Positions 1-64,000 of a DNA stretch of 64,000 bases are shown piece by piece. A program made the translations under genes and the position numbers. Positions within the stretch are counted from its first letter, which is position 1; every line of letters begins with the position of its first letter. The notes below the pieces were generated by a model. That model was not told the origin of the DNA. It did not search any database and worked only from the letters and a program-made list of their open reading frames with translations. The DNA is from Streptomyces exfoliatus (GTDB lineage: Bacteria; Actinomycetota; Actinomycetes; Streptomycetales; Streptomycetaceae), in NCBI RefSeq assembly GCF_000725545.1, contig NZ_JNZP01000026.1, positions 18,731 to 82,730 of the forward strand, in the 5' to 3' direction.

Positions 1-1341
1 GAGGAGTGGTGGACCGCCCTCGTCACGGCGGTCCGCGCCGCCGTACGGGACGCCGGCGTCCCGTACGCCTCCGTCACCGGCATCGCGGTCGCCGGACAGC
101 AGCACGGCCTCGTCACCCTCGGCGCCGACGGCCGCCCCCTGCGCCCCGCGCTGCTCTGGAACGACACCCGCTCCGCGCCCCAGGCGGCCGCCCTCGCCGC
201 CCGCCTCGGCGGCCCCGCCTCCTGGACGGCCCGCACCGGATCCGTCCCCGTAGCCTCCATGACCGCCGCCAAATGGCAGTGGCTGCGGGAGAACGAACCG
301 GAGCGGACCACGGCCGCCACAGGGGTCCGCCTCCCGCACGACTTCCTCACCGAGCGCCTCACCGGTCAGGCCGTGACCGACCCCGGCGACGCCTCGGGAA
401 CCTGCTGGTACGGCACCGCCACCGGCGCCTACGACCCCGACGTCCTGGACCTCGTCGGCCTGGACAAGGCCCTGCTGCCCACGGTCGCCCCGAGCGGCGC
501 CACCCGCGTCGGCACCCTCACGGAGGCCGCCGCCGAGGCCCTCGGGCTGCCCCGTACCGTCGCCGTCGCCGCCGGAACCGGCGACAACATGGCCGCCGCC
601 GTCGGCCTCGGCCTGGGCGGCGCGGGACTCCTCGACCACCCGGTCGTCAGCCTCGGCACCTCCGGCACCGTCTTCGCCGCGACCCTCGCCCGCCCCGCCG
701 ACCCGGGACTCGCGGGCTTCGCCGCGACCGACGGCACCCACCTCCCGCTCGGCTGCACCCTCAACTGCACCCTCGCCGTCGACCGGTTCGCCACCCTCCT
801 CGGCCTCGACCGTGAGGACGTCATGCCGGGGGGCGAGGTGGTCGTCCTGCCGTACCTCGACGGCGAACGCACCCCCGACCTCCCGCACGCCGCGGGGCTC
901 GTCACCGGCCTCCGGCACGGCACCGACCCCCGGGCGCTGCTCGGCGCCGCCTACGAGGGCGCGGCCTTCACCGTGCTGCACGCCCTCGACCGGCTGCTCG
1001 CCGCCTGCGGCCTCGACCCGGCCGATCCCGCCGTACGGGACCGGCCGCTGCGGCTCATCGGGGGCGGCGCGAAGGGCCGGGCCTGGACCGAGACCGTCCG
1101 CAGGCTCTCCGGCAGGCCCCTGGTCGTGCCCGCCGCCACCGAACTCGTCGCGCTCGGCGCCGCGGCGCTCGCGGCCGGTGCGGTGACGGGGGCCGACCCG
1201 GTGGCCCTGGCCACCGCCTGGGGCACGGGGAAGGGCGACGTCCTGTCTCCGGTCACCCGTGACGAGGCGGCCTGGGACCGGATCGCGGGAGTCCTCTCGG
1301 CCGCCACGCCGACCCTGCTGGGCGGTCCGGCACCGTCGTGA
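1..1341 (+). CDS. xylB: Xylulokinase, 5' end missing
   Basis: FGGY-family sugar kinase that phosphorylates D-xylulose to xylulose-5-phosphate in cytosolic xylose catabolism. The frame is open from base 1, so the N-terminus lies outside the window and about 446 residues remain of the usual 470-490. Visible family blocks are VAGQQHG and LLWNDTR near the left edge (substrate lobe), GTGDNMAAAVG and SLGTSGTVFA (ATP-binding lobe), LPYLDGERTPDLPHA, and GGGAKGRAW near the C-terminus. A ROK repressor lies 0.9 kb downstream, the xylA-xylB-ROK neighbourhood typical of streptomycetes; xylA would lie left of the window. It runs into the convergent DUF1349 gene with only 6 bp between the stops. Xylulokinase is favoured over other FGGY kinases by the motifs and the ROK neighbour. 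Confidence 0.9.
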   Translation, partial: EEWWTALVTAVRAAVRDAGVPYASVTGIAVAGQQHGLVTLGADGRPLRPALLWNDTRSAPQAAALAARLGGPASWTARTGSVPVASMTAAKWQWLRENEPERTTAATGVRLPHDFLTERLTGQAVTDPGDASGTCWYGTATGAYDPDVLDLVGLDKALLPTVAPSGATRVGTLTEAAAEALGLPRTVAVAAGTGDNMAAAVGLGLGGAGLLDHPVVSLGTSGTVFAATLARPADPGLAGFAATDGTHLPLGCTLNCTLAVDRFATLLGLDREDVMPGGEVVVLPYLDGERTPDLPHAAGLVTGLRHGTDPRALLGAAYEGAAFTVLHALDRLLAACGLDPADPAVRDRPLRLIGGGAKGRAWTETVRRLSGRPLVVPAATELVALGAAALAAGAVTGADPVALATAWGTGKGDVLSPVTRDEAAWDRIAGVLSAATPTLLGGPAPS

Positions 1342-1347
1342 GGACGC

Positions 1348-1953
1348 TCAGCCGCCGTCGAAGAGGTCGGCCAGCCGCGTGGGCGCCAGGCGGAGGGTGT
1401 CGAAGTCGACCCGGCACCCCTCGCCGACGGGCGACTGCACCTCGATGCCGACCCGTGGGGCGTCGGCGCAGTCCAGGGCGAACTGCCGCACAAGCCGCCA
1501 GGTCGCGCCGTCCTCCGACACGTGGAAGGCGAACGCCCCCTCGATCCGGCTGACGCGCAGCCACAGCGCGTCCGCCGCGACGGGGCCCGCGAGCGCGTCG
1601 TCGGACCGTCCGCGGGTCACGACCGAGTAGACGCTCGGGGCCCCGTCGGGTGCCTGCTCGAAGTTGAGCTTGGCCCAGTGGTCGTCGTCTGCCCAGACGA
1701 TGAGGGCGCCCGCGTCCCAGGCGGACCGGAAGCCGACGCGGAGTCGGGCCGAGAACTGCCAGTCGCCGTCCGGCGGAGTGGTCAGGGCCACGGCGGCGTC
1801 GCGTCGCCGGGCCCCGCCGACGGGGGCCGTGAAGATGTCCGTGTGCGGGGCGGCGGTGACGGTCAGGACGCCGTCGGAGAGGGACCACTCCGCCGGGGCG
1901 GTCACCCAGCGCAGCGCGAGAGGAAGCGCGATGTCGATGTTCACACCCGTCAT
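1348..1953 (-). CDS. DUF1349 concanavalin-like protein
   Basis: About 201 residues from the ATG at 1953 (MTGVNIDIALPL). The frame is open further upstream, but that part is arginine-rich shadow. The protein reads as a beta-sandwich of the DUF1349 family (concanavalin A/LamG-like fold): WDAGALIVWADDDHWAKLN, then SVVTRGRSDDA, then WLRVSRIEGAFAFHVSEDG are the characteristic strands. Members are small, probably cytosolic proteins with suspected carbohydrate binding; no enzyme activity is established. No signal peptide is visible. Its position between xylB and the ROK regulator suggests a link to pentose or glycan use, but that is inference. Confidence 0.75.
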   Translation of the reverse strand: MTGVNIDIALPLALRWVTAPAEWSLSDGVLTVTAAPHTDIFTAPVGGARRRDAAVALTTPPDGDWQFSARLRVGFRSAWDAGALIVWADDDHWAKLNFEQAPDGAPSVYSVVTRGRSDDALAGPVAADALWLRVSRIEGAFAFHVSEDGATWRLVRQFALDCADAPRVGIEVQSPVGEGCRVDFDTLRLAPTRLADLFDGG

Positions 1954-2169
1954 GATCGCGAGCCGGCCGGGGGCCCGCCACGGGATCGCGCAAGGATCCA
2001 CGGACCGGGACGAAAGTCCAAGCCGACGGAGGCCGGCCGCCGCCACGGGCCGTTGCTTCGACCGTGTCGGCGGTCTGACCGCGACGGCGACCCGGCCGCG
2101 TCGGCGACCCGGCCGTGTCGGACGAGGACGGCCCCGGGCCACACGCGCACGTCGCCCGCTCGACAGTTT

Positions 2170-2199
2170 TTTCGGATGAGCGAAAGGGACGACTAGGCT
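2170..2199 (+). promoter_or_regulatory. Promoter and candidate operator of ROK gene
   Basis: A likely -10 (TAGGCT, 2194-2199) lies 10 bases before the ROK ATG, so the mRNA is leaderless or nearly so. Between it and the weak -35 sits a perfect inverted repeat, TTTCG-N6-CGAAA (2170-2185), a plausible autoregulatory operator. Both are read from the sequence; binding is inference. Confidence 0.4.
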
Positions 2200-2209
2200 C
2201 TGGCCCACC

Positions 2210-3418
2210 ATGAACCAGCCCACGGAACCCAAGGCCGACAAGTCGGGAGTGCGCCGGCACAACCTGAGCCTCGTCCTGCGGACCGTCCACGACGCGGGGG
2301 AGACCACGCGGGCCGCCGTCGCCGCCCGCGTCGGCCTCACCCGGCCCGCCGTCTCCTCCCTCGTCGAGCAGCTCCTCGACCTCGGCTTCCTCGTCGAGTC
2401 GGGCAAGACGTTCAGCGGGCAGGCGGGACGGCCGGGCACCGTCCTGAAACCCGCGGACACCGGACCGGCCGGGATCGGCGTCGAGATCAACGTCGACTAC
2501 GTGACGGTCTGCGTCGTCGACCTGACCGGCACCGACCGCGTCCGCCGCACCGAACGCCTCGACAACCGCGCGGCCGGCGCCCCCGAGGTCCTGGCCAGGG
2601 CCGCCCGTATCACCGCCGAAGCCCTGGAGGAGGCCGCCGCGCACCGGCTCGCCCCGGCGGCGGCCGGGCTCGCCCTGCCCGGTCTGGTCTCCGGCGGAAC
2701 CGTCCGGCAGGCCCCCAACCTCGGCTGGCACGAGGCCGACGCGGAGCGCCTCTTCGGCGAGGCCCTCACGGCGCTGCGGCCCGGCACCGCGGGCCTCGCC
2801 CTGACCTCCGACAACGAGGCCAACATGGCGGCCCTCGCCGAGCTGTGGTTCGGCACCCACGGCGACCTCCGCACGTTTCTGCACCTGACGGGGGAGATCG
2901 GCGTCGGCGGCGCGATCGTCGTCCATGGCGAACTCCTGCGCGGCGCCCACGGATTCGCCGGCGAGATCGGCCACCTCGTCGTCGACGCGGAGGGCCGCCG
3001 CTGCCGCTGCGGCTCCCGAGGCTGTCTTGAGCAGTACGCCGGACAGGCCGCCCTTCTGCGGTCGGCGGAGGCGACCGGGGTCCCGGACCTCGCGCGCCGC
3101 GCCGGGACGGGTGACCCGCTCGCCCTCGCCGCGCTCGCCGAGGCGGGCCGGATGCTCGGGCGCGCCCTGTCGGGAGCCGTGAACCTGCTCGATCCCGAGG
3201 CGGTCGTCCTCGGCGGCATCTACCCGCGGTTGATGCCGTGGCTGGCACCCGCCCTCGCGGAGGAGCTGTCCGCCCGGGTGGTCTCCGGTCTCTGGACCCC
3301 GGACGCGGGCCGCCTGCGGGCGGCGTCCGCCGCCACCGACGCGTCCCGGGGCGCGGCGGCGCTCGTCCTCCACGACGTCCTGGCCGACCCGCTGGCGTAC
3401 GCCGCGTCGGGGAGCTGA
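2210..3418 (+). CDS. ROK-family transcriptional repressor, XylR-like
   Basis: 402 residues, the usual ROK repressor length. The N-terminal 80 residues form a winged helix-turn-helix (VRRHNLSLVLRTVHDAG, then RAAVAARVGLTRPAVSSLV). The rest is a ROK sugar-sensing fold: GVEINVDYVTVCVVDL phosphate-1-like loop, the ALTSDNEANMAALAELWFG block, GEIGVGGAIVVHGELLRGAHGFAGEIGH, and the zinc-type cysteine cluster CRCGSRGCLE. It most likely represses the adjacent xylose genes and is released by xylose or a derivative, as known for XylR-type ROK proteins. The ATG at 2210 follows the -10 by 10 bases. It ends 16 bp before the convergent metallo-hydrolase gene. Confidence 0.85.
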   Translation: MNQPTEPKADKSGVRRHNLSLVLRTVHDAGETTRAAVAARVGLTRPAVSSLVEQLLDLGFLVESGKTFSGQAGRPGTVLKPADTGPAGIGVEINVDYVTVCVVDLTGTDRVRRTERLDNRAAGAPEVLARAARITAEALEEAAAHRLAPAAAGLALPGLVSGGTVRQAPNLGWHEADAERLFGEALTALRPGTAGLALTSDNEANMAALAELWFGTHGDLRTFLHLTGEIGVGGAIVVHGELLRGAHGFAGEIGHLVVDAEGRRCRCGSRGCLEQYAGQAALLRSAEATGVPDLARRAGTGDPLALAALAEAGRMLGRALSGAVNLLDPEAVVLGGIYPRLMPWLAPALAEELSARVVSGLWTPDAGRLRAASAATDASRGAAALVLHDVLADPLAYAASGS

Positions 3419-3434
3419 CGAGGCGCCGGCGGCG

Positions 3435-4271
3435 TCACCTCCGTCGCGCGGAAGCCCCCGGAGGTTCGACGAACGGCCGGGTGAGATGCGCCGTCGCGAG
3501 CAGCGCCCCGCTGTCGACGGCTCGGGCGAGCAGCTCCTCGCGGGAGGCGCGGGCCGCGTCCCGGTCGCGTTCGTGGGAGTAGGCCACGCCCGGAGCGGCG
3601 AGCTGGACGGCGTGCACGAGGAGGTCGCCGGTGACGAGGACGTCCCGGCCGTCCGGCCGTTCGACCAGGACGGACTGATGGCCGGGGGTGTGCCCGGGGG
3701 TCGGCAGGAGCGTGAGGCCGGGGCGCAGCCGGTGCCGGCCGTCGACCTCGTGCAGCTGTCCCGCGGTACGGAGCGGCTCCACCACCCAGTCCCACACGGG
3801 GTCCCGCCGGTCGAGGGCGGCGGTCTCCGCGCGCTGGACGACGTACCGGGCATCGGGGAAGAAGGGCCGCCCGGCGGCGTCGGCGGCCCAGCCGGTGTGG
3901 TCCTCGTGCAGATGCGTCAGGACCACGGTGTGGACGTCGGACCGGTCGATCCCGGCCGCCGTGAGCAGTTCGGGCAGCCGGCCGGGCACGGGGCACCAGG
4001 GCGCCCCGGGTCCCTCGGCGGGTCCGACGCCCGCGTCGATGAGGGTCCAGCCGCCCGTACCGCCGGGGTCGGCGACGGCGAAGCAGCGGAAGTCGAGCCG
4101 CCAGGCGTCGCCGGGGCCGAACGCGTCGGGGTCGAGTGCGGCGGCCTCCGCCCAGTCCGCCGCGCCCGCCCCGGGGAAGGCGTCGCGAGCCGACTTGAAG
4201 AACACCCCGGTGGCGTCGAGAAGCGCCGTCACCGGACCCATCCGTGAGATCCCGCCGTCGTTGTCGGACAT
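3435..4271 (-). CDS. MBL-fold metallo-hydrolase
   Basis: 278 residues with the metallo-beta-lactamase signature LTHLHEDH (metal ligands His120, His122, Asp124, His125 from the ATG at 4271), the second-shell block LPTPGHTPGHQ and a final VTGDLLVHA Asp ligand. The fold is that of lactonase/glyoxalase-II-like binuclear metal hydrolases; the substrate cannot be told. No signal peptide, so cytosolic. It is divergent from the ABC exporter pair across a 178-bp gap and convergent with the ROK gene. The 3' end is arginine-rich, which is normal at such GC content. Confidence 0.85.
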   Translation of the reverse strand: MSDNDGGISRMGPVTALLDATGVFFKSARDAFPGAGAADWAEAAALDPDAFGPGDAWRLDFRCFAVADPGGTGGWTLIDAGVGPAEGPGAPWCPVPGRLPELLTAAGIDRSDVHTVVLTHLHEDHTGWAADAAGRPFFPDARYVVQRAETAALDRRDPVWDWVVEPLRTAGQLHEVDGRHRLRPGLTLLPTPGHTPGHQSVLVERPDGRDVLVTGDLLVHAVQLAAPGVAYSHERDRDAARASREELLARAVDSGALLATAHLTRPFVEPPGASARRR

Positions 4272-4449
4272 GACGCCGACTCTGCCATCAGGGGGCTCCC
4301 CGGGGCCAGGGCGGCGACCGTTCCCGCGGCCGGGCCGGCCACCGCTCCCGTCCCGCTCTGCCGGGTTTCGGCCAGGACTCCCACCGCTCTCATCCCGCTC
4401 TCACGCGGGCCTTATCCCGTCATCACGCACGGCCCCTAGCTTCACGCCC

Positions 4450-5934
4450 ATGTTCTTCACCTACCTCCGGCGCGAACTGCGCCGCCGCCGAAAGGCGGCG
4501 CTCGTCGTCGCCTCCGGGCTCGCGCTCGGGATCGCGCTGGTCATCGTCGTCAACTCCGTCTCCTCCGGCATGAACCAGGCCCAGGGCAAGGTCCTCGAGT
4601 CCCTCTACGGACTCGGGACGGACCTGACGGTGACCAAGGCCCAGGAACGGCCCGAGGACGGCGCGGCGCCGCAGCGGCCCCGGTTCGAGTTCAAGGGCAA
4701 GGAGGAGGGCGAGGAACAGAGCAGCGACCGGCTGATGGTCCAGGGCTTCCAGACCCTCGCGGACTCCACCGTCGCCACGGTCGGCCGACAGCCCGGCGTC
4801 GACCGGGCGGTGGGCGGCCTCAGCCTCGTCAACCTGAAGATCAACGGTGAGTTCGCGCGGGGCAAGATCCAGCGCGCCCAGCCCCAGCCGGCCCAGCCGG
4901 GCACCGGGAACGGCGGCACCGGGAACGGCGGCAGCGGAGGCGGCTCAGGGCCCGGCGACACCGTCACCGGCGGCGGCGCGGCCTTCGACGTCGACTCCTT
5001 CACGCTCTACGGCACCGACGTCACCGCGCCCGACCTCGGCCCCCTCACCACCTCCACGGTCTCCCAGGGCCGTACCTTCAAGACGACGGAGACCGACGCG
5101 AAGGTCGCCGTCGTCGACAGCGCCTACGCCCAGAAGCAGGGACTGGCCCTCGGCGACGAACTGACCGTCAAGGGCGTGAAATTCGAGGTCATCGGCATCG
5201 CGACCGCCGACCGCGGACAGGCCGCCGCCCAGGTGTACCTGCCGCTGAAGCAGGCGCAGACGCTCTCCGCCTCCGCGGCCGAGATCACCACGATCTATGT
5301 GAAGGCGACCGACTCGACGCGCATCGACGCGGTCAAGACCGCCATCCAGAAGAACGTCACCGGCACCACCGTCACCACGTCCGCCGACCTCGCCCAGACG
5401 GTCTCCGGCTCCCTCGACACCGCGTCCGACCTCGCCTCCGACGTCGGCAAGTGGCTCTCGTACGCCGTGCTGCTCGCCGCCGTCCTCGTCGCCGGACTCC
5501 TCACCTCCTCGGCCGTCACCCGCAGGGTCCGCGAGTTCGGCACGCTCAAGGCGCTCGGCTGGACGAGCGGTCGGGTCACCCGCCAGGTGGTCGGCGAGGC
5601 CCTCGTCAACGGCGTCATCGGCGGCGCCCTCGGCATCGCGGTCGGCCTGGCCGGGGCGTACGCGGTGACCGCCGCCAGTCCGACCCTCACGGCCGAACTC
5701 GGCTCCTCCGGAGGCGCGTTCGGAGGCGGACGCGGCGGCATGATCTTCGGCGGAGGCCCTGCGGGCACGGCCGCCGGGAAGACCGTCGACATCGCCCTCT
5801 CCGCCCCGGTCAGCGTCACCACCGTGGGTCTCGCCGTCCTCCTCGCCCTCGGCGGCGGCCTCGTCGCCGGCGCCTTCGGCGCGTGGCGCGCCTCGCGTCT
5901 GCGTCCCGCCGACGCCCTGCGCCGCGTCGAGTAG
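4450..5934 (+). CDS. MacB/FtsX-type ABC transporter permease
   Basis: 494 residues from the ATG at 4450 (MFFTYLRRELRRRRKAALVV). The open frame upstream is not coding-like. Layout: one N-terminal membrane helix (about 16-38), a large extracytoplasmic MacB_PCD domain (about 40-330) containing a Gly/Asn-rich linker (NGGTGNGGSGGG), then an FtsX domain with three membrane helices (around LSYAVLLAAVLVAGLLTSS, GVIGGALGIAVGLAGAYAV and TVGLAVLLALGGGLVAGAF). It pairs with the ATPase starting 37 bp downstream. The pair resembles exporters of lipids, peptides or lipoproteins; the substrate is unknown. The permease lacks a fused ATPase, as is usual in Gram-positives. Confidence 0.9.
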   Translation: MFFTYLRRELRRRRKAALVVASGLALGIALVIVVNSVSSGMNQAQGKVLESLYGLGTDLTVTKAQERPEDGAAPQRPRFEFKGKEEGEEQSSDRLMVQGFQTLADSTVATVGRQPGVDRAVGGLSLVNLKINGEFARGKIQRAQPQPAQPGTGNGGTGNGGSGGGSGPGDTVTGGGAAFDVDSFTLYGTDVTAPDLGPLTTSTVSQGRTFKTTETDAKVAVVDSAYAQKQGLALGDELTVKGVKFEVIGIATADRGQAAAQVYLPLKQAQTLSASAAEITTIYVKATDSTRIDAVKTAIQKNVTGTTVTTSADLAQTVSGSLDTASDLASDVGKWLSYAVLLAAVLVAGLLTSSAVTRRVREFGTLKALGWTSGRVTRQVVGEALVNGVIGGALGIAVGLAGAYAVTAASPTLTAELGSSGGAFGGGRGGMIFGGGPAGTAAGKTVDIALSAPVSVTTVGLAVLLALGGGLVAGAFGAWRASRLRPADALRRVE

Positions 5935-5971
5935 CCGCCCGAACCCACCCACGTTCCACAGGAGTCGCAGC

Positions 5972-6697
5972 ATGTACGAACTCATCGGCGTCACCAAGCA
6001 GTACCGGCGGGGGCAGCAGCGGGTCGACGCGCTCGCCGGGGTCGACCTCACCCTCGCTCAGGGGGACCGGTTGGTCATCCAGGGCCCCACGGGCGGCGGG
6101 AAGTCGACCCTCCTCCAGATGCTCGGCGGCCTCGACCGCCCCACGTCCGGGAAGGTCCTGCTCGACGGCATCGACCTGGCCGCGCTCTCCGAGCGCAGAC
6201 TGACCGCCGTGCGCGGCCAGAACATCGGCTTCGTCTTCCAGAGCTTCAACCTCATCCCCACGCTCACCGCGCAGGAGAACGTGGAGACCGCGCTCGTGCC
6301 GCTCGGCGGCCGACCCGCCGAGCGCCGCGATCGCGCTGCCGAGGCGCTCGAATCGGTCGGGCTCGGCGAACGCCGCGGACATCTGCCGTCCGAACTCTCC
6401 GGCGGCCAGCAGCAGCGGGTCGCCATCGCCCGCGCGCTGGTGAAGCGACCGAAGGTGCTCCTCGCCGACGAACCCACCGGAAACCTCGACGAGTCGATGC
6501 GCGACGAGATCGTCGAGCTGCTCGAAGGGCTCTGGCAGGAGCACGGTCTGACCTTCGTCATGGTCACCCACGACAGCGCGATCGCCCGCCGGGCGCCCCG
6601 CCTCGCCACGATCCGCAAGGGCCGGATCACGATCAAGGAGAACCGCGCGGCGGCGGGCGAGAACCGTTCGGCGTCGCCGGACCCGGTCGACGCCTGA
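5972..6697 (+). CDS. ABC transporter ATP-binding protein (LolD/MacB type)
   Basis: 241 residues with a complete ATPase: Walker A GPTGGGKST (38-46), Q-loop in FVFQSFNLIPTLTAQEN, signature LSGGQQQRVAIARAL, Walker B VLLADEPTGNLD and H-loop MVTHD. The LIPTLTAQENV block and TGNLD ending are typical of the LolD/MacB/FtsE subfamily that partners FtsX-like permeases. It is the cytosolic motor for the permease just upstream and probably shares its mRNA (37-bp gap with an AGGAG-type RBS). A 10-bp hairpin 30 bp after the stop likely ends the transcript. The C-terminal 30 residues are a non-conserved tail. Confidence 0.92.
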   Translation: MYELIGVTKQYRRGQQRVDALAGVDLTLAQGDRLVIQGPTGGGKSTLLQMLGGLDRPTSGKVLLDGIDLAALSERRLTAVRGQNIGFVFQSFNLIPTLTAQENVETALVPLGGRPAERRDRAAEALESVGLGERRGHLPSELSGGQQQRVAIARALVKRPKVLLADEPTGNLDESMRDEIVELLEGLWQEHGLTFVMVTHDSAIARRAPRLATIRKGRITIKENRAAAGENRSASPDPVDA

Positions 6698-6726
6698 CGG
6701 GCGGTCGGTTCGCCGCGCGGCCGACG

Positions 6727-6750
6727 TGAGTCCCGGCTGTCCGGGACTCA
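6727..6750 (+). terminator. Hairpin terminator after ABC operon
   Basis: Perfect 10-bp stem (TGAGTCCCGG / CCGGGACTCA) with a 4-base loop CTGT, 30 bp after the ATPase stop and before the promoter of the next gene. There is no U-tract, which is normal for streptomycete terminators. Confidence 0.7.
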
Positions 6751-6780
6751 GTCCCTTGGCCAGGCCTTCACGGAAGGCCG

Positions 6781-6803
6781 TTGTCAGTGGGTGCCCCTAA
6801 CGT
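6781..6803 (+). promoter_or_regulatory. RecA-independent DNA-damage promoter (PafBC type)
   Basis: TTGTCAGTG (6781-6789), 8 bases, then TAACGT (6798-6803). This fits exactly the actinobacterial RecA-NDp consensus TTGTCRGTG-N8-TANNNT, which is activated by PafBC after DNA damage. The -10 ends 7 bases before the ATG of the WGR gene, so a leaderless transcript is expected. The match is seen in the sequence; damage induction follows from the known promoter class. Confidence 0.75.
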
Positions 6804-6810
6804 CTTCCTC

Positions 6811-8244
6811 ATGACGACGACCTATCTGGAGCTGTCGCAGGACGGCGGCGGTGCCCACAAGTTCTACGAAGTGACCGTGGACGACCTCGCGGTGTCGGTC
6901 CGTTACGGCCGGATCGGCACGGCGGGCCAGACGCAGCGCTCCACGTTCCCGACGCAGGCGAAGGCGCAGGCCGCCGCGGCGAAGAAGCTGGGCGAGAAGG
7001 TCCGCAAGGGATACGCGCCGGCCGTGCGCGGCCAGCGGGCGGCGCGCTCCGTGACACGTCGTGAGGTCACCTCCGCGCCGTCCACCGCGCGCGCCGTCGC
7101 CCCCGTGCTCTGGCGCTTCAGGACCGGCTCCGCGGCCTTCGGCATCCACGTCGACGAGGAGCGCTGCTGGGTCGGGAACCAGGCGGGGGACGTGTTCACG
7201 CTCGACCGCTCCGGCGAGGTGCAGGCCCGGTTCAGCCTGCCGGACGGCGTCAAGTGCCTGGTCGCCGACGACTTCTGGATCTACGCGGGCTGTGACGACG
7301 GCAAGGTGTACGACCTGTCGTCCAAGCTGCCCTTCGCCGCGTACGACATCGCCACCGACGTCGACATCTTCTGGCTCGACATCCACGAGGGCGTCCTGCA
7401 CGTCGCCGACCGTTCGGGCCGGCTCACCGTCATCGACCACGAGGACGAGCACCAGTGGGCGCGCGGCGGACAGGGCGAGCACGCCTGGATGGTCCGCGCC
7501 GACGGCGACGCCGTCTACTACGGGGACACGTCGGGCGTCGCGGCCCACGCGCCGGACGGCGGCGGCGAGCTGTGGCACACGGCCACCGAGGGCGGGGTCC
7601 TCTTCGGCTGGCAGGAGGACACCGCGGTCTACGCGGGCACGGCGCGCAAGAAGGTCCAGCGGCTGGCGAAGAAGGACGGACGCGTCGAGGCGGTGTACGC
7701 CTGCGACAGCCCGGTGTACTCCTGCGCCACCTCGCCCGGCGGCCGGTTCGTCTTCGCCGCCGACTCGGCCTCCTCCGTCTACTGCTTCGCGGAGGACGGC
7801 ACCCGGCTGTGGAAGCTCGGCACGGGCGGGGGCTCCGCGCTCTCCATGCAGTACCGCGACGAGCGCCTCTACCTGGTGACCACGGACGGTTCCCTGGTGT
7901 GCGTGGACGCGAGCGAGGCGGCGATCCAGGCGGCCCAGGGGGGCACGGTGCCGGTCGCCCGGGACATCAAGCTCGCCGCGGCCCTGCCGGTCTACGAGCC
8001 GGCGACGACCGTGACCGCCGTGAGCACGGTCGACGTCGCTCCGGCCGGTTCGATCGTCGTGGAGTGTGTGAACGAGTCGGGCAGGACCCGGGTGCGAGTC
8101 GTCTCCCAGGGCTACGACTCCGCGTGGAACGTGCAGTTCCCGCGCGCGATCCGGGAGCCCGGCGCGCGGTACGTGGTCGATGCCCTGCACGCCGCGGCGG
8201 GCGGCTTCTACCGGGTCCGCGGCGACATCCGGCGCCTGCTGTGA
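6811..8244 (+). CDS. WGR domain plus beta-propeller protein
   Basis: 477 residues from the ATG at 6811, which follows the promoter -10 directly; the TTG at 6781 lies within the promoter. Residues 1-75 form a WGR domain (KFYEVTVDDLAVSVRYGRIG, then a TFPTQAKAQAAAAKKL helix), a module found in PARPs and other nucleic-acid-linked proteins. Residues 100-380 are WD40/PQQ-like propeller repeats (VDEERCWVGNQAGDVFTLD, YAGCDDGKVYDL, FAADSASSVYCF, YLVTTDGSLVCVD). No signal peptide or membrane helix. The WGR module and the damage-type promoter together suggest a role in the DNA-damage response, possibly as a scaffold or sensor; that role is inference. The stop overlaps the next start (GTGA). Confidence 0.85.
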   Translation: MTTTYLELSQDGGGAHKFYEVTVDDLAVSVRYGRIGTAGQTQRSTFPTQAKAQAAAAKKLGEKVRKGYAPAVRGQRAARSVTRREVTSAPSTARAVAPVLWRFRTGSAAFGIHVDEERCWVGNQAGDVFTLDRSGEVQARFSLPDGVKCLVADDFWIYAGCDDGKVYDLSSKLPFAAYDIATDVDIFWLDIHEGVLHVADRSGRLTVIDHEDEHQWARGGQGEHAWMVRADGDAVYYGDTSGVAAHAPDGGGELWHTATEGGVLFGWQEDTAVYAGTARKKVQRLAKKDGRVEAVYACDSPVYSCATSPGGRFVFAADSASSVYCFAEDGTRLWKLGTGGGSALSMQYRDERLYLVTTDGSLVCVDASEAAIQAAQGGTVPVARDIKLAAALPVYEPATTVTAVSTVDVAPAGSIVVECVNESGRTRVRVVSQGYDSAWNVQFPRAIREPGARYVVDALHAAAGGFYRVRGDIRRLL

Positions 8245-8714
8245 GCGGCGCCCCGGCCGGTGGCTTCGAGGCGGCGACCGGCGACGGCCAGCCGGTGCCG
8301 CCCGCCGAGGCCGAGCAGCGGTCCCGGGAGATCAGGGCCGCCCTCGACGGGCTGCTCCAGATCAGGCGGCTGACCCGGGGCCAGGGCGGCGACCCCAGAG
8401 CCGCGCCCGCCGACTGGGAGCGACGGCAGCCGGTCCGCGCGGTGGCCCTCGCCCTGGAGGCCGCCGGGTTCACGCCCTCGTCCGTGGACGGCTCCGGGGC
8501 GCGGACCGGAACCGGCTACCGGGTCCGGGCGGGGGACCGGCCGGGAGTCGCCGTGGTCGAGTGGCTGGGTCCGCCCGGCTCGGGCGCCGCTCAGGAGGAG
8601 ACGGCGGCCCTCGGCGCGTGCGTCCCGGCCCTGGCGCGCCTCGGCTGGGAGGCGCTGCTCTACCGTGGACCGCGCGGCCGCCGCTTCCTCGAGGTGGAAC
8701 CCGTGGGGGGCTGA
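8241..8714 (+). CDS. Hypothetical protein coupled to WGR gene
   Basis: 157 residues starting at the GTG at 8241, whose GTGA overlaps the stop of the WGR gene, so translation is probably coupled and the gene shares the damage-type promoter. The sequence has an N-terminal helical region (EQRSREIRAALDGLLQIRRL) and a small alpha/beta part (GYRVRAGDRPGVAVVEWLG, then LARLGWEALLYRGPRGRRFLEV). I recognise no family. Codon use matches its neighbours. It probably functions with the WGR protein, judging only from the overlap. Confidence 0.7.
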   Translation: MSGAPAGGFEAATGDGQPVPPAEAEQRSREIRAALDGLLQIRRLTRGQGGDPRAAPADWERRQPVRAVALALEAAGFTPSSVDGSGARTGTGYRVRAGDRPGVAVVEWLGPPGSGAAQEETAALGACVPALARLGWEALLYRGPRGRRFLEVEPVGG

Positions 8715-8765
8715 CCCCCGGAGCTCCTCGCCGTCAGGCGGAGTTCGTACGAGGGCCGGCCGCGG

Positions 8766-9188
8766 TCAGGCGATCGACGCGGAGACGATCGCGGAGACCG
8801 CCAGGTTGCAGGAGGCGGTCACCCAGACCGCCGGGTGCGGTTCGGGGTCGACCAGGGTGGCGCCCAGCTTCCCCGGCGTGACCAGGTCCACGACCAGGAA
8901 CGCGACGGCCATCATCACCAGGCCGAGGAGTCCGAAGGCGGCCGTGGACACGAGGCCCTTGCCGAAGTTGTCGTACGTCGTCCAGATCGAGGTGAAGACG
9001 ATGCCGCCGATGCCGAGGAGGGCCGAGCTGAGCAGGGTCGCGGCGTTGCGGTTGCGGTCCTCCCAGATCTGGCGCCCGAGCTTCCCGGGGGTCAGCAGGT
9101 CCACGAGCACGATGCCGAGGATCAGCAGGACCACGCCCAGGGCGCCGTAGGCGCCGGCCCGGCCGAGGCCGTTGACGATGTCGCTCAT
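8766..9188 (-). CDS. DUF350-family membrane protein
   Basis: 140 residues from the ATG at 9188 (MSDIVNGLGRAGAY). Four hydrophobic segments in two pseudo-repeats are visible: GALGVVLLILGIVLVDLLTPG with GRQIWEDRNRNAATLLSSALLGIG, then GLLGLVMMAVAFLVVDLVTPG with ASCNLAVSAIVSASIA. The twice-repeated VDL(L/V)TPGKLG is the DUF350 hallmark; this family includes YjfL-like inner-membrane proteins of unknown function. It is a stand-alone gene behind the terminator of the upstream HdeD-like gene, and convergent with the WGR operon. Confidence 0.85.
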   Translation of the reverse strand: MSDIVNGLGRAGAYGALGVVLLILGIVLVDLLTPGKLGRQIWEDRNRNAATLLSSALLGIGGIVFTSIWTTYDNFGKGLVSTAAFGLLGLVMMAVAFLVVDLVTPGKLGATLVDPEPHPAVWVTASCNLAVSAIVSASIA

Positions 9189-9261
9189 GGTGTGCGGGCT
9201 CCGCAAAGGTCACGATCACGGGGGATCGGTGGTCAAGGACCGGCAAAATGTAGCGCACGCG

Positions 9262-9314
9262 TCAACAGCGCCCGCCGCCCGCCCGGGAATCGGGCGGGCG
9301 GCGGGCGCTGTTGA
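9262..9314 (-). terminator. Long perfect hairpin terminator
   Basis: A 24-bp perfect stem (9262-9285 with 9291-9314) and a 5-base loop GGAAT, starting 9 bases past the stop of the HdeD-like gene on the minus strand. It separates that gene from the DUF350 gene. Confidence 0.85.
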
Positions 9315-9323
9315 GCCGGTCCG

Positions 9324-9926
9324 TCAGGCCCCTGGCGGCAAGTCCTTCGCGCGCGAACGCACCCGGAAGGCCGTGACGATCTCGACCGCGCCGACGGCCA
9401 CGAGCCAGATCCCGCCGAGGAGGGCGAGTACCGCGGCGGACTCCAGCGGGGACACGATGAGCACCACGCCGGCGAGGGCGTTGACGATGCCGAGGAAGAC
9501 CTGCCAGCCGCGCGCCGGAACCGCGGGGTCGGAGGCCGCCGCGATGGTCTGGGTGATGCCGCGGAACAGCCAGCCGACGCCGATCCAGAGGGCCAGCAGC
9601 AGGACCGACTGCATCGCGCCCCGGAAGCAGAGCAGACCGAGCAGGATCGAGAAGGCGCCGCTGATGAAGGCCATGACCCGCAGGGCGGTGCTCGCGTGCG
9701 TGCCGAAGGCGGCGATCAGCTGCATCACGCCGCTGAACAGCAGGTAGAGACCGAAGAGCACACCGGCGACGACCAGGGAGGCGCCCGGCCAGACGAGGAC
9801 GAGCACACCGAGCACCAGCGACGCGATCCCCGCGACGAGCAGCGCCTGCCAGGCGGCGCCCGCGAGTACGCCCAGCGGGCCGGGCGGCACGTCCTGCCGA
9901 CGCGGGCGGTCATGAGTCTGAGTCAT
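9324..9926 (-). CDS. HdeD-family (DUF308) membrane protein
   Basis: 200 residues from the ATG at 9926. Six hydrophobic helices are arranged as three DUF308 hairpins: ALLVAGIASLVLGVLVLVWP, VVAGVLFGLYLLFSGVMQLI, FISGAFSILLGLLCF, VLLLALWIGVGWLFRGI, IVNALAGVVLIVSP and AVLALLGGIWLVAVGAVEIV. The first 25 residues are a polar cytosolic tail (MTQTHDRPRRQDVPPG). HdeD relatives are linked to acid and other stress in enterobacteria; function in actinomycetes is not known. Monocistronic on the evidence of the hairpin just after its stop. Confidence 0.85.
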   Translation of the reverse strand: MTQTHDRPRRQDVPPGPLGVLAGAAWQALLVAGIASLVLGVLVLVWPGASLVVAGVLFGLYLLFSGVMQLIAAFGTHASTALRVMAFISGAFSILLGLLCFRGAMQSVLLLALWIGVGWLFRGITQTIAAASDPAVPARGWQVFLGIVNALAGVVLIVSPLESAAVLALLGGIWLVAVGAVEIVTAFRVRSRAKDLPPGA

Positions 9927-9983
9927 GGACGGTCGACGTCCTTTCGTTCCGGGAGAGGGCGAGGGAGGGAGTGGCCTGAGGGG

Positions 9984-11363
9984 TCAGCCGGGGTGAGCGA
10001 AGCGGCTGAGGAAGAGCGCCTCGGCGAGCGCCATGTGCTCGATCTCGGAGGGGTCGACGCTCTCGTTGGGCGCGTGGATGAGACAGCCGGGCTCCTCGAC
10101 GCCGATCAGGGCGATCTCCGCGGCGGGGAACCGTTCGGCGAGCACGTTGCACAGCGGGATCGAACCGCCCTGCCCCGAGCGGACCATGTCCTTCCCGTAC
10201 GCCTCCCGGAGCGCCGATGCGAGCGCCCGGTAGGCGGGGCCGTCGGTGCGCGCCCGGAAGGGCAGGCCCGCGCTCTCCGGCTCCACCTCCACCCGGGCGC
10301 CCCACGGGGCGGCCGAGGCCAGATGGTCGGCGAGGGCACGCCGGGCCTCCTCGGCGTCGACGCCCGGCGGGATCCGCAGGCTGACCCGGGCGCTCACCCG
10401 CGCCTGTACCGCGGCCGAGGAGCCCACCACCGGCGGGCAGTCGATGCCGAGGACGGTGACGGCGGGCCTGGCCCACAGCTCGTCGGCGACCGTGCCCGTA
10501 CCGACGAGGGACACGCCGTCGAGGACGCCCGCATCGGCACGGAACTGTTCGGCCGGGTAGTCCACTCCGTCCCAGACGCCGCCGGTGGCCAGTCCCTTGA
10601 TCGTGGTGCCGCCGTGTTCGTCACGGAGGCTGTCGAGGATCCGGACCAGTGCGGCCAGGGCGTCGGGCGCGGGGCCGCCGAACATGCCGGAGTGCATCGC
10701 GCCCTTGAGGGTGGAGACGGTCACGACGACGGTCACGAGACCGCGCAGCGAGGTGGTGGCGGTGGGAAGGCCACGGGCGAAGTTGCCCGTGTCACAGATC
10801 AACAGGGCGTCCGCGGCGAAGAGTTCGGGCTGCAGCGGTACGAGTTGCTCCAAGCCTCCGGTCCCCTGCTCCTCCGAACCCTCCGCCACGAACTTGATGT
10901 TCACGGGGAAGCCCCGGCCCTCCGCGCCGCCGAGCGCCCGCAGCGCCGTGAGGTGCATGGCGACGTTGCCCTTGCAGTCGGCGGCGCCGCGTCCGAACCA
11001 GCGCCCGTCGCGCTCCGTGAGCTCGAAGGGCGGCGTCTCCCAGGCGGCGTCGTCCAGCGGCGGCTGCACGTCGTAGTGGCAGTACAGGAGCACGGTGGGC
11101 GCGCCCTCGGGTCCCGGTGCGTGCCCCACGACGGCGTCCGAACCGTCGGGGGTCGTCACCCGCCGCATGTCGCGGAGCCCCGCCTCGGTGAAGGCCCGTA
11201 CGAGGAAGTCGGCCGCCCTCGCGCACTCCTCGGGCGGGAACTGGCGCGGATCCGCGACGGAGCGCATCGCCACGAGTGCGGTCAGGTCCTCCTTCGCCCG
11301 GGGCATCAGCGCCCGGACCTTCTCCCGCAGGGCTGCGGTCGCGGTGGACTCGGCAGCGGTCAT
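9984..11363 (-). CDS. M20-family dipeptidase/peptidase
   Basis: 459 residues, typical for M20/M25/M40 dinuclear-zinc peptidases of the CNDP/PepV-like dipeptidase group. Metal and catalytic blocks are LLYCHYDVQPPLDD (zinc His and catalytic Asp), FGRGAADCKGN (bridging Asp), VAEGSEEQGTGG (catalytic Glu and zinc Glu), LLICDTGNF (zinc Asp), and the final LIHAPNESVD His ligand. A dimerisation domain lies between about 190 and 310. No signal peptide, so cytosolic peptide turnover is likely. It is divergent from doxX-like across a 223-bp gap that is A+T-richer around 11430-11480 and probably holds both promoters. Confidence 0.9.
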   Translation of the reverse strand: MTAAESTATAALREKVRALMPRAKEDLTALVAMRSVADPRQFPPEECARAADFLVRAFTEAGLRDMRRVTTPDGSDAVVGHAPGPEGAPTVLLYCHYDVQPPLDDAAWETPPFELTERDGRWFGRGAADCKGNVAMHLTALRALGGAEGRGFPVNIKFVAEGSEEQGTGGLEQLVPLQPELFAADALLICDTGNFARGLPTATTSLRGLVTVVVTVSTLKGAMHSGMFGGPAPDALAALVRILDSLRDEHGGTTIKGLATGGVWDGVDYPAEQFRADAGVLDGVSLVGTGTVADELWARPAVTVLGIDCPPVVGSSAAVQARVSARVSLRIPPGVDAEEARRALADHLASAAPWGARVEVEPESAGLPFRARTDGPAYRALASALREAYGKDMVRSGQGGSIPLCNVLAERFPAAEIALIGVEEPGCLIHAPNESVDPSEIEHMALAEALFLSRFAHPG

Positions 11364-11586
11364 GCGTACCCACTTCCCTCGGGCCGCTCGGGGGCGTGGC
11401 GCGTGAAGCCCCCGGCGGCTACGGCCCTCCCACTAAAGCAATGGTGGACAAACGTCGCAAAAGGTGACTCGTACGGCGTATCCACTTGGTGCTCCGAGGG
11501 GCGCGTCCGGGACAGGGCGACGACAGTGGACGGCGTACGTGCCCCCCGTTCGTCCCGCTCGTCCGCCCTCTGCACTGGAGAAACAC

Positions 11587-12129
11587 ATGGGTCACCTCAA
11601 CCGACGCGATCTCGGGCTCCTCGTGCTGCGGGTCGGCACCGGCGCCGTGCTCGCCGCCCACGGCAGCCAGAAGCTCTTCGGCTGGTTCGGCGGCGGTGGC
11701 ATCGAGGGCACCACCAAGGCCATGGAGGCCATGGGCTTCCGGCCCGGCCGGGAGAGCGCCGTCGCGGCCGGTCTCGGCGAGGCGGGCGGCGGAGTCCTGC
11801 TGGCCCTCGGCCTCGCCACCCCCGCAGCCGGCGCCGCGGCCGCGGGGGCCATGGCCGGCGCCGTCGCCGTCCACGCGCCGGCCGGCTTCTTCGCCCAGAG
11901 CGGCGGCTACGAGTACCCGGCGTTCCTCGGCTTCGTCGCAGCCGCGATCGGCGTCGCGGGCGCCGGACGGTACTCCCTCGACCACGCCACCGGACATGTC
12001 GTCGACCGCCCCTGGGTGGTGGCGACCGCCTTCGTCGGCACCGCGCTCGCCGCCGCGGCCGTGGTCGGCCGCCGCGCGGAGGAGCAGGCCGCGGCCGCGG
12101 ACGCGGCACCGGAGCCGGAACCCGCGTAA
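11587..12129 (+). CDS. DoxX-family membrane protein
   Basis: 180 residues from the ATG at 11587, with CTGGAG as RBS 8 bases upstream. The family start LGLLVLRVGTGAVLAAHGSQKLFGWFGG is clear, and four membrane helices follow (about 8-28, 58-76, 78-98 and 140-160). DoxX proteins are small integral membrane subunits of quinone-linked oxidoreductases or redox homeostasis complexes; the bacterial role is not settled. The last 20 residues are Ala/Glu-rich (EEQAAAADAAPEPEPA), probably a soluble tail. Followed 57 bp later by opcA. Confidence 0.85.
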   Translation: MGHLNRRDLGLLVLRVGTGAVLAAHGSQKLFGWFGGGGIEGTTKAMEAMGFRPGRESAVAAGLGEAGGGVLLALGLATPAAGAAAAGAMAGAVAVHAPAGFFAQSGGYEYPAFLGFVAAAIGVAGAGRYSLDHATGHVVDRPWVVATAFVGTALAAAAVVGRRAEEQAAAADAAPEPEPA

Positions 12130-12186
12130 CGCGTCGACCGCCGGGGAGGGTTAGGCTCGCCGCAGAGGAAGGGACGGCCGCCGCGC

Positions 12187-13098
12187 ATGAAGATCGATCT
12201 GACGGACACCGACTCCAGCAAGATCAACAAAGCGATCCTTAAGGGCCGCAGGGCCGTCGGCACACCCGCCGTCGGCGCCGTGCTCACCCTCGTCGTCGTC
12301 ACGGACGAGGAGAACGCCTACGACGCGGTCAGGGCCGCCAACGACGCCTCACGGGAACACCCCTCCCGCACCCTCGTCGTCATCAAGCGCCACGCCCGCT
12401 CACCCCGCGAACGCCACGAGACCCGGCTCGACGCCGAGGTCCGGCTCGGCACCGACGCGGGCTCGGGCGAGACGGTCCTGCTCCGGCTCCACGGCGAACT
12501 CGGCGCCCGCGCCGACTCCGTGGTCCTGCCGCTGCTGCTGCCCGACGCCCCCGTCGTCGTCTGGTGGCCCGTGGACGCCCCTGAGGTGCCCTCCAAGGAC
12601 CCGCTGGGCTCGCTGGCGCAGCGCCGCATCACCGACATGTACGCGGTCGAGGACCCCCTCGCCGCCCTGGAGACCCGGGCCGCCTCCTACGCCCCCGGTG
12701 ACACGGACCTCGCCTGGACCCGGCTCACCCCCTGGCGCTCGATGCTGGCCGCCGCGCTCGACCAGGCACCGCTGGCCGTGACCTCGGCCGCCGTCGAGAG
12801 CGAGGCGGAGAACCCCAGCGCCGAACTCCTCGCCCGCTGGATCGAGGTCCGGCTCGGGGTCCCCGTCGACCGGATCGTCACCGACGGCCCCGTCGTCACG
12901 GCCGTCCGCATGGGCACGGCGGACGGCGAGATCCGCATCGACCGGCCCGAGGGCCCGGTCGCCAGGCTGGAGATCCCCGGCCAGCCCGGCCGGGTACTCG
13001 CCCTGAAGGTGCGCAGCACCGCCGAGCTGATCGCGGAGGAACTGCGCCGCCTCGACCCCGACGACGCCTACGCGGCCGCCCTGCGGGGCCGCGCCTGA
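12187..13098 (+). CDS. opcA: Glucose-6-phosphate dehydrogenase assembly protein OpcA
   Basis: 303 residues, close to family length. Diagnostic features are the N-terminal MKIDLTDTDSSKINKAIL, the AVLTLVVVTDEENAYDAV strand, PLLLPDAPVVVWWPVDAP, and SLAQRRITDMYAVEDP. OpcA binds and allosterically activates glucose-6-phosphate dehydrogenase (Zwf) at the head of the oxidative pentose phosphate pathway. In streptomycetes it normally sits directly after zwf, and here it does not: the neighbours are DoxX and an acetyl esterase. It may be a second copy or a relocated one. The stop codon lies in a 14-bp tandem repeat shared with the intergenic region. Confidence 0.88.
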   Translation: MKIDLTDTDSSKINKAILKGRRAVGTPAVGAVLTLVVVTDEENAYDAVRAANDASREHPSRTLVVIKRHARSPRERHETRLDAEVRLGTDAGSGETVLLRLHGELGARADSVVLPLLLPDAPVVVWWPVDAPEVPSKDPLGSLAQRRITDMYAVEDPLAALETRAASYAPGDTDLAWTRLTPWRSMLAAALDQAPLAVTSAAVESEAENPSAELLARWIEVRLGVPVDRIVTDGPVVTAVRMGTADGEIRIDRPEGPVARLEIPGQPGRVLALKVRSTAELIAEELRRLDPDDAYAAALRGRA

Positions 13099-13148
13099 CC
13101 TCGGCGACAGGACCTCGGCGACAGGACCTCGGCGACAGGACCTCGGCG
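13097..13148 (+). repeat. 14-bp tandem repeat over the opcA stop
   Basis: Three full copies and one partial copy of GACCTCGGCGACAG in direct tandem. The first copy contains two bases of the opcA stop codon, so the repeat begins exactly at the 3' end of the gene. It fills the space to the convergent esterase. It looks like slippage-made sequence; no hairpin is formed. Confidence 0.85.
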
Positions 13149-13156
13149 CGGCGGGA

Positions 13157-14131
13157 TCAGCCGCGCCGCAGCCTCCCCGGCAGCCAGCGGAGCTGGGCCG
13201 CCTGCTGGAAGGCGCCGCCGCCCTCGTGGTCGTTGAAGTCGTAGACCTCGATGGCCTTGTCGTCCTCGCCGTACGCGTTGAACGCCGCGAACACCGTCGA
13301 CGGCGGACACGTCAGGTCCTCGAGGGCCGTCGAGAACAGGGCCGGGGCCGTGGCGCGGGCCGCGAAGTGGACCCCGTCGAAGTAGGCCAGCGTCTCCTGG
13401 ACCTGCCGCACCCGGCCGCGGTGCGTCTTCAGGTAGTTGCCGATCTCGCGGTACGGAGGACGGTCCGTGACCGTCGTCGCCCGCGGGAAGTCGCACAGGA
13501 ACGGCACGTCCGGCGCCACCGCCACCAGGTTCCGTACCAGCCCCGCCACGGCCAGCGTGATCCCGCCGCCCTGGCTGACACCGGTCACCGCCGTGCGGCT
13601 CGCGTCCACCAGCGGGTGCGAGCGGGCGGCCTCCACGGCACGGACCGCGTCGGTGAAGAGCCGCCGGTAGTAGTAGGTGTACGGATCCTCCACGCCGCGC
13701 GTCATGAAGCCGGGGAACGACGGCGCGCTGCCCACGGGATCCGGCGTGTCACCGGTCGCCCAGCCACTGCCCTGCCCGCGCGTGTCCATCACGAAGTGGG
13801 CGAAACCGGCCGACGCCCAGAGCAGATGGGTGTGCGGAAGCCCGCGCCCACCGCCGTACCCGAGGAACTCCACCACCACGGGCAGCGGCTCGGACGTACC
13901 GGCGGGCAGCAGGAACCAGCCCTGCACGGGCTGTCCGTCGAAGCCGGCGAAGGTCACGTCGAACGCGTCGACCGTGGAGAGCCCCGTCGGGACGGGCTCG
14001 AAGCGGGCGCCCAACTCGTGCGTCCGTGCCTCGCCGAGGGTCTTCGCCCAGAAGACGTCGAAGTCCTCCGGTTCCACGGACGCGCTGCGGTACGTGCGGA
14101 GTTGGTCGAGGGGCATGTCGAACTGGGTCAT
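13157..14131 (-). CDS. Acetylxylan esterase / cephalosporin-C deacetylase (CE7)
   Basis: 324 residues from the ATG at 14131; a GTG two codons upstream is also possible. It is an alpha/beta hydrolase with CE7 features: MPLDQLRTYRS start, FDVTFAGFDGQPVQGWFLLP, the oxyanion region VEFLGYGGGRGLP, the RGQGSGW motif, nucleophile GVSQGGG, and the C-terminal HEGGG catalytic His. CE7 enzymes remove acetyl groups from xylo-oligosaccharides or cephalosporin C in the cytosol. No signal peptide, in agreement. With xylB and the ROK gene 10 kb away it may serve xylan use, but it is not in an operon with them. Confidence 0.9.
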   Translation of the reverse strand: MTQFDMPLDQLRTYRSASVEPEDFDVFWAKTLGEARTHELGARFEPVPTGLSTVDAFDVTFAGFDGQPVQGWFLLPAGTSEPLPVVVEFLGYGGGRGLPHTHLLWASAGFAHFVMDTRGQGSGWATGDTPDPVGSAPSFPGFMTRGVEDPYTYYYRRLFTDAVRAVEAARSHPLVDASRTAVTGVSQGGGITLAVAGLVRNLVAVAPDVPFLCDFPRATTVTDRPPYREIGNYLKTHRGRVRQVQETLAYFDGVHFAARATAPALFSTALEDLTCPPSTVFAAFNAYGEDDKAIEVYDFNDHEGGGAFQQAAQLRWLPGRLRRG

Positions 14132-14378
14132 GAACACCGCCTGGGAAGTCGCCTGGTGAGAGAGTCACGTTCGAAATGTCGACCGGTCGTGCCCGGCCCT
14201 CGCCACCCTACGTGGAGCCGCTCGGAGCGCGTCGGTCACATCGGGCACCCCGTCACGCATCCGTCAGACATCGGTCTCCGCCGCGTTGTCGCCGGTCGGA
14301 GCGGTCTCCGTGGCATCCTCGGACGAATCGCCCACAGCGCGAACGACTGTGGCGCCTCGTCCTGCGCGGAGGGACACC

Positions 14379-14660
14379 ATGCTCATCAGCCACGCCGTAC
14401 GTCACCACATCCTTCGGGTGACGCTCCACCGCGACCTGGACGTCACCAACCGGGCCGCCGGCGCCCTCCAGATCCAGGCTCTGGTCCAGGCGCACCGCCC
14501 CGTCCGCGTGGTCATCACCGTCCCGACCGCCGACCCCACCCCTGCCACCCTCAGCACCCTCGCCCGCGCCCACCGTATGTGCGCGAGCCTCGGCATCCCC
14601 CTCTCGCTCAGCGGCGCGAGCGCACGCACCCGTCGCCTCCTGGACGTGACCGCCGAGTGA
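14379..14660 (+). CDS. Small STAS-like protein without phosphosite
   Basis: 93 residues from the ATG at 14379, preceded by GCGGAGGGA as RBS. The pattern of strand (HHILRVTLHRDLDVTNR), helix and strand (PVRVVITVPTADPT), then helix (RAHRMCASLGIPLSLSG) fits a STAS/anti-sigma-antagonist fold. The D-S-S/T-G phosphorylation loop is replaced by PTPATL, so normal partner-switch phosphorylation is unlikely. It stands 72 bp before a SpoIIE phosphatase in the same direction and probably works with it. Family assignment is by fold pattern only. Confidence 0.6.
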   Translation: MLISHAVRHHILRVTLHRDLDVTNRAAGALQIQALVQAHRPVRVVITVPTADPTPATLSTLARAHRMCASLGIPLSLSGASARTRRLLDVTAE

Positions 14661-14732
14661 CCGGGGCCGCTGACCCCGGGAGGTCGTTCGGGTGACGAGT
14701 CGCAGCGGACATCCCTCGGAAGGGCGGCGCCC

Positions 14733-16457
14733 GTGAAGCATCTCCCTCCCGGTCGGGACGGGCACTGGCGGCTGGACCTCCGGGCCGTGGGCGAGCTGTT
14801 GGCCTCCCAGAGGGAGCGGATCGCCGCCTACGCCGACGTCCACCGGCCGCCGCCCCGTGCAGCCGCACGCCCGGCCGGCGAACCCCCGGCGCCGGTCCCG
14901 GACTCCGTGAGCGACCTCCTGGACGCCATGCCGATGGCGGCGATCCTGGTCAGGCCCGTACTCGCCGACGACGGCCGGATCGAGGACTTCCTGTACGTGG
15001 CGCGGAACGCGAGCGCCCGCGCCTACGCCGCCACGCACATCCCGCCCGGCTCCGTGCCGCCCTGGACCGGGCCGGTCGCACTGTTCGAGCCCTTTCCCGT
15101 CATGGAGCACACCGGACTTCCCCGCATGCTCGCCGACGCCCACCACGAGCGGGCCCCCCAGGGACCCGAGGCGGTGGAGTGGTTCGTCCCCCGCCCGGAC
15201 GGTCCTCCCGCCCGGCTGAGCAGCGAGGTCCACGTCGCCCCCTGCGGTGATGACCTCCTCGTCACCTGGGAACCGGGGCACCGCGTCCGTATGGCGAAAG
15301 CCGCCCAGAAACTGGTCAGGACCTGCTGGGCGGAGTGGAACCTCGCCGACGGCACCGTCGAGCCGTCCCTCGGCTTCGACTACGTCCTCGGCCTGGGCCG
15401 GACGGACCCCGCCCCCGACCTGCGAGGTCTCGCCTCCCTGGTCGCCGCCGACAGCCTGCCCGAGTTCTACGGCCTGCTCTACGACGTACTCCTTCGCAAA
15501 CGAAGCTCCTCGCGGGAGCTGCGCATGCGCGGTCCCGTCCAGCGGTTCATCCGCATGGTCGCCGAGCCGGTACGCCCCAAGGGCGGACCCGTATGGGCGG
15601 TGCGGGCCGTCCTCATCGACGTCAGCGACGACCACCGGCGCCGCGCCCTGGCACGGGCCGCCGACGAGGAGGCCCGCCGCCAGCGCTCACGCGCCGCGGC
15701 GCTGACCGAGGTCGCCGACGTGCTCCGCGACGCCGTCCTGCCCCGCTTCCAGGACGAGCTGGCCCCCTACGGTCTCGACGCCGCCGCCGTGTACCGGCCC
15801 GACCCCACCGGATCCGGTGTCGGCGGAGACTGGTACAAGGCCCGCAGGCTCCCCGACGGGCGGCTCCTGGTCGCGCTCGGCGACGCCCGCGGCCACGGCC
15901 TGGACGCGGTCACCCTCATGGCCAAGCTCCGCTACGCCCTCGCCGGCCTCGCCTATACCGAGGAGCCCGTGGAGGCGCTGACCCGCTGGCTGAACGAAGT
16001 CGCCTGCGACGACGGGATCGAGTCGACCGCCACCGCCGTCATCGCCCGCTACCACCCCGAACGGTCCCTGCTCCGCTGGACCTGCGCCGGCCATCCGCTG
16101 CCCGTCCTGCTGCGCGGAACGCGGGCCACGCAGCTCTCCGCCCCGCCCGGCGGCACCGGCCTGTCCCTGGGCGTGCTCCCGGGCACCACCTACACAGCGG
16201 CCGAGACCGTCCTCGCGGACGGCGACGTGATCCTGCTGTGCTCCGACGGCCTCATCGAACGCAGGGACACCGATCCCGACGAGGACACCGCCCGCCTCCT
16301 CGCCGCGGCGGAGCAGTGCGCGCGTGAGACGGCTCCGACGCACGGGCACGACGGGTTGCAGGCGTATGCCGAACGCCTCCTCGACCTGCTCGACGGCCCC
16401 CATCGCACCGACGACGCCACCCTTCTCGCCCTGCGCCGCGTCCCTCCGACACGGTGA
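14733..16457 (+). CDS. PAS/SpoIIE-type PP2C phosphatase
   Basis: 574 residues starting at the GTG at 14733 with TCGGAAGG upstream. The N-terminal half carries sensor-like regions: a PAS-like part from about 58 (VSDLLDAMPMAAILV) and a second from about 190. A SpoIIE/RsbU PP2C domain follows from about 320. All Mn/Mg-binding blocks are intact: GVGGDWYKA, ALGDARGHGLDA, LCSDGLIE and RTDDATLL. It should dephosphorylate a Ser-phosphorylated STAS antagonist and so activate a sigma factor. The STAS-like protein just upstream lacks a phosphosite, so the real substrate may lie elsewhere. No membrane helix. Confidence 0.88.
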   Translation: MKHLPPGRDGHWRLDLRAVGELLASQRERIAAYADVHRPPPRAAARPAGEPPAPVPDSVSDLLDAMPMAAILVRPVLADDGRIEDFLYVARNASARAYAATHIPPGSVPPWTGPVALFEPFPVMEHTGLPRMLADAHHERAPQGPEAVEWFVPRPDGPPARLSSEVHVAPCGDDLLVTWEPGHRVRMAKAAQKLVRTCWAEWNLADGTVEPSLGFDYVLGLGRTDPAPDLRGLASLVAADSLPEFYGLLYDVLLRKRSSSRELRMRGPVQRFIRMVAEPVRPKGGPVWAVRAVLIDVSDDHRRRALARAADEEARRQRSRAAALTEVADVLRDAVLPRFQDELAPYGLDAAAVYRPDPTGSGVGGDWYKARRLPDGRLLVALGDARGHGLDAVTLMAKLRYALAGLAYTEEPVEALTRWLNEVACDDGIESTATAVIARYHPERSLLRWTCAGHPLPVLLRGTRATQLSAPPGGTGLSLGVLPGTTYTAAETVLADGDVILLCSDGLIERRDTDPDEDTARLLAAAEQCARETAPTHGHDGLQAYAERLLDLLDGPHRTDDATLLALRRVPPTR

Positions 16458-16667
16458 CCCGCGGGCCCGCGCCGTCCGCACCCCGCCACCCCGTACCCGG
16501 AAGGGTTCATGGGGATTTCATCGGGCTTGCAGTGGCTCGGGGAAGAGTCGGCGGCGTAGGACCGGGCCCGTGCCGCAAGGCGTCGCGGGCACCCGGCGCA
16601 CGCAACGTGCGGCCCTGAGGTCGACTCCGGCCGGGGGCCGGACCACACCTGACCCACGGGGAACACC

Positions 16668-17210
16668 TTGAAGATCCGGCCGAAGCACACCGCCCTGATC
16701 GCCCTGGCCGCTGTCGTCCTCACCGCCTGCTCCTCCGAACAGGAGCTCTCGTACGGCGGAAAGGCCACCGGCGACGACCTCGAAGTGACCGTCCTGAGGG
16801 TGGAACAGGGCAGTGCCGGCGACCTGTCGGTACTGCAGAACCCCGATCGGTATGCCGGCCGGACGCCCTACTACGTCCACTACCGCGTCACCAAGACCGC
16901 GGACGGCGCGGCCAAGTGGCCCGACCTCGACGTCGTGGGCGATGACGGGCGACTCACGTATCTGAGCATCGGGCCCGGTTTCCCCACCCCGACCGTCGAC
17001 GCGGACGGCGACGTCACGATGGAGACGGCGCCGGAGTTCACGGCGTGCACCGCCGATGACACGGACCAGAAGGTCTTCGACAGCGCCCCGAAGGGCCAGA
17101 GTTACACATCGTGCGGCGTCTACCTCACCGATGAGGGCGAGAAGGGACCGTCCCGGGTCGAGTGGCTGCCTGAATCCCGTAAGGGCCACCCGATCGCCGT
17201 CTGGAAGTAA
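16668..17210 (+). CDS. Putative lipoprotein
   Basis: 180 residues starting at the TTG at 16668 (RBS ACGGGGAA). A lipoprotein signal is clear: MKIRPKHTALIALAAVVLTAC with lipobox LTAC, giving lipidated Cys21. The mature part resembles DUF4352-type immunoglobulin-like extracellular domains (GKATGDDLEVTVLRVEQG, then PYYVHYRVTKTADG), and two further Cys (in FTACTADD and YTSCGVYL) could form a disulfide. Function unknown; it is exposed on the outer face of the membrane. The propeller protein starts 54 bp downstream in the same direction. Confidence 0.8.
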   Translation: MKIRPKHTALIALAAVVLTACSSEQELSYGGKATGDDLEVTVLRVEQGSAGDLSVLQNPDRYAGRTPYYVHYRVTKTADGAAKWPDLDVVGDDGRLTYLSIGPGFPTPTVDADGDVTMETAPEFTACTADDTDQKVFDSAPKGQSYTSCGVYLTDEGEKGPSRVEWLPESRKGHPIAVWK

Positions 17211-17264
17211 CGCCGTAGACCCGTTCCACGGGGAGGCCGCTCGCATCGTCGTAGGGGGAACCGC

Positions 17265-18800
17265 ATGTCGCAGTCGCACGAGCCCTGGTACAGGCACCGC
17301 CCGCCGCCGTGGCCCGCGCCCGACAACCCGTACGCCCCCGAGGGTTACGGCCCGCCACCGCCCCGCCCGCGCAGGCGACGCGGGCCGGCGGCCGCCGTGG
17401 CCCTCGCCCTCCTGCTGCTCGCGGGCGTCGGCGCGTACGTCCTCGGCGAGCGCACGGGCGCGGACCGGGCGGGAACGGACGACGCCCGGTCGAAGAGCCC
17501 CGCCCCGCCGACCACGGCGCCGCCGACGGCAAGTGCCCGCCCCACCCCGACACCCTCCCGCATCCCCACCACCGCGGAGATCGCGCAGCGGCGCGAGCCC
17601 GGTGAGGCGAGCGCCTGGATCGTCGACGACCGCACCGACCTGCCCCGCCGGAACATCCCGACCGAGGACCTCTGGATCGTCGGCGACACCGTCGTCCAGG
17701 CCGTCTACAAGAGGGTCGTCGCCCACCGGCTCAGCGACGGTGTCCAGGTGTGGAGCATCGCGCTGCCGACCCCTGTCTGCGAGACCCCGGTCAACGCGAC
17801 CCCCGACGGGAAGGTCGTCATCGTCCTGCAGAACGTCGAGGCCTGGACCGGCGCCCGGTGCAACCAGCTCCGGATGATCGACCTGCGCACCGGGAAGGCC
17901 AGCTGGCACAAGCGGCTGACCGAGACCGGCGCGGGGGACGACACGATCATCGTGGACAGCGCGATCAGCGGTGGCACCGTCGCGATCGTCCAGAGCATGA
18001 AGGCCGCCGCGTACAAGGTCGCCGACGGAAAGAAGCTGTACGACATCCCCATGGAGAACCCCGGCAAGTGCTACCCCCGCAGGGTCGCGGGCGGCAGCCG
18101 GCTCCTGGTGCTCGCCGACTGCGCGATCACCGCGCTGGAGAAGGCGTACGACCAGGTCCGGGAGATCGACCCGGCGACGGGCAAGGTCCGCTGGCGCCAC
18201 CGAACCGAGCCCGGCCGCAGGATCGGCCAGGTGCTCTCCGTCGCCCCGGCCGTGATCACCACCGCGCACCGGGAGACCCACGCCGACGACTGGCGGGTCG
18301 TCGCCCTCGCACCCGACGGCCGGGCACGCAGGACCATCGACCCCCGGGGGAAGGGGTTCAAGCACTGCGGTGACTCGGTGGACACCTCCGCCAACGCCCA
18401 GGCCTGCCGGGAGGCCGTCGTCGGCGGGGGACTCGTACTCCTGGGCGGCGAAGACCGCGTGGGCGCCTACGACCTCACCACGGGGAAACTGGTCTGGGGC
18501 GTGAAGTCGGAGGGGACCTCGTACGGCCATTTCCCCCTGCGCGTCGGAACGGGGAAGACCGGGTTCGTCTATGAGGTGGGCAGGCTCGGCAAGCCCGGGC
18601 GCGTCTTCCGGGTCGGTCCGGGCAGCGCCGACTCGATCAAGGACGTGCTGAAGCTCCCCGCGTCCACCGCGAGGGTCGAGTTCGGGATGGGGGTCGTCGG
18701 GGAGAACGCCTACGTGGGCGACCGGCTCGTCCTCGCGCCCGCGGGCCTGAGCGGCGACGACGCTCGGCACGAGCCCCGCATGCTCTCCTTCGCTCCCTGA
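17265..18800 (+). CDS. Membrane-anchored PQQ-like beta-propeller protein
   Basis: 511 residues from the ATG at 17265 (RBS AGGGGGAA). The first 40 residues are a Pro/Tyr/Arg-rich cytosolic stretch, residues 41-60 a single membrane helix, 65-105 a Thr/Pro-rich spacer, and the rest an extracellular propeller with PQQ-enzyme repeats (DLRTGKASWHKRL, IDPATGKVRWRHR, YDLTTGKLVWGVK). No PQQ ligands or catalytic residues are recognisable, so it is probably a binding or scaffold protein like BamB-type propellers of actinomycetes. Cys pairs in the propeller fit an extracytoplasmic place. Likely co-expressed with the upstream lipoprotein. Confidence 0.82.
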   Translation: MSQSHEPWYRHRPPPWPAPDNPYAPEGYGPPPPRPRRRRGPAAAVALALLLLAGVGAYVLGERTGADRAGTDDARSKSPAPPTTAPPTASARPTPTPSRIPTTAEIAQRREPGEASAWIVDDRTDLPRRNIPTEDLWIVGDTVVQAVYKRVVAHRLSDGVQVWSIALPTPVCETPVNATPDGKVVIVLQNVEAWTGARCNQLRMIDLRTGKASWHKRLTETGAGDDTIIVDSAISGGTVAIVQSMKAAAYKVADGKKLYDIPMENPGKCYPRRVAGGSRLLVLADCAITALEKAYDQVREIDPATGKVRWRHRTEPGRRIGQVLSVAPAVITTAHRETHADDWRVVALAPDGRARRTIDPRGKGFKHCGDSVDTSANAQACREAVVGGGLVLLGGEDRVGAYDLTTGKLVWGVKSEGTSYGHFPLRVGTGKTGFVYEVGRLGKPGRVFRVGPGSADSIKDVLKLPASTARVEFGMGVVGENAYVGDRLVLAPAGLSGDDARHEPRMLSFAP

Positions 18801-18836
18801 CCCCGGGCCGGTCGCGAAGCCGACGTTCGTGTCGGA

Positions 18837-18860
18837 TTCCTGCCAGAAGAGAGGCAGGAA
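18837..18860 (+). promoter_or_regulatory. Inverted repeat before PEP-mutase-like gene
   Basis: TTCCTGCC-N8-GGCAGGAA, an 8-bp perfect inverted repeat 20 bases before the ATG of the next gene. It could be an operator or a 5'-leader hairpin that affects initiation. No regulator is known to match; low certainty. Confidence 0.3.
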
Positions 18861-18879
18861 CCGATGTTTGACTGCGTCC

Positions 18880-19698
18880 ATGACCATCACGCAGTCGGAC
18901 AGCGCCCGCCTCTTCCGCTCCCTGCACACCTCAGCCGCACCCCTCGCGCTCGCCAACGCCTGGGACGTCGCGAGCGCCCGCGTCATCGAGGCCGCGGGGG
19001 CCCCCGCCATCGCGACCACCAGTGCCGGTACCGCCTGGTCGCTGGGGTCTCCGGACGGCGACATCCTGGCCCGCGACCGGGCGCTGAAGCTGATCGCCCG
19101 GATCGTCGCCGCCGTCGCGGTGCCGGTCACCGCCGACATCGAGGGCGGGTACGGGAAGGACGCCGCCGATGTCGCCGAGACCATCGCCGGGGTCATCGCG
19201 GCGGGTGCCGTCGGCGTGAACATCGAGGACGGCACCCGGCCCCCGGCGGAGCTCGCGGCGCGGCTGGCCACGGCCCGGCAGAGCGCCGAGCGGGCAGGCG
19301 TGGACCTGTTCCTCAACGCCCGTATCGACACCTACCTGTTCGGGCTCGGCGACCCCGACACCCGACTGAAGGAAACCCTGGCCCGGGCGCACCTGTATGT
19401 CGGCGCGGGCGCGGACGGCATCTTCGTACCCGGCGTCACCGACACCGCCACCATCGCGGCGCTGGCCAGGGACATCCCCGTGCCGCTGAACGTCATGGCC
19501 GGCCCCGGCGCCCCGAGGGCCGCCGAACTCGGCGCGCTCGGTGTGGCCCGCGTCAGTCTCGGCCCGGGCGTGGCCCAGGCCGCCTACGCTGCCGCCCGCC
19601 GCGCCGCGGAGGACCTCTTCGGGACCGGCGGATACGACTCCCTCGCCGCAGGCATCCCCTTCGCGGAACTCGACGCGCTGCTCTCCGGAACCCACTGA
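18880..19698 (+). CDS. Isocitrate lyase / PEP mutase-like enzyme
   Basis: 272 residues from the ATG at 18880 (MTITQSDSARLFRSLH). It is a compact TIM barrel of the PEP mutase/isocitrate lyase superfamily: LALANAWDVASARVIEAAGA, TTSAGTAWSLG, the metal-binding VTADIEGGYG (Asp-Glu pair), GVNIEDGT, FLNARIDTY and PLNVMAGPGAP. Short members of this group cleave or make C-C bonds next to a carboxylate (methylisocitrate lyase-, oxaloacetate hydrolase- or carboxy-PEP mutase-like). The KKCGH lyase motif is absent, so a true isocitrate lyase is unlikely. No pathway partner is adjacent. Confidence 0.85.
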   Translation: MTITQSDSARLFRSLHTSAAPLALANAWDVASARVIEAAGAPAIATTSAGTAWSLGSPDGDILARDRALKLIARIVAAVAVPVTADIEGGYGKDAADVAETIAGVIAAGAVGVNIEDGTRPPAELAARLATARQSAERAGVDLFLNARIDTYLFGLGDPDTRLKETLARAHLYVGAGADGIFVPGVTDTATIAALARDIPVPLNVMAGPGAPRAAELGALGVARVSLGPGVAQAAYAAARRAAEDLFGTGGYDSLAAGIPFAELDALLSGTH

Positions 19699-19822
19699 CG
19701 CCTGTGGGCGCGCGGGGGAGTGGCTCGCGCCCCAGCCACCGCCGGTCGCCGCCGGACCACTCTCGTTCGGGCGGGTAGCGGACCGCGTGAGCTGCGGCTT
19801 CCTCGCAGCCGCAGCACGACGG

Positions 19823-20242
19823 TCATGCGGTGGTCTGAAGCCCTTGATCGGGCTTCGGGGGGAGACTGCGGGGGCCGGTGCAGCGGGCGCCTTCCTCCTG
19901 TACGCGCAGGCGCAGTTCCCGGTCGGCCGTGACCACCAGGCACGGTCGACCGTTCGCGCTCCGGACCAGTTCGACGATCAGGTCGTCGCCGCTGCCGGAA
20001 GCCTCCTCGACCCGTACATCAGTAACCGAGGCAACGCCTCGAGCACGGCCCTCGACGACCAGGACGATCTCGTACGGACCAGGGAACGGCCCATCGACCG
20101 GACCGCCGACCGCGGCAAGCCGGTCACGCAACCGCTCGGCCGCCCCACGCCGATCGCGCCACCAGCCGTCGGGCACCGACCCCACGACGTTGGCGCCGTC
20201 CACCACCAACAGAGGACGAAGGGGCAGATCCTCATCATTCAT
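19823..20242 (-). CDS. NYN-domain (PIN-like) protein
   Basis: 139 residues from the ATG at 20242. It starts with the NYN/PIN signature LLVVDGANVVGSVPDGWWRDR and has the conserved later acidic positions in EIVLVVEGRARG, SGDDLIVELV and LVVTADRELRLRV. NYN proteins are small metal-dependent ribonuclease-like domains, with Asp residues expected to bind Mg. Actinomycete homologues are common single-domain proteins without a defined substrate. It faces the PEP-mutase-like gene convergently over a 124-bp gap. Confidence 0.8.
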   Translation of the reverse strand: MNDEDLPLRPLLVVDGANVVGSVPDGWWRDRRGAAERLRDRLAAVGGPVDGPFPGPYEIVLVVEGRARGVASVTDVRVEEASGSGDDLIVELVRSANGRPCLVVTADRELRLRVQEEGARCTGPRSLPPKPDQGLQTTA

Positions 20243-21159
20243 GGCCCCAGGATGTCAGTCCGGCTGAAGGCCCGAGGACGGGTGCGCCGACCCGCCGTTT
20301 CGCGTTCCGGGGAGAGGCGAACCCGCGCGGTCGCCAGGTACTGACGGGGCTGCGCGGGTCGCCGCCGAGGTGACGACACGGCCCCCGGGAAGACGCGTGC
20401 GAGCGGGGCGCACGGCGGCAGCGGAAGGGCGGTCGCTTGCTGGTCGCCGGCCGACTGATCCCGCCGGCCTGGACGGGGGTCCGGCCGGTTCCGCAGGCGG
20501 GTGGGCGGTGCCGTGACGGTCAGGAGCCCCGCACGACGTAGGGAGCTGGTGCTTCCACTTCGACACCGGAGGCCGGGATCCGGTCCTGGGGATCGACTGG
20601 TTGAGGGAGGCGCACGTGGCGCGCGAGCCCGGCTGCACCGGGATCGTCCCCGGGGCCCGGACGCCCGCGGCCTGCTCGCGCCGCACTACCGGGAGGAACT
20701 CGGCGGCCGGTCGTTCGGCGACGGCACCCCGCCCGGGCCGCCGCCCCAGCCGAGCGCGTGCCGCCGCCCTGCCCGGAATTCGATAGGGATTTCAACGTTT
20801 GAGTGCGCGCCGATGGCGTAGAAGCATCTGCGGAAGACGCTTACAACGGAAATCAACTTTTCGCTACCGCCGCCCGCCGTTCGGTGACCGGGAGGAGATG
20901 GCCGTGACATTCGGATCGCGCCGCCACGGTCGCTGGAGAAGGCGTCGGGCGTGGGCCCGATGGACTCCGGGCGCTCTCGCCGGCCGAGGTGCCGTGCGCG
21001 TGGCGAAATGGGAGCCCGTCTGACGGCCTGGAGCGTCCGGACGCCGTTCCGGGCGGCATTCCAGGCCCCGCTGCCGGCCGCGGTCCGGCGCAGGCTGTGG
21101 GGCTCTGGAGACGGCCGGTACGAATACAGCAGGATTCACGAAACGGGACGGAAGGAATC
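20243..21159. other. 917-bp region without a confident gene
   Basis: Several frames are open but none has good start sites and family similarity. Around 20546-20700 a plus-strand frame reads WCFHFDTGGRDPVLGIDW and continues in another frame as LLAPHYREELGGRSFG, which may be a frame-shifted remnant. From about 20776 the sequence becomes A+T-richer and contains a sigma-B-like promoter candidate at 20797. The stretch before the GlsB-like gene could therefore be a long leader or hold a small RNA. Nothing here is firm. Confidence 0.4.
20797..20820 (+). promoter_or_regulatory. Sigma-B-like promoter candidate
   Basis: GTTT-N14-GGCGTA inside an A+T-rich island (about 20776-20875). It resembles, but does not exactly match, the sigma-B/sigma-F pattern GNNT/GTTT-N14-16-GGGTA. 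The first plausible gene downstream is the GlsB-like gene 340 bp away. Confidence 0.3.
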
Positions 21160-21420
21160 ATGGGAATAATCGCCTGGATAATCCTCGGGCTTCTCGCGGG
21201 CATCATCGCCAAGATGTTGATGCCCGGAAAGGACCCGGGCGGCTTCATCATCACCACGCTCATCGGCATCGTCGGAGCCCTGCTCGGCGGTTGGTTGGGC
21301 AAGGTCATCTTCGGCGTGGACTCCGTCGACGGGTTCTTCGAGCTGTCCACCTGGATCGCCGCCATCGTCGGATCGTTCATCCTCCTGGCGCTCTACCGGC
21401 TCTTCGCCCGGCGCAGGTGA
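21160..21420 (+). CDS. GlsB/YeaQ/YmgE stress-response membrane protein
   Basis: 86 residues from the ATG at 21160 with GGAAGGAAT as RBS. The transglycosylase-associated protein pattern is complete: three short membrane helices (IIAWIILGLLAGIIAKMLMPG, GGFIITTLIGIVGALLGGWLG and STWIAAIVGSFILLALYRLF) with the conserved GKDPGG turn. Members are small stress-induced inner-membrane proteins of unknown biochemistry, in many actinomycetes part of the general stress response. A perfect 18-bp hairpin ends the transcript 47 bp after the stop. Confidence 0.9.
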   Translation: MGIIAWIILGLLAGIIAKMLMPGKDPGGFIITTLIGIVGALLGGWLGKVIFGVDSVDGFFELSTWIAAIVGSFILLALYRLFARRR

Positions 21421-21466
21421 CACCCTCCGCGGCCCGGCACCCCTCCGCCCCTCGTCGGCCGCCCCG

Positions 21467-21506
21467 CTGCTGCCCCCGACCGCTCCTCAGCGGTCGGGGG
21501 CAGCAG
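21467..21506 (+). terminator. Perfect hairpin terminator after GlsB-like gene
   Basis: An 18-bp perfect stem (21467-21484 with 21489-21506) and a CCTC loop. The rest of the 319-bp gap to 21739 shows no gene that I can support. Confidence 0.85.
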
Positions 21507-21739
21507 TGTGCGGAGCGGGCCGAGGTCCGGGTCGAGCTCCTCGAGTCCGCAGCGGTGCACCCCACGGGCAGGGGGCGCGCTGTCATGTCCGCTCGCCTGC
21601 GCATGCCGGTCCGGCCCGTCCTGGATGCCCGGTTTGCCTTCCTGGGGCAGGGGCACGCGGACCTCCATGGGTCCCGTGCCTCGAAGGGCCGGGACGGAAG
21701 AGCGTGACTCCGAGAGAGAACGCGAAAGGGTGAGAACCG

Positions 21740-22294
21740 ATGTCGATCGGAATCGTCCTGGTCGTCGTCGCGGCCGTCGTCGTGGTCGGGTTCGCCGCCG
21801 GTGTGGCGGTGGACCGCCGACGGCGATCGCGACTGCGCGACCGCTTCGGGCCCGAGTACGACCGGGCCGTGGAGGCGACCGGCAGCAGACAGGCCGCGGA
21901 GCGGGAACTGGACGCCCGCGAACGCCGCTTCGCCGACCTGGAGATCAAGCCGGTGCCCGGTGAGGTGCGGGAGCAGTACGCGCGGCGGTGGGTGCGCGTC
22001 CAGGAGGAGTTCGTGGACCGGCCGGAGGCCGCAGTCCATGACGCCGACGAACTGGTGGCGGCCCTGATACGAGACCGGGGTTACCCCGACGAGGGCTACG
22101 AGCAGCGGCTGCGTGACCTGTCGGTGCGGCACGGCCGCGCCCTTGAGTGCTACCGGGCGGCCCTCGACGTCCACGCGATGAGTACCCACAACGCCGCCAC
22201 CACCGAACAGCTGAGGGGCGCGATGATGCACTACCGCACCCTCTTCGACGACCTGCTCGCCGACGGCGAGCCGACCGGCACCCGCCGGTCCTGA
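21740..22294 (+). CDS. Membrane-anchored hypothetical protein
   Basis: 184 residues from the ATG at 21740 (RBS AAGGGTGAG). Residues 4-24 are a strong N-terminal membrane helix (IGIVLVVVAAVVVVGFAAGVA), followed by DRRRRSRLRDRFGPEYDRAV and a charged helical region. From about 76 it contains a domain shared with the next gene: YARRWVRVQEEFVDRPEAAV, HDADELV, and later LRGAMMHYRTLFDDLL. By the positive-inside rule the bulk is probably cytosolic. I recognise no named family with certainty. The pair is probably co-transcribed (16-bp gap). Confidence 0.8.
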   Translation: MSIGIVLVVVAAVVVVGFAAGVAVDRRRRSRLRDRFGPEYDRAVEATGSRQAAERELDARERRFADLEIKPVPGEVREQYARRWVRVQEEFVDRPEAAVHDADELVAALIRDRGYPDEGYEQRLRDLSVRHGRALECYRAALDVHAMSTHNAATTEQLRGAMMHYRTLFDDLLADGEPTGTRRS

Positions 22295-22310
22295 CGCGGA
22301 GGCAGGAGAG

Positions 22311-23237
22311 ATGCGACACCACGAGACGTCCGAGCGCACGACCCGGGCGCCGGGTCGACGACACCACGCGGACCCGACGGGCGAGCACCCAGAGCGGTCG
22401 GAGGGGCGCCCCGAGTCGGCGGACCGCCCCGAGCCGCGGACCGGACAGGGCGGGGACGGCCCCGGCCGTCCCGGGCCCGCGACGACCGGAGGCGACGCGG
22501 CGCACCCGCCGGAGCACAGCCCGACGGTCGCGCCGACCCCGCCCCAGCACGACCAGGCTCAGCAGGGCGGGCCGCAGCCCGACCAGCCTCAGCAGGGTAC
22601 GGCGCGGCCGGGTGGGCCCCAGCAGGGCCGGCCCCGGTACGACGAGTTCCGACAGGGCGGGCCGCAGCGTGATCAACCGCAGCCCGGTCGGCCCAGGCAC
22701 GATGAGTCCCGGCCCGGCGGCCCCGGCGGCCCGCCGCCCCCGTCCGCGGAGTCCCCGCAGGTACCGGCTCAGAGGACACCTCCCGCGTACCCGCAGGCCA
22801 TGCCCCAGACCCCGCCCCTGCCCTCCGCGCTCCCGGGCATGGGCCCGGCGCCCACGGCCCACGGCGGTCACCCCCGGCACGCCGGCCCCACCCCGCAGGA
22901 GCGGTCGCAGGGGCCGGACGACGGACGCGCCGCGCGACCCGGCGCCGCCGGAGCGGACGCGGAGGGGATCCCCGATCTGCTCGGCCCGGCCGAGGAAGGG
23001 GAGTTCCGCCGCCGCTGGCACGAGGTCCAGGGCCAGTTCGTCGACGACCCCCGCCAGGCGGTCCACGCCGCCGACGTCCTCGTCGGGGACGTGATGAGGA
23101 CCCTCGCGGACACCTTCGCCCGGCACCGGCACACCCTGGAGGGGCAGTGGAGCCAGGGGATGGAGGCCGACACCGAGAGCCTGCGCCTCGCGCTCCGCCA
23201 GTACCGCGCCCTGTTCCAGCGCATGTTGTCCACCTGA
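22311..23237 (+). CDS. Low-complexity protein with C-terminal domain shared with 21740
   Basis: 308 residues from the ATG at 22311 (GGAGGCAGGAGAG upstream). Residues 1-215 are disordered and Gln/Pro/Gly/Arg-rich, with imperfect repeats such as QQGGPQPDQPQQG and RQGGPQRDQPQPG. The last 85 residues repeat the domain of the upstream protein: EFRRRWHEVQGQFVDDPRQ, AVHAADVLV, and LRLALRQYRALFQRML at the same spacing. It has no signal or membrane helix, so the two proteins may be a membrane-bound and a soluble version of one unit. Function unknown. Confidence 0.78.
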   Translation: MRHHETSERTTRAPGRRHHADPTGEHPERSEGRPESADRPEPRTGQGGDGPGRPGPATTGGDAAHPPEHSPTVAPTPPQHDQAQQGGPQPDQPQQGTARPGGPQQGRPRYDEFRQGGPQRDQPQPGRPRHDESRPGGPGGPPPPSAESPQVPAQRTPPAYPQAMPQTPPLPSALPGMGPAPTAHGGHPRHAGPTPQERSQGPDDGRAARPGAAGADAEGIPDLLGPAEEGEFRRRWHEVQGQFVDDPRQAVHAADVLVGDVMRTLADTFARHRHTLEGQWSQGMEADTESLRLALRQYRALFQRMLST

Positions 23238-23413
23238 CACCCGGGGGTGCCCCCCGTTACCGTGCCCGGCGGTGCGATCGGCCTCGCGGCCCGCACCGCC
23301 GGGCCGGCGGCATTCCGGCAGCGCTTCCCACAGGCGCTCCTCCACGGTGATCCTGGCCGTACAGTGCTCGCGCGCGGCGGTGGTGCACGCGCCGCGCACG
23401 CGCCGTACGCACA

Positions 23414-23449
23414 CCGACGCCCCGCGCGGTACCTCGCGCGGGGCGTCGG
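23414..23449 (+). terminator. Hairpin between convergent genes
   Basis: A 15-bp perfect stem (23414-23428 with 23435-23449) and a GTACCT loop. It lies between the 22311 gene on plus and the 47-aa gene on minus, so it can serve both. Confidence 0.75.
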
Positions 23450-23481
23450 CGGTCCGGCTGTGAGGGCCGGGCGAGCAGGCG

Positions 23482-23625
23482 TCAGCGGTGGCGCAGCCTG
23501 CCGAACAGGCGGCGTGCCTGGGCGCGCCTGCGCGGGTCGGCCGTGGCGCGGCGAAGGGACGCCGCGGCGCCGCGGCCCTGAGGGCTGCGGGCGAATCGCT
23601 TGATGCGGTCCAGCAGTGCGGTCAT
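23482..23625 (-). CDS. Small basic protein, 47 aa
   Basis: Starts at the ATG at 23625 behind a very strong RBS (GGAGGAG, 6 bases upstream), which decides the start. The protein is Arg-rich: MTALLDRIKRFARSPQGRG, then a tail AQARRLFGRLRHR. Short basic proteins with a KxxxSPQGR core are common hypothetical genes in streptomycetes. The net charge suggests nucleic-acid or membrane binding, but nothing is known. A weak sigma-B-like motif (GTGT-N14-GGGCAA on minus, near 23700-23725) lies upstream. Followed by a hairpin terminator. Confidence 0.65.
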   Translation of the reverse strand: MTALLDRIKRFARSPQGRGAAASLRRATADPRRRAQARRLFGRLRHR

Positions 23626-23750
23626 GGGATTCTCCTCCGATATCGAACGCGCGGGACGGTCCGCCTTCCTTCCATGTCCTGGCACTCCGTCTTGCCCCAA
23701 GCGGCCGTCTCACACCTGATGGACGCTGATTGACCGTCAGGCAAGGTGTC

Positions 23751-24863
23751 TCAGAAGGTCGTTCGCGTGGGGAGTGGCGACGCCGGTGCGCTCGTCCGGG
23801 TTCCGTCCGCCGCCCCGTCCCGGGGCGGGGGCGCCGCCTCGCCGGCGGGCGCGCTGCCCAGCGAGCCGGTCAGCGTGAGCCCGAGCGTGACGAGGGTCGC
23901 CGCCACGGCCCGCCCGGCGGGCCGCCCCGGCCGGGCGGCGGAGAACCGGCGCGGGCGGGGCGACCGGTGCGAGCGGTGTGCCCCCGCCTCCCGGGACCCG
24001 GGTGCGGTGGAGGGCGCGGAGGGGCCTCCCGCGGTCCGCGGGTCGGCGAGGATCCGGGCGCAGGCGGCGGCGTCCGGGCGGGCACCGGGGGACCGGTCGG
24101 TCATCGCCGTGAGCAGGCGGGCGAGTTCCGCCGGGAGACCGGACGGCAGCACCGGAGGGCGGTGCAGGTGCGCCAGCGCCGCCTCCAGCGGCGCTCCGGC
24201 GTACTCCGCCTCGCCCTTGAGGGTTTCGAGCAGCACCAGGCCGAGGCTGTACACGTCGGCCGCGGGCCCCGTCCTGCGGCCCAGGGCCTGCTCGGGCGCC
24301 ATGTAGGAGGCGGTGCCGACGAGGGTGCCCGCGCCCTCGGGGGCGTCGTCCGCGGCCTCGACGCGGCGGGAGATGCCGAAGTCCGTGAGGTACGGGGTGT
24401 CCGACCGGTCCAGCAGGATGTTCGACGGCTTGACGTCACGGTGGACGACGCCGTGGGCGTGCGCGTGGGCGAGGGCAGAGGCCAGGGCGGCCCCGGTCCG
24501 GCAGGTCTCGGCGGGCGTGAGGACCCCGCAGGCGATCCGCCGCCGCAGCGTCGTCCCCCGGACGAGCCGCATCACCAGGAACGGCCGGTCCTCGTCGCGG
24601 CCCGCGTCGTAGAGGGTCACCAGGCAGGGATGGTGCATCCGGGCCAGCAACCGGGCCTCCTCGCCGCACTGGGCGTCGGTCCGGCGGGCGCCCGCGGGCC
24701 GGTACACCTTCACCGCCACGGGGCGCCGCAACCGCAGGTCCAGCGCCTCGTACACGTCCGCCGTGCCGCCCCGGCCCAGGAGGCGGTCGAGGCGGTAGCG
24801 CCCGGCGACGGTACGGGCCATCCATGTGACGTCCGGATGTACGGCCCTCGTTCGAACCTGCAT
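23751..24863 (-). CDS. Membrane-anchored Ser/Thr protein kinase
   Basis: 370 residues from the ATG at 24863; the frame is open further upstream but loses coding character. Hanks-type kinase with all residues: glycine loop LLGRGGTADV (29-38), Lys52 in VAVKVY, catalytic HRDVKPSN (141-148), DFG at 161-163, and SYMAPEQA. After the kinase domain (to about 275) comes a Ser/Arg/Pro-rich juxtamembrane stretch, one membrane helix (AVAATLVTLGLTLTG) and a short exterior tail of about 35 residues without PASTA or other sensor repeats. So the input is probably cytosolic or through the membrane helix. No substrate is evident nearby. Confidence 0.88.
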   Translation of the reverse strand: MQVRTRAVHPDVTWMARTVAGRYRLDRLLGRGGTADVYEALDLRLRRPVAVKVYRPAGARRTDAQCGEEARLLARMHHPCLVTLYDAGRDEDRPFLVMRLVRGTTLRRRIACGVLTPAETCRTGAALASALAHAHAHGVVHRDVKPSNILLDRSDTPYLTDFGISRRVEAADDAPEGAGTLVGTASYMAPEQALGRRTGPAADVYSLGLVLLETLKGEAEYAGAPLEAALAHLHRPPVLPSGLPAELARLLTAMTDRSPGARPDAAACARILADPRTAGGPSAPSTAPGSREAGAHRSHRSPRPRRFSAARPGRPAGRAVAATLVTLGLTLTGSLGSAPAGEAAPPPRDGAADGTRTSAPASPLPTRTTF

Positions 24864-25063
24864 CGGGGGCTCCCTGGGGGTGTGGCCGGCCCTCTGCCGA
24901 AGGGCCGGGAGTCGGGTGCGTCGCCCGCCGGTGCGTGCGCGGGCCCGCGGCTGAACGCGTGCCCCGTCCGTCCATGAACATCCCCTGAATGAGGGCGAAT
25001 CGACGGTTCCGGCGTGCCAACGGGGCCAGGAACGACCCGATCCGAACGTCCCCGAGGGCAGCG

Positions 25064-25088
25064 GAATGATCCCGGGAGACCCGGGTAC
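25064..25088 (+). promoter_or_regulatory. Sigma-B-type promoter of DUF6458/PRC genes
   Basis: GAAT (25064-25067), 15 bases, then GGGTAC (25083-25088). This matches exactly the streptomycete sigma-B consensus GNNT-N14-16-GGGTAC/T. The -10 is 39 bases before the ATG of the DUF6458 gene, a good distance for a leader with the GGGAGGAG RBS. Confidence 0.7.
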
Positions 25089-25127
25089 GCGGACGTTGTC
25101 CAACCCTCAGGGGAGGAGCAACCAACC

Positions 25128-25352
25128 ATGGGTCTGGGACTGTTCATCATCATGATCGCCGTCGGCGCCATTCTCACGTTCGCGACCGACTGGGAGCTCG
25201 AAGCGGTGGACCTCGATCTGGTCGGCCTGATCCTGATGGGCGTCGGCCTGCTCGGGACCGCCGTCTACACCAGCGTTCTGCGCCGCCGTCGGATGGTGGT
25301 CCCGCCGGTGGCGACCACGGTCTCCGACGAAGACCGTCGTGACCTGCTCTGA
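25128..25352 (+). CDS. DUF6458-family small membrane protein
   Basis: 74 residues from the ATG at 25128 with a strong GGGAGGAG RBS. Two membrane helices (GLFIIMIAVGAILTFATDWEL and VGLILMGVGLLGTAVYTSVL) with the conserved D-x-E and VDLDLVG turn between them, then an RRRR cytosolic start and a polar tail. The family is common in actinomycetes and often stress-induced; no function is known. It is preceded by an exact sigma-B-type promoter and followed 60 bp later by the PRC-barrel gene, probably in one transcript. Confidence 0.85.
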   Translation: MGLGLFIIMIAVGAILTFATDWELEAVDLDLVGLILMGVGLLGTAVYTSVLRRRRMVVPPVATTVSDEDRRDLL

Positions 25353-25412
25353 GGCGGCGCGCACGTCCGGCGCCGCGCCCTGCACGAACACAGCGACAGA
25401 GGAGTGACAGCG

Positions 25413-25787
25413 ATGACCGACCATCTGTGGTCCTTCAGCACCGAGTCCGGCCACCTGGCGGGTACCGACCTCACCGGGTGGCGCGTCGAGGCCACCGACG
25501 GCCACATCGGCAAGGTGGACAAACACTCCGACGAGGTGGACGCCTCCTATCTGGTCGTCGACACGGGCGTCTGGATCTTCGGCAAGGAGGTGCTCATCCC
25601 GGCGCGGGCGGTGACCCGCGTCGACCTGGAGGAGCAGACCCTCCACCTCGCCCTGTCGAAGGAACAGGTGAAGGACTCGCCCGAGTTCGTCTCCGACAAG
25701 CACCTGGCGGACCGCCAGTACCGCGAGGAGATCGGGCAGTACTACCGCACGTCCTGGCCCTTCCCGGGAGGCATGGGCGGCTTCTGA
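25413..25787 (+). CDS. PRC-barrel domain protein
   Basis: 124 residues from the ATG at 25413; GAGGAG 10 bases upstream decides between this and the GTG at 25404. The PRC-barrel is in residues 14-90: LTGWRVEATDGHIGKVDKHS, SYLVVDTGVWIFGKEVLIPA and RVDLEEQTLHLALSKEQVKD. The C-terminal part DRQYREEIGQYYRTSWPF is typical of the stress-related PRC-barrel proteins of actinomycetes. PRC barrels bind proteins or RNA (RimM, photosynthetic reaction centre H); this cytosolic single-domain form has no assigned partner. Likely co-transcribed with DUF6458. Confidence 0.85.
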   Translation: MTDHLWSFSTESGHLAGTDLTGWRVEATDGHIGKVDKHSDEVDASYLVVDTGVWIFGKEVLIPARAVTRVDLEEQTLHLALSKEQVKDSPEFVSDKHLADRQYREEIGQYYRTSWPFPGGMGGF

Positions 25788-25895
25788 GGGTGGCCGGCGA
25801 CCTCAAGCGGTTCGAGTCGTTCATCGTGGAGCGCGGCGGCCCGCGGACAGGCGGCCGGCGCGGATCGGACTGAGGATCCGGCGCCGGCGCGCCCT

Positions 25896-25972
25896 TGGCA
25901 GGGGTGACAGGAGTCGAACCTGCGGCATCCGGTTTTGGAGACCGGCGCTCTGGCCATCTGAGCTACACCCCT
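25896..25972 (-). tRNA. tRNA-Trp (anticodon CCA)
   Basis: A full cloverleaf on the minus strand: 7-bp acceptor AGGGGTG/CACCCCT, D-arm GCTC/GAGC, anticodon arm CCGGT-CTCCAAA-ACCGG with CCA at the centre, 5-base variable loop, T-arm GCAGG-TTCGACT-CCTGT, discriminator G and an encoded CCA 3' end (25896-25898). No intron or unusual pairing except a G-U pair in the T-stem. The 3' end points at the PRC-barrel gene. No integrase gene is nearby in the window. Confidence 0.95.
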
Positions 25973-26493
25973 CTGGTGTGCGGGAAGCGTGTCACGCCGA
26001 CGGGAGCCGGCGCCACCGGATATCGCGGTGAGGAACGGACGACACCGCGCACCCGTACCTGCCGGCTCGACCGTCGTTCGCCCCGCGCCGACGGCCACAC
26101 GACCGCCCCGCTCGGGCCCCTCCCGACGCGGGGCGGAGCCCGTGTCGAGGTCCTTGGGGCCCGCCCCGTGAGAAACCGGATCGGGTGGCATGGATCCCGG
26201 TCGGCGGGGCAGGCGGGTGTCGAGCGATGGGACGCTCACGCCGGACGATCCACGGTTCCCCCCCTTGCCGTGGGTCGGCGGCACCCGCGAGCGGCCCGCA
26301 CCCCGTAGAGGTGCGGGCCGCTCGCATGCCGTCCCGAGCCGGCGCCCCGAGCCCGCTCCCCGGAGGGCCGGACCGCCGAGCGGTCTCCTCGCATCCACGG
26401 GGTTTGGCTCCGGGGAGAGCGGCAAGCCGAACTGGTAGGCACCGGAAGCGGGGTGACGGACAGTCGCCCGCGGAACCCACCCAGGAGGCGCTC
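25973..26493. other. 521-bp gap upstream of tRNA-Trp
   Basis: No gene with a credible start and composition. It contains a perfect 16-bp hairpin with a 7-base loop (26287-26302 with 26310-26325) that looks like a terminator but follows no recognised gene. The tRNA promoter should lie just above 25973 on the minus strand, but I cannot define it. Confidence 0.45.
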
Positions 26494-27030
26494 ATGTCGA
26501 ACCCGACCCGAGCCCTCGTCCGTGGGGCGCCGTGGGCCGCGCCGGTGGGACCGACCCGGCCTCACCGCCTCGCCCACCCCGCCGGTGACCCGTCGGGACC
26601 GGGGACGGTCCTCCGGCTCCACGGGCATCGGCGCGAGCCGCCGTACCCGGGGGGCCCCGCGGGAACGCTTCCCACGCCCGCGCACTCCGGTCGGACCGCC
26701 GCGGCGGAGCCCTCCGCACCGGTCCGCCCGCCCCGTCGCCCGACCCGCTCTCCGGTGACGCCGCCGTCGCGGCCGCCGGAGGCCGCAGTCCCGTCCGAGA
26801 ACCCCAGTGCCTCGGGCCGGAGCGGGGAGTACCGCACGTACGCTCCCGCCGTGACCCCCGACGCGCCGCGCGGACGGGACGGGAAGGAGGGGCGGGAGGG
26901 GCTGAACGGGCGGGCCGGCGGTCCCGCCGCCGGTGACCGCGGGCGGCCGCCCGGCGACGACGGGAACGCCCGTCGCGGACGGTGGCGTCACCACGCGCCC
27001 CCACGAACGGCCGGTACGCCGCGGACCTGA
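26494..27030 (+). CDS. Possible Pro/Arg-rich hypothetical protein
   Basis: 178 residues if started at the ATG at 26494, which has an ideal AGGAGG 7 bases upstream. A terminator-like hairpin starts 22 bp after the stop. Those two signals support a gene, but the sequence (Pro, Arg, Gly and Ala make most of it; no predicted fold; no family recognised) is what random GC-rich frames also give. Third-codon GC is high. It is likely disordered if translated. The opposite strand is also open, so I hold this call weakly. Confidence 0.35.
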   Translation: MSNPTRALVRGAPWAAPVGPTRPHRLAHPAGDPSGPGTVLRLHGHRREPPYPGGPAGTLPTPAHSGRTAAAEPSAPVRPPRRPTRSPVTPPSRPPEAAVPSENPSASGRSGEYRTYAPAVTPDAPRGRDGKEGREGLNGRAGGPAAGDRGRPPGDDGNARRGRWRHHAPPRTAGTPRT

Positions 27031-27052
27031 CTCCGCACCGTGCCGCGCCGGA

Positions 27053-27083
27053 CGGAAGCCCCCACGCTCGACGGGGGCTTCCG
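27053..27083 (+). terminator. Hairpin after 27030
   Basis: An 11-bp perfect stem (CGGAAGCCCCC / GGGGGCTTCCG) with a 9-base loop. It follows the possible gene at 26494-27030 and precedes the DUF6328 gene. Confidence 0.55.
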
Positions 27084-27199
27084 CCGTGCCGACCCCGATC
27101 CAGGACGCCACACGCCCGCGCCGTGCCCCCGAGGCCCGCCCCGGGCTCCGTATCGCCCCGCGACTCTTCGAGCCGCCCGTGACGCAGAGGAGGATCTTC

Positions 27200-27778
27200 A
27201 TGAACGAACGAGACGGCGGTACGCCGGAGGAACAGCCGAGGGAGGCTGGGCGCGGCGGGAACGCAGAAGTGGAGGACGGCGGCGGCACCGGTGCCCGTAC
27301 CGGCAGGCACGACGGGCGCGGCGAGACGGAGGAGGAGCGCGCGGACCGGCGCTGGCAGGAGCTCCTCCAGGAGATCCGGGTCGCCCAGACCGGCGTCCAG
27401 ATCCTCCTCGGCTTCCTCCTCACCGTGGTCTTCACCCCGCTCTTCCACGACCTGGAGCAGACCGACAAGACGATCTACCTGGTCACGGTCGTCCTCGGGT
27501 CGCTGGCGACGGGCGCGCTGATAGGCCCCGTCTCCTTCCACCGGATCGTGTCGGGGCGGCGGGTCAAGCCCCAGGCCGTCGCCTGGGCCTCCCGGCTCAC
27601 CTTCACCGGCATCCTGCTGCTGCTCGCGACGCTGACGGCCGCCCTGTTCCTCATCCTGCGGGTGGCGACGCACGACCCGTACGTGCCCTGGCTGGTCTCC
27701 GGCGTCCTCGCCTGGTACCTGAGCTGCTGGTTCGCCCTGCCCCTGTGGGTCCGCACCCACTACGCCGACAGAAGCTGA
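27200..27778 (+). CDS. DUF6328-family four-helix membrane protein
   Basis: 192 residues from the ATG at 27200 with RBS GAGGAGGA. The first 60 residues are polar and disordered (Gly/Glu/Arg). Then RRWQELLQEIRVAQTGVQIL leads into four membrane helices (ILLGFLLTVVFTPLF, IYLVTVVLGSLATGALIGP, LTFTGILLLLATLTAALFLI and WLVSGVLAWYLSCWFALPLW). The EIRVAQTG(V/I)Q(I/V)LFGFLL start is the DUF6328 hallmark. Function unknown; common in actinomycetes among stress-type genes. A 20-bp hairpin downstream ends both this and the convergent csbD-like gene. Confidence 0.82.
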   Translation: MNERDGGTPEEQPREAGRGGNAEVEDGGGTGARTGRHDGRGETEEERADRRWQELLQEIRVAQTGVQILLGFLLTVVFTPLFHDLEQTDKTIYLVTVVLGSLATGALIGPVSFHRIVSGRRVKPQAVAWASRLTFTGILLLLATLTAALFLILRVATHDPYVPWLVSGVLAWYLSCWFALPLWVRTHYADRS

Positions 27779-27820
27779 CCGGAGCACGCCACCGGGAACC
27801 GCCGATGGGGGAGGACGACG

Positions 27821-27864
27821 ACGGAGAGGGGCGGCCCGCCGTATGGCGGGCCGCCCCTCTCCGT
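27821..27864 (+). terminator. Bidirectional 20-bp hairpin
   Basis: A perfect 20-bp stem (27821-27840 with 27845-27864) and a GTAT loop, midway between the convergent DUF6328 and CsbD-like genes. It can terminate both. Confidence 0.88.
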
Positions 27865-27891
27865 GCCGGACGAGGTCCGTCGTCCGTCGGA

Positions 27892-28065
27892 TCAGTGCTT
27901 GAAGGCGTCCTTCGCCTTCTCCTTCGCGCTGCGCGCGTCGCCCTTGGCCTGCTCGGCCCGGCCTTCCGCCTCGAGACGCTCGTCGTCGGTCATCCGGCCG
28001 ACCGCCTCCTTGACCTTGCCCTTGACCTGCTCGCCCTTGGCCTTGCTCTTCTGCTGACCGGACAC
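27892..28065 (-). CDS. CsbD-like stress protein
   Basis: 57 residues starting at the GTG at 28065, with AAGGAG 9 bases upstream. Very hydrophilic and Lys/Glu/Ala-rich: a start VSGQQKSKAKGEQVKGKVKE, the central VGRMTDDERLEAEG, then GRAEQAKGDARSAKEKAKDA. This is the CsbD (DUF1328-like general stress) helical pattern; in Bacillus csbD is under sigma-B. A weak GTTT-N15-GGCGAG motif lies upstream on minus, not good enough to call. The gene is short and shares its terminator hairpin with DUF6328. Confidence 0.88.
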   Translation of the reverse strand: MSGQQKSKAKGEQVKGKVKEAVGRMTDDERLEAEGRAEQAKGDARSAKEKAKDAFKH

Positions 28066-28160
28066 GAGGGATCACTCCTTCTCCGTGCGACACATCTGAC
28101 AACAGAACGCCTCGCCGGAATCGCCGAGAACAAACCCATGGAAATCAGGCGCTCCACCGC

Positions 28161-29891
28161 TCAGCCCGCACCGGAGGGGAGGTTCTCCTTGATCTTGGCG
28201 ATGGCGAAGCCCCACCCCTGCGACACCGTCGGCTTCCCCGGCACGGCCACCTCCGAGGGGTTGGTCAGCACGTCGAGGAGGACCGGGCCGGGGAGGGCGA
28301 GCGCCTTGCGCACGGCCTCGTCCAGCTCGCCCGGCGCGGTGACGCGGATGCCGGTCAGCCCGAGCGCCTCGGCCACCGCGGCGAAGTCGGGATTGTCCAG
28401 TACCGTCCCGAACTCGGGAAGCCCCGCCTGCTCCTGCTCCAGCTTGACCATGCCGAGGCGGCGGTTGTCGAAGACGACGAGCTTCACCGGCAGCCGTTCG
28501 GAGCGGATGGTCATCAGGTCGCCGAGCAGCATGCCGAGTCCGCCGTCGCCGCAGAAGGCCACGACCTGCCGGTCCGGGGCCCACAGCTGGGCCCCGATGG
28601 CCTGGGGCATGGCGTTGGCCATGGAGCCGAGGTTGTAGGAGCCGATCAGCCGGCGGGCGCCGCGCATCCGCACGAGCCGCGAGAGCCACACGGTGGCCAT
28701 CCCGGTGTCCGAGGTGAAGATCGCGTCGTCGGCGGCGTGGCGGTCGACGGCCACCGCGAGAGCCTCGGGACGGATGTCCGCCTCCCGGTTGTCGAACATG
28801 GCCCGCACCCGTCCCAGCAGCCGCCTGTCGTGGGCGGGGTCGGCGAGGTCGGCCTGGTCCTTCTGCCAGTCCGCGTAGCGCTCGCGGGCCTCGTCGAGGT
28901 GGGAGCGCGACGGGACGGGCGTCAGCAGCGGCAGCAGGGCCCGCAGCGTCGCGCCCACGTCACCGGCGAGCCCGACGTCCACCGGAACGCGGCGCCCGAG
29001 GTGCTCCTCGCGGGTGTCGATCTGCACGATCCGGCAGTCCTCCGGATACCAGTCCCGATAGGGGAAGTCCGTCCCGAGCATGATCAGCGTGTCGCAGGAG
29101 TCCATGGCGTGGGCCGCGGCCGGATTGCCGATGAGGCCTGTCTGGCCGACCTCGTACGGGTTGTCGTCCTCGAAGCCCTCCTTGCCCTTCAGGGTCAGCA
29201 CCATCGGTGCCGACAGCAGCTCGGCGGCGCGCAACACCTCCTCACGGGCCTGCCGGGCGCCGCGCCCCACCAGGAGGGTGACCCGCGAGCCCCGGGTGAT
29301 CGCCTCGGCCGCCTCGGCGAGCGCCGGGTCGTCGGGACGCGTGACGGCCGGGCGCGGCAGAGCGAACCGCGTCGGCCGGTCCTCCTCGACCTCCTGGTCG
29401 CCGAGGTCGCCGGGGACGGTCAGCACCGCCACGCCCCGCCCGGTCACGGCCGCCCGCACCGCGGACTCCAGCAGCCGTGGCATCTGGGAGGGGGAGGTCA
29501 CGGTGGCGCGGTACACGGCCACGTCCCGGAAGAGGAGGTCGTTGTCGACCTCCTGGAAGTAGTCCCCGCCCATCTCCGACAGCGGCACCTGGCCGCAGAT
29601 CGCCAGGACCGGCGCCCCGCTCTTGGCCGCGTCGTAGAGTCCGTTCAGCAGGTGCACCGAGCCCGGTCCCACCGTGCCCATGCAGACGGCCAGCTCTCCG
29701 GAGAGCTGGGCGCGTGCTCCGGCGGCGAAGGCCGCCGCCTCCTCGTGGCGGAAGCCGGTCCAGTCGATGCCCTCGGTGGTCCGGATGGCGTCGGTGAGCG
29801 GGTTGAGCGCGTCGCCGACCACGCCGAAGACACGGCCGACACCGAGGTCCGCGAGCCCGTCGATGATCACCTGTGCGACGGTACGAGTCAT
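28161..29891 (-). CDS. poxB: Pyruvate oxidase/dehydrogenase (quinone), PoxB-like
   Basis: 576 residues from the ATG at 29891 (GGGAGACCCC before it). A ThDP- and FAD-dependent enzyme converting pyruvate to acetate and CO2, with electrons to the quinone pool. The N-terminal ThDP-pyrimidine domain has the Glu in RHEEAAAFAAGA and the PoxB-like LSGELAVCMGTVGPGS and GGDYFQEV. The middle domain has LIMLGTDFPYRDWYP. The C-terminal domain has the ThDP-Mg motif FCGDGGLGM...FDNR. Length and block order follow E. coli PoxB (572 aa), but the C-terminal membrane-activation helix is not obvious. The FMN glutamate-synthase-like gene lies 32 bp upstream and may share its transcript. Confidence 0.88.
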   Translation of the reverse strand: MTRTVAQVIIDGLADLGVGRVFGVVGDALNPLTDAIRTTEGIDWTGFRHEEAAAFAAGARAQLSGELAVCMGTVGPGSVHLLNGLYDAAKSGAPVLAICGQVPLSEMGGDYFQEVDNDLLFRDVAVYRATVTSPSQMPRLLESAVRAAVTGRGVAVLTVPGDLGDQEVEEDRPTRFALPRPAVTRPDDPALAEAAEAITRGSRVTLLVGRGARQAREEVLRAAELLSAPMVLTLKGKEGFEDDNPYEVGQTGLIGNPAAAHAMDSCDTLIMLGTDFPYRDWYPEDCRIVQIDTREEHLGRRVPVDVGLAGDVGATLRALLPLLTPVPSRSHLDEARERYADWQKDQADLADPAHDRRLLGRVRAMFDNREADIRPEALAVAVDRHAADDAIFTSDTGMATVWLSRLVRMRGARRLIGSYNLGSMANAMPQAIGAQLWAPDRQVVAFCGDGGLGMLLGDLMTIRSERLPVKLVVFDNRRLGMVKLEQEQAGLPEFGTVLDNPDFAAVAEALGLTGIRVTAPGELDEAVRKALALPGPVLLDVLTNPSEVAVPGKPTVSQGWGFAIAKIKENLPSGAG

Positions 29892-29923
29892 GGGGTCTCC
29901 CTTCACTGTGGATGTCGACCGGT

Positions 29924-31516
29924 TCACCGGAGGGTGAACCGGTCGGGATGAGCTGCCTTCCAGTCGCCTGCCCACGTGTCCGGAACCGATGCGGGCGACA
30001 GGAGCTGACCGGGTTCGAGGGGTTCGTACAGCTCGGCGTGGGACCGCACGGCGTCCGGTCCGACCAGGCGCAGCAGCATGCCGGGCCCCAGCTCCCGGGG
30101 GCCGTCGGCACCCAGGGCGGCCATGAGCGCGAGGGCGCTCCGGACGGTCGCCTCCTGGAAGCGCCGGACCCGCTCCGCCTTGTCCTGGACGTCGAGGGCG
30201 CGGGCGCGCCGGGGGTCCTGCGTGGCGACCCCGACGGGACAGGTGTTGGTGTGGCAGCGCTGGGCCTGGATGCACCCGAGGGCGAACATCATGGCCCGGG
30301 CGGAGTTGGTGTAGTCGGCGCCCTGGATCAGCCGCTTGACGATGTCGCTCCCGGTGGCGATCTTGCCGGAGGCACCGATCCGGATCCGGTCGCGCAGCCC
30401 CGTGCCGACGAGGGCCCGGTGCACCGTGGTCAGGCCCTCGGTGAGGGGCAGGCCGACGGTGTCCGCGAACTCCAGTGGGGCGGCGCCCGTGCCGCCCTCC
30501 GCCCCGTCGACGACGATGAAGTCGGGCGTGAGGTTCTCCTCCAGCATCGCCTTGCAGACGGCGAGGAAGTCGCGGCGCGCGCCCACGCACAGCTTGAAGC
30601 CGACCGGCTTGCCGCCGGAGAGCTCCCGCATCCGGCCGAGGAAGCGCACCAGTTCCCGGGGGGTCCGGTAGACGCGGTGGTACGGCGGGGAGATCACCGT
30701 GCGGCCCTCGGGGACGCCGCGGACGGCGGCGATCTCCCGGCCGACCTTGGAGCCGGGCAGTACGCCCCCGATGCCGGGCTTCGCGCCCTGGCTGATCTTC
30801 AGCAGGACGCAGGCGACCTGGTCGAGCGCGGCCTTCTCCGCGAACCGCCGTGAGTCGAAGCCGCCGTCCTCGGCACGGCAGCCGAAGTACCCGGTCCCGA
30901 TCTCCCAGACGAGGTCGCCGCCGGGGGCGAGGTGGTGCTCCGATATTCCGCCCTCGCCGGTGTCGTGGGCGAAGCCACCGCGCCGGGCGCCCTCGTTCAG
31001 GGCGCGGATCGCCCGGGCCGACAGGGAGCCGAAGCTCATCGCCGACACGTTGAGCAGGGCCATGTCGTAGGGCCGGGCGCAGTCGGGGCCGCCGATCCGG
31101 ACCCGGGGCGGCTCGTCCGGCACCGGGCGCGGGGCCATGGAGGGGACCAGGTACTCGGTGCCGGTCCGGCCCAGCTCCAGCTCGGTGCCGAAGGGGTCCT
31201 CGGCGTCCGTCCCCTTCGCCCGCTCGTACACGATGGACCGGGTGTCCCGGTCGAAGGGCACGCCGTCGACGTTCCCCTCGACGAAGTACTGCTGCACCTC
31301 GGGGCGGATCGCCTCCATCGCGAACCGCAGGTGCCCGAGGAGCGGGTAGTTGCGCAGGATCGAGTGGCGCCGCTGGACGACGTCGTACGACGCGACCGCG
31401 GCGAGCAACAGGGCGGGGCCGGCCGCGCACCACCACCACGGGGACACCCAGGCGGCCGCGAGGCCGGTGGCGAGCGCGGTGAGGACGGGGCAGACCACGA
31501 GCAGTGACGTCACCAT
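29924..31516 (-). CDS. FMN-binding glutamate synthase-like membrane protein
   Basis: 530 residues from the ATG at 31516. Two N-terminal membrane segments (VTSLLVVCPVLTALATGLAAAW and WWWCAAGPALLLAAVASYDV) precede a TIM barrel of the glutamate synthase central/FMN family: NVSAMSFGSLSARAIRALNEG, DTGEGGISEHH, LLKISQGAKPGIGGVLPG, DFIVVDGAEGGTGAAP, RIGASGKIATGSDIVKRLI, and the 3Fe-4S-like CHTNTCPVGVATQD. There is no glutaminase domain and no GltD partner, so it is not a complete glutamate synthase. Probably a membrane-bound FMN/Fe-S oxidoreductase of unknown substrate. Located directly upstream of poxB. Confidence 0.85.
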   Translation of the reverse strand: MVTSLLVVCPVLTALATGLAAAWVSPWWWCAAGPALLLAAVASYDVVQRRHSILRNYPLLGHLRFAMEAIRPEVQQYFVEGNVDGVPFDRDTRSIVYERAKGTDAEDPFGTELELGRTGTEYLVPSMAPRPVPDEPPRVRIGGPDCARPYDMALLNVSAMSFGSLSARAIRALNEGARRGGFAHDTGEGGISEHHLAPGGDLVWEIGTGYFGCRAEDGGFDSRRFAEKAALDQVACVLLKISQGAKPGIGGVLPGSKVGREIAAVRGVPEGRTVISPPYHRVYRTPRELVRFLGRMRELSGGKPVGFKLCVGARRDFLAVCKAMLEENLTPDFIVVDGAEGGTGAAPLEFADTVGLPLTEGLTTVHRALVGTGLRDRIRIGASGKIATGSDIVKRLIQGADYTNSARAMMFALGCIQAQRCHTNTCPVGVATQDPRRARALDVQDKAERVRRFQEATVRSALALMAALGADGPRELGPGMLLRLVGPDAVRSHAELYEPLEPGQLLSPASVPDTWAGDWKAAHPDRFTLR

Positions 31517-31627
31517 GGACGGCCGTCTGTCCCGGACCGGCGCGGTCAAGCGCGCGAGGGGAACGGGCGGGGCGGGACCGGTGGGCCCGCGTCCACCAGG
31601 TTTAGCGTGCGGGAGTCGGGCGAGACG

Positions 31628-32005
31628 ATGCCCATGAGTGCTTCGGAGAACAGCGAACGGAACCAGTTCCCCTGGACCGGCCCCTACGCCGTCCCGGACT
31701 ACCCCGACCTGACGCGGGTGGACGACCCCGACGTGGACGAGAGGTACGAGCCGGCCGCTCTCGGGGAGCCGCGCGTCCTGTCCGCGCCGTTCGCGCAGAA
31801 GGCCCGCACGGCCTCGTACGTGGCACGCGGCGCCGGCAGCGACCTGTGGGCCGCCGCGCGTGCGCACCCGACCGTGACGGCCGGTGCCGCCGTAGGCACG
31901 GCGGCCGCGCTCGCACTCGTGTACGGGTGGGGGCACCGGGCCGGGCGCCTGGCCGCGCGGCGCGACCTCGGCCCGGTGGCCCTCTTCCTGGAACGCCGCG
32001 GCTGA
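31628..32005 (+). CDS. Hypothetical protein with C-terminal membrane helix
   Basis: 125 residues from the ATG at 31628; the ATG at 31634 is equally possible, with GGGCGAG upstream. The N-terminal two thirds are polar and acidic (GPYAVPDYPDLTRVDDPDVD); one hydrophobic segment follows (VTAGAAVGTAAALALVYGWG, about residue 85-105) with a basic tail. No family recognised. Divergent from the glutamate-synthase-like gene; 98 bp before the 53-aa hydrophobic protein in the same direction. Confidence 0.6.
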   Translation: MPMSASENSERNQFPWTGPYAVPDYPDLTRVDDPDVDERYEPAALGEPRVLSAPFAQKARTASYVARGAGSDLWAAARAHPTVTAGAAVGTAAALALVYGWGHRAGRLAARRDLGPVALFLERRG

Positions 32006-32103
32006 GCGGGCGCGCTTCCAGCCCTCGTACGAGGCCGGTGCGTGTGTACGCCGTCCGGCCGTCCCTCTACTTTCCGTCACCGTCCTTACGGAGGTCGATC
32101 CGC

Positions 32104-32265
32104 ATGGTCCCCCTGCTTCTCGTACTGCTGCTCGCCCTGCTCCTCTTCGGCGCCGGCTTCGCCGTCAAGGCGCTCTGGTGGATCGCCGTCATCGTGCTCG
32201 TCGTGTGGCTGCTGGGCTTCGTGGCCCGGCCGAAGGGCGGCACGGGCCGCTGGTACCGCTGGTAG
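32104..32265 (+). CDS. Small hydrophobic protein, 53 aa
   Basis: Starts at the ATG at 32104 with ACGGAGG 9 bases upstream. Almost entirely two membrane helices (VPLLLVLLLALLLFGAGFAV and LWWIAVIVLVVWLLGFVA) with a basic tail PKGGTGRWYRW. It is the widespread streptomycete small hydrophobic protein; the arrangement resembles PMP3/Lmo0937-type stress peptides. Function not known. The mRNA probably ends at the duplicated hairpins at 32300. Confidence 0.82.
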   Translation: MVPLLLVLLLALLLFGAGFAVKALWWIAVIVLVVWLLGFVARPKGGTGRWYRW

Positions 32266-32299
32266 GCGGCCCCGCGGCGCGCGCCCGCCCGTCGGCGTG

Positions 32300-32404
32300 A
32301 CCGAGCCCGGCACCTCCGCATGGAGAGTGCCGGGCTCAGCCGTGTGCTCAGCACCGAGCCCGGCACCTCCGCATGGAGAGTGCCGGGCTCAGCCGTGTGC
32401 TCAG
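32300..32404 (-). repeat. 53-bp tandem duplication carrying a hairpin
   Basis: Two head-to-tail copies of a 53-bp unit (32300-32352 and 32353-32405, identical except for the last base). Each holds a hairpin: GAGCCCGGCAC pairs with GTGCCGGGCTC and an inner CTCC/GGAG. Each unit ends in GCTCAGC, and the unit junction (CTCAGCACCGAG) also occurs at the 3' end of the DUF5133 gene. It looks like a recent slippage duplication of that gene's terminator, and it serves the convergent 53-aa gene too. Confidence 0.85.
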
Positions 32405-32628
32405 GCGCTCAGCACCGAGTCGTCCTCGGGGCGCGCGCCCGGCAGGCGATGGCGGGCCGCGATCAGCGCCGCGTCCACGTCACGCGTACCGGTGGAGACG
32501 CACAGCGTGTAGGCGAGGTCGTCCATGCGCCGCCGTACTTCTTCGCGGCCGTTCTCGGCCTGGAGCACCTTGAGCGTCTCGTACTGCTCGATGAGATTGC
32601 GCAGGACCGCGGGATGGGCCATCAGCAC
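32401..32628 (-). CDS. DUF5133 small protein
   Basis: 75 residues starting at the GTG at 32628 behind GGGGAGCAGTAC; the ATG two codons on is the alternative. The family pattern is plain: VLMAHPAVLRNLIEQYETLK, then ENGREEVRRRMDDLAYTLCV and a TGTRDVDAALIAARHRL tail. Cytosolic, helical, function unknown; common in streptomycete genomes as short copies. It has an exact sigma-B-type promoter 52 bp upstream, so it probably belongs to the general stress regulon. Confidence 0.85.
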   Translation of the reverse strand: MLMAHPAVLRNLIEQYETLKVLQAENGREEVRRRMDDLAYTLCVSTGTRDVDAALIAARHRLPGARPEDDSVLSA

Positions 32629-32679
32629 GTACTGCTCCCCTCGTCGTCGGGGCGGGGGACCGCCCGGTTCGACGCCCGT

Positions 32680-32704
32680 GTACCCCGGTCGCGGCGTCGT
32701 ATGC
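32680..32704 (-). promoter_or_regulatory. Sigma-B-type promoter of DUF5133 gene
   Basis: On the minus strand GCAT (32704-32701), 15 bases, then GGGTAC (32685-32680): an exact GNNT-N15-GGGTAC match. It gives a leader of about 45 bases to the GTG at 32628. Confidence 0.68.
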
Positions 32705-32911
32705 CCTCCGTCCCGGGGCCGGAGAGGGCGGGTTCCGGCCGGATGACTCGGCACCGCCCTCCTCTTGTCGATCACGGAGGGGTAGTGTCGTCATGATTGC
32801 CGTACGGCAACGATCGCGGCAGCCGGAGCCTCCCGGGGGAGCGGGCGTCCGGCGCGCGGCGCGGGCCGCACGGTCCATGTGCGCAAGCTTGGTGGGGAAC
32901 GAGGATGGGGC

Positions 32912-35900
32912 ATGTCTGAGACGACGACCAGGGGCTCCTCCGGCCGGGAGAACCCCGGACCGGCCGCGGTGGTCGAGCCTGAACTCCGGCAGCTGCTGGC
33001 GGGGCTCACGGCCGTGCGGGACGGCGACTTCGGCACCCGTCTGCCGGACGAGGCGGACGGGCTGATGGGCGAGATCTCGCGGGTGTTCAACGGGATGGTC
33101 GACCAGCTGTCCCTGTTCACCTCCGAGGTGACGCGGGTGGCGCGCGAGGTCGGCACGGAAGGGACGCTCGGCGGGCAGGCCGCCGTGCCCGGTGTCTCCG
33201 GCACCTGGGCCGACCTGACCGACTCGGTCAACGCGATGGCCGGCAACCTCACCACCCAGGTCCGTGACATCGCTCACGTGGCGACGGCCGTCGCGAAGGG
33301 TGACCTCTCCCAGAAGATCGACGTGGACGCGCGCGGCGAGATCCTGGAGCTGAAGAACACCATCAACACGATGGTCGACCAGCTCTCGGCCTTCGCCGAC
33401 GAGGTCACGCGCATGGCCCGTGACGTGGGCACCGAGGGCATCCTCGGGGGACAGGCCGACGTGAAGGGCGTCTCCGGCACCTGGCGAGACCTGACCGACT
33501 CCGTCAACTCGATGGCGGGGAACCTCACCGCGCAGGTGCGGGCGATCGCCCACGTCGCCACCGCCGTCGCGGGCGGCGACCTGTCGAAGAAGGTCGACGT
33601 GGACGCCCGGGGCGAGATCCTGGAGCTGAAGACGACCATCAACACCATGGTCGACCAGCTCTCGGCCTTCGCCGACGAGGTGACCCGCGTCGCCCGCGAG
33701 GTCGGCACCGAGGGCCGGCTCGGCGGCCAGGCCAGGGTGCCGAACGTGGCGGGCACCTGGAAGGACCTCACCGACAACGTCAACTCCATGGCGAGCAACC
33801 TGACCGGACAGGTCCGGAACATCGCCCAGGTCACGACCGCCGTCGCCAACGGCGACCTGTCGAAGAAGATCGACGTGGACGCCCGGGGCGAGATCCTGGC
33901 GCTGAAGACGACCATCAACACGATGGTCGACCAGCTGTCCTCGTTCGCGGCCGAGGTGACCCGCGTGGCCCGCGAGGTCGGCAGCGAGGGCCGCCTCGGC
34001 GGCCAGGCCGAGGTCGAGGGGGTCTCCGGTACCTGGAAGCGGCTGACCGAGAACGTCAACGAGCTGGCGGGCAACCTCACCCGCCAGGTTCGCGCCATCG
34101 CCGAGGTCGCGAGCGCCGTCGCCGAGGGCGACCTCACCCGCTCGATCACCGTCGAGGCGTCGGGCGAGGTGGCCGAGCTCAAGGACAACATCAACGCCAT
34201 GGTCGGCTCGCTGCGCGAGACGACGCGGGCCAACCAGGAGCAGGACTGGCTCAAGTCCAGTCTGGCCCGGATGTCCGCACTGATGCAGGGCCACCGCGAC
34301 CTGGCCGTCGTCGCCGAACTCGTCATGGACGAGCTGACCCCGCTCGTCGCCGCCCAGTACGGCGCGTTCTACCTCGCGGAGGAGGGCGCCGACGGCGTCG
34401 AGCTGGGCCTCGTCGGCTCCTACGGACGCCCCGCCGGCGACCAGGACCGGGTCCGCTTCCGGCTGGGCGAGTCGCTCGTCGGACAGGCCGCCCGCAGCCG
34501 CCGCACCATCGCCGCCGAGAACGTCCCCGCCGACTACGTCACGATCTCCTCGGGTCTCGGCAGCACGTCCAAGGGCAGCCTCGTGGTGCTGCCGGTCGTC
34601 GTCGAGGAGCAGGTGCTCGGCGTCATCGAGCTGATGTCCTTCAGCCCCTTCACCTCCGTGCACCGGGACTTCCTGGAACAGCTCATGGAGACCGTCGGCG
34701 TCAACCTGAGCACCATCGTCGCCAACGCCCGCACCGACGAACTCCTGGACGAGTCCCAGCGCCTGGCCGGCGAACTCCGCTCCCGCACCGAGGAACTCCA
34801 GGTGCGGCAGGAGGAACTCCAGCGTTCCAACGCCGAGCTGGAGGAGAAGGCGGCCCTGCTCGCCACGCAGAACCGCGACATCGAGGCCAAGAACCTCCAG
34901 ATCGAGCAGGCCCGGCAGGAGCTGGAGGACCGCGCCCAGCAGCTCGCCCTGGCCTCCACGTACAAGTCGGAGTTCCTGGCCAACATGAGCCACGAACTGC
35001 GCACCCCGCTCAACAGCCTGCTGATCCTGGCCCAGCTGCTCGCCCAGAACTCGCCCCGGAACCTCACGGCCAAGCAGGTCGAGTACGCAGGCATCATCCA
35101 CTCGGCCGGATCCGACCTGCTCCAGCTGATCAACGACATCCTCGACCTCTCCAAGGTGGAGGCCGGGAAGATGGACCTCAACCCGGAGCGCGTCCCCCTG
35201 CGCAGGCTCCTCGACTACGTCGAGGCCACGTTCCGACCCCTCACCTCGCAGAAGAGCCTCGCCTTCACGGTCTCCACGGCCGCCGGCGTCCCCGTCGAGC
35301 TCGTCACCGACGACACGCGGCTCCGGCAGGTGCTGCGCAACCTGCTGTCGAACGCCGTCAAGTTCACCGAGCACGGCAGCGTCGAGCTGCGCATCGAACC
35401 GGCCTCGGAGGCCGAGTTGCCCGCGTCCGTGGACCGCGGCGGCCCCATCGTCGCCCTCCGTGTCACCGACACCGGCATCGGCATCGCCCCCGAGAACCTG
35501 GAGGCCATCTTCGGCGCCTTCCAGCAGGCCGACGGGACGACCAACCGCAAGTACGGCGGCACCGGACTGGGCCTCTCCATCAGCCGCGAGATCGCGCATC
35601 TGCTCGGCGGCGCCCTCACCGTCACGAGCGTGCCCGGCGAGGGCAGCACCTTCACCCTCTACCTCCCCGTCACCCGTACCGACTTCACCGAGCAGCCCGC
35701 CCCCGCCGCCCCGCCGACGGACCCCTTGGCGGCGGTCACCGTCCCGGCCCAGGCCCGGAGCGGCGCGATCGCGCTGCCCGGCGCTCCGACCGCCCGGCCG
35801 ACCCGGCGCCTCCTCGTCATCGAGGAGCGTCCGCGCGGACTCCTCGCCGTCGTCGCCGAGAACGCGGTCACCCAACTCGCGGCCGACGGCGGGCACACGG

Positions 35901-36664
35901 GCCGGGCGGACATCGAACTGATCGCGGTCGTCGGCCCCCAGGAGGCCGCCTCCGCGCTCGCCACCCAGCCGTTCCACTGCGTCGTGCTCGACGTCGACAT
36001 GGCGGACGGCGACGCCCTGCGCTTCCTGGACGCCATGGACGGCGACGAGGCGCTGCGCACCGTCCCCGTCCTCGCCCACAACAACCGCCGGCTCCCCGCC
36101 GACGAGGAGGGCGCCCTCCAGACCCTCGCCCGCCGCCGTCCGCTGGAACTGCTCTCCAGCCTGGACGAGCTGCGCGAGCGGATCGCCCTCCACCTGTCCG
36201 CGGAGCAGCCCGGCGACGTCGTGCCCCTGGTGCGCGGCGACCACTGGGCGCCCGCGCCCCTGGCCATCGACACCACCCTGCGCGGCAGGACCGTCCTCGC
36301 CGTCGACGACGACGCCCGCAACCTGTACGCCCTCAGCGGCATCCTGGAGCTGCACGGCATGACCGTGCTGCACGCCGAGAACGGGCGGAAGGGGATCGAG
36401 ACGCTCCTGGCGAACCCGTCCGTCGCCCTGGTCCTGATGGACGTGATGATGCCGGAGATGGACGGCTACACCGCGACCGCGCGGATCAGGGAGCTGCCGC
36501 AGTACGCGGACCTGCCCGTGATCGCCGTCACCGCGAAGGCCATGCCCGGCGACCGGGAGAAGAGCCTCGCGTCCGGGGCCAGCGACTACGTCACCAAGCC
36601 CGTCGACGCCGACGAACTCATCGCCTGCGTCCACCGCTGGCTCGACGGCGGGGCGGCCTCGTGA
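32912..36664 (+). CDS. Soluble poly-HAMP hybrid sensor histidine kinase
   Basis: 1250 residues from the ATG at 32912. Layout: five HAMP units in a repeat of about 92 residues (about 25-450; [15 protein letters not shown] recurs), a GAF domain (about 450-605), a coiled coil (610-675), HisKA with phospho-His694 in [11 protein letters not shown], HATPase ([28 protein letters not shown]), a degenerate receiver (about 965-1090), and a true receiver with Asp1177 in [11 protein letters not shown]. No membrane helix is visible, so it senses in the cytosol. The poly-HAMP layout without membrane segments recalls fungal group III kinases (Nik1/Os-1). The phosphatase and STAS genes downstream run in the same direction. 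The HAMP repeats are also near-identical in DNA. Confidence 0.93.
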
Positions 36665-36779
36665 CCGTCCCCGCGGGACCGCCCCGCGCTCCCCGCCCGG
36701 CCCCGGAGCGCCGGACCGGCGCCCCCCGGCCCCGTCCGCACGGCGGCCCCGGGGCTGCCCCGACCGAGGAGTCGCCGAC

Positions 36780-39260
36780 GTGAGTGGCCCCAGCTACCCG
36801 GGCGGAGACCCGTCCGCCGGCCTCTCCGAGGCAGGCGCCGCCGCGCCCCCGACGCCCGGCGCCGCCGTCCCGTACCCCGCCGACGGCACGTCGGCCGTCG
36901 CGTCCGTCGACGGCCGGCTGGCCGCCACGGTGGAACGGCTGCGCGGCGAGGTGCGCGCCGCGCAAGCGGCGGCCGAGGGCCGCGCCCTCATCGAACTCGC
37001 CAAGGGGGTCATCGTCGAGCGCCTGGGCTGCGGCCCCGCCCAGGCGGCCCGCCAGCTCGCGGAGCTCGCCGACCGGGTCGGACTGTCCCGGCTGGAGCTG
37101 GCCGCCGACATCATCAACCAGGCGGCCCGGGACCGGATGGCCGAGGCGGCGGACGAGTTCGTGCGGACGGCCGTCGGCGAGCCCGGCGCCCCCGCCCCCG
37201 CCGCCCCCGACGCCTCGGTCGCCGTGCGGCTGCGCACGGCGGAGAGCGCGGCGCTCAGCGCCGGCGACACCCAGGCCGTCGCCGAGTCGCTGCTCCGGCA
37301 CGCCCTCGAACCCCTGGGCGCCGTCGCCGTGGCGATCTGGACCACCGGCCCCGACACCTCGCTGAGCCTGCGCGGCCACGCCGGCTTCGGCCTCGACGAG
37401 GCGGCCCGCTGGCACTACGTGCCGCCGGGGGTGACCACCGCGGCCCGGCAGGCGCTCATCGGGCGCCGCACCGTCCGGTACGCCTCCCTGGCCGCCGCGG
37501 GCATCCCCTCGATCGGCCGCGCGCGCCATCCCGACGGCGGCCGGGTCGTCGTCCCCGCCGGGACCGGCGGCCGCATCCACGGCGTCCTGGAGATCTGCTG
37601 GGCCCGTCCGCTCGACCCGCTGCCGCAGGCCGTGGAGCGCCAGATCGAGGCGCTCGCCGAGCTCTGCGCCCACACCTTGGAGGCGCTGCCCGAGGCGTCC
37701 CCCGGAGGCTCCCCCCTCTCCGGGGGCTTCCCGGTCCCCGGCGGGCACGGGGCGCCGGCGCTGGCCGAACTCTCGGACGGGCTCTACGACCCCGCCCTCG
37801 TCCTCACCCCCCACCTGGACGAGGCGGGGAAGCTCGTCGACTTCCGCATTCGGCACGCCAACGCGCACTTCCGCGATCCGGCCGGACGGCCCCGCGGCTC
37901 CGTCGACGGGGCCCTGCTCCTGGAGGCGTACCCGGCGACGGCGGACGGCAGCGAACTCTTCGAACGGATCGAGCGGGTCTATGCCACGGGGGAGCCGTTC
38001 CGCGCCCGCCGGACCCGTCTCACGGCCCTGGTGGACCAGGTGCCGCTCGCCTCGCTCGCCGACATCAGCATCAGCCGGTACGGCGCGAGCGTGCTGCTCA
38101 TCTGGCGCGTCGAGGACGAGTCGGCACGCCTCGCCAGCCTCCTCCAGCACGCCCAGCGCCTCGGCCGGGTCGGCGCCTTCGAGGAGGACGTCGTCGCCGG
38201 GGACATCACCTGGAACGGCCAGCTGTACGAGCTCTTCGGCCGCATGCCGACGGAGCCGCCGGTCCCCCTGCGCGACCTCGCCGCCCACGTCCACCCCGAC
38301 GACGTCGACACCATCCGCCGCTTCCTCCAGCAGGTGCTGCACCAGCGGCGGGTGGGCTCCGCCGCCTTCCGCATGCTCCGCCACGACGGCGTCACGCGGC
38401 ACATCCGGGTGACCGCCGAACCCGCAGTCCGCACCGGCGGCGGTCTCCAGGCGGTCCGGGGCGCCTACCAGGACATCTCGGCGCAGCACTGGACCGAGGT
38501 CGCCCTCACGGCCACCCGCGACCGGTTGGCGGCGACGGAGGAGGCGGCAGAGGAACGCAACCGGCTCACCCTCCAGCTCCAGCACGCCATCATGCCGCCG
38601 GCCAAGCCGCCGCTCGACGCGCCGGGACTCGACGTCGCCGTGCGCTACCGTCCCGCCGAGTCCGAGTCCCTGGTCGGCGGCGACTGGTACGACGCGGTCG
38701 TGCTGCCGTCCAAGAAGGTGCTCCTGTGTGTCGGTGACGTCGCCGGCCACGGCGTGGAGGCCGCCACCGGCATGGTGGTGCTGCGCAACGCCCTCCGCGG
38801 CCTCGCCGTCACGGGCGCGGGCCCGGGACAGCTGCTGTCCTGGCTCAACGGCGTCGCCCACCACCTCACCGCCCAGGTGACGGCCACCGCCGTGTGCGGC
38901 ATCTACGACCCGGGGAGCCGCACGCTGCGCTGGGCCCGCGCGGGCCACCTCCCGCCGGTGCTGGTCCGCGGGGACGAGGCGTTCGACCTGCCGCTCGTGC
39001 GTGGGCTGCTGCTGGGGGCCCTCGCGGAGGCCGAGTACGAGGAGACGGAGCTGCGGCTCGAACCCGGCGACACGCTCCTGATGTACACCGACGGGCTCGT
39101 CGAGCGGCGGGACACCGCCGTCCACGACTCCGTCGCCCAGCTGCTCACCGTCGCCCGGGAGCCGTCCGACAGCCTCGAACGCCTGCTGGACCAGCTGTTG
39201 GCGCGCAGCAAGTCGGACACGGACGACGACACGTGCGTGGTCGGTGTCCAGGTGTCATGA
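36780..39260 (+). CDS. ANTAR-GAF-PAS-PP2C phosphatase
   Basis: 826 residues starting at the GTG at 36780. Domains: an ANTAR-like helical unit at about 60-115 (RALIELAKGVIVERLGC, then AARQLAELADRVG), GAF (about 150-305), PAS (about 325-440), a PAS_3 fold (about 455-560: GRVGAFEEDVVAGDITWN), and a SpoIIE-type PP2C domain (about 590-826). Metal blocks are complete: VGGDWYDAV, CVGDVAGHGVEA, MYTDGLVERR and DDDTCVV. It should dephosphorylate a STAS antagonist, most simply the protein encoded 52 bp downstream. ANTAR domains bind RNA in antitermination; here one is joined to a phosphatase, which suggests an RNA link or just reuse as a dimer helix. Confidence 0.9.
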   Translation: MSGPSYPGGDPSAGLSEAGAAAPPTPGAAVPYPADGTSAVASVDGRLAATVERLRGEVRAAQAAAEGRALIELAKGVIVERLGCGPAQAARQLAELADRVGLSRLELAADIINQAARDRMAEAADEFVRTAVGEPGAPAPAAPDASVAVRLRTAESAALSAGDTQAVAESLLRHALEPLGAVAVAIWTTGPDTSLSLRGHAGFGLDEAARWHYVPPGVTTAARQALIGRRTVRYASLAAAGIPSIGRARHPDGGRVVVPAGTGGRIHGVLEICWARPLDPLPQAVERQIEALAELCAHTLEALPEASPGGSPLSGGFPVPGGHGAPALAELSDGLYDPALVLTPHLDEAGKLVDFRIRHANAHFRDPAGRPRGSVDGALLLEAYPATADGSELFERIERVYATGEPFRARRTRLTALVDQVPLASLADISISRYGASVLLIWRVEDESARLASLLQHAQRLGRVGAFEEDVVAGDITWNGQLYELFGRMPTEPPVPLRDLAAHVHPDDVDTIRRFLQQVLHQRRVGSAAFRMLRHDGVTRHIRVTAEPAVRTGGGLQAVRGAYQDISAQHWTEVALTATRDRLAATEEAAEERNRLTLQLQHAIMPPAKPPLDAPGLDVAVRYRPAESESLVGGDWYDAVVLPSKKVLLCVGDVAGHGVEAATGMVVLRNALRGLAVTGAGPGQLLSWLNGVAHHLTAQVTATAVCGIYDPGSRTLRWARAGHLPPVLVRGDEAFDLPLVRGLLLGALAEAEYEETELRLEPGDTLLMYTDGLVERRDTAVHDSVAQLLTVAREPSDSLERLLDQLLARSKSDTDDDTCVVGVQVS

Positions 39261-39312
39261 CCCCCTTAGTCCGCCCCGAGACCGACCCCACCCCCCATGG
39301 AAAGCAGGGAAC

Positions 39313-39681
39313 ATGTCCGAGCGAGAACCGAACCTGGATGTCGACGTCGAGATCCGCGACGACCGCACGGCGGTGCTGACCGTCGAGGGTGAGCTGGACA
39401 TGGAGACCGCCGGCCGGCTGCAGGACCTTCTGACGGAACAGTTCGGCGAGGGTCGGCGCCGTATCGTGCTGGACCTGTCCGCCCTCGGCTTCATGGACTC
39501 CTCGGGGCTGAACGTCCTGATCAGGGCGGTCAACAGGGCGCGGGAGACCGGCGGCGACCTGTATCTCGCCGCGCCGACCCCGGCCGTGCGCCGCATTCTG
39601 GAGATCACCGGCGTGACGACGACGATCCCGCCGCACGACGGCGTGGCGGACGCGCTGGCCGCGGCCGGCGGCGCGAGATAG
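39313..39681 (+). CDS. STAS-domain anti-sigma factor antagonist
   Basis: 122 residues from the ATG at 39313 (AGCAGGGA upstream). A complete RsbV/SpoIIAA fold: TAVLTVEGELDMETAGRLQD, RRRIVLDLSALGFMDSSGL, then ARETGGDLYLAAPTPAVRRI. The DSSG loop places the phosphorylatable serine at Ser63. When dephosphorylated by a PP2C such as the upstream protein it should bind an RsbW-like kinase and free a sigma factor. It sits between an intact phosphatase and a degenerate one in the same direction. Confidence 0.93.
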   Translation: MSEREPNLDVDVEIRDDRTAVLTVEGELDMETAGRLQDLLTEQFGEGRRRIVLDLSALGFMDSSGLNVLIRAVNRARETGGDLYLAAPTPAVRRILEITGVTTTIPPHDGVADALAAAGGAR

Positions 39682-39690
39682 CGGACGGGT

Positions 39691-39716
39691 GGCCGGTCCC
39701 GTGCACGGGACCGGCC
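39691..39716 (+). terminator. 26-bp perfect palindrome between STAS and PP2C-like genes
   Basis: GGCCGGTCCCGTG followed by its exact reverse complement, 10 bp after the STAS stop. As RNA it forms a strong hairpin and may lower read-through into the next gene. Confidence 0.6.
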
Positions 39717-39739
39717 CAGGGAAGAGGAAGAGGAGGACC

Positions 39740-40915
39740 GTGCACGAGATCGCCGAGCTGGAGCAGGCGCTCCGCCGGGCGGCCCCGCACCGGCTCGTGG
39801 AGGTCGTCGAGGACGCCTTGAGGGAGCACTGCGGGGCGTTGCGGGTGGAACTCCGCCTGGCCGACTACGGTTTGCGGACGCTCCAGCCCGTCGGGCACGT
39901 CTCCGGGGCGGATCAGTCGGTGCCGATCCACGACAGTCCCCAGGGGCGCGCTTTCGGCGCCCAGGAGCCGCACGTGGTCCGGGAGCCCGGGGCGCTCCGG
40001 CTCCACCTGCCCGTCACCGTCCGAGGGGACCGGCTGGGGGTGCTGACGGCCGAGCTGCCCCCGGAGGCCGACCTCACGCCGCTGCTGCCGGGGCTCGCCC
40101 AGGTCTGCGAGGCGCTCGGCCACGAGATCCTGGTGGCGGAGCGCGACACGGACCTGTACGTCCTGGCGCGGCGTGCGACTCGGCTCACGCTCGCGGCGGA
40201 GATGCAGTGGCAGCTGCTGCCCGGCCGTTCCTGCGCCCGTCCCGAGTTCGCCCTCGCCGCCCATCTGGAGCCCGCCTACGCCATCTTCGGCGACAACTAC
40301 GACTGGTCGGTCTCGGACGGCCGGCTGACCCTGACGGTCACCAACGGCATGGGGGAGGGCATCGAGGCCGCCCTGCTGACGAACCTCGCGATCAACGCGC
40401 TCCGCAACGCCCGCCGGGCCGGCCTCCCGCTGCCTGACCAGGCGGCGCTGGCGGACCAGGCGGTGTACGCCCATTACCGGGGCGAGGCCTTCGTGTCGGT
40501 CCTGCTGCTCTGCTTCGACCTGGCCACGGGCGAGGTGGAGGCCGTGGACGCCGGATCGCCCCGTCTCTGGCGGCAGCGGGGGCAGGCGGTGGAGTCCGTC
40601 GACTTCGAGGCGCAGCTGCCCCTCGGCATGTTCGAGGACACCGTGTACGTGCCCGAGCGGTTCGTGGTGCGGCCCGGCGACCGGCTGCTGTTCGGCAGCG
40701 ACGGCGTGTACGCGGCCGTCTCGCCCGCGGGGGAGAGCTACGGGGACCGGGCGCTGGCCCGCGCGCTGCGAGGGACACGGCTGTTGCCGCCCACGCACGT
40801 GCCCCAGGCGGTGCTCCGGGAGCTCGCCGCCCACCACGGCGGCAGCCCGCTGGAGGACGACGCCCTGGTCGTGTGCCTCGACTGGCACGGCTCCGTGTCA
40901 ACAGTTGCTGTGTGA
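39740..40915 (+). CDS. SpoIIE-like PP2C protein, degenerate (copy 1)
   Basis: 391 residues starting at the GTG at 39740, fixed by AGGAGG just upstream. The N-terminal part (to about 145) is a GAF-like unit (ALRRAAPHRLVEVVEDAL, LRTLQPVGHV, LPVTVRGDRLGVL), followed by a PP2C fold. The first metal Asp is kept (FGDNYDW, Asp185) but the GDxxGHG block is TNGMGEG, so the second metal Asp is Asn202. SDGVYAAV and LEDDALVV are kept. Activity is probably weak or lost; it could act as a decoy for a STAS protein. Its closest visible relative is the gene at 41642, across the MarR gene. Confidence 0.82.
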   Translation: MHEIAELEQALRRAAPHRLVEVVEDALREHCGALRVELRLADYGLRTLQPVGHVSGADQSVPIHDSPQGRAFGAQEPHVVREPGALRLHLPVTVRGDRLGVLTAELPPEADLTPLLPGLAQVCEALGHEILVAERDTDLYVLARRATRLTLAAEMQWQLLPGRSCARPEFALAAHLEPAYAIFGDNYDWSVSDGRLTLTVTNGMGEGIEAALLTNLAINALRNARRAGLPLPDQAALADQAVYAHYRGEAFVSVLLLCFDLATGEVEAVDAGSPRLWRQRGQAVESVDFEAQLPLGMFEDTVYVPERFVVRPGDRLLFGSDGVYAAVSPAGESYGDRALARALRGTRLLPPTHVPQAVLRELAAHHGGSPLEDDALVVCLDWHGSVSTVAV

Positions 40916-41033
40916 CAACTGTATCCTTGGGGCAACACCTGGCGGCTGCCCGGAAGAACGCCGTCAAGGACGACCAGAGGTGGCAATGAGGACATGGGGT
41001 GTGCGTACGGCCGGAGCCGGCGTCGCGCGGGGA

Positions 41034-41546
41034 TCAGGCCGAACTGACGTCCTTCAGCGGCGTGCGGGCGGGTGACGAGACTGCCTCTCCGCCCCCTCCC
41101 ACGGCCTCGTGGAAGCCGGTGAGCCCCCGCAGCAGCGCCTTGCGACTCGTCGGCGACATGTTCGCGATGACCGCGAGCAGGGCCTCCTCGCGCTGGGTCC
41201 TGAGGTCCCGCAGGTACGCCTTGCCGTGCACGGTCAGGTGTAGCTCCAGCTGCCGACGGCTCACGGGGCTGGGCAGCCGCTGCACGAAGCCCAGCGCCTC
41301 CAGCCGGTCGCACATGCGGCTCACGGAGGGCGGTGCGGAGCCGAGCAGCTCGCCCAGGGTGCGCAGGCTGATGCCCTCCTCGCGGTCCAGGCTGTACAGC
41401 ACGCGCAGCTGACTCGCCGAGACGGGTGTCGACGACACCATGTCCCGGCCGCGCTCCCACAGCACCTCCAGCAGCTCGATGAGCTCCCGGGCGGACTCGG
41501 CCGTCCGCTGCGGTTCCCGCGGCGGCGGGGCGGGGTTGCTGTTCAT
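41034..41546 (-). CDS. MarR-family transcriptional regulator
   Basis: 170 residues from the ATG at 41546 (GAGGAGGAT 10 bases upstream). Winged helix-turn-helix of the MarR type: SASQLRVLYSLDREEGISLR, TLGELLGSAPPSVSRMCDRL recognition region, EALGFVQRLPSPVSRRQLEL wing, and helices for dimerisation on both sides. The 20-residue N-terminal tail is Pro-rich. It lies on the opposite strand between two PP2C-like genes and probably controls the divergent 41642 gene and itself. The ligand is unknown. Confidence 0.9.
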   Translation of the reverse strand: MNSNPAPPPREPQRTAESARELIELLEVLWERGRDMVSSTPVSASQLRVLYSLDREEGISLRTLGELLGSAPPSVSRMCDRLEALGFVQRLPSPVSRRQLELHLTVHGKAYLRDLRTQREEALLAVIANMSPTSRKALLRGLTGFHEAVGGGGEAVSSPARTPLKDVSSA

Positions 41547-41641
41547 GCCTGCCGATCCTCCTCGGACGTCCCGGGCCGGGTACGGCGGCCTTGCGACGGA
41601 CCGGTCATCTCCACATCTCTCCAGAAGGCGGTACGGATCCA

Positions 41642-42865
41642 TTGGATCGACACGCGACAGTGGGTGGCGCACTGCGCGGGGCGGCACCACACCTCCTCCT
41701 GGACTCCCTCCGTACCAGTCTCGCGCACCTGCACGCCGCGACCTCCGCCGACCTGCTGCTCGTCGACTACGGCTTCACGACCCTGCGCCCCGTGGAGCCC
41801 GTCCAGACACCTGCCGGGATGGCGCACACGCCCGTGGACGCGGGCCCCGCCGGCCGCGTCTTCCGCACCCAGCAACCATATCTTTTCCGTGATGTCGGGC
41901 CCACAGCGACCGTTTACCTGCCCGTCACGGTCCGCGGCGACCGATTCGGCGTCCTGGTCGTCGTCCTGCCCGCGGACCGGTCCACCTCGGAGACCACCGC
42001 GAGCCTCGCCCGGGTCGCGGAGACCCTCGGACACGCCCTGCGCGTCGCCGACCGCCACACCGACCTGTACCGCCGCACCCGCAGGACGCACGCCCTCAGC
42101 GTCGCCGGGGAGATGCAGTGGGACACCCTGCCGGGCCGTGCCTGCGCCGGACCGGCCTTCGACCTCCACGCCCACTGGGAGCCCGCCTACACCTCCGGAG
42201 GACACCTCCTGGACTGGAGCGCCACCGAGCGGGACCTGGTGATCGTCGTCGCCGACGGCGCCGGCCCCGGAACCCCGGCCGCCCTGGCGAGCACTCTCGC
42301 CCTGACGGCGATCCGCAACGCCCGGCGGGCCGGGCTCGACCTGGTGACCCAGGCCAGCCTCACCGACCAGGCGCTCTACGGGCAGTACCGCGGCGAGCAC
42401 CCGCTCTCCGCCCTGCTGCTCCGACTCGACCTGACCACCGGCGAGGCCGAGGTGGTGGACGCCGGGTCGCCGACGCTCTGGCGTGTCCGCTCCACCGTGA
42501 CCGAGCGCATCGAACTGGACCGCCAGCTGCCCCTGGGCATGTTCGAGGACACCGTCTACACCCCCCAGCGCCTGCGCCTCCTGCGCGGCGACCGGCTGGT
42601 CTTCGTCGCCCACGGCACCGGAGAGCCGACGGCCGGCGACGGGCACGAGGCGCCGGACGGTCCCGTCGTCCGCGCCCTCACCGGCGCACGCCGGCGGAAG
42701 GGCGCGGACGTCCCCCGGGCCGTCGTACGGGCACTGCGCGGGACGCCCCGTGGCGCGCCGGACGCCGTCCTCGTACTCTGCCTGGACTGGCGCGGCCACG
42801 AGGCCGGGACCCCGGACGAGGGACGGCACGGGGCGCCCACGCCGACCGTGCCGGCGTCCCCTTGA
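41642..42865 (+). CDS. SpoIIE-like PP2C protein, degenerate (copy 2)
   Basis: 407 residues if started at the TTG at 41642, chosen because the start then aligns with copy 1 (both continue to ALR-AAPH); AGAAGGCGG lies upstream, and a TTG at 41591 is the alternative. Same layout as copy 1: GAF-like unit (LRPVEPVQTP, LPVTVRGDRFGVL) then PP2C fold. The first metal block is GGHLLDW (His188 in place of Asp), the second ADGAGPG keeps Asp, the TDG block is AHGTGE, and the last DD is PD. So nearly all other metal ligands are lost and it should not be a phosphatase. Divergent from marR; 112 bp before the RsbW-like gene. Confidence 0.8.
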   Translation: MDRHATVGGALRGAAPHLLLDSLRTSLAHLHAATSADLLLVDYGFTTLRPVEPVQTPAGMAHTPVDAGPAGRVFRTQQPYLFRDVGPTATVYLPVTVRGDRFGVLVVVLPADRSTSETTASLARVAETLGHALRVADRHTDLYRRTRRTHALSVAGEMQWDTLPGRACAGPAFDLHAHWEPAYTSGGHLLDWSATERDLVIVVADGAGPGTPAALASTLALTAIRNARRAGLDLVTQASLTDQALYGQYRGEHPLSALLLRLDLTTGEAEVVDAGSPTLWRVRSTVTERIELDRQLPLGMFEDTVYTPQRLRLLRGDRLVFVAHGTGEPTAGDGHEAPDGPVVRALTGARRRKGADVPRAVVRALRGTPRGAPDAVLVLCLDWRGHEAGTPDEGRHGAPTPTVPASP

Positions 42866-42977
42866 CACGCTGTCGGCGGGTGTGATCCGCGTGCGGGCGG
42901 TGTGGGAACCATGAAGAGGGGAAAAGCGGGTACGAGGAGCCCAGCCGCCGACCCAGGACGAGGGGAGTGCCAGCGTC

Positions 42978-43463
42978 ATGACGGACGCGATCACCGCGGA
43001 GCGCGCGGTCCCGGAGCCCCTGCTGTCCGCGGGCGCCGTCTACGACGACGCCTCCGGCGGCGGGGCCATCGCCTCAGCCCGCGCCTTCACGGCCGACTTC
43101 CTCGCGGCCGCCCCGATCGTGCTGCCCGGACCGGTCGCTCAGGAGCGCGTCGATCTCGCGCAGCTGGTGGTCAGTGAGCTGGTCACCAACGCGATCCGGC
43201 ACACGGCGGGCCCCTGCCGGCTGCTCCTCGAACTGGGCCGCGACACCTTGGAGATCTCGGTCTTCGACCAGGAGGCCGCCGCCCCCGTGCCCCGCGGCCA
43301 CGACCCCCGCCGCATCGGTCAGCACGGCGTCGAGATCGTCGTCGCCGTCTGCGAGAGCGTGACCGTGGAGCCCGCCCCGGAGGGGAAGCGGGTCCGCGCC
43401 CGCCTCTCCCTCCTGCCGGAGTACGCCGACACGGCGAACCCGCCGGGCCGGCGATCGAGCTGA
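42978..43463 (+). CDS. RsbW-like ATP-binding anti-sigma kinase
   Basis: 161 residues from the ATG at 42978 with GAGGGGAG upstream. HATPase_c of the RsbW/SpoIIAB type: N-box LVVSELVTNAIRHT, LEISVFDQEAAAPVPRG in place of a full G1 box, and G2 RIGQHGVEIVVAVCE. Such proteins phosphorylate STAS antagonists and bind sigma-B/F factors. It is the only one in this island and so the natural partner of the STAS proteins at 39313 and 47149 and the sigma factor at 48262. A GGGTAC hexamer lies at 42928-42933 but lacks a fitting -35. Confidence 0.88.
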   Translation: MTDAITAERAVPEPLLSAGAVYDDASGGGAIASARAFTADFLAAAPIVLPGPVAQERVDLAQLVVSELVTNAIRHTAGPCRLLLELGRDTLEISVFDQEAAAPVPRGHDPRRIGQHGVEIVVAVCESVTVEPAPEGKRVRARLSLLPEYADTANPPGRRSS

Positions 43464-43526
43464 CGCCGCCGCGTCGGCGCCGACGCCGCGCCGACGCACC
43501 GTCATCTCACCTGCCCGCCGGACGCA

Positions 43527-43557
43527 CCACGGCCCCCGGGGACGCCGGGGGCCGTGG
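43527..43557 (+). terminator. Hairpin between convergent kinase and whiB genes
   Basis: A 13-bp perfect stem (43527-43539 with 43545-43557) and a 5-base loop GGACG, between the RsbW-like gene and the stop of the WhiB gene on minus. Confidence 0.8.
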
Positions 43558-43576
43558 GCCGTGATCCGGCGGCCGG

Positions 43577-43834
43577 TCACCGGTGCTCGTTCGCCCTGCG
43601 GCGGGCCCGGCGTTCCAGCGCATGCCGCTCGGTCTCGGTCAGGCCGCCCCACACGCCCGACGGCGGGTGCGGCTGCGCCAGGGCCGAGCGCAGGCACGGT
43701 TCGCGTACCGGGCAGCGCCCGCAGACTCTCTTGGCCTCCTCCGCCTGGGCGAGGGCGGGGGAGCCGGTCCCCACCGGGAAGAACAGATCGGGGTCGACCT
43801 CCTGGCAGGCCGCTGCCGCACGCCAGCCGTCCAT
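43577..43834 (-). CDS. WhiB-family Fe-S transcription regulator
   Basis: 85 residues from the ATG at 43834, which has AGGAGG 5 bases upstream; the ATG at 43852 has none. Four cluster ligands are at Cys10, Cys38, Cys41 and Cys47 (CQEVDPDLFFP, VCGRCPVREPC), then the GVWGG turn at 60-64 and a basic DNA-contact tail RRARRRANEHR. Wbl proteins hold a 4Fe-4S cluster, bind region 4 of the housekeeping sigma factor and respond to O2 or NO. Which Wbl subgroup this is cannot be settled by eye. It faces the RsbW-like gene convergently inside the signalling island. Confidence 0.92.
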   Translation of the reverse strand: MDGWRAAAACQEVDPDLFFPVGTGSPALAQAEEAKRVCGRCPVREPCLRSALAQPHPPSGVWGGLTETERHALERRARRRANEHR

Positions 43835-44369
43835 GTGAGCCTCCTGGCACATGAGTAGGGATTCGTTCCCCGTTCGCCTGACCGCTCGTCTGTTTGTGAA
43901 ACCCGGGCGGGACCGCTCCGGCGCGTCACCGGGGCGCTCGCCGCGGACCGCGGGGGACGGGGGCGACGCCCCACCACGTCATCGCCACACCGACACCGAA
44001 CACCAGGACCAGCATGACCGGCACGACGTCATCCTTCCGGGAGCGGACCGCGTTCGAGGTTCCGACTGACCGCGAACACCACGCCGAAACGCCTTCCGCC
44101 GTCATCGGTCGGGCTCAGCCGGGCGGTGCGCGACTTCACGGGCGGTCACGAGACCGGCGACGGCCGGGCGGTCCTCGTCCTCACCGCCACCCGAGGACCG
44201 CCTCCGGTGAAACTCCTGTGCCGGAACCGTGGGGATACTGCGGGGAAGCGCCGGATGCGTACCGGAAGAGGGGGGTTCACTTGTTGTGCGGCGCTCACTC
44301 CGCAAGGGTGGACGGACGAGCTGTCGTCGAGTGGGGAAGGTGGCGGGCCACTACGCGAGGGCCACGCTT
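43835..44369. other. 535-bp gap between whiB and PP2C genes
   Basis: It should hold the promoters of both divergent genes. On the minus strand GGGTTTCACAAACAG near 43880-43905 is an A+T-richer patch upstream of whiB. A 32-codon minus-strand frame at 43926-44024 is listed on its own. No other gene is supported. Confidence 0.45.
43926..44024 (-). CDS. Possible 32-aa membrane peptide
   Basis: Starts at the GTG at 44024 with GGAAGGAT about 8 bases upstream. One clear membrane helix (VPVMLVLVFGVGVAMTWWGV) and a basic Arg/Pro tail, ending in TGA. It has the shape of the many one-helix peptides of streptomycetes, but length alone makes it uncertain. It lies upstream of whiB in the same direction. 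Confidence 0.3.
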   Translation of the reverse strand: MPVMLVLVFGVGVAMTWWGVAPVPRGPRRAPR

Positions 44370-46052
44370 ATGACTGTTTTCGAAGACGAGTACGGCCGCT
44401 CCCGGGAAACCCCGGGAGCGGAGGGCACCTCCTGGCTCGGCTCTCCGTATCCGGCCGTGGTGGCCGACCGGGAGGGCGGGGTCGTGGAGTTCAACGCCGC
44501 CGCGGCCGACCTCTTCCCGCGGATGGGGGTCGGCAAGTGGCTGGACGAGGTCGTCCCGGGATGGCTCGCCGACGCACACCGGAGGCTGTCCCGCCCGGCA
44601 CGCACACCGGCCGCCGCGGCCCCGACGCGGGCGGGGCCCGCCCCGCTGCGCGGCAGCCACGACGGCCGGCTCCTGAGAGCCCACCCCACCGATTCCGGCC
44701 ACGGCGACGTGGCCTGGTGGCTCGTCGACGACTCCGACCTGACGGCCGCACAGGACGCCCTGCGCGCCGAACGGGAGCGCACCGCGCTCCTGGCCGAGGC
44801 GTCCACGCAGCTGCTGGCCTCGCTCAACCCCGACCGCTGCCTGGAGAAGACGGCCCTCCTCGCCGCCGCTCACCTCGGCGACGCGGCCCTCGTGATCTCC
44901 CCGCCCGTGCGGAACCGCTGCGCCGTGGTCACCGCCCTGGGCGGGGGATGCAAGCGGACCCAGCTCACCCTGGACCCGGCCCTCGTGCCCGGTCTCGCCG
45001 AGGCACTGCAGGGCTTCCCGCCGGTGCCCGCCCGCTGGATCGACCCGGCCGAACTGCCGTCCTGGGCCGTGCCCGAGGGCTTCGGAGGAACCCCCGGAGC
45101 CGTCTCCATCACCCCGCTGCCCGGCCACGGCGTGCCCGCCGGAGCCCTGATCCTGCTGCGGCGCGGCGGGCGACGGGCCTTCGACACGTCCGAAGAGCTC
45201 TTCGCCCGGCTGTTCGCCGCCCGCGCCGGCGCCGCCCTCTCGGCCGCCCGCCTCTACGCGGAGCAGGCCCGTGTCACCCGTGCGCTGATCGCCGAACTCC
45301 TCCCGCCGCAGCTCCACCACGTCGGGGGAGTCGACTTCGCCGGCGGCTACCGCACGTCCCAGGACACCGAGCGGATCGGCGGCGACTTCTACGACGTGCA
45401 CGCCGGCACCGAGGACGGCCAGGAGACGCTCGCCGTCCTCGGTGACGTGTGCGGGAAGGGGCTGGACGCCGCCGTGCTCACGGGCAGGATCCGCAGCACC
45501 GTGCAGGCCCTGCTGCCCCTCGCGGGCGACCACCAGGACGTCCTGCGGCTGCTCAACGGCGCCCTGCTGACCGCCCGTCACACCCGTTTCGCCACCCTGG
45601 TCCTGGCCTCGGTGCGGCGCACGGGCGGCCGGGTGCGGCTCCGGCTCACCAGCGCCGGCCACCCCCGCCCGCTCATCCTGCGCGCCACGGGAGAGGTGGA
45701 GGAGGCGGACACCGGCGGAACCCTGGTGGGCGCCCTCCCCGTGGTCACCAGCAGGTCGGCGACCGTGGACCTGTCGCCCGGCGAGACCTGCCTGCTCTAC
45801 ACGGACGGGATCACGGAGGCCCGCGGGGGGCCGCTCGGCTCGGCCATGTTCGGCGAGGACCGGCTGCGCTCCGCGCTCGCCGAGTGCGTGGGGCTCCCGG
45901 CCGAAGCCGTCGTCGAGCGCGTGCAGATGGTCGCCGGGGACTGGGTGGGCCGCGGTCCTCACGACGACATGGCCGTCGTCGCCATCACCGCGCCGCACAC
46001 CACCCATCTGTCCGCGGTGAACGGCCACACCCGGGGCAGGTACACCGCATGA
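44370..46052 (+). CDS. PAS-GAF-PP2C phosphatase, first gene of B12 operon
   Basis: 560 residues from the ATG at 44370. An N-terminal PAS-like unit (SPYPAVVADREGGVVEFNAA), a linker helix, a GAF-like domain (about 150-295), and an intact SpoIIE PP2C domain from about 310. Metal blocks: GGDFYDV (Asp339), LGDVCGKGLDA (Asp359), YTDGITEARGG and PHDDMAVV. Its stop overlaps the start of the B12-binding gene (ATGA), and that gene overlaps the STAS gene, so the three are translated as a unit. It should dephosphorylate the STAS protein of the same operon, under control of its own sensors or of the B12 protein. Confidence 0.9.
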   Translation: MTVFEDEYGRSRETPGAEGTSWLGSPYPAVVADREGGVVEFNAAAADLFPRMGVGKWLDEVVPGWLADAHRRLSRPARTPAAAAPTRAGPAPLRGSHDGRLLRAHPTDSGHGDVAWWLVDDSDLTAAQDALRAERERTALLAEASTQLLASLNPDRCLEKTALLAAAHLGDAALVISPPVRNRCAVVTALGGGCKRTQLTLDPALVPGLAEALQGFPPVPARWIDPAELPSWAVPEGFGGTPGAVSITPLPGHGVPAGALILLRRGGRRAFDTSEELFARLFAARAGAALSAARLYAEQARVTRALIAELLPPQLHHVGGVDFAGGYRTSQDTERIGGDFYDVHAGTEDGQETLAVLGDVCGKGLDAAVLTGRIRSTVQALLPLAGDHQDVLRLLNGALLTARHTRFATLVLASVRRTGGRVRLRLTSAGHPRPLILRATGEVEEADTGGTLVGALPVVTSRSATVDLSPGETCLLYTDGITEARGGPLGSAMFGEDRLRSALAECVGLPAEAVVERVQMVAGDWVGRGPHDDMAVVAITAPHTTHLSAVNGHTRGRYTA

Positions 46053-47152
46053 GCACGCAGACCACCACCTCGACCGCCGATCTCGCCGCCACCCGCCGAC
46101 AGCTGTGGGCGGCCCTGGAGGCGAGGGACGAGCCGGCGGCCACCGCCGCCGTCCTCGGTGCCCACGACGCCGGGGTCCCGGTCGAGGACCTCCTCCTCGA
46201 CGTGATCGGCCCCGTCCAGGCCAAGGTCGGCGCCGAATGGGCCGCCGGCCGCATCGGGGTCGCCCAGGAGCACGCCGCCACGGCCATCCAGGACCGTGTC
46301 GTCGCCGCCCTCGCCCACCGCACGCCGGACGGGACCGGACCCCGGCCGGAGACCGGGGAGGCACCCCGGCGCGTCACCGTCGCCTGCGTCGACGGCGAGT
46401 GGCACGCCCTGCCCGCCCGCCTCCTCGCGGAGGTCCTGCGCGGCCGGGGCTTCCTCGTCGACTACCTCGGGGCGCACGTCCCGACCCCTCACCTCATCGC
46501 CCACCTGCACCAGACCGGCGCGGACGTCGTCGCCCTCTCGTCCTCTCTGCCGGTCCGGCTCCCTGCCGCCCACGCCGCGGTCACCGCCATCCAGGCCATC
46601 GGGCTCCCCGTCCTCGTCGGTGGAGCCGCCTTCGGCCCCGACGGCCGGTACGCCCGCCTGCTGGGCGCCGACGGGTGGGCGCAGGACGCCCGGGCCGCCG
46701 CCCGTCTCCTCGCCGCCGGCCCGCCGCGTGCGGACGCGGCCCGGCCCGCCGCCGGCGACCTGCCCCATCTCGCCGACCAGGAGTACACCCTGGTCACGCG
46801 CGCCCGGACCCAGCTGGTCCGCCAGGTCCTCCAGGGCCTCGAGGACGCGGTCCCGGCGATGGCCTCCTACACCGACCGGCAGCGGGAGCGGACCGCCGAG
46901 GACGTCGCCCACATCGTCGACTTCCTCGGAGCGTCCCTCTACGCGGACGACGCCGAGCTGTTCACCGGCTTCGTCACCTGGACCGCCGGGATCCTCCGGG
47001 CCCGTGGTGTCCCGGGCGACGCCCTGATCGCCGCCCTCGACCTGCTCGCCGACGCCCAGCACGACTTCCCCCGCGCGCGGGGGCACCTCGCCGCCGGGCG
47101 CCGGGCCCTCCTCCGCGTACCCGCCCCACCGGCCCCAGGACCCCGCTCGTGA
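46049..47152 (+). CDS. B12-binding sensor-like protein with CarH motif
   Basis: 367 residues from the ATG at 46049. Residues 10-95 form the methionine-synthase-like helical cap and contain Trp64-x9-Glu74-His75 (EWAAGRIGVAQEH), the W-x9-EH motif of CarH/LitR photoreceptors. Residues 108-230 are a B12-binding Rossmann domain: the DxHxxG loop appears as GEWHALP with His119 as likely lower ligand, then GADVVALSSSLPV and LPVLVGGAAFGPDG. The last 120 residues are helical (RQVLQGLEDAVPAMASYTD), like the C-terminal part of some photoreceptor-coupled proteins. It has no MerR DNA-binding domain, so output should be by protein contact. The His next to the Trp in CarH (light-state ligand) is Ala65 here. 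Both ends overlap neighbours by 4 bp. Confidence 0.88.
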   Translation: MSTQTTTSTADLAATRRQLWAALEARDEPAATAAVLGAHDAGVPVEDLLLDVIGPVQAKVGAEWAAGRIGVAQEHAATAIQDRVVAALAHRTPDGTGPRPETGEAPRRVTVACVDGEWHALPARLLAEVLRGRGFLVDYLGAHVPTPHLIAHLHQTGADVVALSSSLPVRLPAAHAAVTAIQAIGLPVLVGGAAFGPDGRYARLLGADGWAQDARAAARLLAAGPPRADAARPAAGDLPHLADQEYTLVTRARTQLVRQVLQGLEDAVPAMASYTDRQRERTAEDVAHIVDFLGASLYADDAELFTGFVTWTAGILRARGVPGDALIAALDLLADAQHDFPRARGHLAAGRRALLRVPAPPAPGPRS

Positions 47153-47550
47153 ACACCCCCGACCACACCTTCGACGTCAAGGCCGCCGCCGCGCCCGACA
47201 GCGTCCTGTACGTGACGCTCGCCGGCGACCTGGCCTGGGACAGCGCCGAGGAGCTGCTGGACGCGGCCCGGGCCCATCTCGATCCGGCCTCCGCGCCGAC
47301 GGACCTCCGCGTCGACTGCGCCGGCCTGACCCTGTGCGACTCGACGGGCCTCTCCGCCCTGCTGGCCCTCCACCGGCTCGCCCGGGCCGCGGGCGTCTCG
47401 CTGCATTTCGACCGCAGACCGCCCTTCCTCGACCGGCTGCTCCTCCTCACCGGCACGTACGAGCACCTGACGAGCCGGTCCGAGACCGCCGGGCCCGACG
47501 GCGGCATCCCGAGCGGCGCGGCGGAGGGCCCTCGTCCCGCCGGTCCCTGA
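47149..47550 (+). CDS. STAS-domain anti-sigma factor antagonist (B12 operon)
   Basis: 133 residues starting at the GTG at 47149, which overlaps the stop of the B12 gene (GTGA). RsbV-like fold: SVLYVTLAGDLAWDSAEEL, DLRVDCAGLTLCDSTGLSAL, then RAAGVSLHFDRRPPFLDRLL. The phosphosite is Ser65 in DSTG. It completes a PP2C / B12 sensor / STAS module and probably targets the RsbW-like kinase at 42978. The last 25 residues are a Gly/Pro-rich tail. Confidence 0.9.
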   Translation: MNTPDHTFDVKAAAAPDSVLYVTLAGDLAWDSAEELLDAARAHLDPASAPTDLRVDCAGLTLCDSTGLSALLALHRLARAAGVSLHFDRRPPFLDRLLLLTGTYEHLTSRSETAGPDGGIPSGAAEGPRPAGP

Positions 47551-47612
47551 CGGCCCTTCACGACCTTCACCCGATCTCGACATCATCGGCACATCCACCA
47601 GGGCGGCACGAG

Positions 47613-47636
47613 GTGTAACAGGGGCGGGACGGGTCA
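47613..47636 (+). promoter_or_regulatory. Near-consensus sigma-B-type promoter before ssgA-like gene
   Basis: GTGT (47613-47616), 14 bases, then GGGTCA (47631-47636), 48 bases before the ATG. The -35 and spacing fit GNNT-N14-16; the -10 differs from GGGTAC/T at the end. Moderate support only. Confidence 0.45.
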
Positions 47637-47684
47637 AGCGGACACCGCACCCGCTCGCTGACAGCCTCTCAGCCGGAGGACCCC

Positions 47685-48110
47685 ATGCCCCAGCACCCCG
47701 TCGCGCCGCTCCCCGCACCGCGCGTCCTCACCCAGCCCATCACCATGGAACTGCTCACCCCGGACGCGGCGGCCCCGATCGACACGACCGTCGGCTACGA
47801 CTCCCGCGACCCCCACGCCCTGAGCATCGCCTTCCACCTTCCCGGTGAGGACCCGGTGGTGTGGCGCGTCGACCGCGAGATGGTCCTCACCGGATCGCTC
47901 CAGCCCACCGGCGACGGCGAGATCCGGCTCCGTCCCGCCCCCCACGGCGGACTTCTCCTGCGGCTCGGGCCGGCGGGCCGGCGCGCCGTCGTCAGGTGCG
48001 AGCAGGAGGCGCTGGTCCGCTTCGTGCGCGACACCTTCGTCCTGGTGCCGCAGGGCACGGAGGAACGGCACATCGACTGGGGACCGCTGCTCGCGTCCCT
48101 GAGGCGCTGA
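47685..48110 (+). CDS. SsgA-like (SALP) sporulation/cell-division protein
   Basis: 141 residues from the ATG at 47685 with CGGAGGA as RBS. The SsgA family pattern is clear: ITMELLTPDAAAPIDTTVGY, DSRDPHALSIAFHLPGEDPV, VVWRVDREMVLTGSL, GEIRLRPAP, and the final HIDWGPLLASLRR. SALPs control septum placement and peptidoglycan during sporulation-specific division and exist only in morphologically complex actinomycetes. The paralogue (SsgA to SsgG) cannot be told. It lies between the B12/STAS operon and the sigma factor gene. Confidence 0.92.
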   Translation: MPQHPVAPLPAPRVLTQPITMELLTPDAAAPIDTTVGYDSRDPHALSIAFHLPGEDPVVWRVDREMVLTGSLQPTGDGEIRLRPAPHGGLLLRLGPAGRRAVVRCEQEALVRFVRDTFVLVPQGTEERHIDWGPLLASLRR

Positions 48111-48179
48111 AGTGCGGTGCGCCGCCCGCCCGTCGACCGGAGGGAAGGAACCGACCGCGAACACGGGAGAAGTTGGTGG

Positions 48180-48204
48180 GAGTGGACGTGAGAAGTCCGG
48201 GTAG
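48180..48204 (+). promoter_or_regulatory. Sigma-B-type promoter of the sigma factor gene
   Basis: GAGT (48180-48183), 15 bases, then GGGTAG (48199-48204), 57 bases before the GTG start. It fits the sigma-B pattern with one change in the last base of the -10. It suggests autoregulation of the sigma gene, as is usual in this family. Confidence 0.6.
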
Positions 48205-48261
48205 GCGAGCATTCTCAGGGCCACGCATCCCGATGAGGAATACACGCGAAAGGGGAATGGT

Positions 48262-49119
48262 GTGACGGTCACCACGATGTCGACCACGGGAGTCGAGTCC
48301 GGAGCGGGGACGCTGCCGCAGATCCCGGACACGTTGGCGGTCGCGCCCAAGGACGCGAGGGTTCTGTCGAAGGTCTTCTTCCAGGAGCTCGCGACGCTGG
48401 AGGAGGGGACGCACGAGTACCAGTACGCGCGCAACACCCTCATCGAGATGAACATGAGCCTGGTCCGCTACGCCGCCGGGCGGTTCCGCCACCGCGCCGA
48501 CGAGATGGAGGACATCGTCCAGGTCGGCATGATCGGTCTGATCAAGGCGATCGACCGGTTCGAGCTGTCGCGGGAGGTCGAGTTCACCACCTTCGCCGTC
48601 CCCTACATCGTCGGCGAGATGAAGCGGTTCTTCCGGGACACCTCCTGGGCGGTGCACGTACCCCGCCGGCTCCAGGAGGCGCGGGTGGAGCTGGCCAAGG
48701 CGACCGACGAACTCAGCACCCGCCTCGGCCGGATGCCGACGGTCAAGGAGCTGGCCGACCTGATGAGCCTCACCGAGGAGGAGGTCACCGAGGCGCGGCT
48801 GGCCTCCAACGGCTACAACTCCTCGTCGCTGGACGCCGCCCTCGGCGGCGAGGACGAGGACGGCGACGCCTCGCTGGCCGACTTCATCGGCAGCGAGGAC
48901 CCCGCCATGGCGCTGGTGGAGGACTTCCACTCGCTGGCCCCGCTCATCGCCGACCTCGACGAGCGCGACCGCCGGATCATCCATCTGCGGTTCGTCGAGG
49001 AACTGACCCAGGCTCAGATCGGTGAGGAGCTGGGCTGCTCGCAGATGCACGTCTCGCGGCTGCTCGCGCGCACCGTGAAGCGCCTGCGCGAGGGTCTGCT
49101 GGGCACCGGCGCCGGCTGA
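48262..49119 (+). CDS. Sigma-B/F-family RNA polymerase sigma factor
   Basis: 285 residues starting at the GTG at 48262 (AAGGGGAATG upstream). Regions 2-4 are present: LVRYAAGRFRHRADEMEDIV and QVGMIGLIKAIDRFELSREV (region 2), FTTFAVPYIVGEMKRFFRD (2.3-2.4, typical of sigma-B/F/G), ELSTRLGRMPTVKELADLM (region 3), and HLRFVEELTQAQIGEELGCS with QMHVSRLLARTVKRLR (4.2). Such factors are held by RsbW-like kinases and freed by STAS antagonists. All needed partners are encoded in the preceding 16 kb. Streptomycetes have several paralogues, and the exact name cannot be given by eye. It ends at a long bidirectional hairpin. Confidence 0.93.
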   Translation: MTVTTMSTTGVESGAGTLPQIPDTLAVAPKDARVLSKVFFQELATLEEGTHEYQYARNTLIEMNMSLVRYAAGRFRHRADEMEDIVQVGMIGLIKAIDRFELSREVEFTTFAVPYIVGEMKRFFRDTSWAVHVPRRLQEARVELAKATDELSTRLGRMPTVKELADLMSLTEEEVTEARLASNGYNSSSLDAALGGEDEDGDASLADFIGSEDPAMALVEDFHSLAPLIADLDERDRRIIHLRFVEELTQAQIGEELGCSQMHVSRLLARTVKRLREGLLGTGAG

Positions 49120-49133
49120 TCCGGCCGGCCCGC

Positions 49134-49189
49134 ACGGCTCCAGGGTTCCCGCACCGGAAACGCGCCCGGTGCGGGAACCCTGGAGCCGT
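49134..49189 (+). terminator. 24-bp bidirectional hairpin terminator
   Basis: A perfect 24-bp stem (49134-49157 with 49166-49189) and an 8-base loop, ending 3 bases before the stop of the convergent PPK2 gene and starting 15 bases after the sigma gene stop. Confidence 0.9.
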
Positions 49190-49191
49190 TC

Positions 49192-50175
49192 TCATGCGGG
49201 CGGGTGCTGGCCCCGGCCCACCGGAGGGCCGGCCAGCGGCGTGGGGGAGAGCGTCGACGGCTCCTCACCCGGTTCCAGGAGGGTGTCGGCGGCGCCCACG
49301 ATCAGGGGATCGGGCCGGCCCACTGCCTCGGTGTCCTTGTTGGCGTAGTCGATCCGCCACAGCAGATAGCGCATCGCCTCCAGCCGCCCCCGGCGCTTGT
49401 CGTTGCTCTTGACGACCGTCCACGGCGCGTCGGCGGTGTCGGTCGCGCGGAACATCTCGATCTTCGCGGCGGTGTACGCGTCCCACAGGTCCAGCGAGGC
49501 CAGGTCCGTCGGCGACAGCTTCCACTGGCGGACGGGGTCCACCTGCCGGATCGCGAACCGGGTGCGCTGCTCCGCGCGGGAGACCGAGAACCAGTACTTG
49601 ACCAGGATGATGCCGTCCTCGACCAGCATCGACTCGAAGGCCGGGCACTGCCGGAGGAAGAGCGCGTGCTCCTCCTCCGTGCAGAAGCCCATGACCTTCT
49701 CGACACCCGCGCGGTTGTGCCAGGAACGGTCGAAGAACACGATCTCGCCGCGCGCCGGCAGGTGCGGGACGTACCGCTGGAAGTACCACTGACCCGCCTC
49801 CCGCTCGGTCGGTTTGTCCAGGGCGACGATCCGCGCCCCACGAGGGTTCAGCCGCTCCGTGAAGCGCTGGATCGTGCCGCCCTTCCCCGCGGCGTCCCGC
49901 CCCTCGCAGATCACGACGAGCCGGGCCCCCGTCTCCTTGACCCAGCGCTGCAGCTTCAGCAGCTCGATCTGCAGGACCCGCTTGGTCCGTTCGTACTCCT
50001 GGCGGCGGATCTTCCGGTCGTAGGGGTGGTTCTCGCGCCAGGTCCGGATGGGTCCCCCCTGCGCGTCCAGCAGGACGGGCTGCTCCGGCTGGCTGGTGTC
50101 CACGCTCAGCCCGGCCAGCAGATCGTCGGCGGGGTCGTCGCCGGGGTCGTTGGCGGGGTCGTCGGCGTCGCTCAT
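49192..50175 (-). CDS. ppk2: Polyphosphate kinase 2 (PPK2)
   Basis: 327 residues from the ATG at 50175, which overlaps the stop of the upstream gene (ATGA) and has AAGGAG before it. It uses polyphosphate to phosphorylate nucleotides (class I type: GDP/ADP to GTP/ATP), in the cytosol. Walker A CEGRDAAGKGGTI and Walker B VFFDRSWHNRAGVE are intact; LALDKPTERE-like lid residues (IVALDKPTEREAGQWYFQRY) and KYWFSVSRAEQRTRF follow. The first 45 residues are acidic and Asp/Pro-rich (ANDPGDDPADD), and the C-terminal tail is Pro-rich. Polyphosphate metabolism near a stress sigma gene fits, but the genes are convergent. Confidence 0.92.
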   Translation of the reverse strand: MSDADDPANDPGDDPADDLLAGLSVDTSQPEQPVLLDAQGGPIRTWRENHPYDRKIRRQEYERTKRVLQIELLKLQRWVKETGARLVVICEGRDAAGKGGTIQRFTERLNPRGARIVALDKPTEREAGQWYFQRYVPHLPARGEIVFFDRSWHNRAGVEKVMGFCTEEEHALFLRQCPAFESMLVEDGIILVKYWFSVSRAEQRTRFAIRQVDPVRQWKLSPTDLASLDLWDAYTAAKIEMFRATDTADAPWTVVKSNDKRRGRLEAMRYLLWRIDYANKDTEAVGRPDPLIVGAADTLLEPGEEPSTLSPTPLAGPPVGRGQHPPA

Positions 50176-50615
50176 GTGTCGGCTCCTTCGGCCGGGGTGT
50201 GGTCGGGGTGGCCGGGAGTGCGGCGCTCCCTCTGGAGCCGGGCCTCGAAGCGGTGCTCGTGGCCGTCGGCCAGGGCCGAGACCACGGTGCGCTCCAGTGC
50301 CCGGAACGGCTCGTAGTAGGTCTCGCTGTAGGCGTCGACGATCTGGTACGTCCAGCGGCCCGGCATGACGTTGCGCCCCAGGATCTCGGTCGCCACCCGG
50401 TCGGCCCAGGTGTGGTGCCCCGCCTTCCGCAGCAGCCCGACCGTCCGGTCGAGCTCGAAGTCCGCGGTGCCGGTCAGCTGGTGGAAGCCGTACAGATGGC
50501 CCCGGGCGCGCTCCACGGTCTCCAGGGCCTTGGACAGCGAACCGAGGGCCTCGACCGTGGTGGCGTCCGGGGCGGCGGGGCCGGGGCCGTCCCGGTCGTC
50601 GTCGTGAGTGCTCAT
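50172..50615 (-). CDS. Conserved hypothetical protein coupled to PPK2
   Basis: 147 residues from the ATG at 50615. Helical, with conserved-looking blocks EALGSLSKALETVERARGHL, YGFHQLTGTADFELDRTVGL, RKAGHHTWADRVATEILG, then WTYQIVDAYSETYYEPFRAL. No membrane helix. I do not recognise a named family; similar proteins next to PPK2 or similar genes seem common in actinomycetes, but I cannot check. The 4-bp overlap with ppk2 implies joint translation and perhaps joint action. Confidence 0.78.
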   Translation of the reverse strand: MSTHDDDRDGPGPAAPDATTVEALGSLSKALETVERARGHLYGFHQLTGTADFELDRTVGLLRKAGHHTWADRVATEILGRNVMPGRWTYQIVDAYSETYYEPFRALERTVVSALADGHEHRFEARLQRERRTPGHPDHTPAEGADT

Positions 50616-50739
50616 AGGGGCCCCTTGCCCCGTCGGCGGACCTCCACGAGCGTGACTGGCGACACATCACCCGTACGGCGCGATCGGGTCGGAGGGCGCC
50701 CCGGCCCCGCGGAACGCCCTCCGGGCCGGCGGATCCCGC

Positions 50740-51420
50740 TCAGACGAAGGTCACGGTCACCCGCTCGAAGCCCAGGCCCCGCAGCAGTTCCCGCAGCATC
50801 GCGGCGGTGTTCCGTTCCGCCCGGGACGTCAGGTCGGACTCCCGGGCAGCGTCGCCGATGCGCTGGGCGGCGAGGACGTGGACGGCCTGCTCGCTCGCGG
50901 GGTTGTCCGAGAAGAGGTCGCCGATCCGGTCGAGCAGACCGCGCTGCTTCGACACGGCGTACGACCGCTCCGGATCGAGCGCCGGGTCGGCCTGCCGGGC
51001 GTGCGGCAGCCGGAGGGTGGCCTCGGTCCGGTCGGCGTCGACGGTCACGGCGTCCTCCCCGAGGCCGCCGAACTCGACGTAGGAGGCGACGCTGCCGATC
51101 GCCACGTACAGGGTGCGGGTGCCGCGGATCGCGTCCGGCAGGAACCGCGCGTCGTGCTCCAGGTCGACCACCACCTGGTAGGTCCCCGCCGCCCCCTCGT
51201 ACCGGCTCAGGTCCTGGACGGACTTCAGGACGGCGGGGCCGGAGCGGTCCTTCACGTCCGTCCCGAAGACGTCCAGGCCGGGGACCCGGAGGAACTGGCC
51301 GATCAGCATGAGGGCGACGGCGAGCACGAGCAGGACGACGGCGGCGAGGGGCCACCTCCCTCCGGGGCGCTTCCACGAACGGCGGGCCGGCTCGGGTCTG
51401 TTCTCGGTCTCTTCTCCCAT
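50740..51420 (-). CDS. DUF4230 membrane-anchored protein
   Basis: 226 residues from the ATG at 51420; the RBS is poor, but the start lies just before the basic stretch and membrane helix. Residues 24-43 are a membrane helix (PLAAVVLLVLAVALMLIGQF); the rest is outside. The DUF4230 pattern is VLKSVQDLSRYEGAAGTYQV, a strand-rich middle (IGSVASYVEFGG, VTVDADRTEATLRLPHA), and a helical end ERNTAAMLRELLRGLGFERV. The family is widespread with no defined activity. Divergent from the VanZ-like gene. Confidence 0.85.
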   Translation of the reverse strand: MGEETENRPEPARRSWKRPGGRWPLAAVVLLVLAVALMLIGQFLRVPGLDVFGTDVKDRSGPAVLKSVQDLSRYEGAAGTYQVVVDLEHDARFLPDAIRGTRTLYVAIGSVASYVEFGGLGEDAVTVDADRTEATLRLPHARQADPALDPERSYAVSKQRGLLDRIGDLFSDNPASEQAVHVLAAQRIGDAARESDLTSRAERNTAAMLRELLRGLGFERVTVTFV

Positions 51421-51517
51421 GCGGGCCGGATGCCCGAGCCCGCCGCTCCCACACCCAACTCGGCCGGAAACGGGCTCTGTTGGGGCCCGTGGGGAGAGTG
51501 GTTCCGAGGTGAGTGCC

Positions 51518-51557
51518 CCGGGGGACCGCAGGGCGTGCGGTCCCCCGGCGGGGGTAC
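51518..51557 (+). promoter_or_regulatory. Sigma-B-type promoter with overlapping hairpin, VanZ-like gene
   Basis: GCGT (51533-51536), 15 bases, GGGTAC (51552-51557): an exact sigma-B-type match, 45 bases before the ATG. A 13-bp perfect inverted repeat (51518-51530 with 51536-51548) covers the -35 and spacer. No gene ends there, so it may be an operator rather than a terminator. Confidence 0.62.
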
Positions 51558-51601
51558 GCGGGATCCGTCCGCGTGAAAACCCCAAGGGGAGGAGACGGCT
51601 C

Positions 51602-52267
51602 ATGTTCGGTCGTAGAGCGTCGAAGGGACGGGGCGGTGCGCCCGCCGGAGGGGACGGGAGTGACGGGGAAGACGCGGGGGGTGCGGGCCGTGTGACACCG
51701 GCCGGCGGGAGCCCGAAGCGGAAGGAGCCGGAGCCGGACACCGCGGCGCCTCGGGCCGCGGTCCCGGTCCGGCGCGGCCCGGGCCGGTTCGTGCGGGCGC
51801 TCGTCGCCCTCACGGCCCTCGCGGGCATGGTGGCGTTCGCCGTGGTCCTGGCCCGGCTGACGCTGGAGGCCTCGCCGGCCTCCGTGCCCCTGACCCACAG
51901 CAACCTGACGCCCGGGCGCTCGATCGAGGCCTACCTCGGCCGGCCCGCGTTCGTGGACACGGTCAAGCAGCTCGGGGGCAACATCCTCCTCGGCGTCCCC
52001 TTCGGGATCCTGCTGCCGCTGCTGTCCCGCAAGGCCCGCGGCTTCCTCCGCGTCGCGCTCCTCACCGCGGCCACCATGCTGCTCGTGGAGCTGGTGCAGG
52101 GGGCGCTCGTCACGGGCCGCGCCTTCGACATCGACGACGTCCTCCTCAACACGACGGGAGCGCTGCTCGGCTACGTGACCGTCGGCCGACGGCTGGGCCG
52201 GGCCGTGCACCCCCGCACCCGCCCCCGCTGGTGGCAGCGCCGACGCCAGGCCCGCACCTCGGCATGA
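51602..52267 (+). CDS. VanZ-like family membrane protein
   Basis: 221 residues from the ATG at 51602 with GGGGAGGAG upstream. The first 60 residues are polar and Gly/Pro/Arg-rich. Then come a membrane helix (VRALVALTALAGMVAFAVVLA) and the VanZ core: GGNILLGVPFGILLPLLS, VALLTAATMLLVELVQGAL, and AFDIDDVLLNTTGALLGYV. VanZ proteins (originally low-level teicoplanin resistance) are multi-helix membrane proteins without known activity. The exact sigma-B-type promoter suggests stress control. Confidence 0.85.
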   Translation: MFGRRASKGRGGAPAGGDGSDGEDAGGAGRVTPAGGSPKRKEPEPDTAAPRAAVPVRRGPGRFVRALVALTALAGMVAFAVVLARLTLEASPASVPLTHSNLTPGRSIEAYLGRPAFVDTVKQLGGNILLGVPFGILLPLLSRKARGFLRVALLTAATMLLVELVQGALVTGRAFDIDDVLLNTTGALLGYVTVGRRLGRAVHPRTRPRWWQRRRQARTSA

Positions 52268-52899
52268 CAGCCGGAACGGCGGGCTCCGGCGCAGGCCGGC
52301 CGCGGGCGTACCCACCGGGTCATGGCCGCACGGAACCTCCCCGAACAGCGGACGGAAGGGTGAACGGCGCACACCTTTCGAGGGCGGACCGCATCCGGAC
52401 ACCGATCGGTCGAGGAAGCCTGGCTGAAGCACCACCAACGGTGCCGCAAGGGGTGTCGGTTCGCCCGGGACCCTCTTCTCGCACGGGAACCAGTGGACAC
52501 CGGAAGGCAAGGGGATCGACTGTGCGACTCATGGACGAACCTCCCCTGGATCACCACCTCGCCACGGTGTACCGCTGGGGCGCCGCCCTGTGCGTGCCTC
52601 GGCTTCTCCGACGTTCCCCGGAACGTCGCCGTGACCGGCGCGGTCGTCGGCGCGCCCCCGCGGGGGAGTCGGTTCCGTGGATCTCGCCCGCCACGGCGGA
52701 CTCCGCACCACCCGGCAGGACGGCGGAGTCCGCGGCCGGCTCCTGGCACCCTGACACTCCGCGCCGACGCCCGTACGTCGGCCCGTTGGTCCCCCTGGAG
52801 CAGCGAGGGATACCCCGAAGTCGCTCCGGGGAACCCTGACCGCGGCATCGGTCCCACCGGCCGGGCCGCTCGGCGAGCCGACGAGAGGAGACGTGGCCC
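52268..52899. other. 632-bp gap before crtY with a gene remnant
   Basis: It contains a decayed gene fragment (listed separately) and must hold the crtY promoter, which I cannot define. A GAGAGGAG RBS stands 9 bases before the crtY GTG. Apart from these nothing is supported. Confidence 0.5.
52522..52660 (+). pseudogene. DUF4383-like gene fragment, frame-shifted
   Basis: A GTG at 52522 with AAGGGG upstream opens MRLMDEPPLDHHLATVYRWG, then GAALC. This matches the start of streptomycete DUF4383 membrane proteins as I know them (D-E-x-P-x-DHxLATVYR-x-GA). At about 52591 the fitting sequence moves to another frame as CLGFSDVPRNVAVTGAVVGA and is then lost; none of the later membrane helices is present. 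Looks like a truncated, frame-shifted remnant. The identification is from memory of the family pattern. Confidence 0.45.
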
Positions 52900-54069
52900 G
52901 TGCACTGCGATGTCGTCGTCATCGGCGCCGGGGCCGCCGGGCTGTCGCTCGCGTGGCGGCTGCTCCGGCCTCCGCCCGGGTTCGACGTCCCTTCCGTCGT
53001 CCTGATCGACGCGCCCCCGGGTCCCCTTCGTCCGCCGCCGCGCACGTGGTGCTACTGGGAGCAGGGCCCCGGTGACTACGACGCCTGGCTCGAGGCCTCG
53101 TGGAACAGCCTGCGGCTCCGGACGCCCGGCGGGCCACCGGTCCGGCGGGACTTGGGCCGGCTGAGCTACAAGATGCTCACCTCGGAGTCGTTCAGCCGCG
53201 CCGTGCGGCCGCGGCTGACCGGGCTGCGCGTGATCGAGGCGGTCGCGGACGGCATCGCGGACCGAACCGACGGCGTCACCGTCTCCTGCCGCGCCGCCGA
53301 CGGCACCGAGCAGCGCGTCCAGGCGCGCTGGGCCTTCGACAGCCGCCCGCCGGCTTCCCGGCCGCGCGCCCGTGTCCGCCTCCTCCAGCACTTCCAGGGG
53401 TGGTTCCTCCGCACCGAGCGGCCCGTCTTCGACCCTCACACCGTCGACCTCATGGACTTCCGCACCCCGCAGCCCCCGCACGGACTCTCCTTCGGGTACG
53501 TGCTTCCGCTGTCCAGCAGAGAAGCGCTCGTCGAGTACACCGAGTTCGGGAGGGAGCCGCTGACCGACGACGAGTACGACGACGCCCTGCGGCACTACAC
53601 GGGAGCCGTCCTCGGCCTCGGAGCGTTCGACGTACGCGCGGTGGAACGTGGACGCATTCCGATGACCGACGCCCGGCACGACCGTCGTGCGGGCATGAGC
53701 ACCTTCCGGATCGGCACGGCCGGCGGAGCCGTACGCCCTTCCACCGGCTACGCGTTCGCCGCGATCCAGCGGCAGACCCGCGCCGTGGCGACCCTCGTCC
53801 ACTCGGGCCGGGTGCCGCTGCCCCCGGCGGCGTACCCGGGGCGCTCCCTCGCGATGGACGCCGTGCTCCTGCGCGGCATCGACACCGGCAGGCTCTCCGG
53901 ACCCGAGTTCTTCACCCGCCTCTTCGAGAGCGTCCCGGCCGAACGCCTCCTCAGGTTCCTCGACGGCGGGACGAAGCCGTACGAGGAGTTCCGCATCGGA
54001 CTGCACACCCCCCTCGTCCCCATGCTCCGCACCACAGCGGAGATCCCCTTCCTCGCCCGCCGCGCCTGA
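52900..54069 (+). CDS. crtY: Lycopene beta-cyclase CrtY
   Basis: 389 residues starting at the GTG at 52900 (GAGAGGAG before it). FAD/NAD-binding start CDVVVIGAGAAGLSLAWRLL, the cyclase blocks PRTWCYWEQGPGDYDAWLE and WAFDSRPPAS, LQHFQGWFLRTERPVFDP, MDFRTPQPPHGLSFGYVLP, VEYTEFGREPLTDDEYDDAL, GRIPMTD, and AGGAVRPSTGYAFAAIQRQ. It cyclises both ends of lycopene to beta-carotene, a membrane-associated flavoprotein of the CrtY/CrtL type. crtU follows 33 bp later in the same direction and uses its product. Confidence 0.93.
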   Translation: MHCDVVVIGAGAAGLSLAWRLLRPPPGFDVPSVVLIDAPPGPLRPPPRTWCYWEQGPGDYDAWLEASWNSLRLRTPGGPPVRRDLGRLSYKMLTSESFSRAVRPRLTGLRVIEAVADGIADRTDGVTVSCRAADGTEQRVQARWAFDSRPPASRPRARVRLLQHFQGWFLRTERPVFDPHTVDLMDFRTPQPPHGLSFGYVLPLSSREALVEYTEFGREPLTDDEYDDALRHYTGAVLGLGAFDVRAVERGRIPMTDARHDRRAGMSTFRIGTAGGAVRPSTGYAFAAIQRQTRAVATLVHSGRVPLPPAAYPGRSLAMDAVLLRGIDTGRLSGPEFFTRLFESVPAERLLRFLDGGTKPYEEFRIGLHTPLVPMLRTTAEIPFLARRA

Positions 54070-54102
54070 GCCGGCGAGCCTGCCACGAGAGCGAGCCCAG
54101 CG

Positions 54103-55671
54103 ATGCGCTTCACCCGGTACGGCACCGCAGAGCGAGGCCGTGACCGCAACGCGGTCGTCATCCCCGCGGCCGACGGATCGCACCGAGCGGACGCCCGCCT
54201 TCGGCCCACGTGCTCCGTCGTGGGCGGCGGGATCGCGGGAATCGCCGCGGCCACGATCCTCGCCGAGCGTGGCGTCGACGTCACCCTCCACGAACGCGAG
54301 CCCACCCTCGGCGGACGGCTCGCCGGCTGGCAGGACCGGCTGAGTGACGGATCCGAGGTGACCATGAGCCGGGGGTTCCACGCCTTCTTCCGTCAGTACT
54401 ACAACCTCCGCGGTCTCCTCCGCCGGGTCGACCCCGGACTGGAGCGGCTCACCGGGCTCCCGGACTATCCGCTCCGGCACAGCTCCGGCCTCTGCGACAG
54501 CTTCGCCAGGGTGCCCCGTACCCCGCCCCTGAGCGCCCTCGGATTCGTGGCGCTCAGCCCGAGCTTCGGCTGGCGGGATCTGGGCCGCATGAACGCCCGG
54601 GCGGCACTGCCCCTGCTCGACGTCCGGGTCCCCGACGTGTACCGGCGTTACGACGGAGTCAGCGCCCGCGACTTCCTCGACGCCATCGGCTTCCCGCCGG
54701 CGGCGCAGCACCTGGCTTTCGAGGTGTTCTCCCGCAGCTTCTTCGCCGATCCCGGTGAACTGTCCGCCGCCGAGCTCGTCCTCATGTTCCACATCTACTT
54801 CCTCGGATCCTCCGAGGGGCTTCTGTTCGACGTACCGGACGAGCCGTACCCGCAGGCACTGTGGGACCCACTGGCCTCCTACCTGCAGGGCCACGGCGTC
54901 CGCATCCTGACCGGGACCGGGGTCGAGGAGATCGCCCCGGCCCCCCACGGCGGGCACATCGTCTCCTCGTCGGCGGGTGCGCGGCACGCGGACGCCCTCG
55001 TGCTCGCCACCGACACCCAGGGGCTCCGGATGATCGCCGAAGCATCCCCGGCCCTGTGCGACCCGCCGTGGCGTGCCATGGTCCGCGCACTGCGCACGGC
55101 CCCGCCCTTCCTCGTCTCCCGCCTGTGGCTCGACCGGCCCGTGGGCGCGCGGCGTCCCGGCTTCCTCGGGACCAGCGGATACGGCCCCCTCGACAACATC
55201 AGCGTCCTCGACCGCTGGGAGGGAGAAGCCTCCCGCTGGGCCCGCCGAACAGGCGGCTCCGTGGTCGAGCTGCACGCCTACGCGGTGCCCTCCGGAGCCG
55301 ACCCCCGCGTCGTCTCCCACGAGCTCGTCGCCCAGCTGCACCGCGTCTGGCCCGAGACGCGCGGCGCCGTGATCCTCGACCAGCGGCACGAACTGCGCTC
55401 CGACTGCCCGCTCTTCGAGGTGGGAGGGCACCTGAACCGTCCCACCGTCCACACACCTGATCCCACCGTCACGGTCGCCGGGGACCTCGTCCGTACGGAG
55501 TACCCCGTCGCGCTCATGGAGCGGGCCGCCACCACCGGGTTCCTCGCGGCCAACGCCCACCTGCGCCGGTGGGGGCTCCGCGGCCAGACCCTGTGGACCG
55601 TTCCCGCGGCAGGGCGCTCGGCCGCCCTGAGGCTCCTCGCCCGGGCGGGCACGTCAGCGGCGGACGGGTGA
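54103..55671 (+). CDS. crtU: Carotenoid desaturase/methyltransferase CrtU (isorenieratene type)
   Basis: 522 residues from the ATG at 54103. A CrtI-like flavoprotein: TCSVVGGGIAGIAAATILAE and REPTLGGRLAGWQDRL at about 38-70, MSRGFHAFFRQYYNLRGLL, then AFEVFSRSFFADPGELSAAE, VALMERAATTGFLAAN at the FAD-binding C-terminus. CrtU converts the beta-rings of beta-carotene to aromatic rings with methyl migration, giving isorenieratene. Streptomycete crt clusters have it beside crtY, as here. Length is typical. The N-terminal 35 residues are variable. Confidence 0.88.
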   Translation: MRFTRYGTAERGRDRNAVVIPAADGSHRADARLRPTCSVVGGGIAGIAAATILAERGVDVTLHEREPTLGGRLAGWQDRLSDGSEVTMSRGFHAFFRQYYNLRGLLRRVDPGLERLTGLPDYPLRHSSGLCDSFARVPRTPPLSALGFVALSPSFGWRDLGRMNARAALPLLDVRVPDVYRRYDGVSARDFLDAIGFPPAAQHLAFEVFSRSFFADPGELSAAELVLMFHIYFLGSSEGLLFDVPDEPYPQALWDPLASYLQGHGVRILTGTGVEEIAPAPHGGHIVSSSAGARHADALVLATDTQGLRMIAEASPALCDPPWRAMVRALRTAPPFLVSRLWLDRPVGARRPGFLGTSGYGPLDNISVLDRWEGEASRWARRTGGSVVELHAYAVPSGADPRVVSHELVAQLHRVWPETRGAVILDQRHELRSDCPLFEVGGHLNRPTVHTPDPTVTVAGDLVRTEYPVALMERAATTGFLAANAHLRRWGLRGQTLWTVPAAGRSAALRLLARAGTSAADG

Positions 55672-55726
55672 GGGGAAGCGGCCGCGACAGAAGGGACGCC
55701 GAGCCACCGATGTACAGCGGTGCGGC

Positions 55727-56749
55727 TCACGAGCCCGGGAACCTCCCCGTGCTCCGCAGCTGCCAGCGCCGCTCCGCGTACGCCAGGTCGTCACGCCACA
55801 GGCGCCCGGACGCCGAGCGCATCGCCGGCCGCAACAGAGGTGCCAACGCCTTGGCCACCGCGAATCCCGGCCGGTCCGACGTCGCCATGACCGCCTCGAC
55901 CACGGCCGTACGCGGGCGTGCCGTTCCGACGGGGGTCAGCGGGGTGGCGTGTGTCTCGACCACGGAGCCGGCGCCTTCGCCCTCCGCGATCCGCATGGTG
56001 ACGGTGCGGGGCTCCGGCGCGGTGAAGACCGCCGTCACCGGCACCACGACGCGCCCGGAGACCTTGAAGGAGACCCGGACGACCAGGGCGTCCTCCTCGT
56101 CGGGGACACCGCCCACCGGGGCCGACAGGACCTCCAGGTCCACGAAGGAGTACGGATGCAGCCAGGCGCCGTGCCAGGGATCGAGACGGTTGGCGACGAC
56201 ATCCTCCGCCTCGCAGATGCCGACGCCGGTGTAGACGGCCGTGACGGCCCGGTCCACCGGCGGCCGCGACGGCACCACAGGCCGTTGCGTGGGCTCCTCC
56301 CCGCCGACGCGGTCCAGCCGCACCCACACCAGTACGCCGTCGTCGTGCACCGGCCAGGGGTCCCACCCCGCGAACGGGGAGCCGTCCAGGGCAAGACCGT
56401 GCCAGCGGCAGATCAGGGTCCCGCACCGCACCACCCCGTCCTTCAGTGCGGCCCCGAGGTGGGGGCAGACACCCGGACCCGCGTGGAGAGCGCCGTGGGC
56501 GTCCCGCCACAGCACCGTCTCGGTGCCCGCGACGGTCCTGCCGGTGGGCCGGTCCGCGCGAATCCCACGGCTCGCCCCCACGACGTACCAGTTCCCGGAG
56601 GGCCGGGACGACGCCCGCTCGAGTCCGGCGGCGATCTCCGAAGCGCGGGCCTGCCGCCACGTCGCCCGCTGCTCCTCCCAGGCCCCCGCGTGGCGCCGGA
56701 AGCTCAGCGGCAGACGGGGCCGGTCGTCCTCGGGCCGTGGATCCGTCAC
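55727..56749 (-). CDS. Rieske 2Fe-2S / DUF5914 protein of crt cluster
   Basis: 340 residues starting at the GTG at 56749 (AGAGGGG upstream), 13 bp after crtB. Residues around 60-150 are a Rieske domain: SGNWYVVGASRGIRADR, VCPHLGAALKDGVVRC (Cys-x-His), and LICRWHGLALDG (Cys-xx-His). The remainder (VVANRLDPWHGAWLHPYSFV onward) is a DUF5914/ring-oxygenase-like catalytic or binding fold. Genes of this type accompany crtB in streptomycete clusters; a role in tailoring or electron transfer to carotenoid is likely but unproven. An alternative is that it only guards the pathway, without hydroxylation. Confidence 0.82.
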   Translation of the reverse strand: MTDPRPEDDRPRLPLSFRRHAGAWEEQRATWRQARASEIAAGLERASSRPSGNWYVVGASRGIRADRPTGRTVAGTETVLWRDAHGALHAGPGVCPHLGAALKDGVVRCGTLICRWHGLALDGSPFAGWDPWPVHDDGVLVWVRLDRVGGEEPTQRPVVPSRPPVDRAVTAVYTGVGICEAEDVVANRLDPWHGAWLHPYSFVDLEVLSAPVGGVPDEEDALVVRVSFKVSGRVVVPVTAVFTAPEPRTVTMRIAEGEGAGSVVETHATPLTPVGTARPRTAVVEAVMATSDRPGFAVAKALAPLLRPAMRSASGRLWRDDLAYAERRWQLRSTGRFPGS

Positions 56750-56762
56750 ACCAGGTCCCCTC

Positions 56763-57779
56763 TCATGCGCTCGTTCCCTTCTGCCCGGCCGACGGACGCG
56801 CGCGGCGCTCCTCCGGTGGGCGCCCCCGGGAGAGGGCGGGGCGCCCCGTGCGCAGACCGACGCGTGCTTCCAGCGCCCGCACGAGACCGGGCAGGGCGAT
56901 CGACGCCCGCCGGCGAGCACCCACCACGGCCCGTCGGTGCACCACCGCGTACCCCTCCCTCTCGATCACCGCCAGGATCTCCCGGTACAGCACGAATGCG
57001 GTGCGCACACACGGGGCCGACACAGGATCGAGGAGAGCGATGCCGGGCTCCGCCTGACGGTAGACGCCCTGCGTGAGGGCGGCGGCGTCACCCAGGGCGG
57101 CCGTGATGCGCCGGTCGCGGCACCCCGTCCTCCGGCTCCACCGCAGCAGGTCCCGGTCGACGCCGGACGCGGCCAGCAGGTCGGCCGGGAGGTACACCCG
57201 GCCCCGGTCCAGGTCCTCTCCGACATCGCGGAGGAAGTTCGTCAGCTGGAACGCGACGCCCAGCGCGGCCGCGTACGGCTCGGCTTCCTCCCGGGGGACG
57301 ACGGTCCCGAGGACCGGCACCATCTGGAGGCCGATGACGGCGGCCGACCCGTGCATGTACTCGCGTAGATCGGCGTACGTCGCGTACTCCCGCACGAACA
57401 GGTCGCTGCGCATGGACGCGAGGAAGTCGTCGAAGTGACGCGCGGGGATGTCCAGGCGTTCGCGGGTGTGCGCGGCCGCCGCCACCGCGGGATCCGTCGT
57501 CGATCCGCCGCGCAGCGCACGGCGCCATTCGGCCTCCAGTGCGTCCAGTGCCGCCGCCCGCTCCGCGGGCGACGTGGAGGCCGTCTCGTCCACGATGTCG
57601 TCCGCGCGCCGGGCGAAACCGTAGAGGGCGTGGACAGCGCTGCGGCGTTCGAGCGGCAGAAGGCGCGTGGCGAGGAAGTACGTCCTCCCGTGGCGGGCGT
57701 TCAGCCTCCTGCACTCCGCGTACGCCACCCGCAGTGCCCGGTCGTGGATCCGGGCCGCGTCGAGCTCCCGGGCCGTCAC
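56763..57779 (-). CDS. crtB: Phytoene synthase CrtB
   Basis: 338 residues starting at the GTG at 57779, which overlaps the crtI stop (GTGA). Squalene/phytoene synthase fold with first aspartate motif DDIVDE at 60-65, [20 protein letters not shown] before it, and the second motif in [18 protein letters not shown]. It condenses two GGPP molecules head to head to phytoene, at the membrane. It is the third gene of crtE-crtI-crtB and is followed by the Rieske gene. Confidence 0.94.
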
Positions 57780-59311
57780 GAGACCTCCCGTCGACCGGCC
57801 GCGACGGGCGCCCGGCGACGTGGAGCCCTGCCGGGAGGTCCCGTGATCCGCTGCGCGGCCAACTTTCCCGAGATGAGCACGGGGGGCACGCCGACACCCG
57901 GTGTGGTTCCGCAGCCGGCGAGGACGACGTTCTCCGTTCCGCGGACCAGGTTACGGGGACGGAACGGGCCGGTCTGGGCGAAGGTGTGCGACACCGAGAA
58001 GGGGGTGCCCGCGGTGTGCCCCCGGGCGGTCCAGTCCGCGGGCGTCACAAGGCACTCCGCGTCGATCGCGTCACCGAACCCGTCGAGTCCCCGCCGTTCG
58101 AGTTCGGCGACGATGGAGTGGCGGTAGGAGGGGCCGAGTTCACCCCAGTGGCGCCGGCCGGGGCCGATCTCGGTGTTCGGGCAGGGGGCCAGGACGTAGT
58201 GGAGATGACGGCCGTCCGGGGCCAGTGTCGGATCGGTGGCCGTGGGCCGGGAGACGAGGAGCGACGGGTCGGTCATCAGCTCCCCGTTCCGGGTGATCTC
58301 CTCGAACGTGCGTGACCAGGCCGAGCCGAACAGGAGCGTGTGATGCGCGAGTTCGGGCCACGTACGCGTCGTGCCCGCGTGCAGGATCACCGCGCTCGGC
58401 GAGTGTCTGGTCCGGACAGGCCGCCTGGGCGTGCGGCCCAGGAGGCGGTAGGCGAGGGGGAGCTCCGTGGTGAGCACGACGCTGTCGCACCGGATCCGCC
58501 CGTGCTCCGTCAGGACGGCGGTCACGCGTGCCCCCGACCGCTCCAGGCCGGTGACGCGCTCCCCGTACCGGATCCGGGCGCCGGCCCGACGGGCCGCGTC
58601 CGCCATCGCGGCGGGCACCGCGTGCATCCCGCCCCGGGGGAAGTGCACCCCGGCCACGGTGTCCATGTAGGCGATGACCGCGTAGGCCGCGAGCGCTCGT
58701 GAGGGCGGCACCCCCGCGTAGAGGGCCTGGAAGGAGAACACGCGCTGCAGCCGCTCGTCCTTCAGGAAGGAACCGATCGCCCGGTCGAGTCTTCCCAGTC
58801 CGCCGAGCGCCGCGAGACGGGCGAGGTCGGGATGGAGAAGCTGTGCGGGCGAGTCGAAGTTCGCGCCGATGAAGCGGTGCTCCTGAACCGCGTAGAGCCT
58901 GCTCAGCCAGGCACGCATCCGGAGGTATCCGTCCGCCTCCCGGGCACCGGCGAAGCGCTCGACCTCCGCGGCCATGGCGCCGGCCTCCGTGTGGACGTCG
59001 ACCCGGCTGCCGTCCCAGAACAGGGCACGGTACGCAGGGTGCAGCGGAACGAGCTCCACCCGTTCGCGGAGGGACTCACCGACGGCGGCGAACGCCTCGT
59101 CCAGCAGGGCGGGCATCGTCAGGACCGTGGGCCCGGTGTCGACCTGGAAACCCTCCAGATCCATCCTCCCGGCCCGCCCGCCGGGCCCCGCCTCCCGCTC
59201 GACGAGGGTGACCTCCCGCCCGGCGCCGAGCAGATGGAGGGCCGCGGACAGGCCGGCGAAGCCCGCCCCCACGACGACCACGTGGTCCGTCCTCCCCGGA
59301 ACCCGCCTCAA
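57776..59311 (-). CDS. crtI: Phytoene desaturase CrtI
   Basis: 511 residues if started at the TTG at 59311, preferred because GGGAGGAG lies 5 bases upstream and TTGA overlaps the crtE stop; a GTG at 59338 adds 9 residues. FAD motif [20 protein letters not shown] with [20 protein letters not shown], then [17 protein letters not shown], a middle [20 protein letters not shown], and the C-terminal [22 protein letters not shown]. It introduces four double bonds into phytoene to make lycopene. The 4-bp overlaps on both sides show a tight operon with crtE and crtB. Confidence 0.93.
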
Positions 59312-60495
59312 CGGACTCCTCCCGTCACTGTCTCGCACTGCGGAAGCGCCGGTCCGGCGCGGCTCACGTCGTCCGCGGCCTGCTCAGGACCGGCGACGTC
59401 GGCGGGGGAGAGGCCGGCGGCGTCGATGAGGAGCCGGACCAGCCGCTCGGTCGGCTCCGCGGCCAGGTCCGCCTGCCGGAGCGCGTCCACCGCACGCGCG
59501 GAGAGTTCCGCCACGCGCGCCGCGACGTGCGCGCGGGCGCCGTGCGCCACGAGGAGGTCGAGGACGCGGCTCAGCTCGGCATCCGTGGCCGAGGAGCGGC
59601 CGACCACCGTCTCCAGCAGCTCCAGCCCTTCGGTGTCGCCCCGCCGCACGCACCGGGCGTGCGCCACGGCCAGGAGGTAGGTGGCCTTGCCCTCGCGGAG
59701 GTCCTCTCCGGCGGGTTTGCCGGTGTGCTCCGGGCTGCCGAAGGCTCCTTGGAGGTCGTTCTGCAGCTGAAAGGCGATGCCCGCGCAGAGTCCGGCCTTG
59801 CGCAGTCCCCGCACCGTCCGCTCGGAGGCCCCCGCCAACAGGGCACCGAGGACCAGGGGGTACGCCGACGAGTACCCCGCCGTCTTCAGGACCGCCGTGC
59901 GCATGGCCCGCCCGGGTGACCGCGAGCCGGTCACCTGTGTGTGCAGGTCCAGGTACTGCCCGGCGGCCATCTCGTTCCTCATCGCGCGCCACTGAACACC
60001 CAGCGCGGCCGAGTGCGGGGTGCGCAGCAACGCCTCCATGAACACGTCGTCCGCCCAGGCCAGGGCCAGGTCACCTGCCAGAACGGCAGCCGACCTGCCG
60101 AAGTCCGCTCTGGTGTCGTCGCGTCCCCGCGTCCCGTTCTGGCGGGAGAGAGCGACGTGGACGGCGGGCTCACCCCTGCGGAGTCGGGAGCCGTCCATGA
60201 CGTCGTCGTGGATGAGGGCGCAGGTCTGGATCAGCTCCACGGCCGCGGCCGTACGCAGGGCGACACCGGCCTCGTCCCGCCCGCCGCCCGCTGCTCGCAT
60301 GGCCCACCACAGCAGCTGGGATCTGCGGCGCCGACCACCCGCCGTGAACGAGATCACTCGCCGCGCGATATCCGTGGCGAAAGCCGCCTCGACGGCCTGG
60401 ACCTCGGCGAGACGCTTGCGCAGCAGGTCGTCGAGCACGATGTCCAAGGCCGCGGGGACATCCGCGTCGACGGTCGGTGGGTCGAGAGTGTGCAT
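59308..60495 (-). CDS. crtE: Geranylgeranyl diphosphate synthase CrtE
   Basis: 395 residues from the ATG at 60495 (AAGGAAACCCC upstream). Polyprenyl synthetase with the first Asp-rich motif LIHDDVMD (97-101), a basic RLRRGEP nearby, GQYLDL, and KTAGYSSAYPLVLGALLAG. The second Asp-rich motif reads QNDLQG (245-250): the first Asp is Asn, while ND and the following EDLREGKATYLL are kept. This may alter metal binding or product length, but many CrtE variants work. Supplies GGPP to CrtB. First gene of the minus-strand operon, divergent from crtT. Confidence 0.92.
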   Translation of the reverse strand: MHTLDPPTVDADVPAALDIVLDDLLRKRLAEVQAVEAAFATDIARRVISFTAGGRRRRSQLLWWAMRAAGGGRDEAGVALRTAAAVELIQTCALIHDDVMDGSRLRRGEPAVHVALSRQNGTRGRDDTRADFGRSAAVLAGDLALAWADDVFMEALLRTPHSAALGVQWRAMRNEMAAGQYLDLHTQVTGSRSPGRAMRTAVLKTAGYSSAYPLVLGALLAGASERTVRGLRKAGLCAGIAFQLQNDLQGAFGSPEHTGKPAGEDLREGKATYLLAVAHARCVRRGDTEGLELLETVVGRSSATDAELSRVLDLLVAHGARAHVAARVAELSARAVDALRQADLAAEPTERLVRLLIDAAGLSPADVAGPEQAADDVSRAGPALPQCETVTGGVR

Positions 60496-60615
60496 AGGGG
60501 TTTCCTTGCTGCCGTGGGTCGGGCAGTGCGGTGTCTCTGGGTGTTCAGTACCGCCCTGACGCGCGGATGCAGCAGGTCTTCGGCCATACGGACTCATTCC
60601 ATCGGGGCGTGGGGG

Positions 60616-60665
60616 CCACCGGTGGTCACATCGGCGTGCCCCGTGGTTCACGCGCATTCGATGCG
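60616..60665. promoter_or_regulatory. crtE-crtT divergent region with two short palindromes
   Basis: The 202-bp gap between crtE and crtT holds CCACCGGTGG (60616-60625) and CGCAT-N3-ATGCG (60653-60665). Both are symmetrical and could bind a regulator of the two divergent genes. No clear sigma-B or LitS-type promoter could be read here. Confidence 0.3.
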
Positions 60666-60697
60666 ACAACCTGTGGGCTTCTGTCGAAGGGGTGCCC

Positions 60698-61435
60698 ATG
60701 ACCACGCTCCGTGACGGCGATCTCGCCGCCGCGTTCGACCACGCGTCGCCGACCTACGACCTCATGACCTCGGCGAGCCCGGGGTACGTCGCGCACCTCC
60801 GCCGGTCCGCCCGCCGTCTGGGGCTTCCCGGCGGGGGCGCCGGGCTCACCGTGCTGGACCTGGGATGCGGAACCGGAGCTTCCACGAAGGCGCTCCTGCA
60901 CGCGGCGCCGCTGGCGACCGTCATCGGCGTCGACGCCTCGGCGGGGATGCTCGCCCGCGCCCGCGCCAAGACCTGGCCGGAGGGGGTCTCCTTCGTCCAC
61001 GCCCCGGTCGAGAGCATGGACGAGGTCGAGGCGAACGGCCCGTACGACGCCGTGTTCGCCGCCTATCTCCTGCGGAACGTCGCCGATCCCGACGCCGTGC
61101 TGCGTGACGTCCAGGGGCTTCTCCGACCCGGTGGCCGGCTCTCCGTCCATGAGTACACTCTCGGCCGGCGGCTGTCCGACCGACTCGTCTGGAAGGCCGT
61201 GGTGAACGGCTTCGTGCGTCCCTGGGCGTGGATGAACAAAGACGCCGCGCTCTACCGGCACCTCTACCGCAGCGTGATGGAGTTCGACACGGCGGACGCC
61301 TTCACCGACCGGATGCGTCGCGCGGGGTTCGAGCGCGTGCGCTGTCTGCCGATGCCCGGCTGGCAGACGGGCATCACCCACACCTTCGTCGCGGAGCGCC
61401 CCCGGAACCAGGGCGCTCCCTTTCATCAGCGGTAG
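60698..61435 (+). CDS. crtT: SAM-dependent methyltransferase CrtT
   Basis: 245 residues from the ATG at 60698 (GAAGGGG upstream); the GTG at 60692 is an alternative. Class I methyltransferase: motif I VLDLGCGTGASTKALLHA, VIGVDASAGMLARARAK, YDAVFAAYLLRNVADPDAVL, and RPGGRLSVHEYTLG. The UbiE-like motifs and the place beside crtE identify it as CrtT of the streptomycete crt cluster, whose exact substrate is not settled. In most streptomycetes crtT sits with crtU and crtY, but here it is 5 kb away, divergent from crtE. Confidence 0.88.
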   Translation: MTTLRDGDLAAAFDHASPTYDLMTSASPGYVAHLRRSARRLGLPGGGAGLTVLDLGCGTGASTKALLHAAPLATVIGVDASAGMLARARAKTWPEGVSFVHAPVESMDEVEANGPYDAVFAAYLLRNVADPDAVLRDVQGLLRPGGRLSVHEYTLGRRLSDRLVWKAVVNGFVRPWAWMNKDAALYRHLYRSVMEFDTADAFTDRMRRAGFERVRCLPMPGWQTGITHTFVAERPRNQGAPFHQR

Positions 61436-61631
61436 CCCGCAGGGCCGCAGTCGCCGCTTCCGGCCGCGGTGGGAAACGGCCACCGCACGACGGAACCCGG
61501 AGATCTTCCCTGGCGGCCGGCCGAGGCGGCGGGGCCGCTCCTGGGGGAGATCCGCCTTTCGGTGATGCTGAGCGCCGAGCGGGCCGATGTGTCCGCGCGC
61601 CGGCACGCTCGACGTGCCCATGTGAAGGAAG

Positions 61632-61669
61632 CCGGTGTGCCGGCTCTCCCGGGAGAGCCGGCACACCGG
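61632..61669 (+). terminator. 38-bp perfect palindrome between crtT and NRPS
   Basis: 19 bases (61632-61650) followed without spacer by their exact reverse complement (61651-61669). It lies between the convergent crtT and NRPS genes, 18 bp from the NRPS stop, and would form a strong hairpin in either RNA. Confidence 0.85.
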
Positions 61670-61687
61670 TTGGGCCCCGTCAGCCCT

Positions 61688-64000
<2,313 letters not shown>

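Follow-up and report, generated by a model that had tools for sequence, protein, structure and literature searches.

A photocobilin encoded with a PP2C phosphatase and a STAS protein in Streptomyces: a putative light-gated partner switch with recurrent carotenoid gene neighbours

Analysis of a 64,000-nucleotide stretch of the Streptomyces exfoliatus genome (the window) revealed a three-gene operon whose middle protein, judging from its alignment over the whole length, is homologous to the photocobilin SasPcob, known from crystal structures (8J2W/8J2X). At each of the 150 loci compared, the photocobilin gene directly follows a PP2C phosphatase match, yet a STAS gene was not found in 32 of them; this universal upstream phosphatase is the new finding. 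We propose, with a probability of roughly 0.6, that the operon is a light-gated partner switch, in which the photocobilin would act by contact on the phosphatase and thereby on a STAS, anti-sigma and sigma cascade. What the comparison shows is how the genes are ordered and how far this order is conserved, which families the proteins belong to and which residues are kept. The constant upstream phosphatase and the recurrent carotenoid (crt) neighbours name a partner and an output for testing. If the proposal is true, many actinobacteria feed green or red light into partner switching, and the operon would also be a usable optogenetic module. Table 1 lists the features concerned.

Table 1. Features of the operon and its surroundings (positions in the window)
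Feature	Position	Strand	Basis of assignment
HATPase_c_2 (RsbW-like), candidate anti-sigma/kinase	42978..43463	+	Pfam 7e-8
PP2C/SpoIIE-type phosphatase, 560 aa	44370..46052	+	Pfam SpoIIE 1.6e-40, sole Pfam match
PP2C C-terminal tail, residues 545-560, consensus THLSAVDGHTRGRYTA	46002..46049	+	
Photocobilin, 367 aa	46049..47152	+	residues 12-355 align to 8J2X/8J2W, E ~3e-79
Predicted AdoCbl-binding part: four-helix bundle (residues 16-88), Rossmann (108-217)	46094..46699	+	Pfam
Predicted biliverdin-binding photoglobin domain, residues ~243-345	46775..47083	+	alignment to 8J2X
STAS anti-anti-sigma protein, 133 aa	47149..47550	+	Pfam STAS_2 6.7e-16
SigB/SigF/SigG-type sigma factor, candidate output	48262..49119	+	TIGR02980 300.6 bits, above cut-off
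Whole carotenoid cluster	52900..60495		
crtY	52900-54069	+	sub-cut-off best match and gene order
crtU	54103-55671	+	sub-cut-off best match and gene order
Rieske gene	55727-56581	-	Rieske and DUF5914 matches
crtB	56763-57779	-	sub-cut-off best match and gene order
crtI	57776-59281	-	only cluster gene above curated NCBIfam cut-off
crtE	59308-60495	-	sub-cut-off best match and gene order

In Pfam, the middle protein matches B12-binding (1.7e-18) and B12-binding_2 (9.2e-12), and its alignment to 8J2X (E 2.8e-79) takes in a photoglobin half that an earlier, sequence-only reading had overlooked. The full-length alignment, with a B12-binding domain followed by a photoglobin in one chain, rules out an orphan CarH fragment as the identity of this protein. 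The B12-binding domain, Trp64-x9-Glu74-His75 and His119 noted in that reading are all present, and a MerR domain is indeed missing (no Pfam match up to E 1), which rules out a CarH/LitR-like DNA-binding regulator; as far as domain content tells, the protein cannot bind DNA in the CarH manner. The supposed novelty of the sensor is not supported: it belongs to the photocobilins, already described for SasPcob of Saccharothrix syringae and for AbDPcob (PMC10979010, Nat Commun 2024). Its Gly61-x-x-Trp64, Glu74-His75, Gly116-x-x-His119 and Gly141-x3-Pro145, invariant in 25 homologues, form the GxxW/EH/GxxH/GxxxP signature of PMC11796333, and Glu117-x-His119 is present as well. Trp61, Glu71-His72 and His108 of SasPcob correspond to Trp64, Glu74-His75 and His119, and the biliverdin-site residues Asp270, Trp296 and His137 to Asp285, Trp311 and His148. 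All seven contact residues are identical across the 82 close-relative rows. The four at the AdoCbl site are also kept at 70/70 Streptomyces loci. At the 14 remotest of these, the biliverdin site is eroded (Asp285 kept in 5, Trp311 in 1, His148 in 5), and red light is therefore not necessarily sensed throughout. By analogy with SasPcob, AdoCbl and biliverdin binding and green/red photoconversion are predicted for the protein of the window. The same genome encodes a heme oxygenase, the enzyme that makes biliverdin, but since 268 of 295 genomes carry one, its co-occurrence with photocobilins is uninformative.

In CarH, a His directly follows the Trp, allowing a bis-His light state; here this position is Ala65, from which the sequence-only reading had derived an unusual light-state chemistry or the sensing of cobalamin itself. 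The unusual chemistry was rejected, and Ala65 gives no support to cobalamin sensing either. Ala is the norm (81 of 82 close-relative rows), and the 70 Streptomyces loci have Ala in 55, Glu in 8, Val in 6, Gln in 1 and never His. SasPcob has Gln at this position, and its solved light state has a water/hydroxide ligand and no bis-His (PMC10979010), so that no new chemistry is implied.

The three open reading frames were confirmed, and so was the 4-bp overlap of adjacent pairs (ATGA, then GTGA). Exactly this overlap joins PP2C and B12 genes in 75 of 80 relatives, and of the 70 relatives that yielded a STAS gene, 65 have it between B12 and STAS genes. With start codons occurring at a rate of 0.032 per position, the overlaps are not a matter of chance. 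The conserved PP2C-B12-STAS order that had been envisaged is supported, without exception for its first two members, in 150/150 loci (the window's own counted, and L075 and L112 matched with only the 3' part of PP2C), and less strictly for STAS, for which tblastn returned no gene in 32. A PP2C also adjoins photocobilins with only 37-46% likeness, and the whole 7.9-Mb genome has only 37 SpoIIE-domain matches. From these distributions, the phosphatase appears to be the likeliest direct partner of the photocobilin, and STAS seems dispensable at some loci. Consequently, the earlier suggestion of a B12 photosensor controlling either protein by contact becomes probable for the phosphatase and loses ground for STAS. 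At the locus of a Saccharothrix relative (L044), PP2C and STAS are both present. In two homologue listings, showing 120 entries out of 2195 and 120 out of 2147, no natural PP2C-photocobilin fusion was seen, a length limit having kept longer photocobilin fusions out.

The phosphatase consists of a PAS-like region (~22-121), a helix, a GAF-like region (~154-300), the PP2C domain (321-540) and a conserved disordered tail, with PAS and GAF assigned from an AlphaFold model and fold matches rather than Pfam. The fold matches include phytochrome PAS-GAF modules, the best being the RsbU/RsbW part of 3ke6. Since the phosphatase thus seems to own PAS- and GAF-like domains, light may be just one of its inputs. 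Six Asp columns of the PP2C domain, which we take to be metal-binding, are conserved in 79-81 of 81 rows. The tail consensus is matched at >=7/16 positions (at least seven) in 97/116 loci with STAS vs 4/20 without it, 14 undetermined loci standing outside both groups. The 3' end of the tail region probably doubles as the ribosome-binding site of the photocobilin gene, a partial constraint that may contribute to the conservation of the tail. In the STAS protein, Ser65 of the CDSTG motif (Ser in 70/71 rows) is presumably the phosphosite, by analogy to SpoIIAA/RsbV. The HATPase at 42978 also matches RsbA_anti_sig (1.4e-11, under the cut-off). The genome has seven sigma genes over the TIGR02980 cut-off, and it is the one at 48262 that best matches the crt-adjacent sigma gene of S. 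griseus (L053). A sigma-B-type gene lies near the operon in just 12 of 80 relatives, six of these forming one clade; we therefore rejected the idea that the gene at 48262 is a constant component of the operon unit, and the feed into it put forward in the sequence-only reading is not supported as a general link.

We envisage the following sequence of events. In the dark, the photocobilin would be a dimer holding AdoCbl, with His119 below and the adenosyl group against Trp64, Glu74 and His75, and biliverdin bound at Asp285 and Trp311. Absorption of green light by AdoCbl, or of red light by biliverdin, would break the Co-C bond and open the dimer, and the altered surface would contact the co-translated PAS-GAF-PP2C phosphatase, most likely activating it. 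The phosphatase would then take the phosphate off Ser65 of the STAS protein, which could bind an RsbW-type anti-sigma factor and free a sigma-B-family factor, here perhaps that encoded at 48262. Cofactors, photochemistry and an in-trans effect on diguanylate cyclase activity have been demonstrated for SasPcob; this effect changes sign when SasPcob lacks biliverdin, and standalone photocobilins are described as less clear in function (PMC10979010). Because of this sign reversal, activation of PP2C by light is a guess. What we infer for the system in the window is that the photocobilin contacts PP2C and in which direction this acts, that STAS is the substrate, which anti-sigma and sigma factors take part, and that carotenoid genes are one output.

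Two other readings of the operon itself appear improbable. The photocobilin might target STAS, or a STAS/anti-sigma complex, with the phosphatase merely an upstream neighbour in the circuit. The translational coupling of STAS to the photocobilin, in nearly all relatives in which STAS was found, speaks for this, but the pairing that persists at every locus is that with PP2C. No better a candidate is an operon that senses the supply of AdoCbl or of heme/biliverdin, cobalamin occupancy setting phosphatase activity. Every row checked retains the adenosyl pocket (Trp64, Glu74, His75), the 82 close rows retain that for biliverdin as well, and SasPcob is photoactive (PMC10979010). A cobalamin riboswitch was rejected, none in the window reaching the Rfam threshold.

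The output of the light-gated switch is a separate matter, for which carotenoid genes are plausible: a sensor operon next to them points to light control of stress or sunscreen genes in which the sensor does without DNA binding. The gene order of the crt cluster in the window recurs in other crt clusters and agrees with the crtEIBV/crtYTU order in an excerpt of PMC5993118. In 11 of the 81 Streptomyces genomes with both, the operon lies within 15 kb of crtI, in several arrangements, the chance of which is 2e-14 under uniform placement or 4e-8 with both within 2 Mb, relatedness not controlled. On a tree of 81, the linkage to crt, found here and on other branches, takes four changes vs a shuffled mean of 8.7. 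It is tempting to see in photocobilin-PP2C(-STAS) a second, LitR-independent green/red B12 light switch for Streptomyces carotenoids, working by partner switching and repeatedly crt-adjacent, but we hold this idea only tentatively. An equally serious contender, which has the linkage figures against it, is that the main output is a general stress or sporulation partner switch, the crt linkage reflecting clustering in variable chromosome regions. SpoIIE, STAS, HATPase, Ssg and WhiB genes make up the neighbourhood; CrtI is missing at threshold in 31 of 112 photocobilin genomes; linkage within 15 kb was not seen in 70 of the 81 (one shared contig in only 37/81); and the ~10-kb flanks in the six closest relatives gave no crt match. 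Moreover, a simple sigma-B-like consensus was absent upstream of CrtE (0/8), CrtI (0/16) and CrtY (0/16) in 16 photocobilin-linked clusters, and the single such site before crtY in the window (52835, minus strand) is oriented away from it.

A LitR-like gene occurs in 25 of 121 crt regions, 19 of which are shorter than 19 kb, mostly ended by contig edges. Mutual exclusion of photocobilin and LitR, striking in the first 41 regions, was not significant in 121 (both 0, photocobilin only 10, LitR only 25, neither 86; Fisher p 0.12). In one genome (G061), the photocobilin gene lies 13.6 kb from crtI with a LitR-like gene in between, and LitR near crt is independent of the presence of a photocobilin in the genome (14/71 vs 11/50).

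The putative switch shares features with several known systems. With CarH/LitR, the photocobilin shares the AdoCbl pocket motifs and the association with crt genes, but it lacks MerR and the bis-His position and has an extra photoglobin; its B12 half scores 50.8 of 400 bits against NCBIfam TransRegCarH, far under the cut-off. A PP2C, a STAS Ser, a HATPase and a nearby sigma-B-type gene are common to the RsbU/RsbP/SpoIIE-STAS-RsbW switches of sigma-B and sigma-F; RsbU pairs with RsbT, whereas the phosphatase here pairs with a photocobilin. Control of carotenoids by a sigma-B/F-family factor resembles the proposed output: sigma-B-like control was reportedly described in S. griseus by Lee in 2001, and in M. 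smegmatis SigF under RsbW controls carotenoids, with isorenieratene made in the light, in an account (PMC4694148) whose available portion mentions no B12 photosensor. These cases differ in that such a promoter was not found at the crt genes here. The closest counterpart is SasPcob, for which STAS and SpoIIE/PP2C partners have already been predicted (PMC10979010). It has the same order of B12 bundle, Rossmann and photoglobin over the whole length and the same seven contact residues, likewise lacks the CarH-type second His, and has Gln instead of Ala after the Trp. What the present comparison adds to the photocobilins is PP2C as a fixed operon partner, STAS as a frequent one and linkage to crt genes.

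The B12-binding protein of the operon is, on homology that we regard as settling the matter, very probably a photocobilin. In a PDB search its residues 12-355 matched the Saccharothrix syringae photocobilin SasPcob (8J2X/8J2W; E about 3e-79) and residues 29-333 the AbDPcob photoreceptor (8J2Y; 1.2e-38), while CarH/LitR-type entries matched the B12 half only (3e-10 to 4e-9). According to PMC10979010, photocobilins combine AdoCbl with non-covalent biliverdin, respond to green and red light, are dimeric in the dark and can alter a diguanylate cyclase in trans, biliverdin determining the direction of the effect; illuminated SasPcob is a monomer with water/hydroxide as the cobalt ligand. All four parts of the light signature described in PMC11796333 (GxxW, EH, GxxH and GxxxP) are present here. 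The residues named by the sequence-only reading (Trp64, Ala65, Glu74-His75 and His119) are all correct, and its view that the protein has no MerR domain agrees with a Pfam search up to E 1.

Features of the operon and its surroundings (window coordinates)
Feature	Position	Strand	Assignment
Partner-switch island	32969-43463		multi-HAMP hybrid kinase, ANTAR-GAF-PAS-PP2C, STAS with FMDSSG, PP2C; further genes: MarR (-), another PP2C, HATPase
WhiB-family gene	43577-43852	-
PP2C	44370-46052	+	Pfam SpoIIE
PP2C C-terminal tail	46002-46049		THLSAVDGHTRGRYTA
Photocobilin	46049-47152	+	Pfam: two B12-binding domains
STAS	47149-47550	+	Pfam STAS_2
SsgA-family gene	47685-48110	+
Sigma factor	48262		SigB/SigF/SigG family; one of 7 over cut-off in its own genome
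crt cluster	52900-60495		gene calls and family searches
FkbM methyltransferase match, NRPS-like region	61688-63823	-	adjoins crt cluster

Conservation was assessed in two sets of loci, 150 together, across which species may recur. The first comprises the best 80 of 359 relatives of the operon (Streptomyces, Mycobacterium, Amycolatopsis, Nonomuraea, Nocardia, Nocardioides, Saccharothrix and others). The second holds 70 loci, a subset of the places found in an even draw of 295 Streptomyces genomes, 112 of them with a photocobilin: the window's locus, the 29 ranking next, 20 with low scores and 20 others. When the best 80, the window and SasPcob were aligned, the seven SasPcob contacts Trp61, Glu71, His72, His108, His137, Asp270 and Trp296 (here Trp64, Glu74, His75, His119, His148, Asp285 and Trp311) were identical in 82/82 rows. 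The residue after Trp64 is Ala in 81/82, SasPcob alone having Gln. In the 70 Streptomyces loci, the window's included, the AdoCbl residues are always kept, and Trp is followed by Ala in 55, Glu in 8, Val in 6, Gln in 1 and His in none. Since a non-His residue is usual among relatives and the light state of SasPcob is already known, Ala65 points to that aquo-cobalamin state and does not indicate the new chemistry previously proposed for it. The biliverdin site varies more: Asp285 is kept in 61 of the 70, Trp311 in 57 and His148 in 60, and most of the losses fall among the 14 most distant loci (5/14, 1/14 and 5/14 retained, respectively). Because weak biliverdin binding by AbDPcob is tied to a change at this Asp (PMC10979010), the distant photocobilins may be AdoCbl-only sensors. 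L112-L125, distant loci with mostly changed biliverdin-site residues, have a PP2C and no STAS match.

Conservation of the PP2C-B12-STAS order held for the phosphatase, found upstream in 150/150 loci, and only partly for STAS, which had no match in 32/150, some ending near contig edges. In the best 80 of 359, a PP2C of 54-93% identity lies directly upstream in every case and a match to the window's STAS downstream in 70; in the 70 Streptomyces loci the PP2C match ends at most 295 bases before the photocobilin match, even in the 14 whose photocobilins are only 37-46% alike. At two loci (L075 and L112) only the 3' part of PP2C was matched. The 4-bp overlaps noted earlier are present at both junctions and recur exactly, among the best 80, at 75/80 PP2C/B12 and 65/70 B12/STAS junctions (STAS-bearing loci). 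At L030 the PP2C frame stays open across the photocobilin gene, pointing to a frameshift or a sequencing error close to where the two genes meet. From these data we infer that PP2C is the sensor's primary partner and STAS its usual substrate. The PP2C model (mean pLDDT 79, pTM 0.48) comprises PAS-GAF-PP2C and a disordered conserved tail, Pfam detecting the PP2C part only; among the fold matches of the model, the RsbU/RsbW part of 3ke6 ranks first. The tail, conserved in STAS-bearing loci, occurs in 97/116 of these versus 4/20 STAS-less loci, relatedness not being controlled (scored as present when 7 or more of the 16 consensus positions match; 14 undecided loci dropped), and is a possible docking motif. 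A dense partner-switch island lies upstream of the operon, and the WhiB/operon/SsgA order is the same in the closest relatives, L001-L006.

The sequence-only reading had the switch feeding the sigma factor at 48262. A relative of this gene lies within the flanks of 12 of the best 80 loci, 6 being the window's clade; outside it the count, 6/74, modestly exceeds chance expectation (p 0.002 for an assumed density of 7 genes per 7.87 Mb). The gene is its genome's best match (357 vs 336.5 bits for the next) to the sigma factor of S. griseus L053, which sits between operon and crt. Carotenoids in S. griseus are reportedly under sigma-B-like control, and PMC4694148 describes control of M. smegmatis crt by SigF with RsbW. 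Of 121 crtI places, 5 have a sigma-B-type gene nearby.

Carotenoids are a plausible, if still doubtful, output. Only crtI exceeds its curated cut-off, the other crt names coming from weaker matches and gene order. Among the best 80 of 359, crt adjoins the operon in varied arrangements at L030, L035, L037, L041, L051, L053, L067 and L080. It is absent from the examined flanks of L001-L006, so the linkage is not common to the window's clade. A quickly built tree of 81 photocobilins requires four changes of the crt-linked label, all forced by well-supported branches; among the possible readings, four separate gains is the simplest. A photocobilin (E <= 1e-30) occurs in 112 of the 295 genomes and CrtI (E <= 1e-180) in 144; the 81 that carry both (odds ratio 5, p 2.6e-10, uncorrected for phylogeny) have them on one contig in 37 cases and within 15 kb in 11. 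Around 121 of 146 crtI places, a photocobilin was near 10 and a LitR-like MerR-B12 gene near 25; the S. coelicolor route outlined in PMC12705666 runs through LitR, LitS and the crtE promoter. LitR-like W...EH and ExH patterns occur in the window's genome at L153 and L155, on contigs other than that of crt; of the two, L155 alone was confirmed to have MerR and B12-binding domains. Counting against a direct sigma-B route, the simple consensus was absent upstream of CrtE (0/8), CrtI (0/16) and CrtY (0/16) in photocobilin-linked clusters; it precedes CrtE in 3/62 clusters with neither sensor, and the window has one sigma-B-like site before crtY, pointing away from it.

Among the papers listed in our literature search, none connected photocobilins with carotenoid clusters or reported a test of the phosphatase; the photoglobin paper PMC8717448 may describe part of this neighbourhood. 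STRING networks cited in PMC10979010 have SasPcob potentially interacting with STAS, SpoIIE and PP2C proteins. We consider the operon a probable light-gated partner switch (probability about 0.6). In Bacillus, light feeds into sigma-B through the LOV protein YtvA. The operon varies on known kinds of system, with a partner and an output that are testable.
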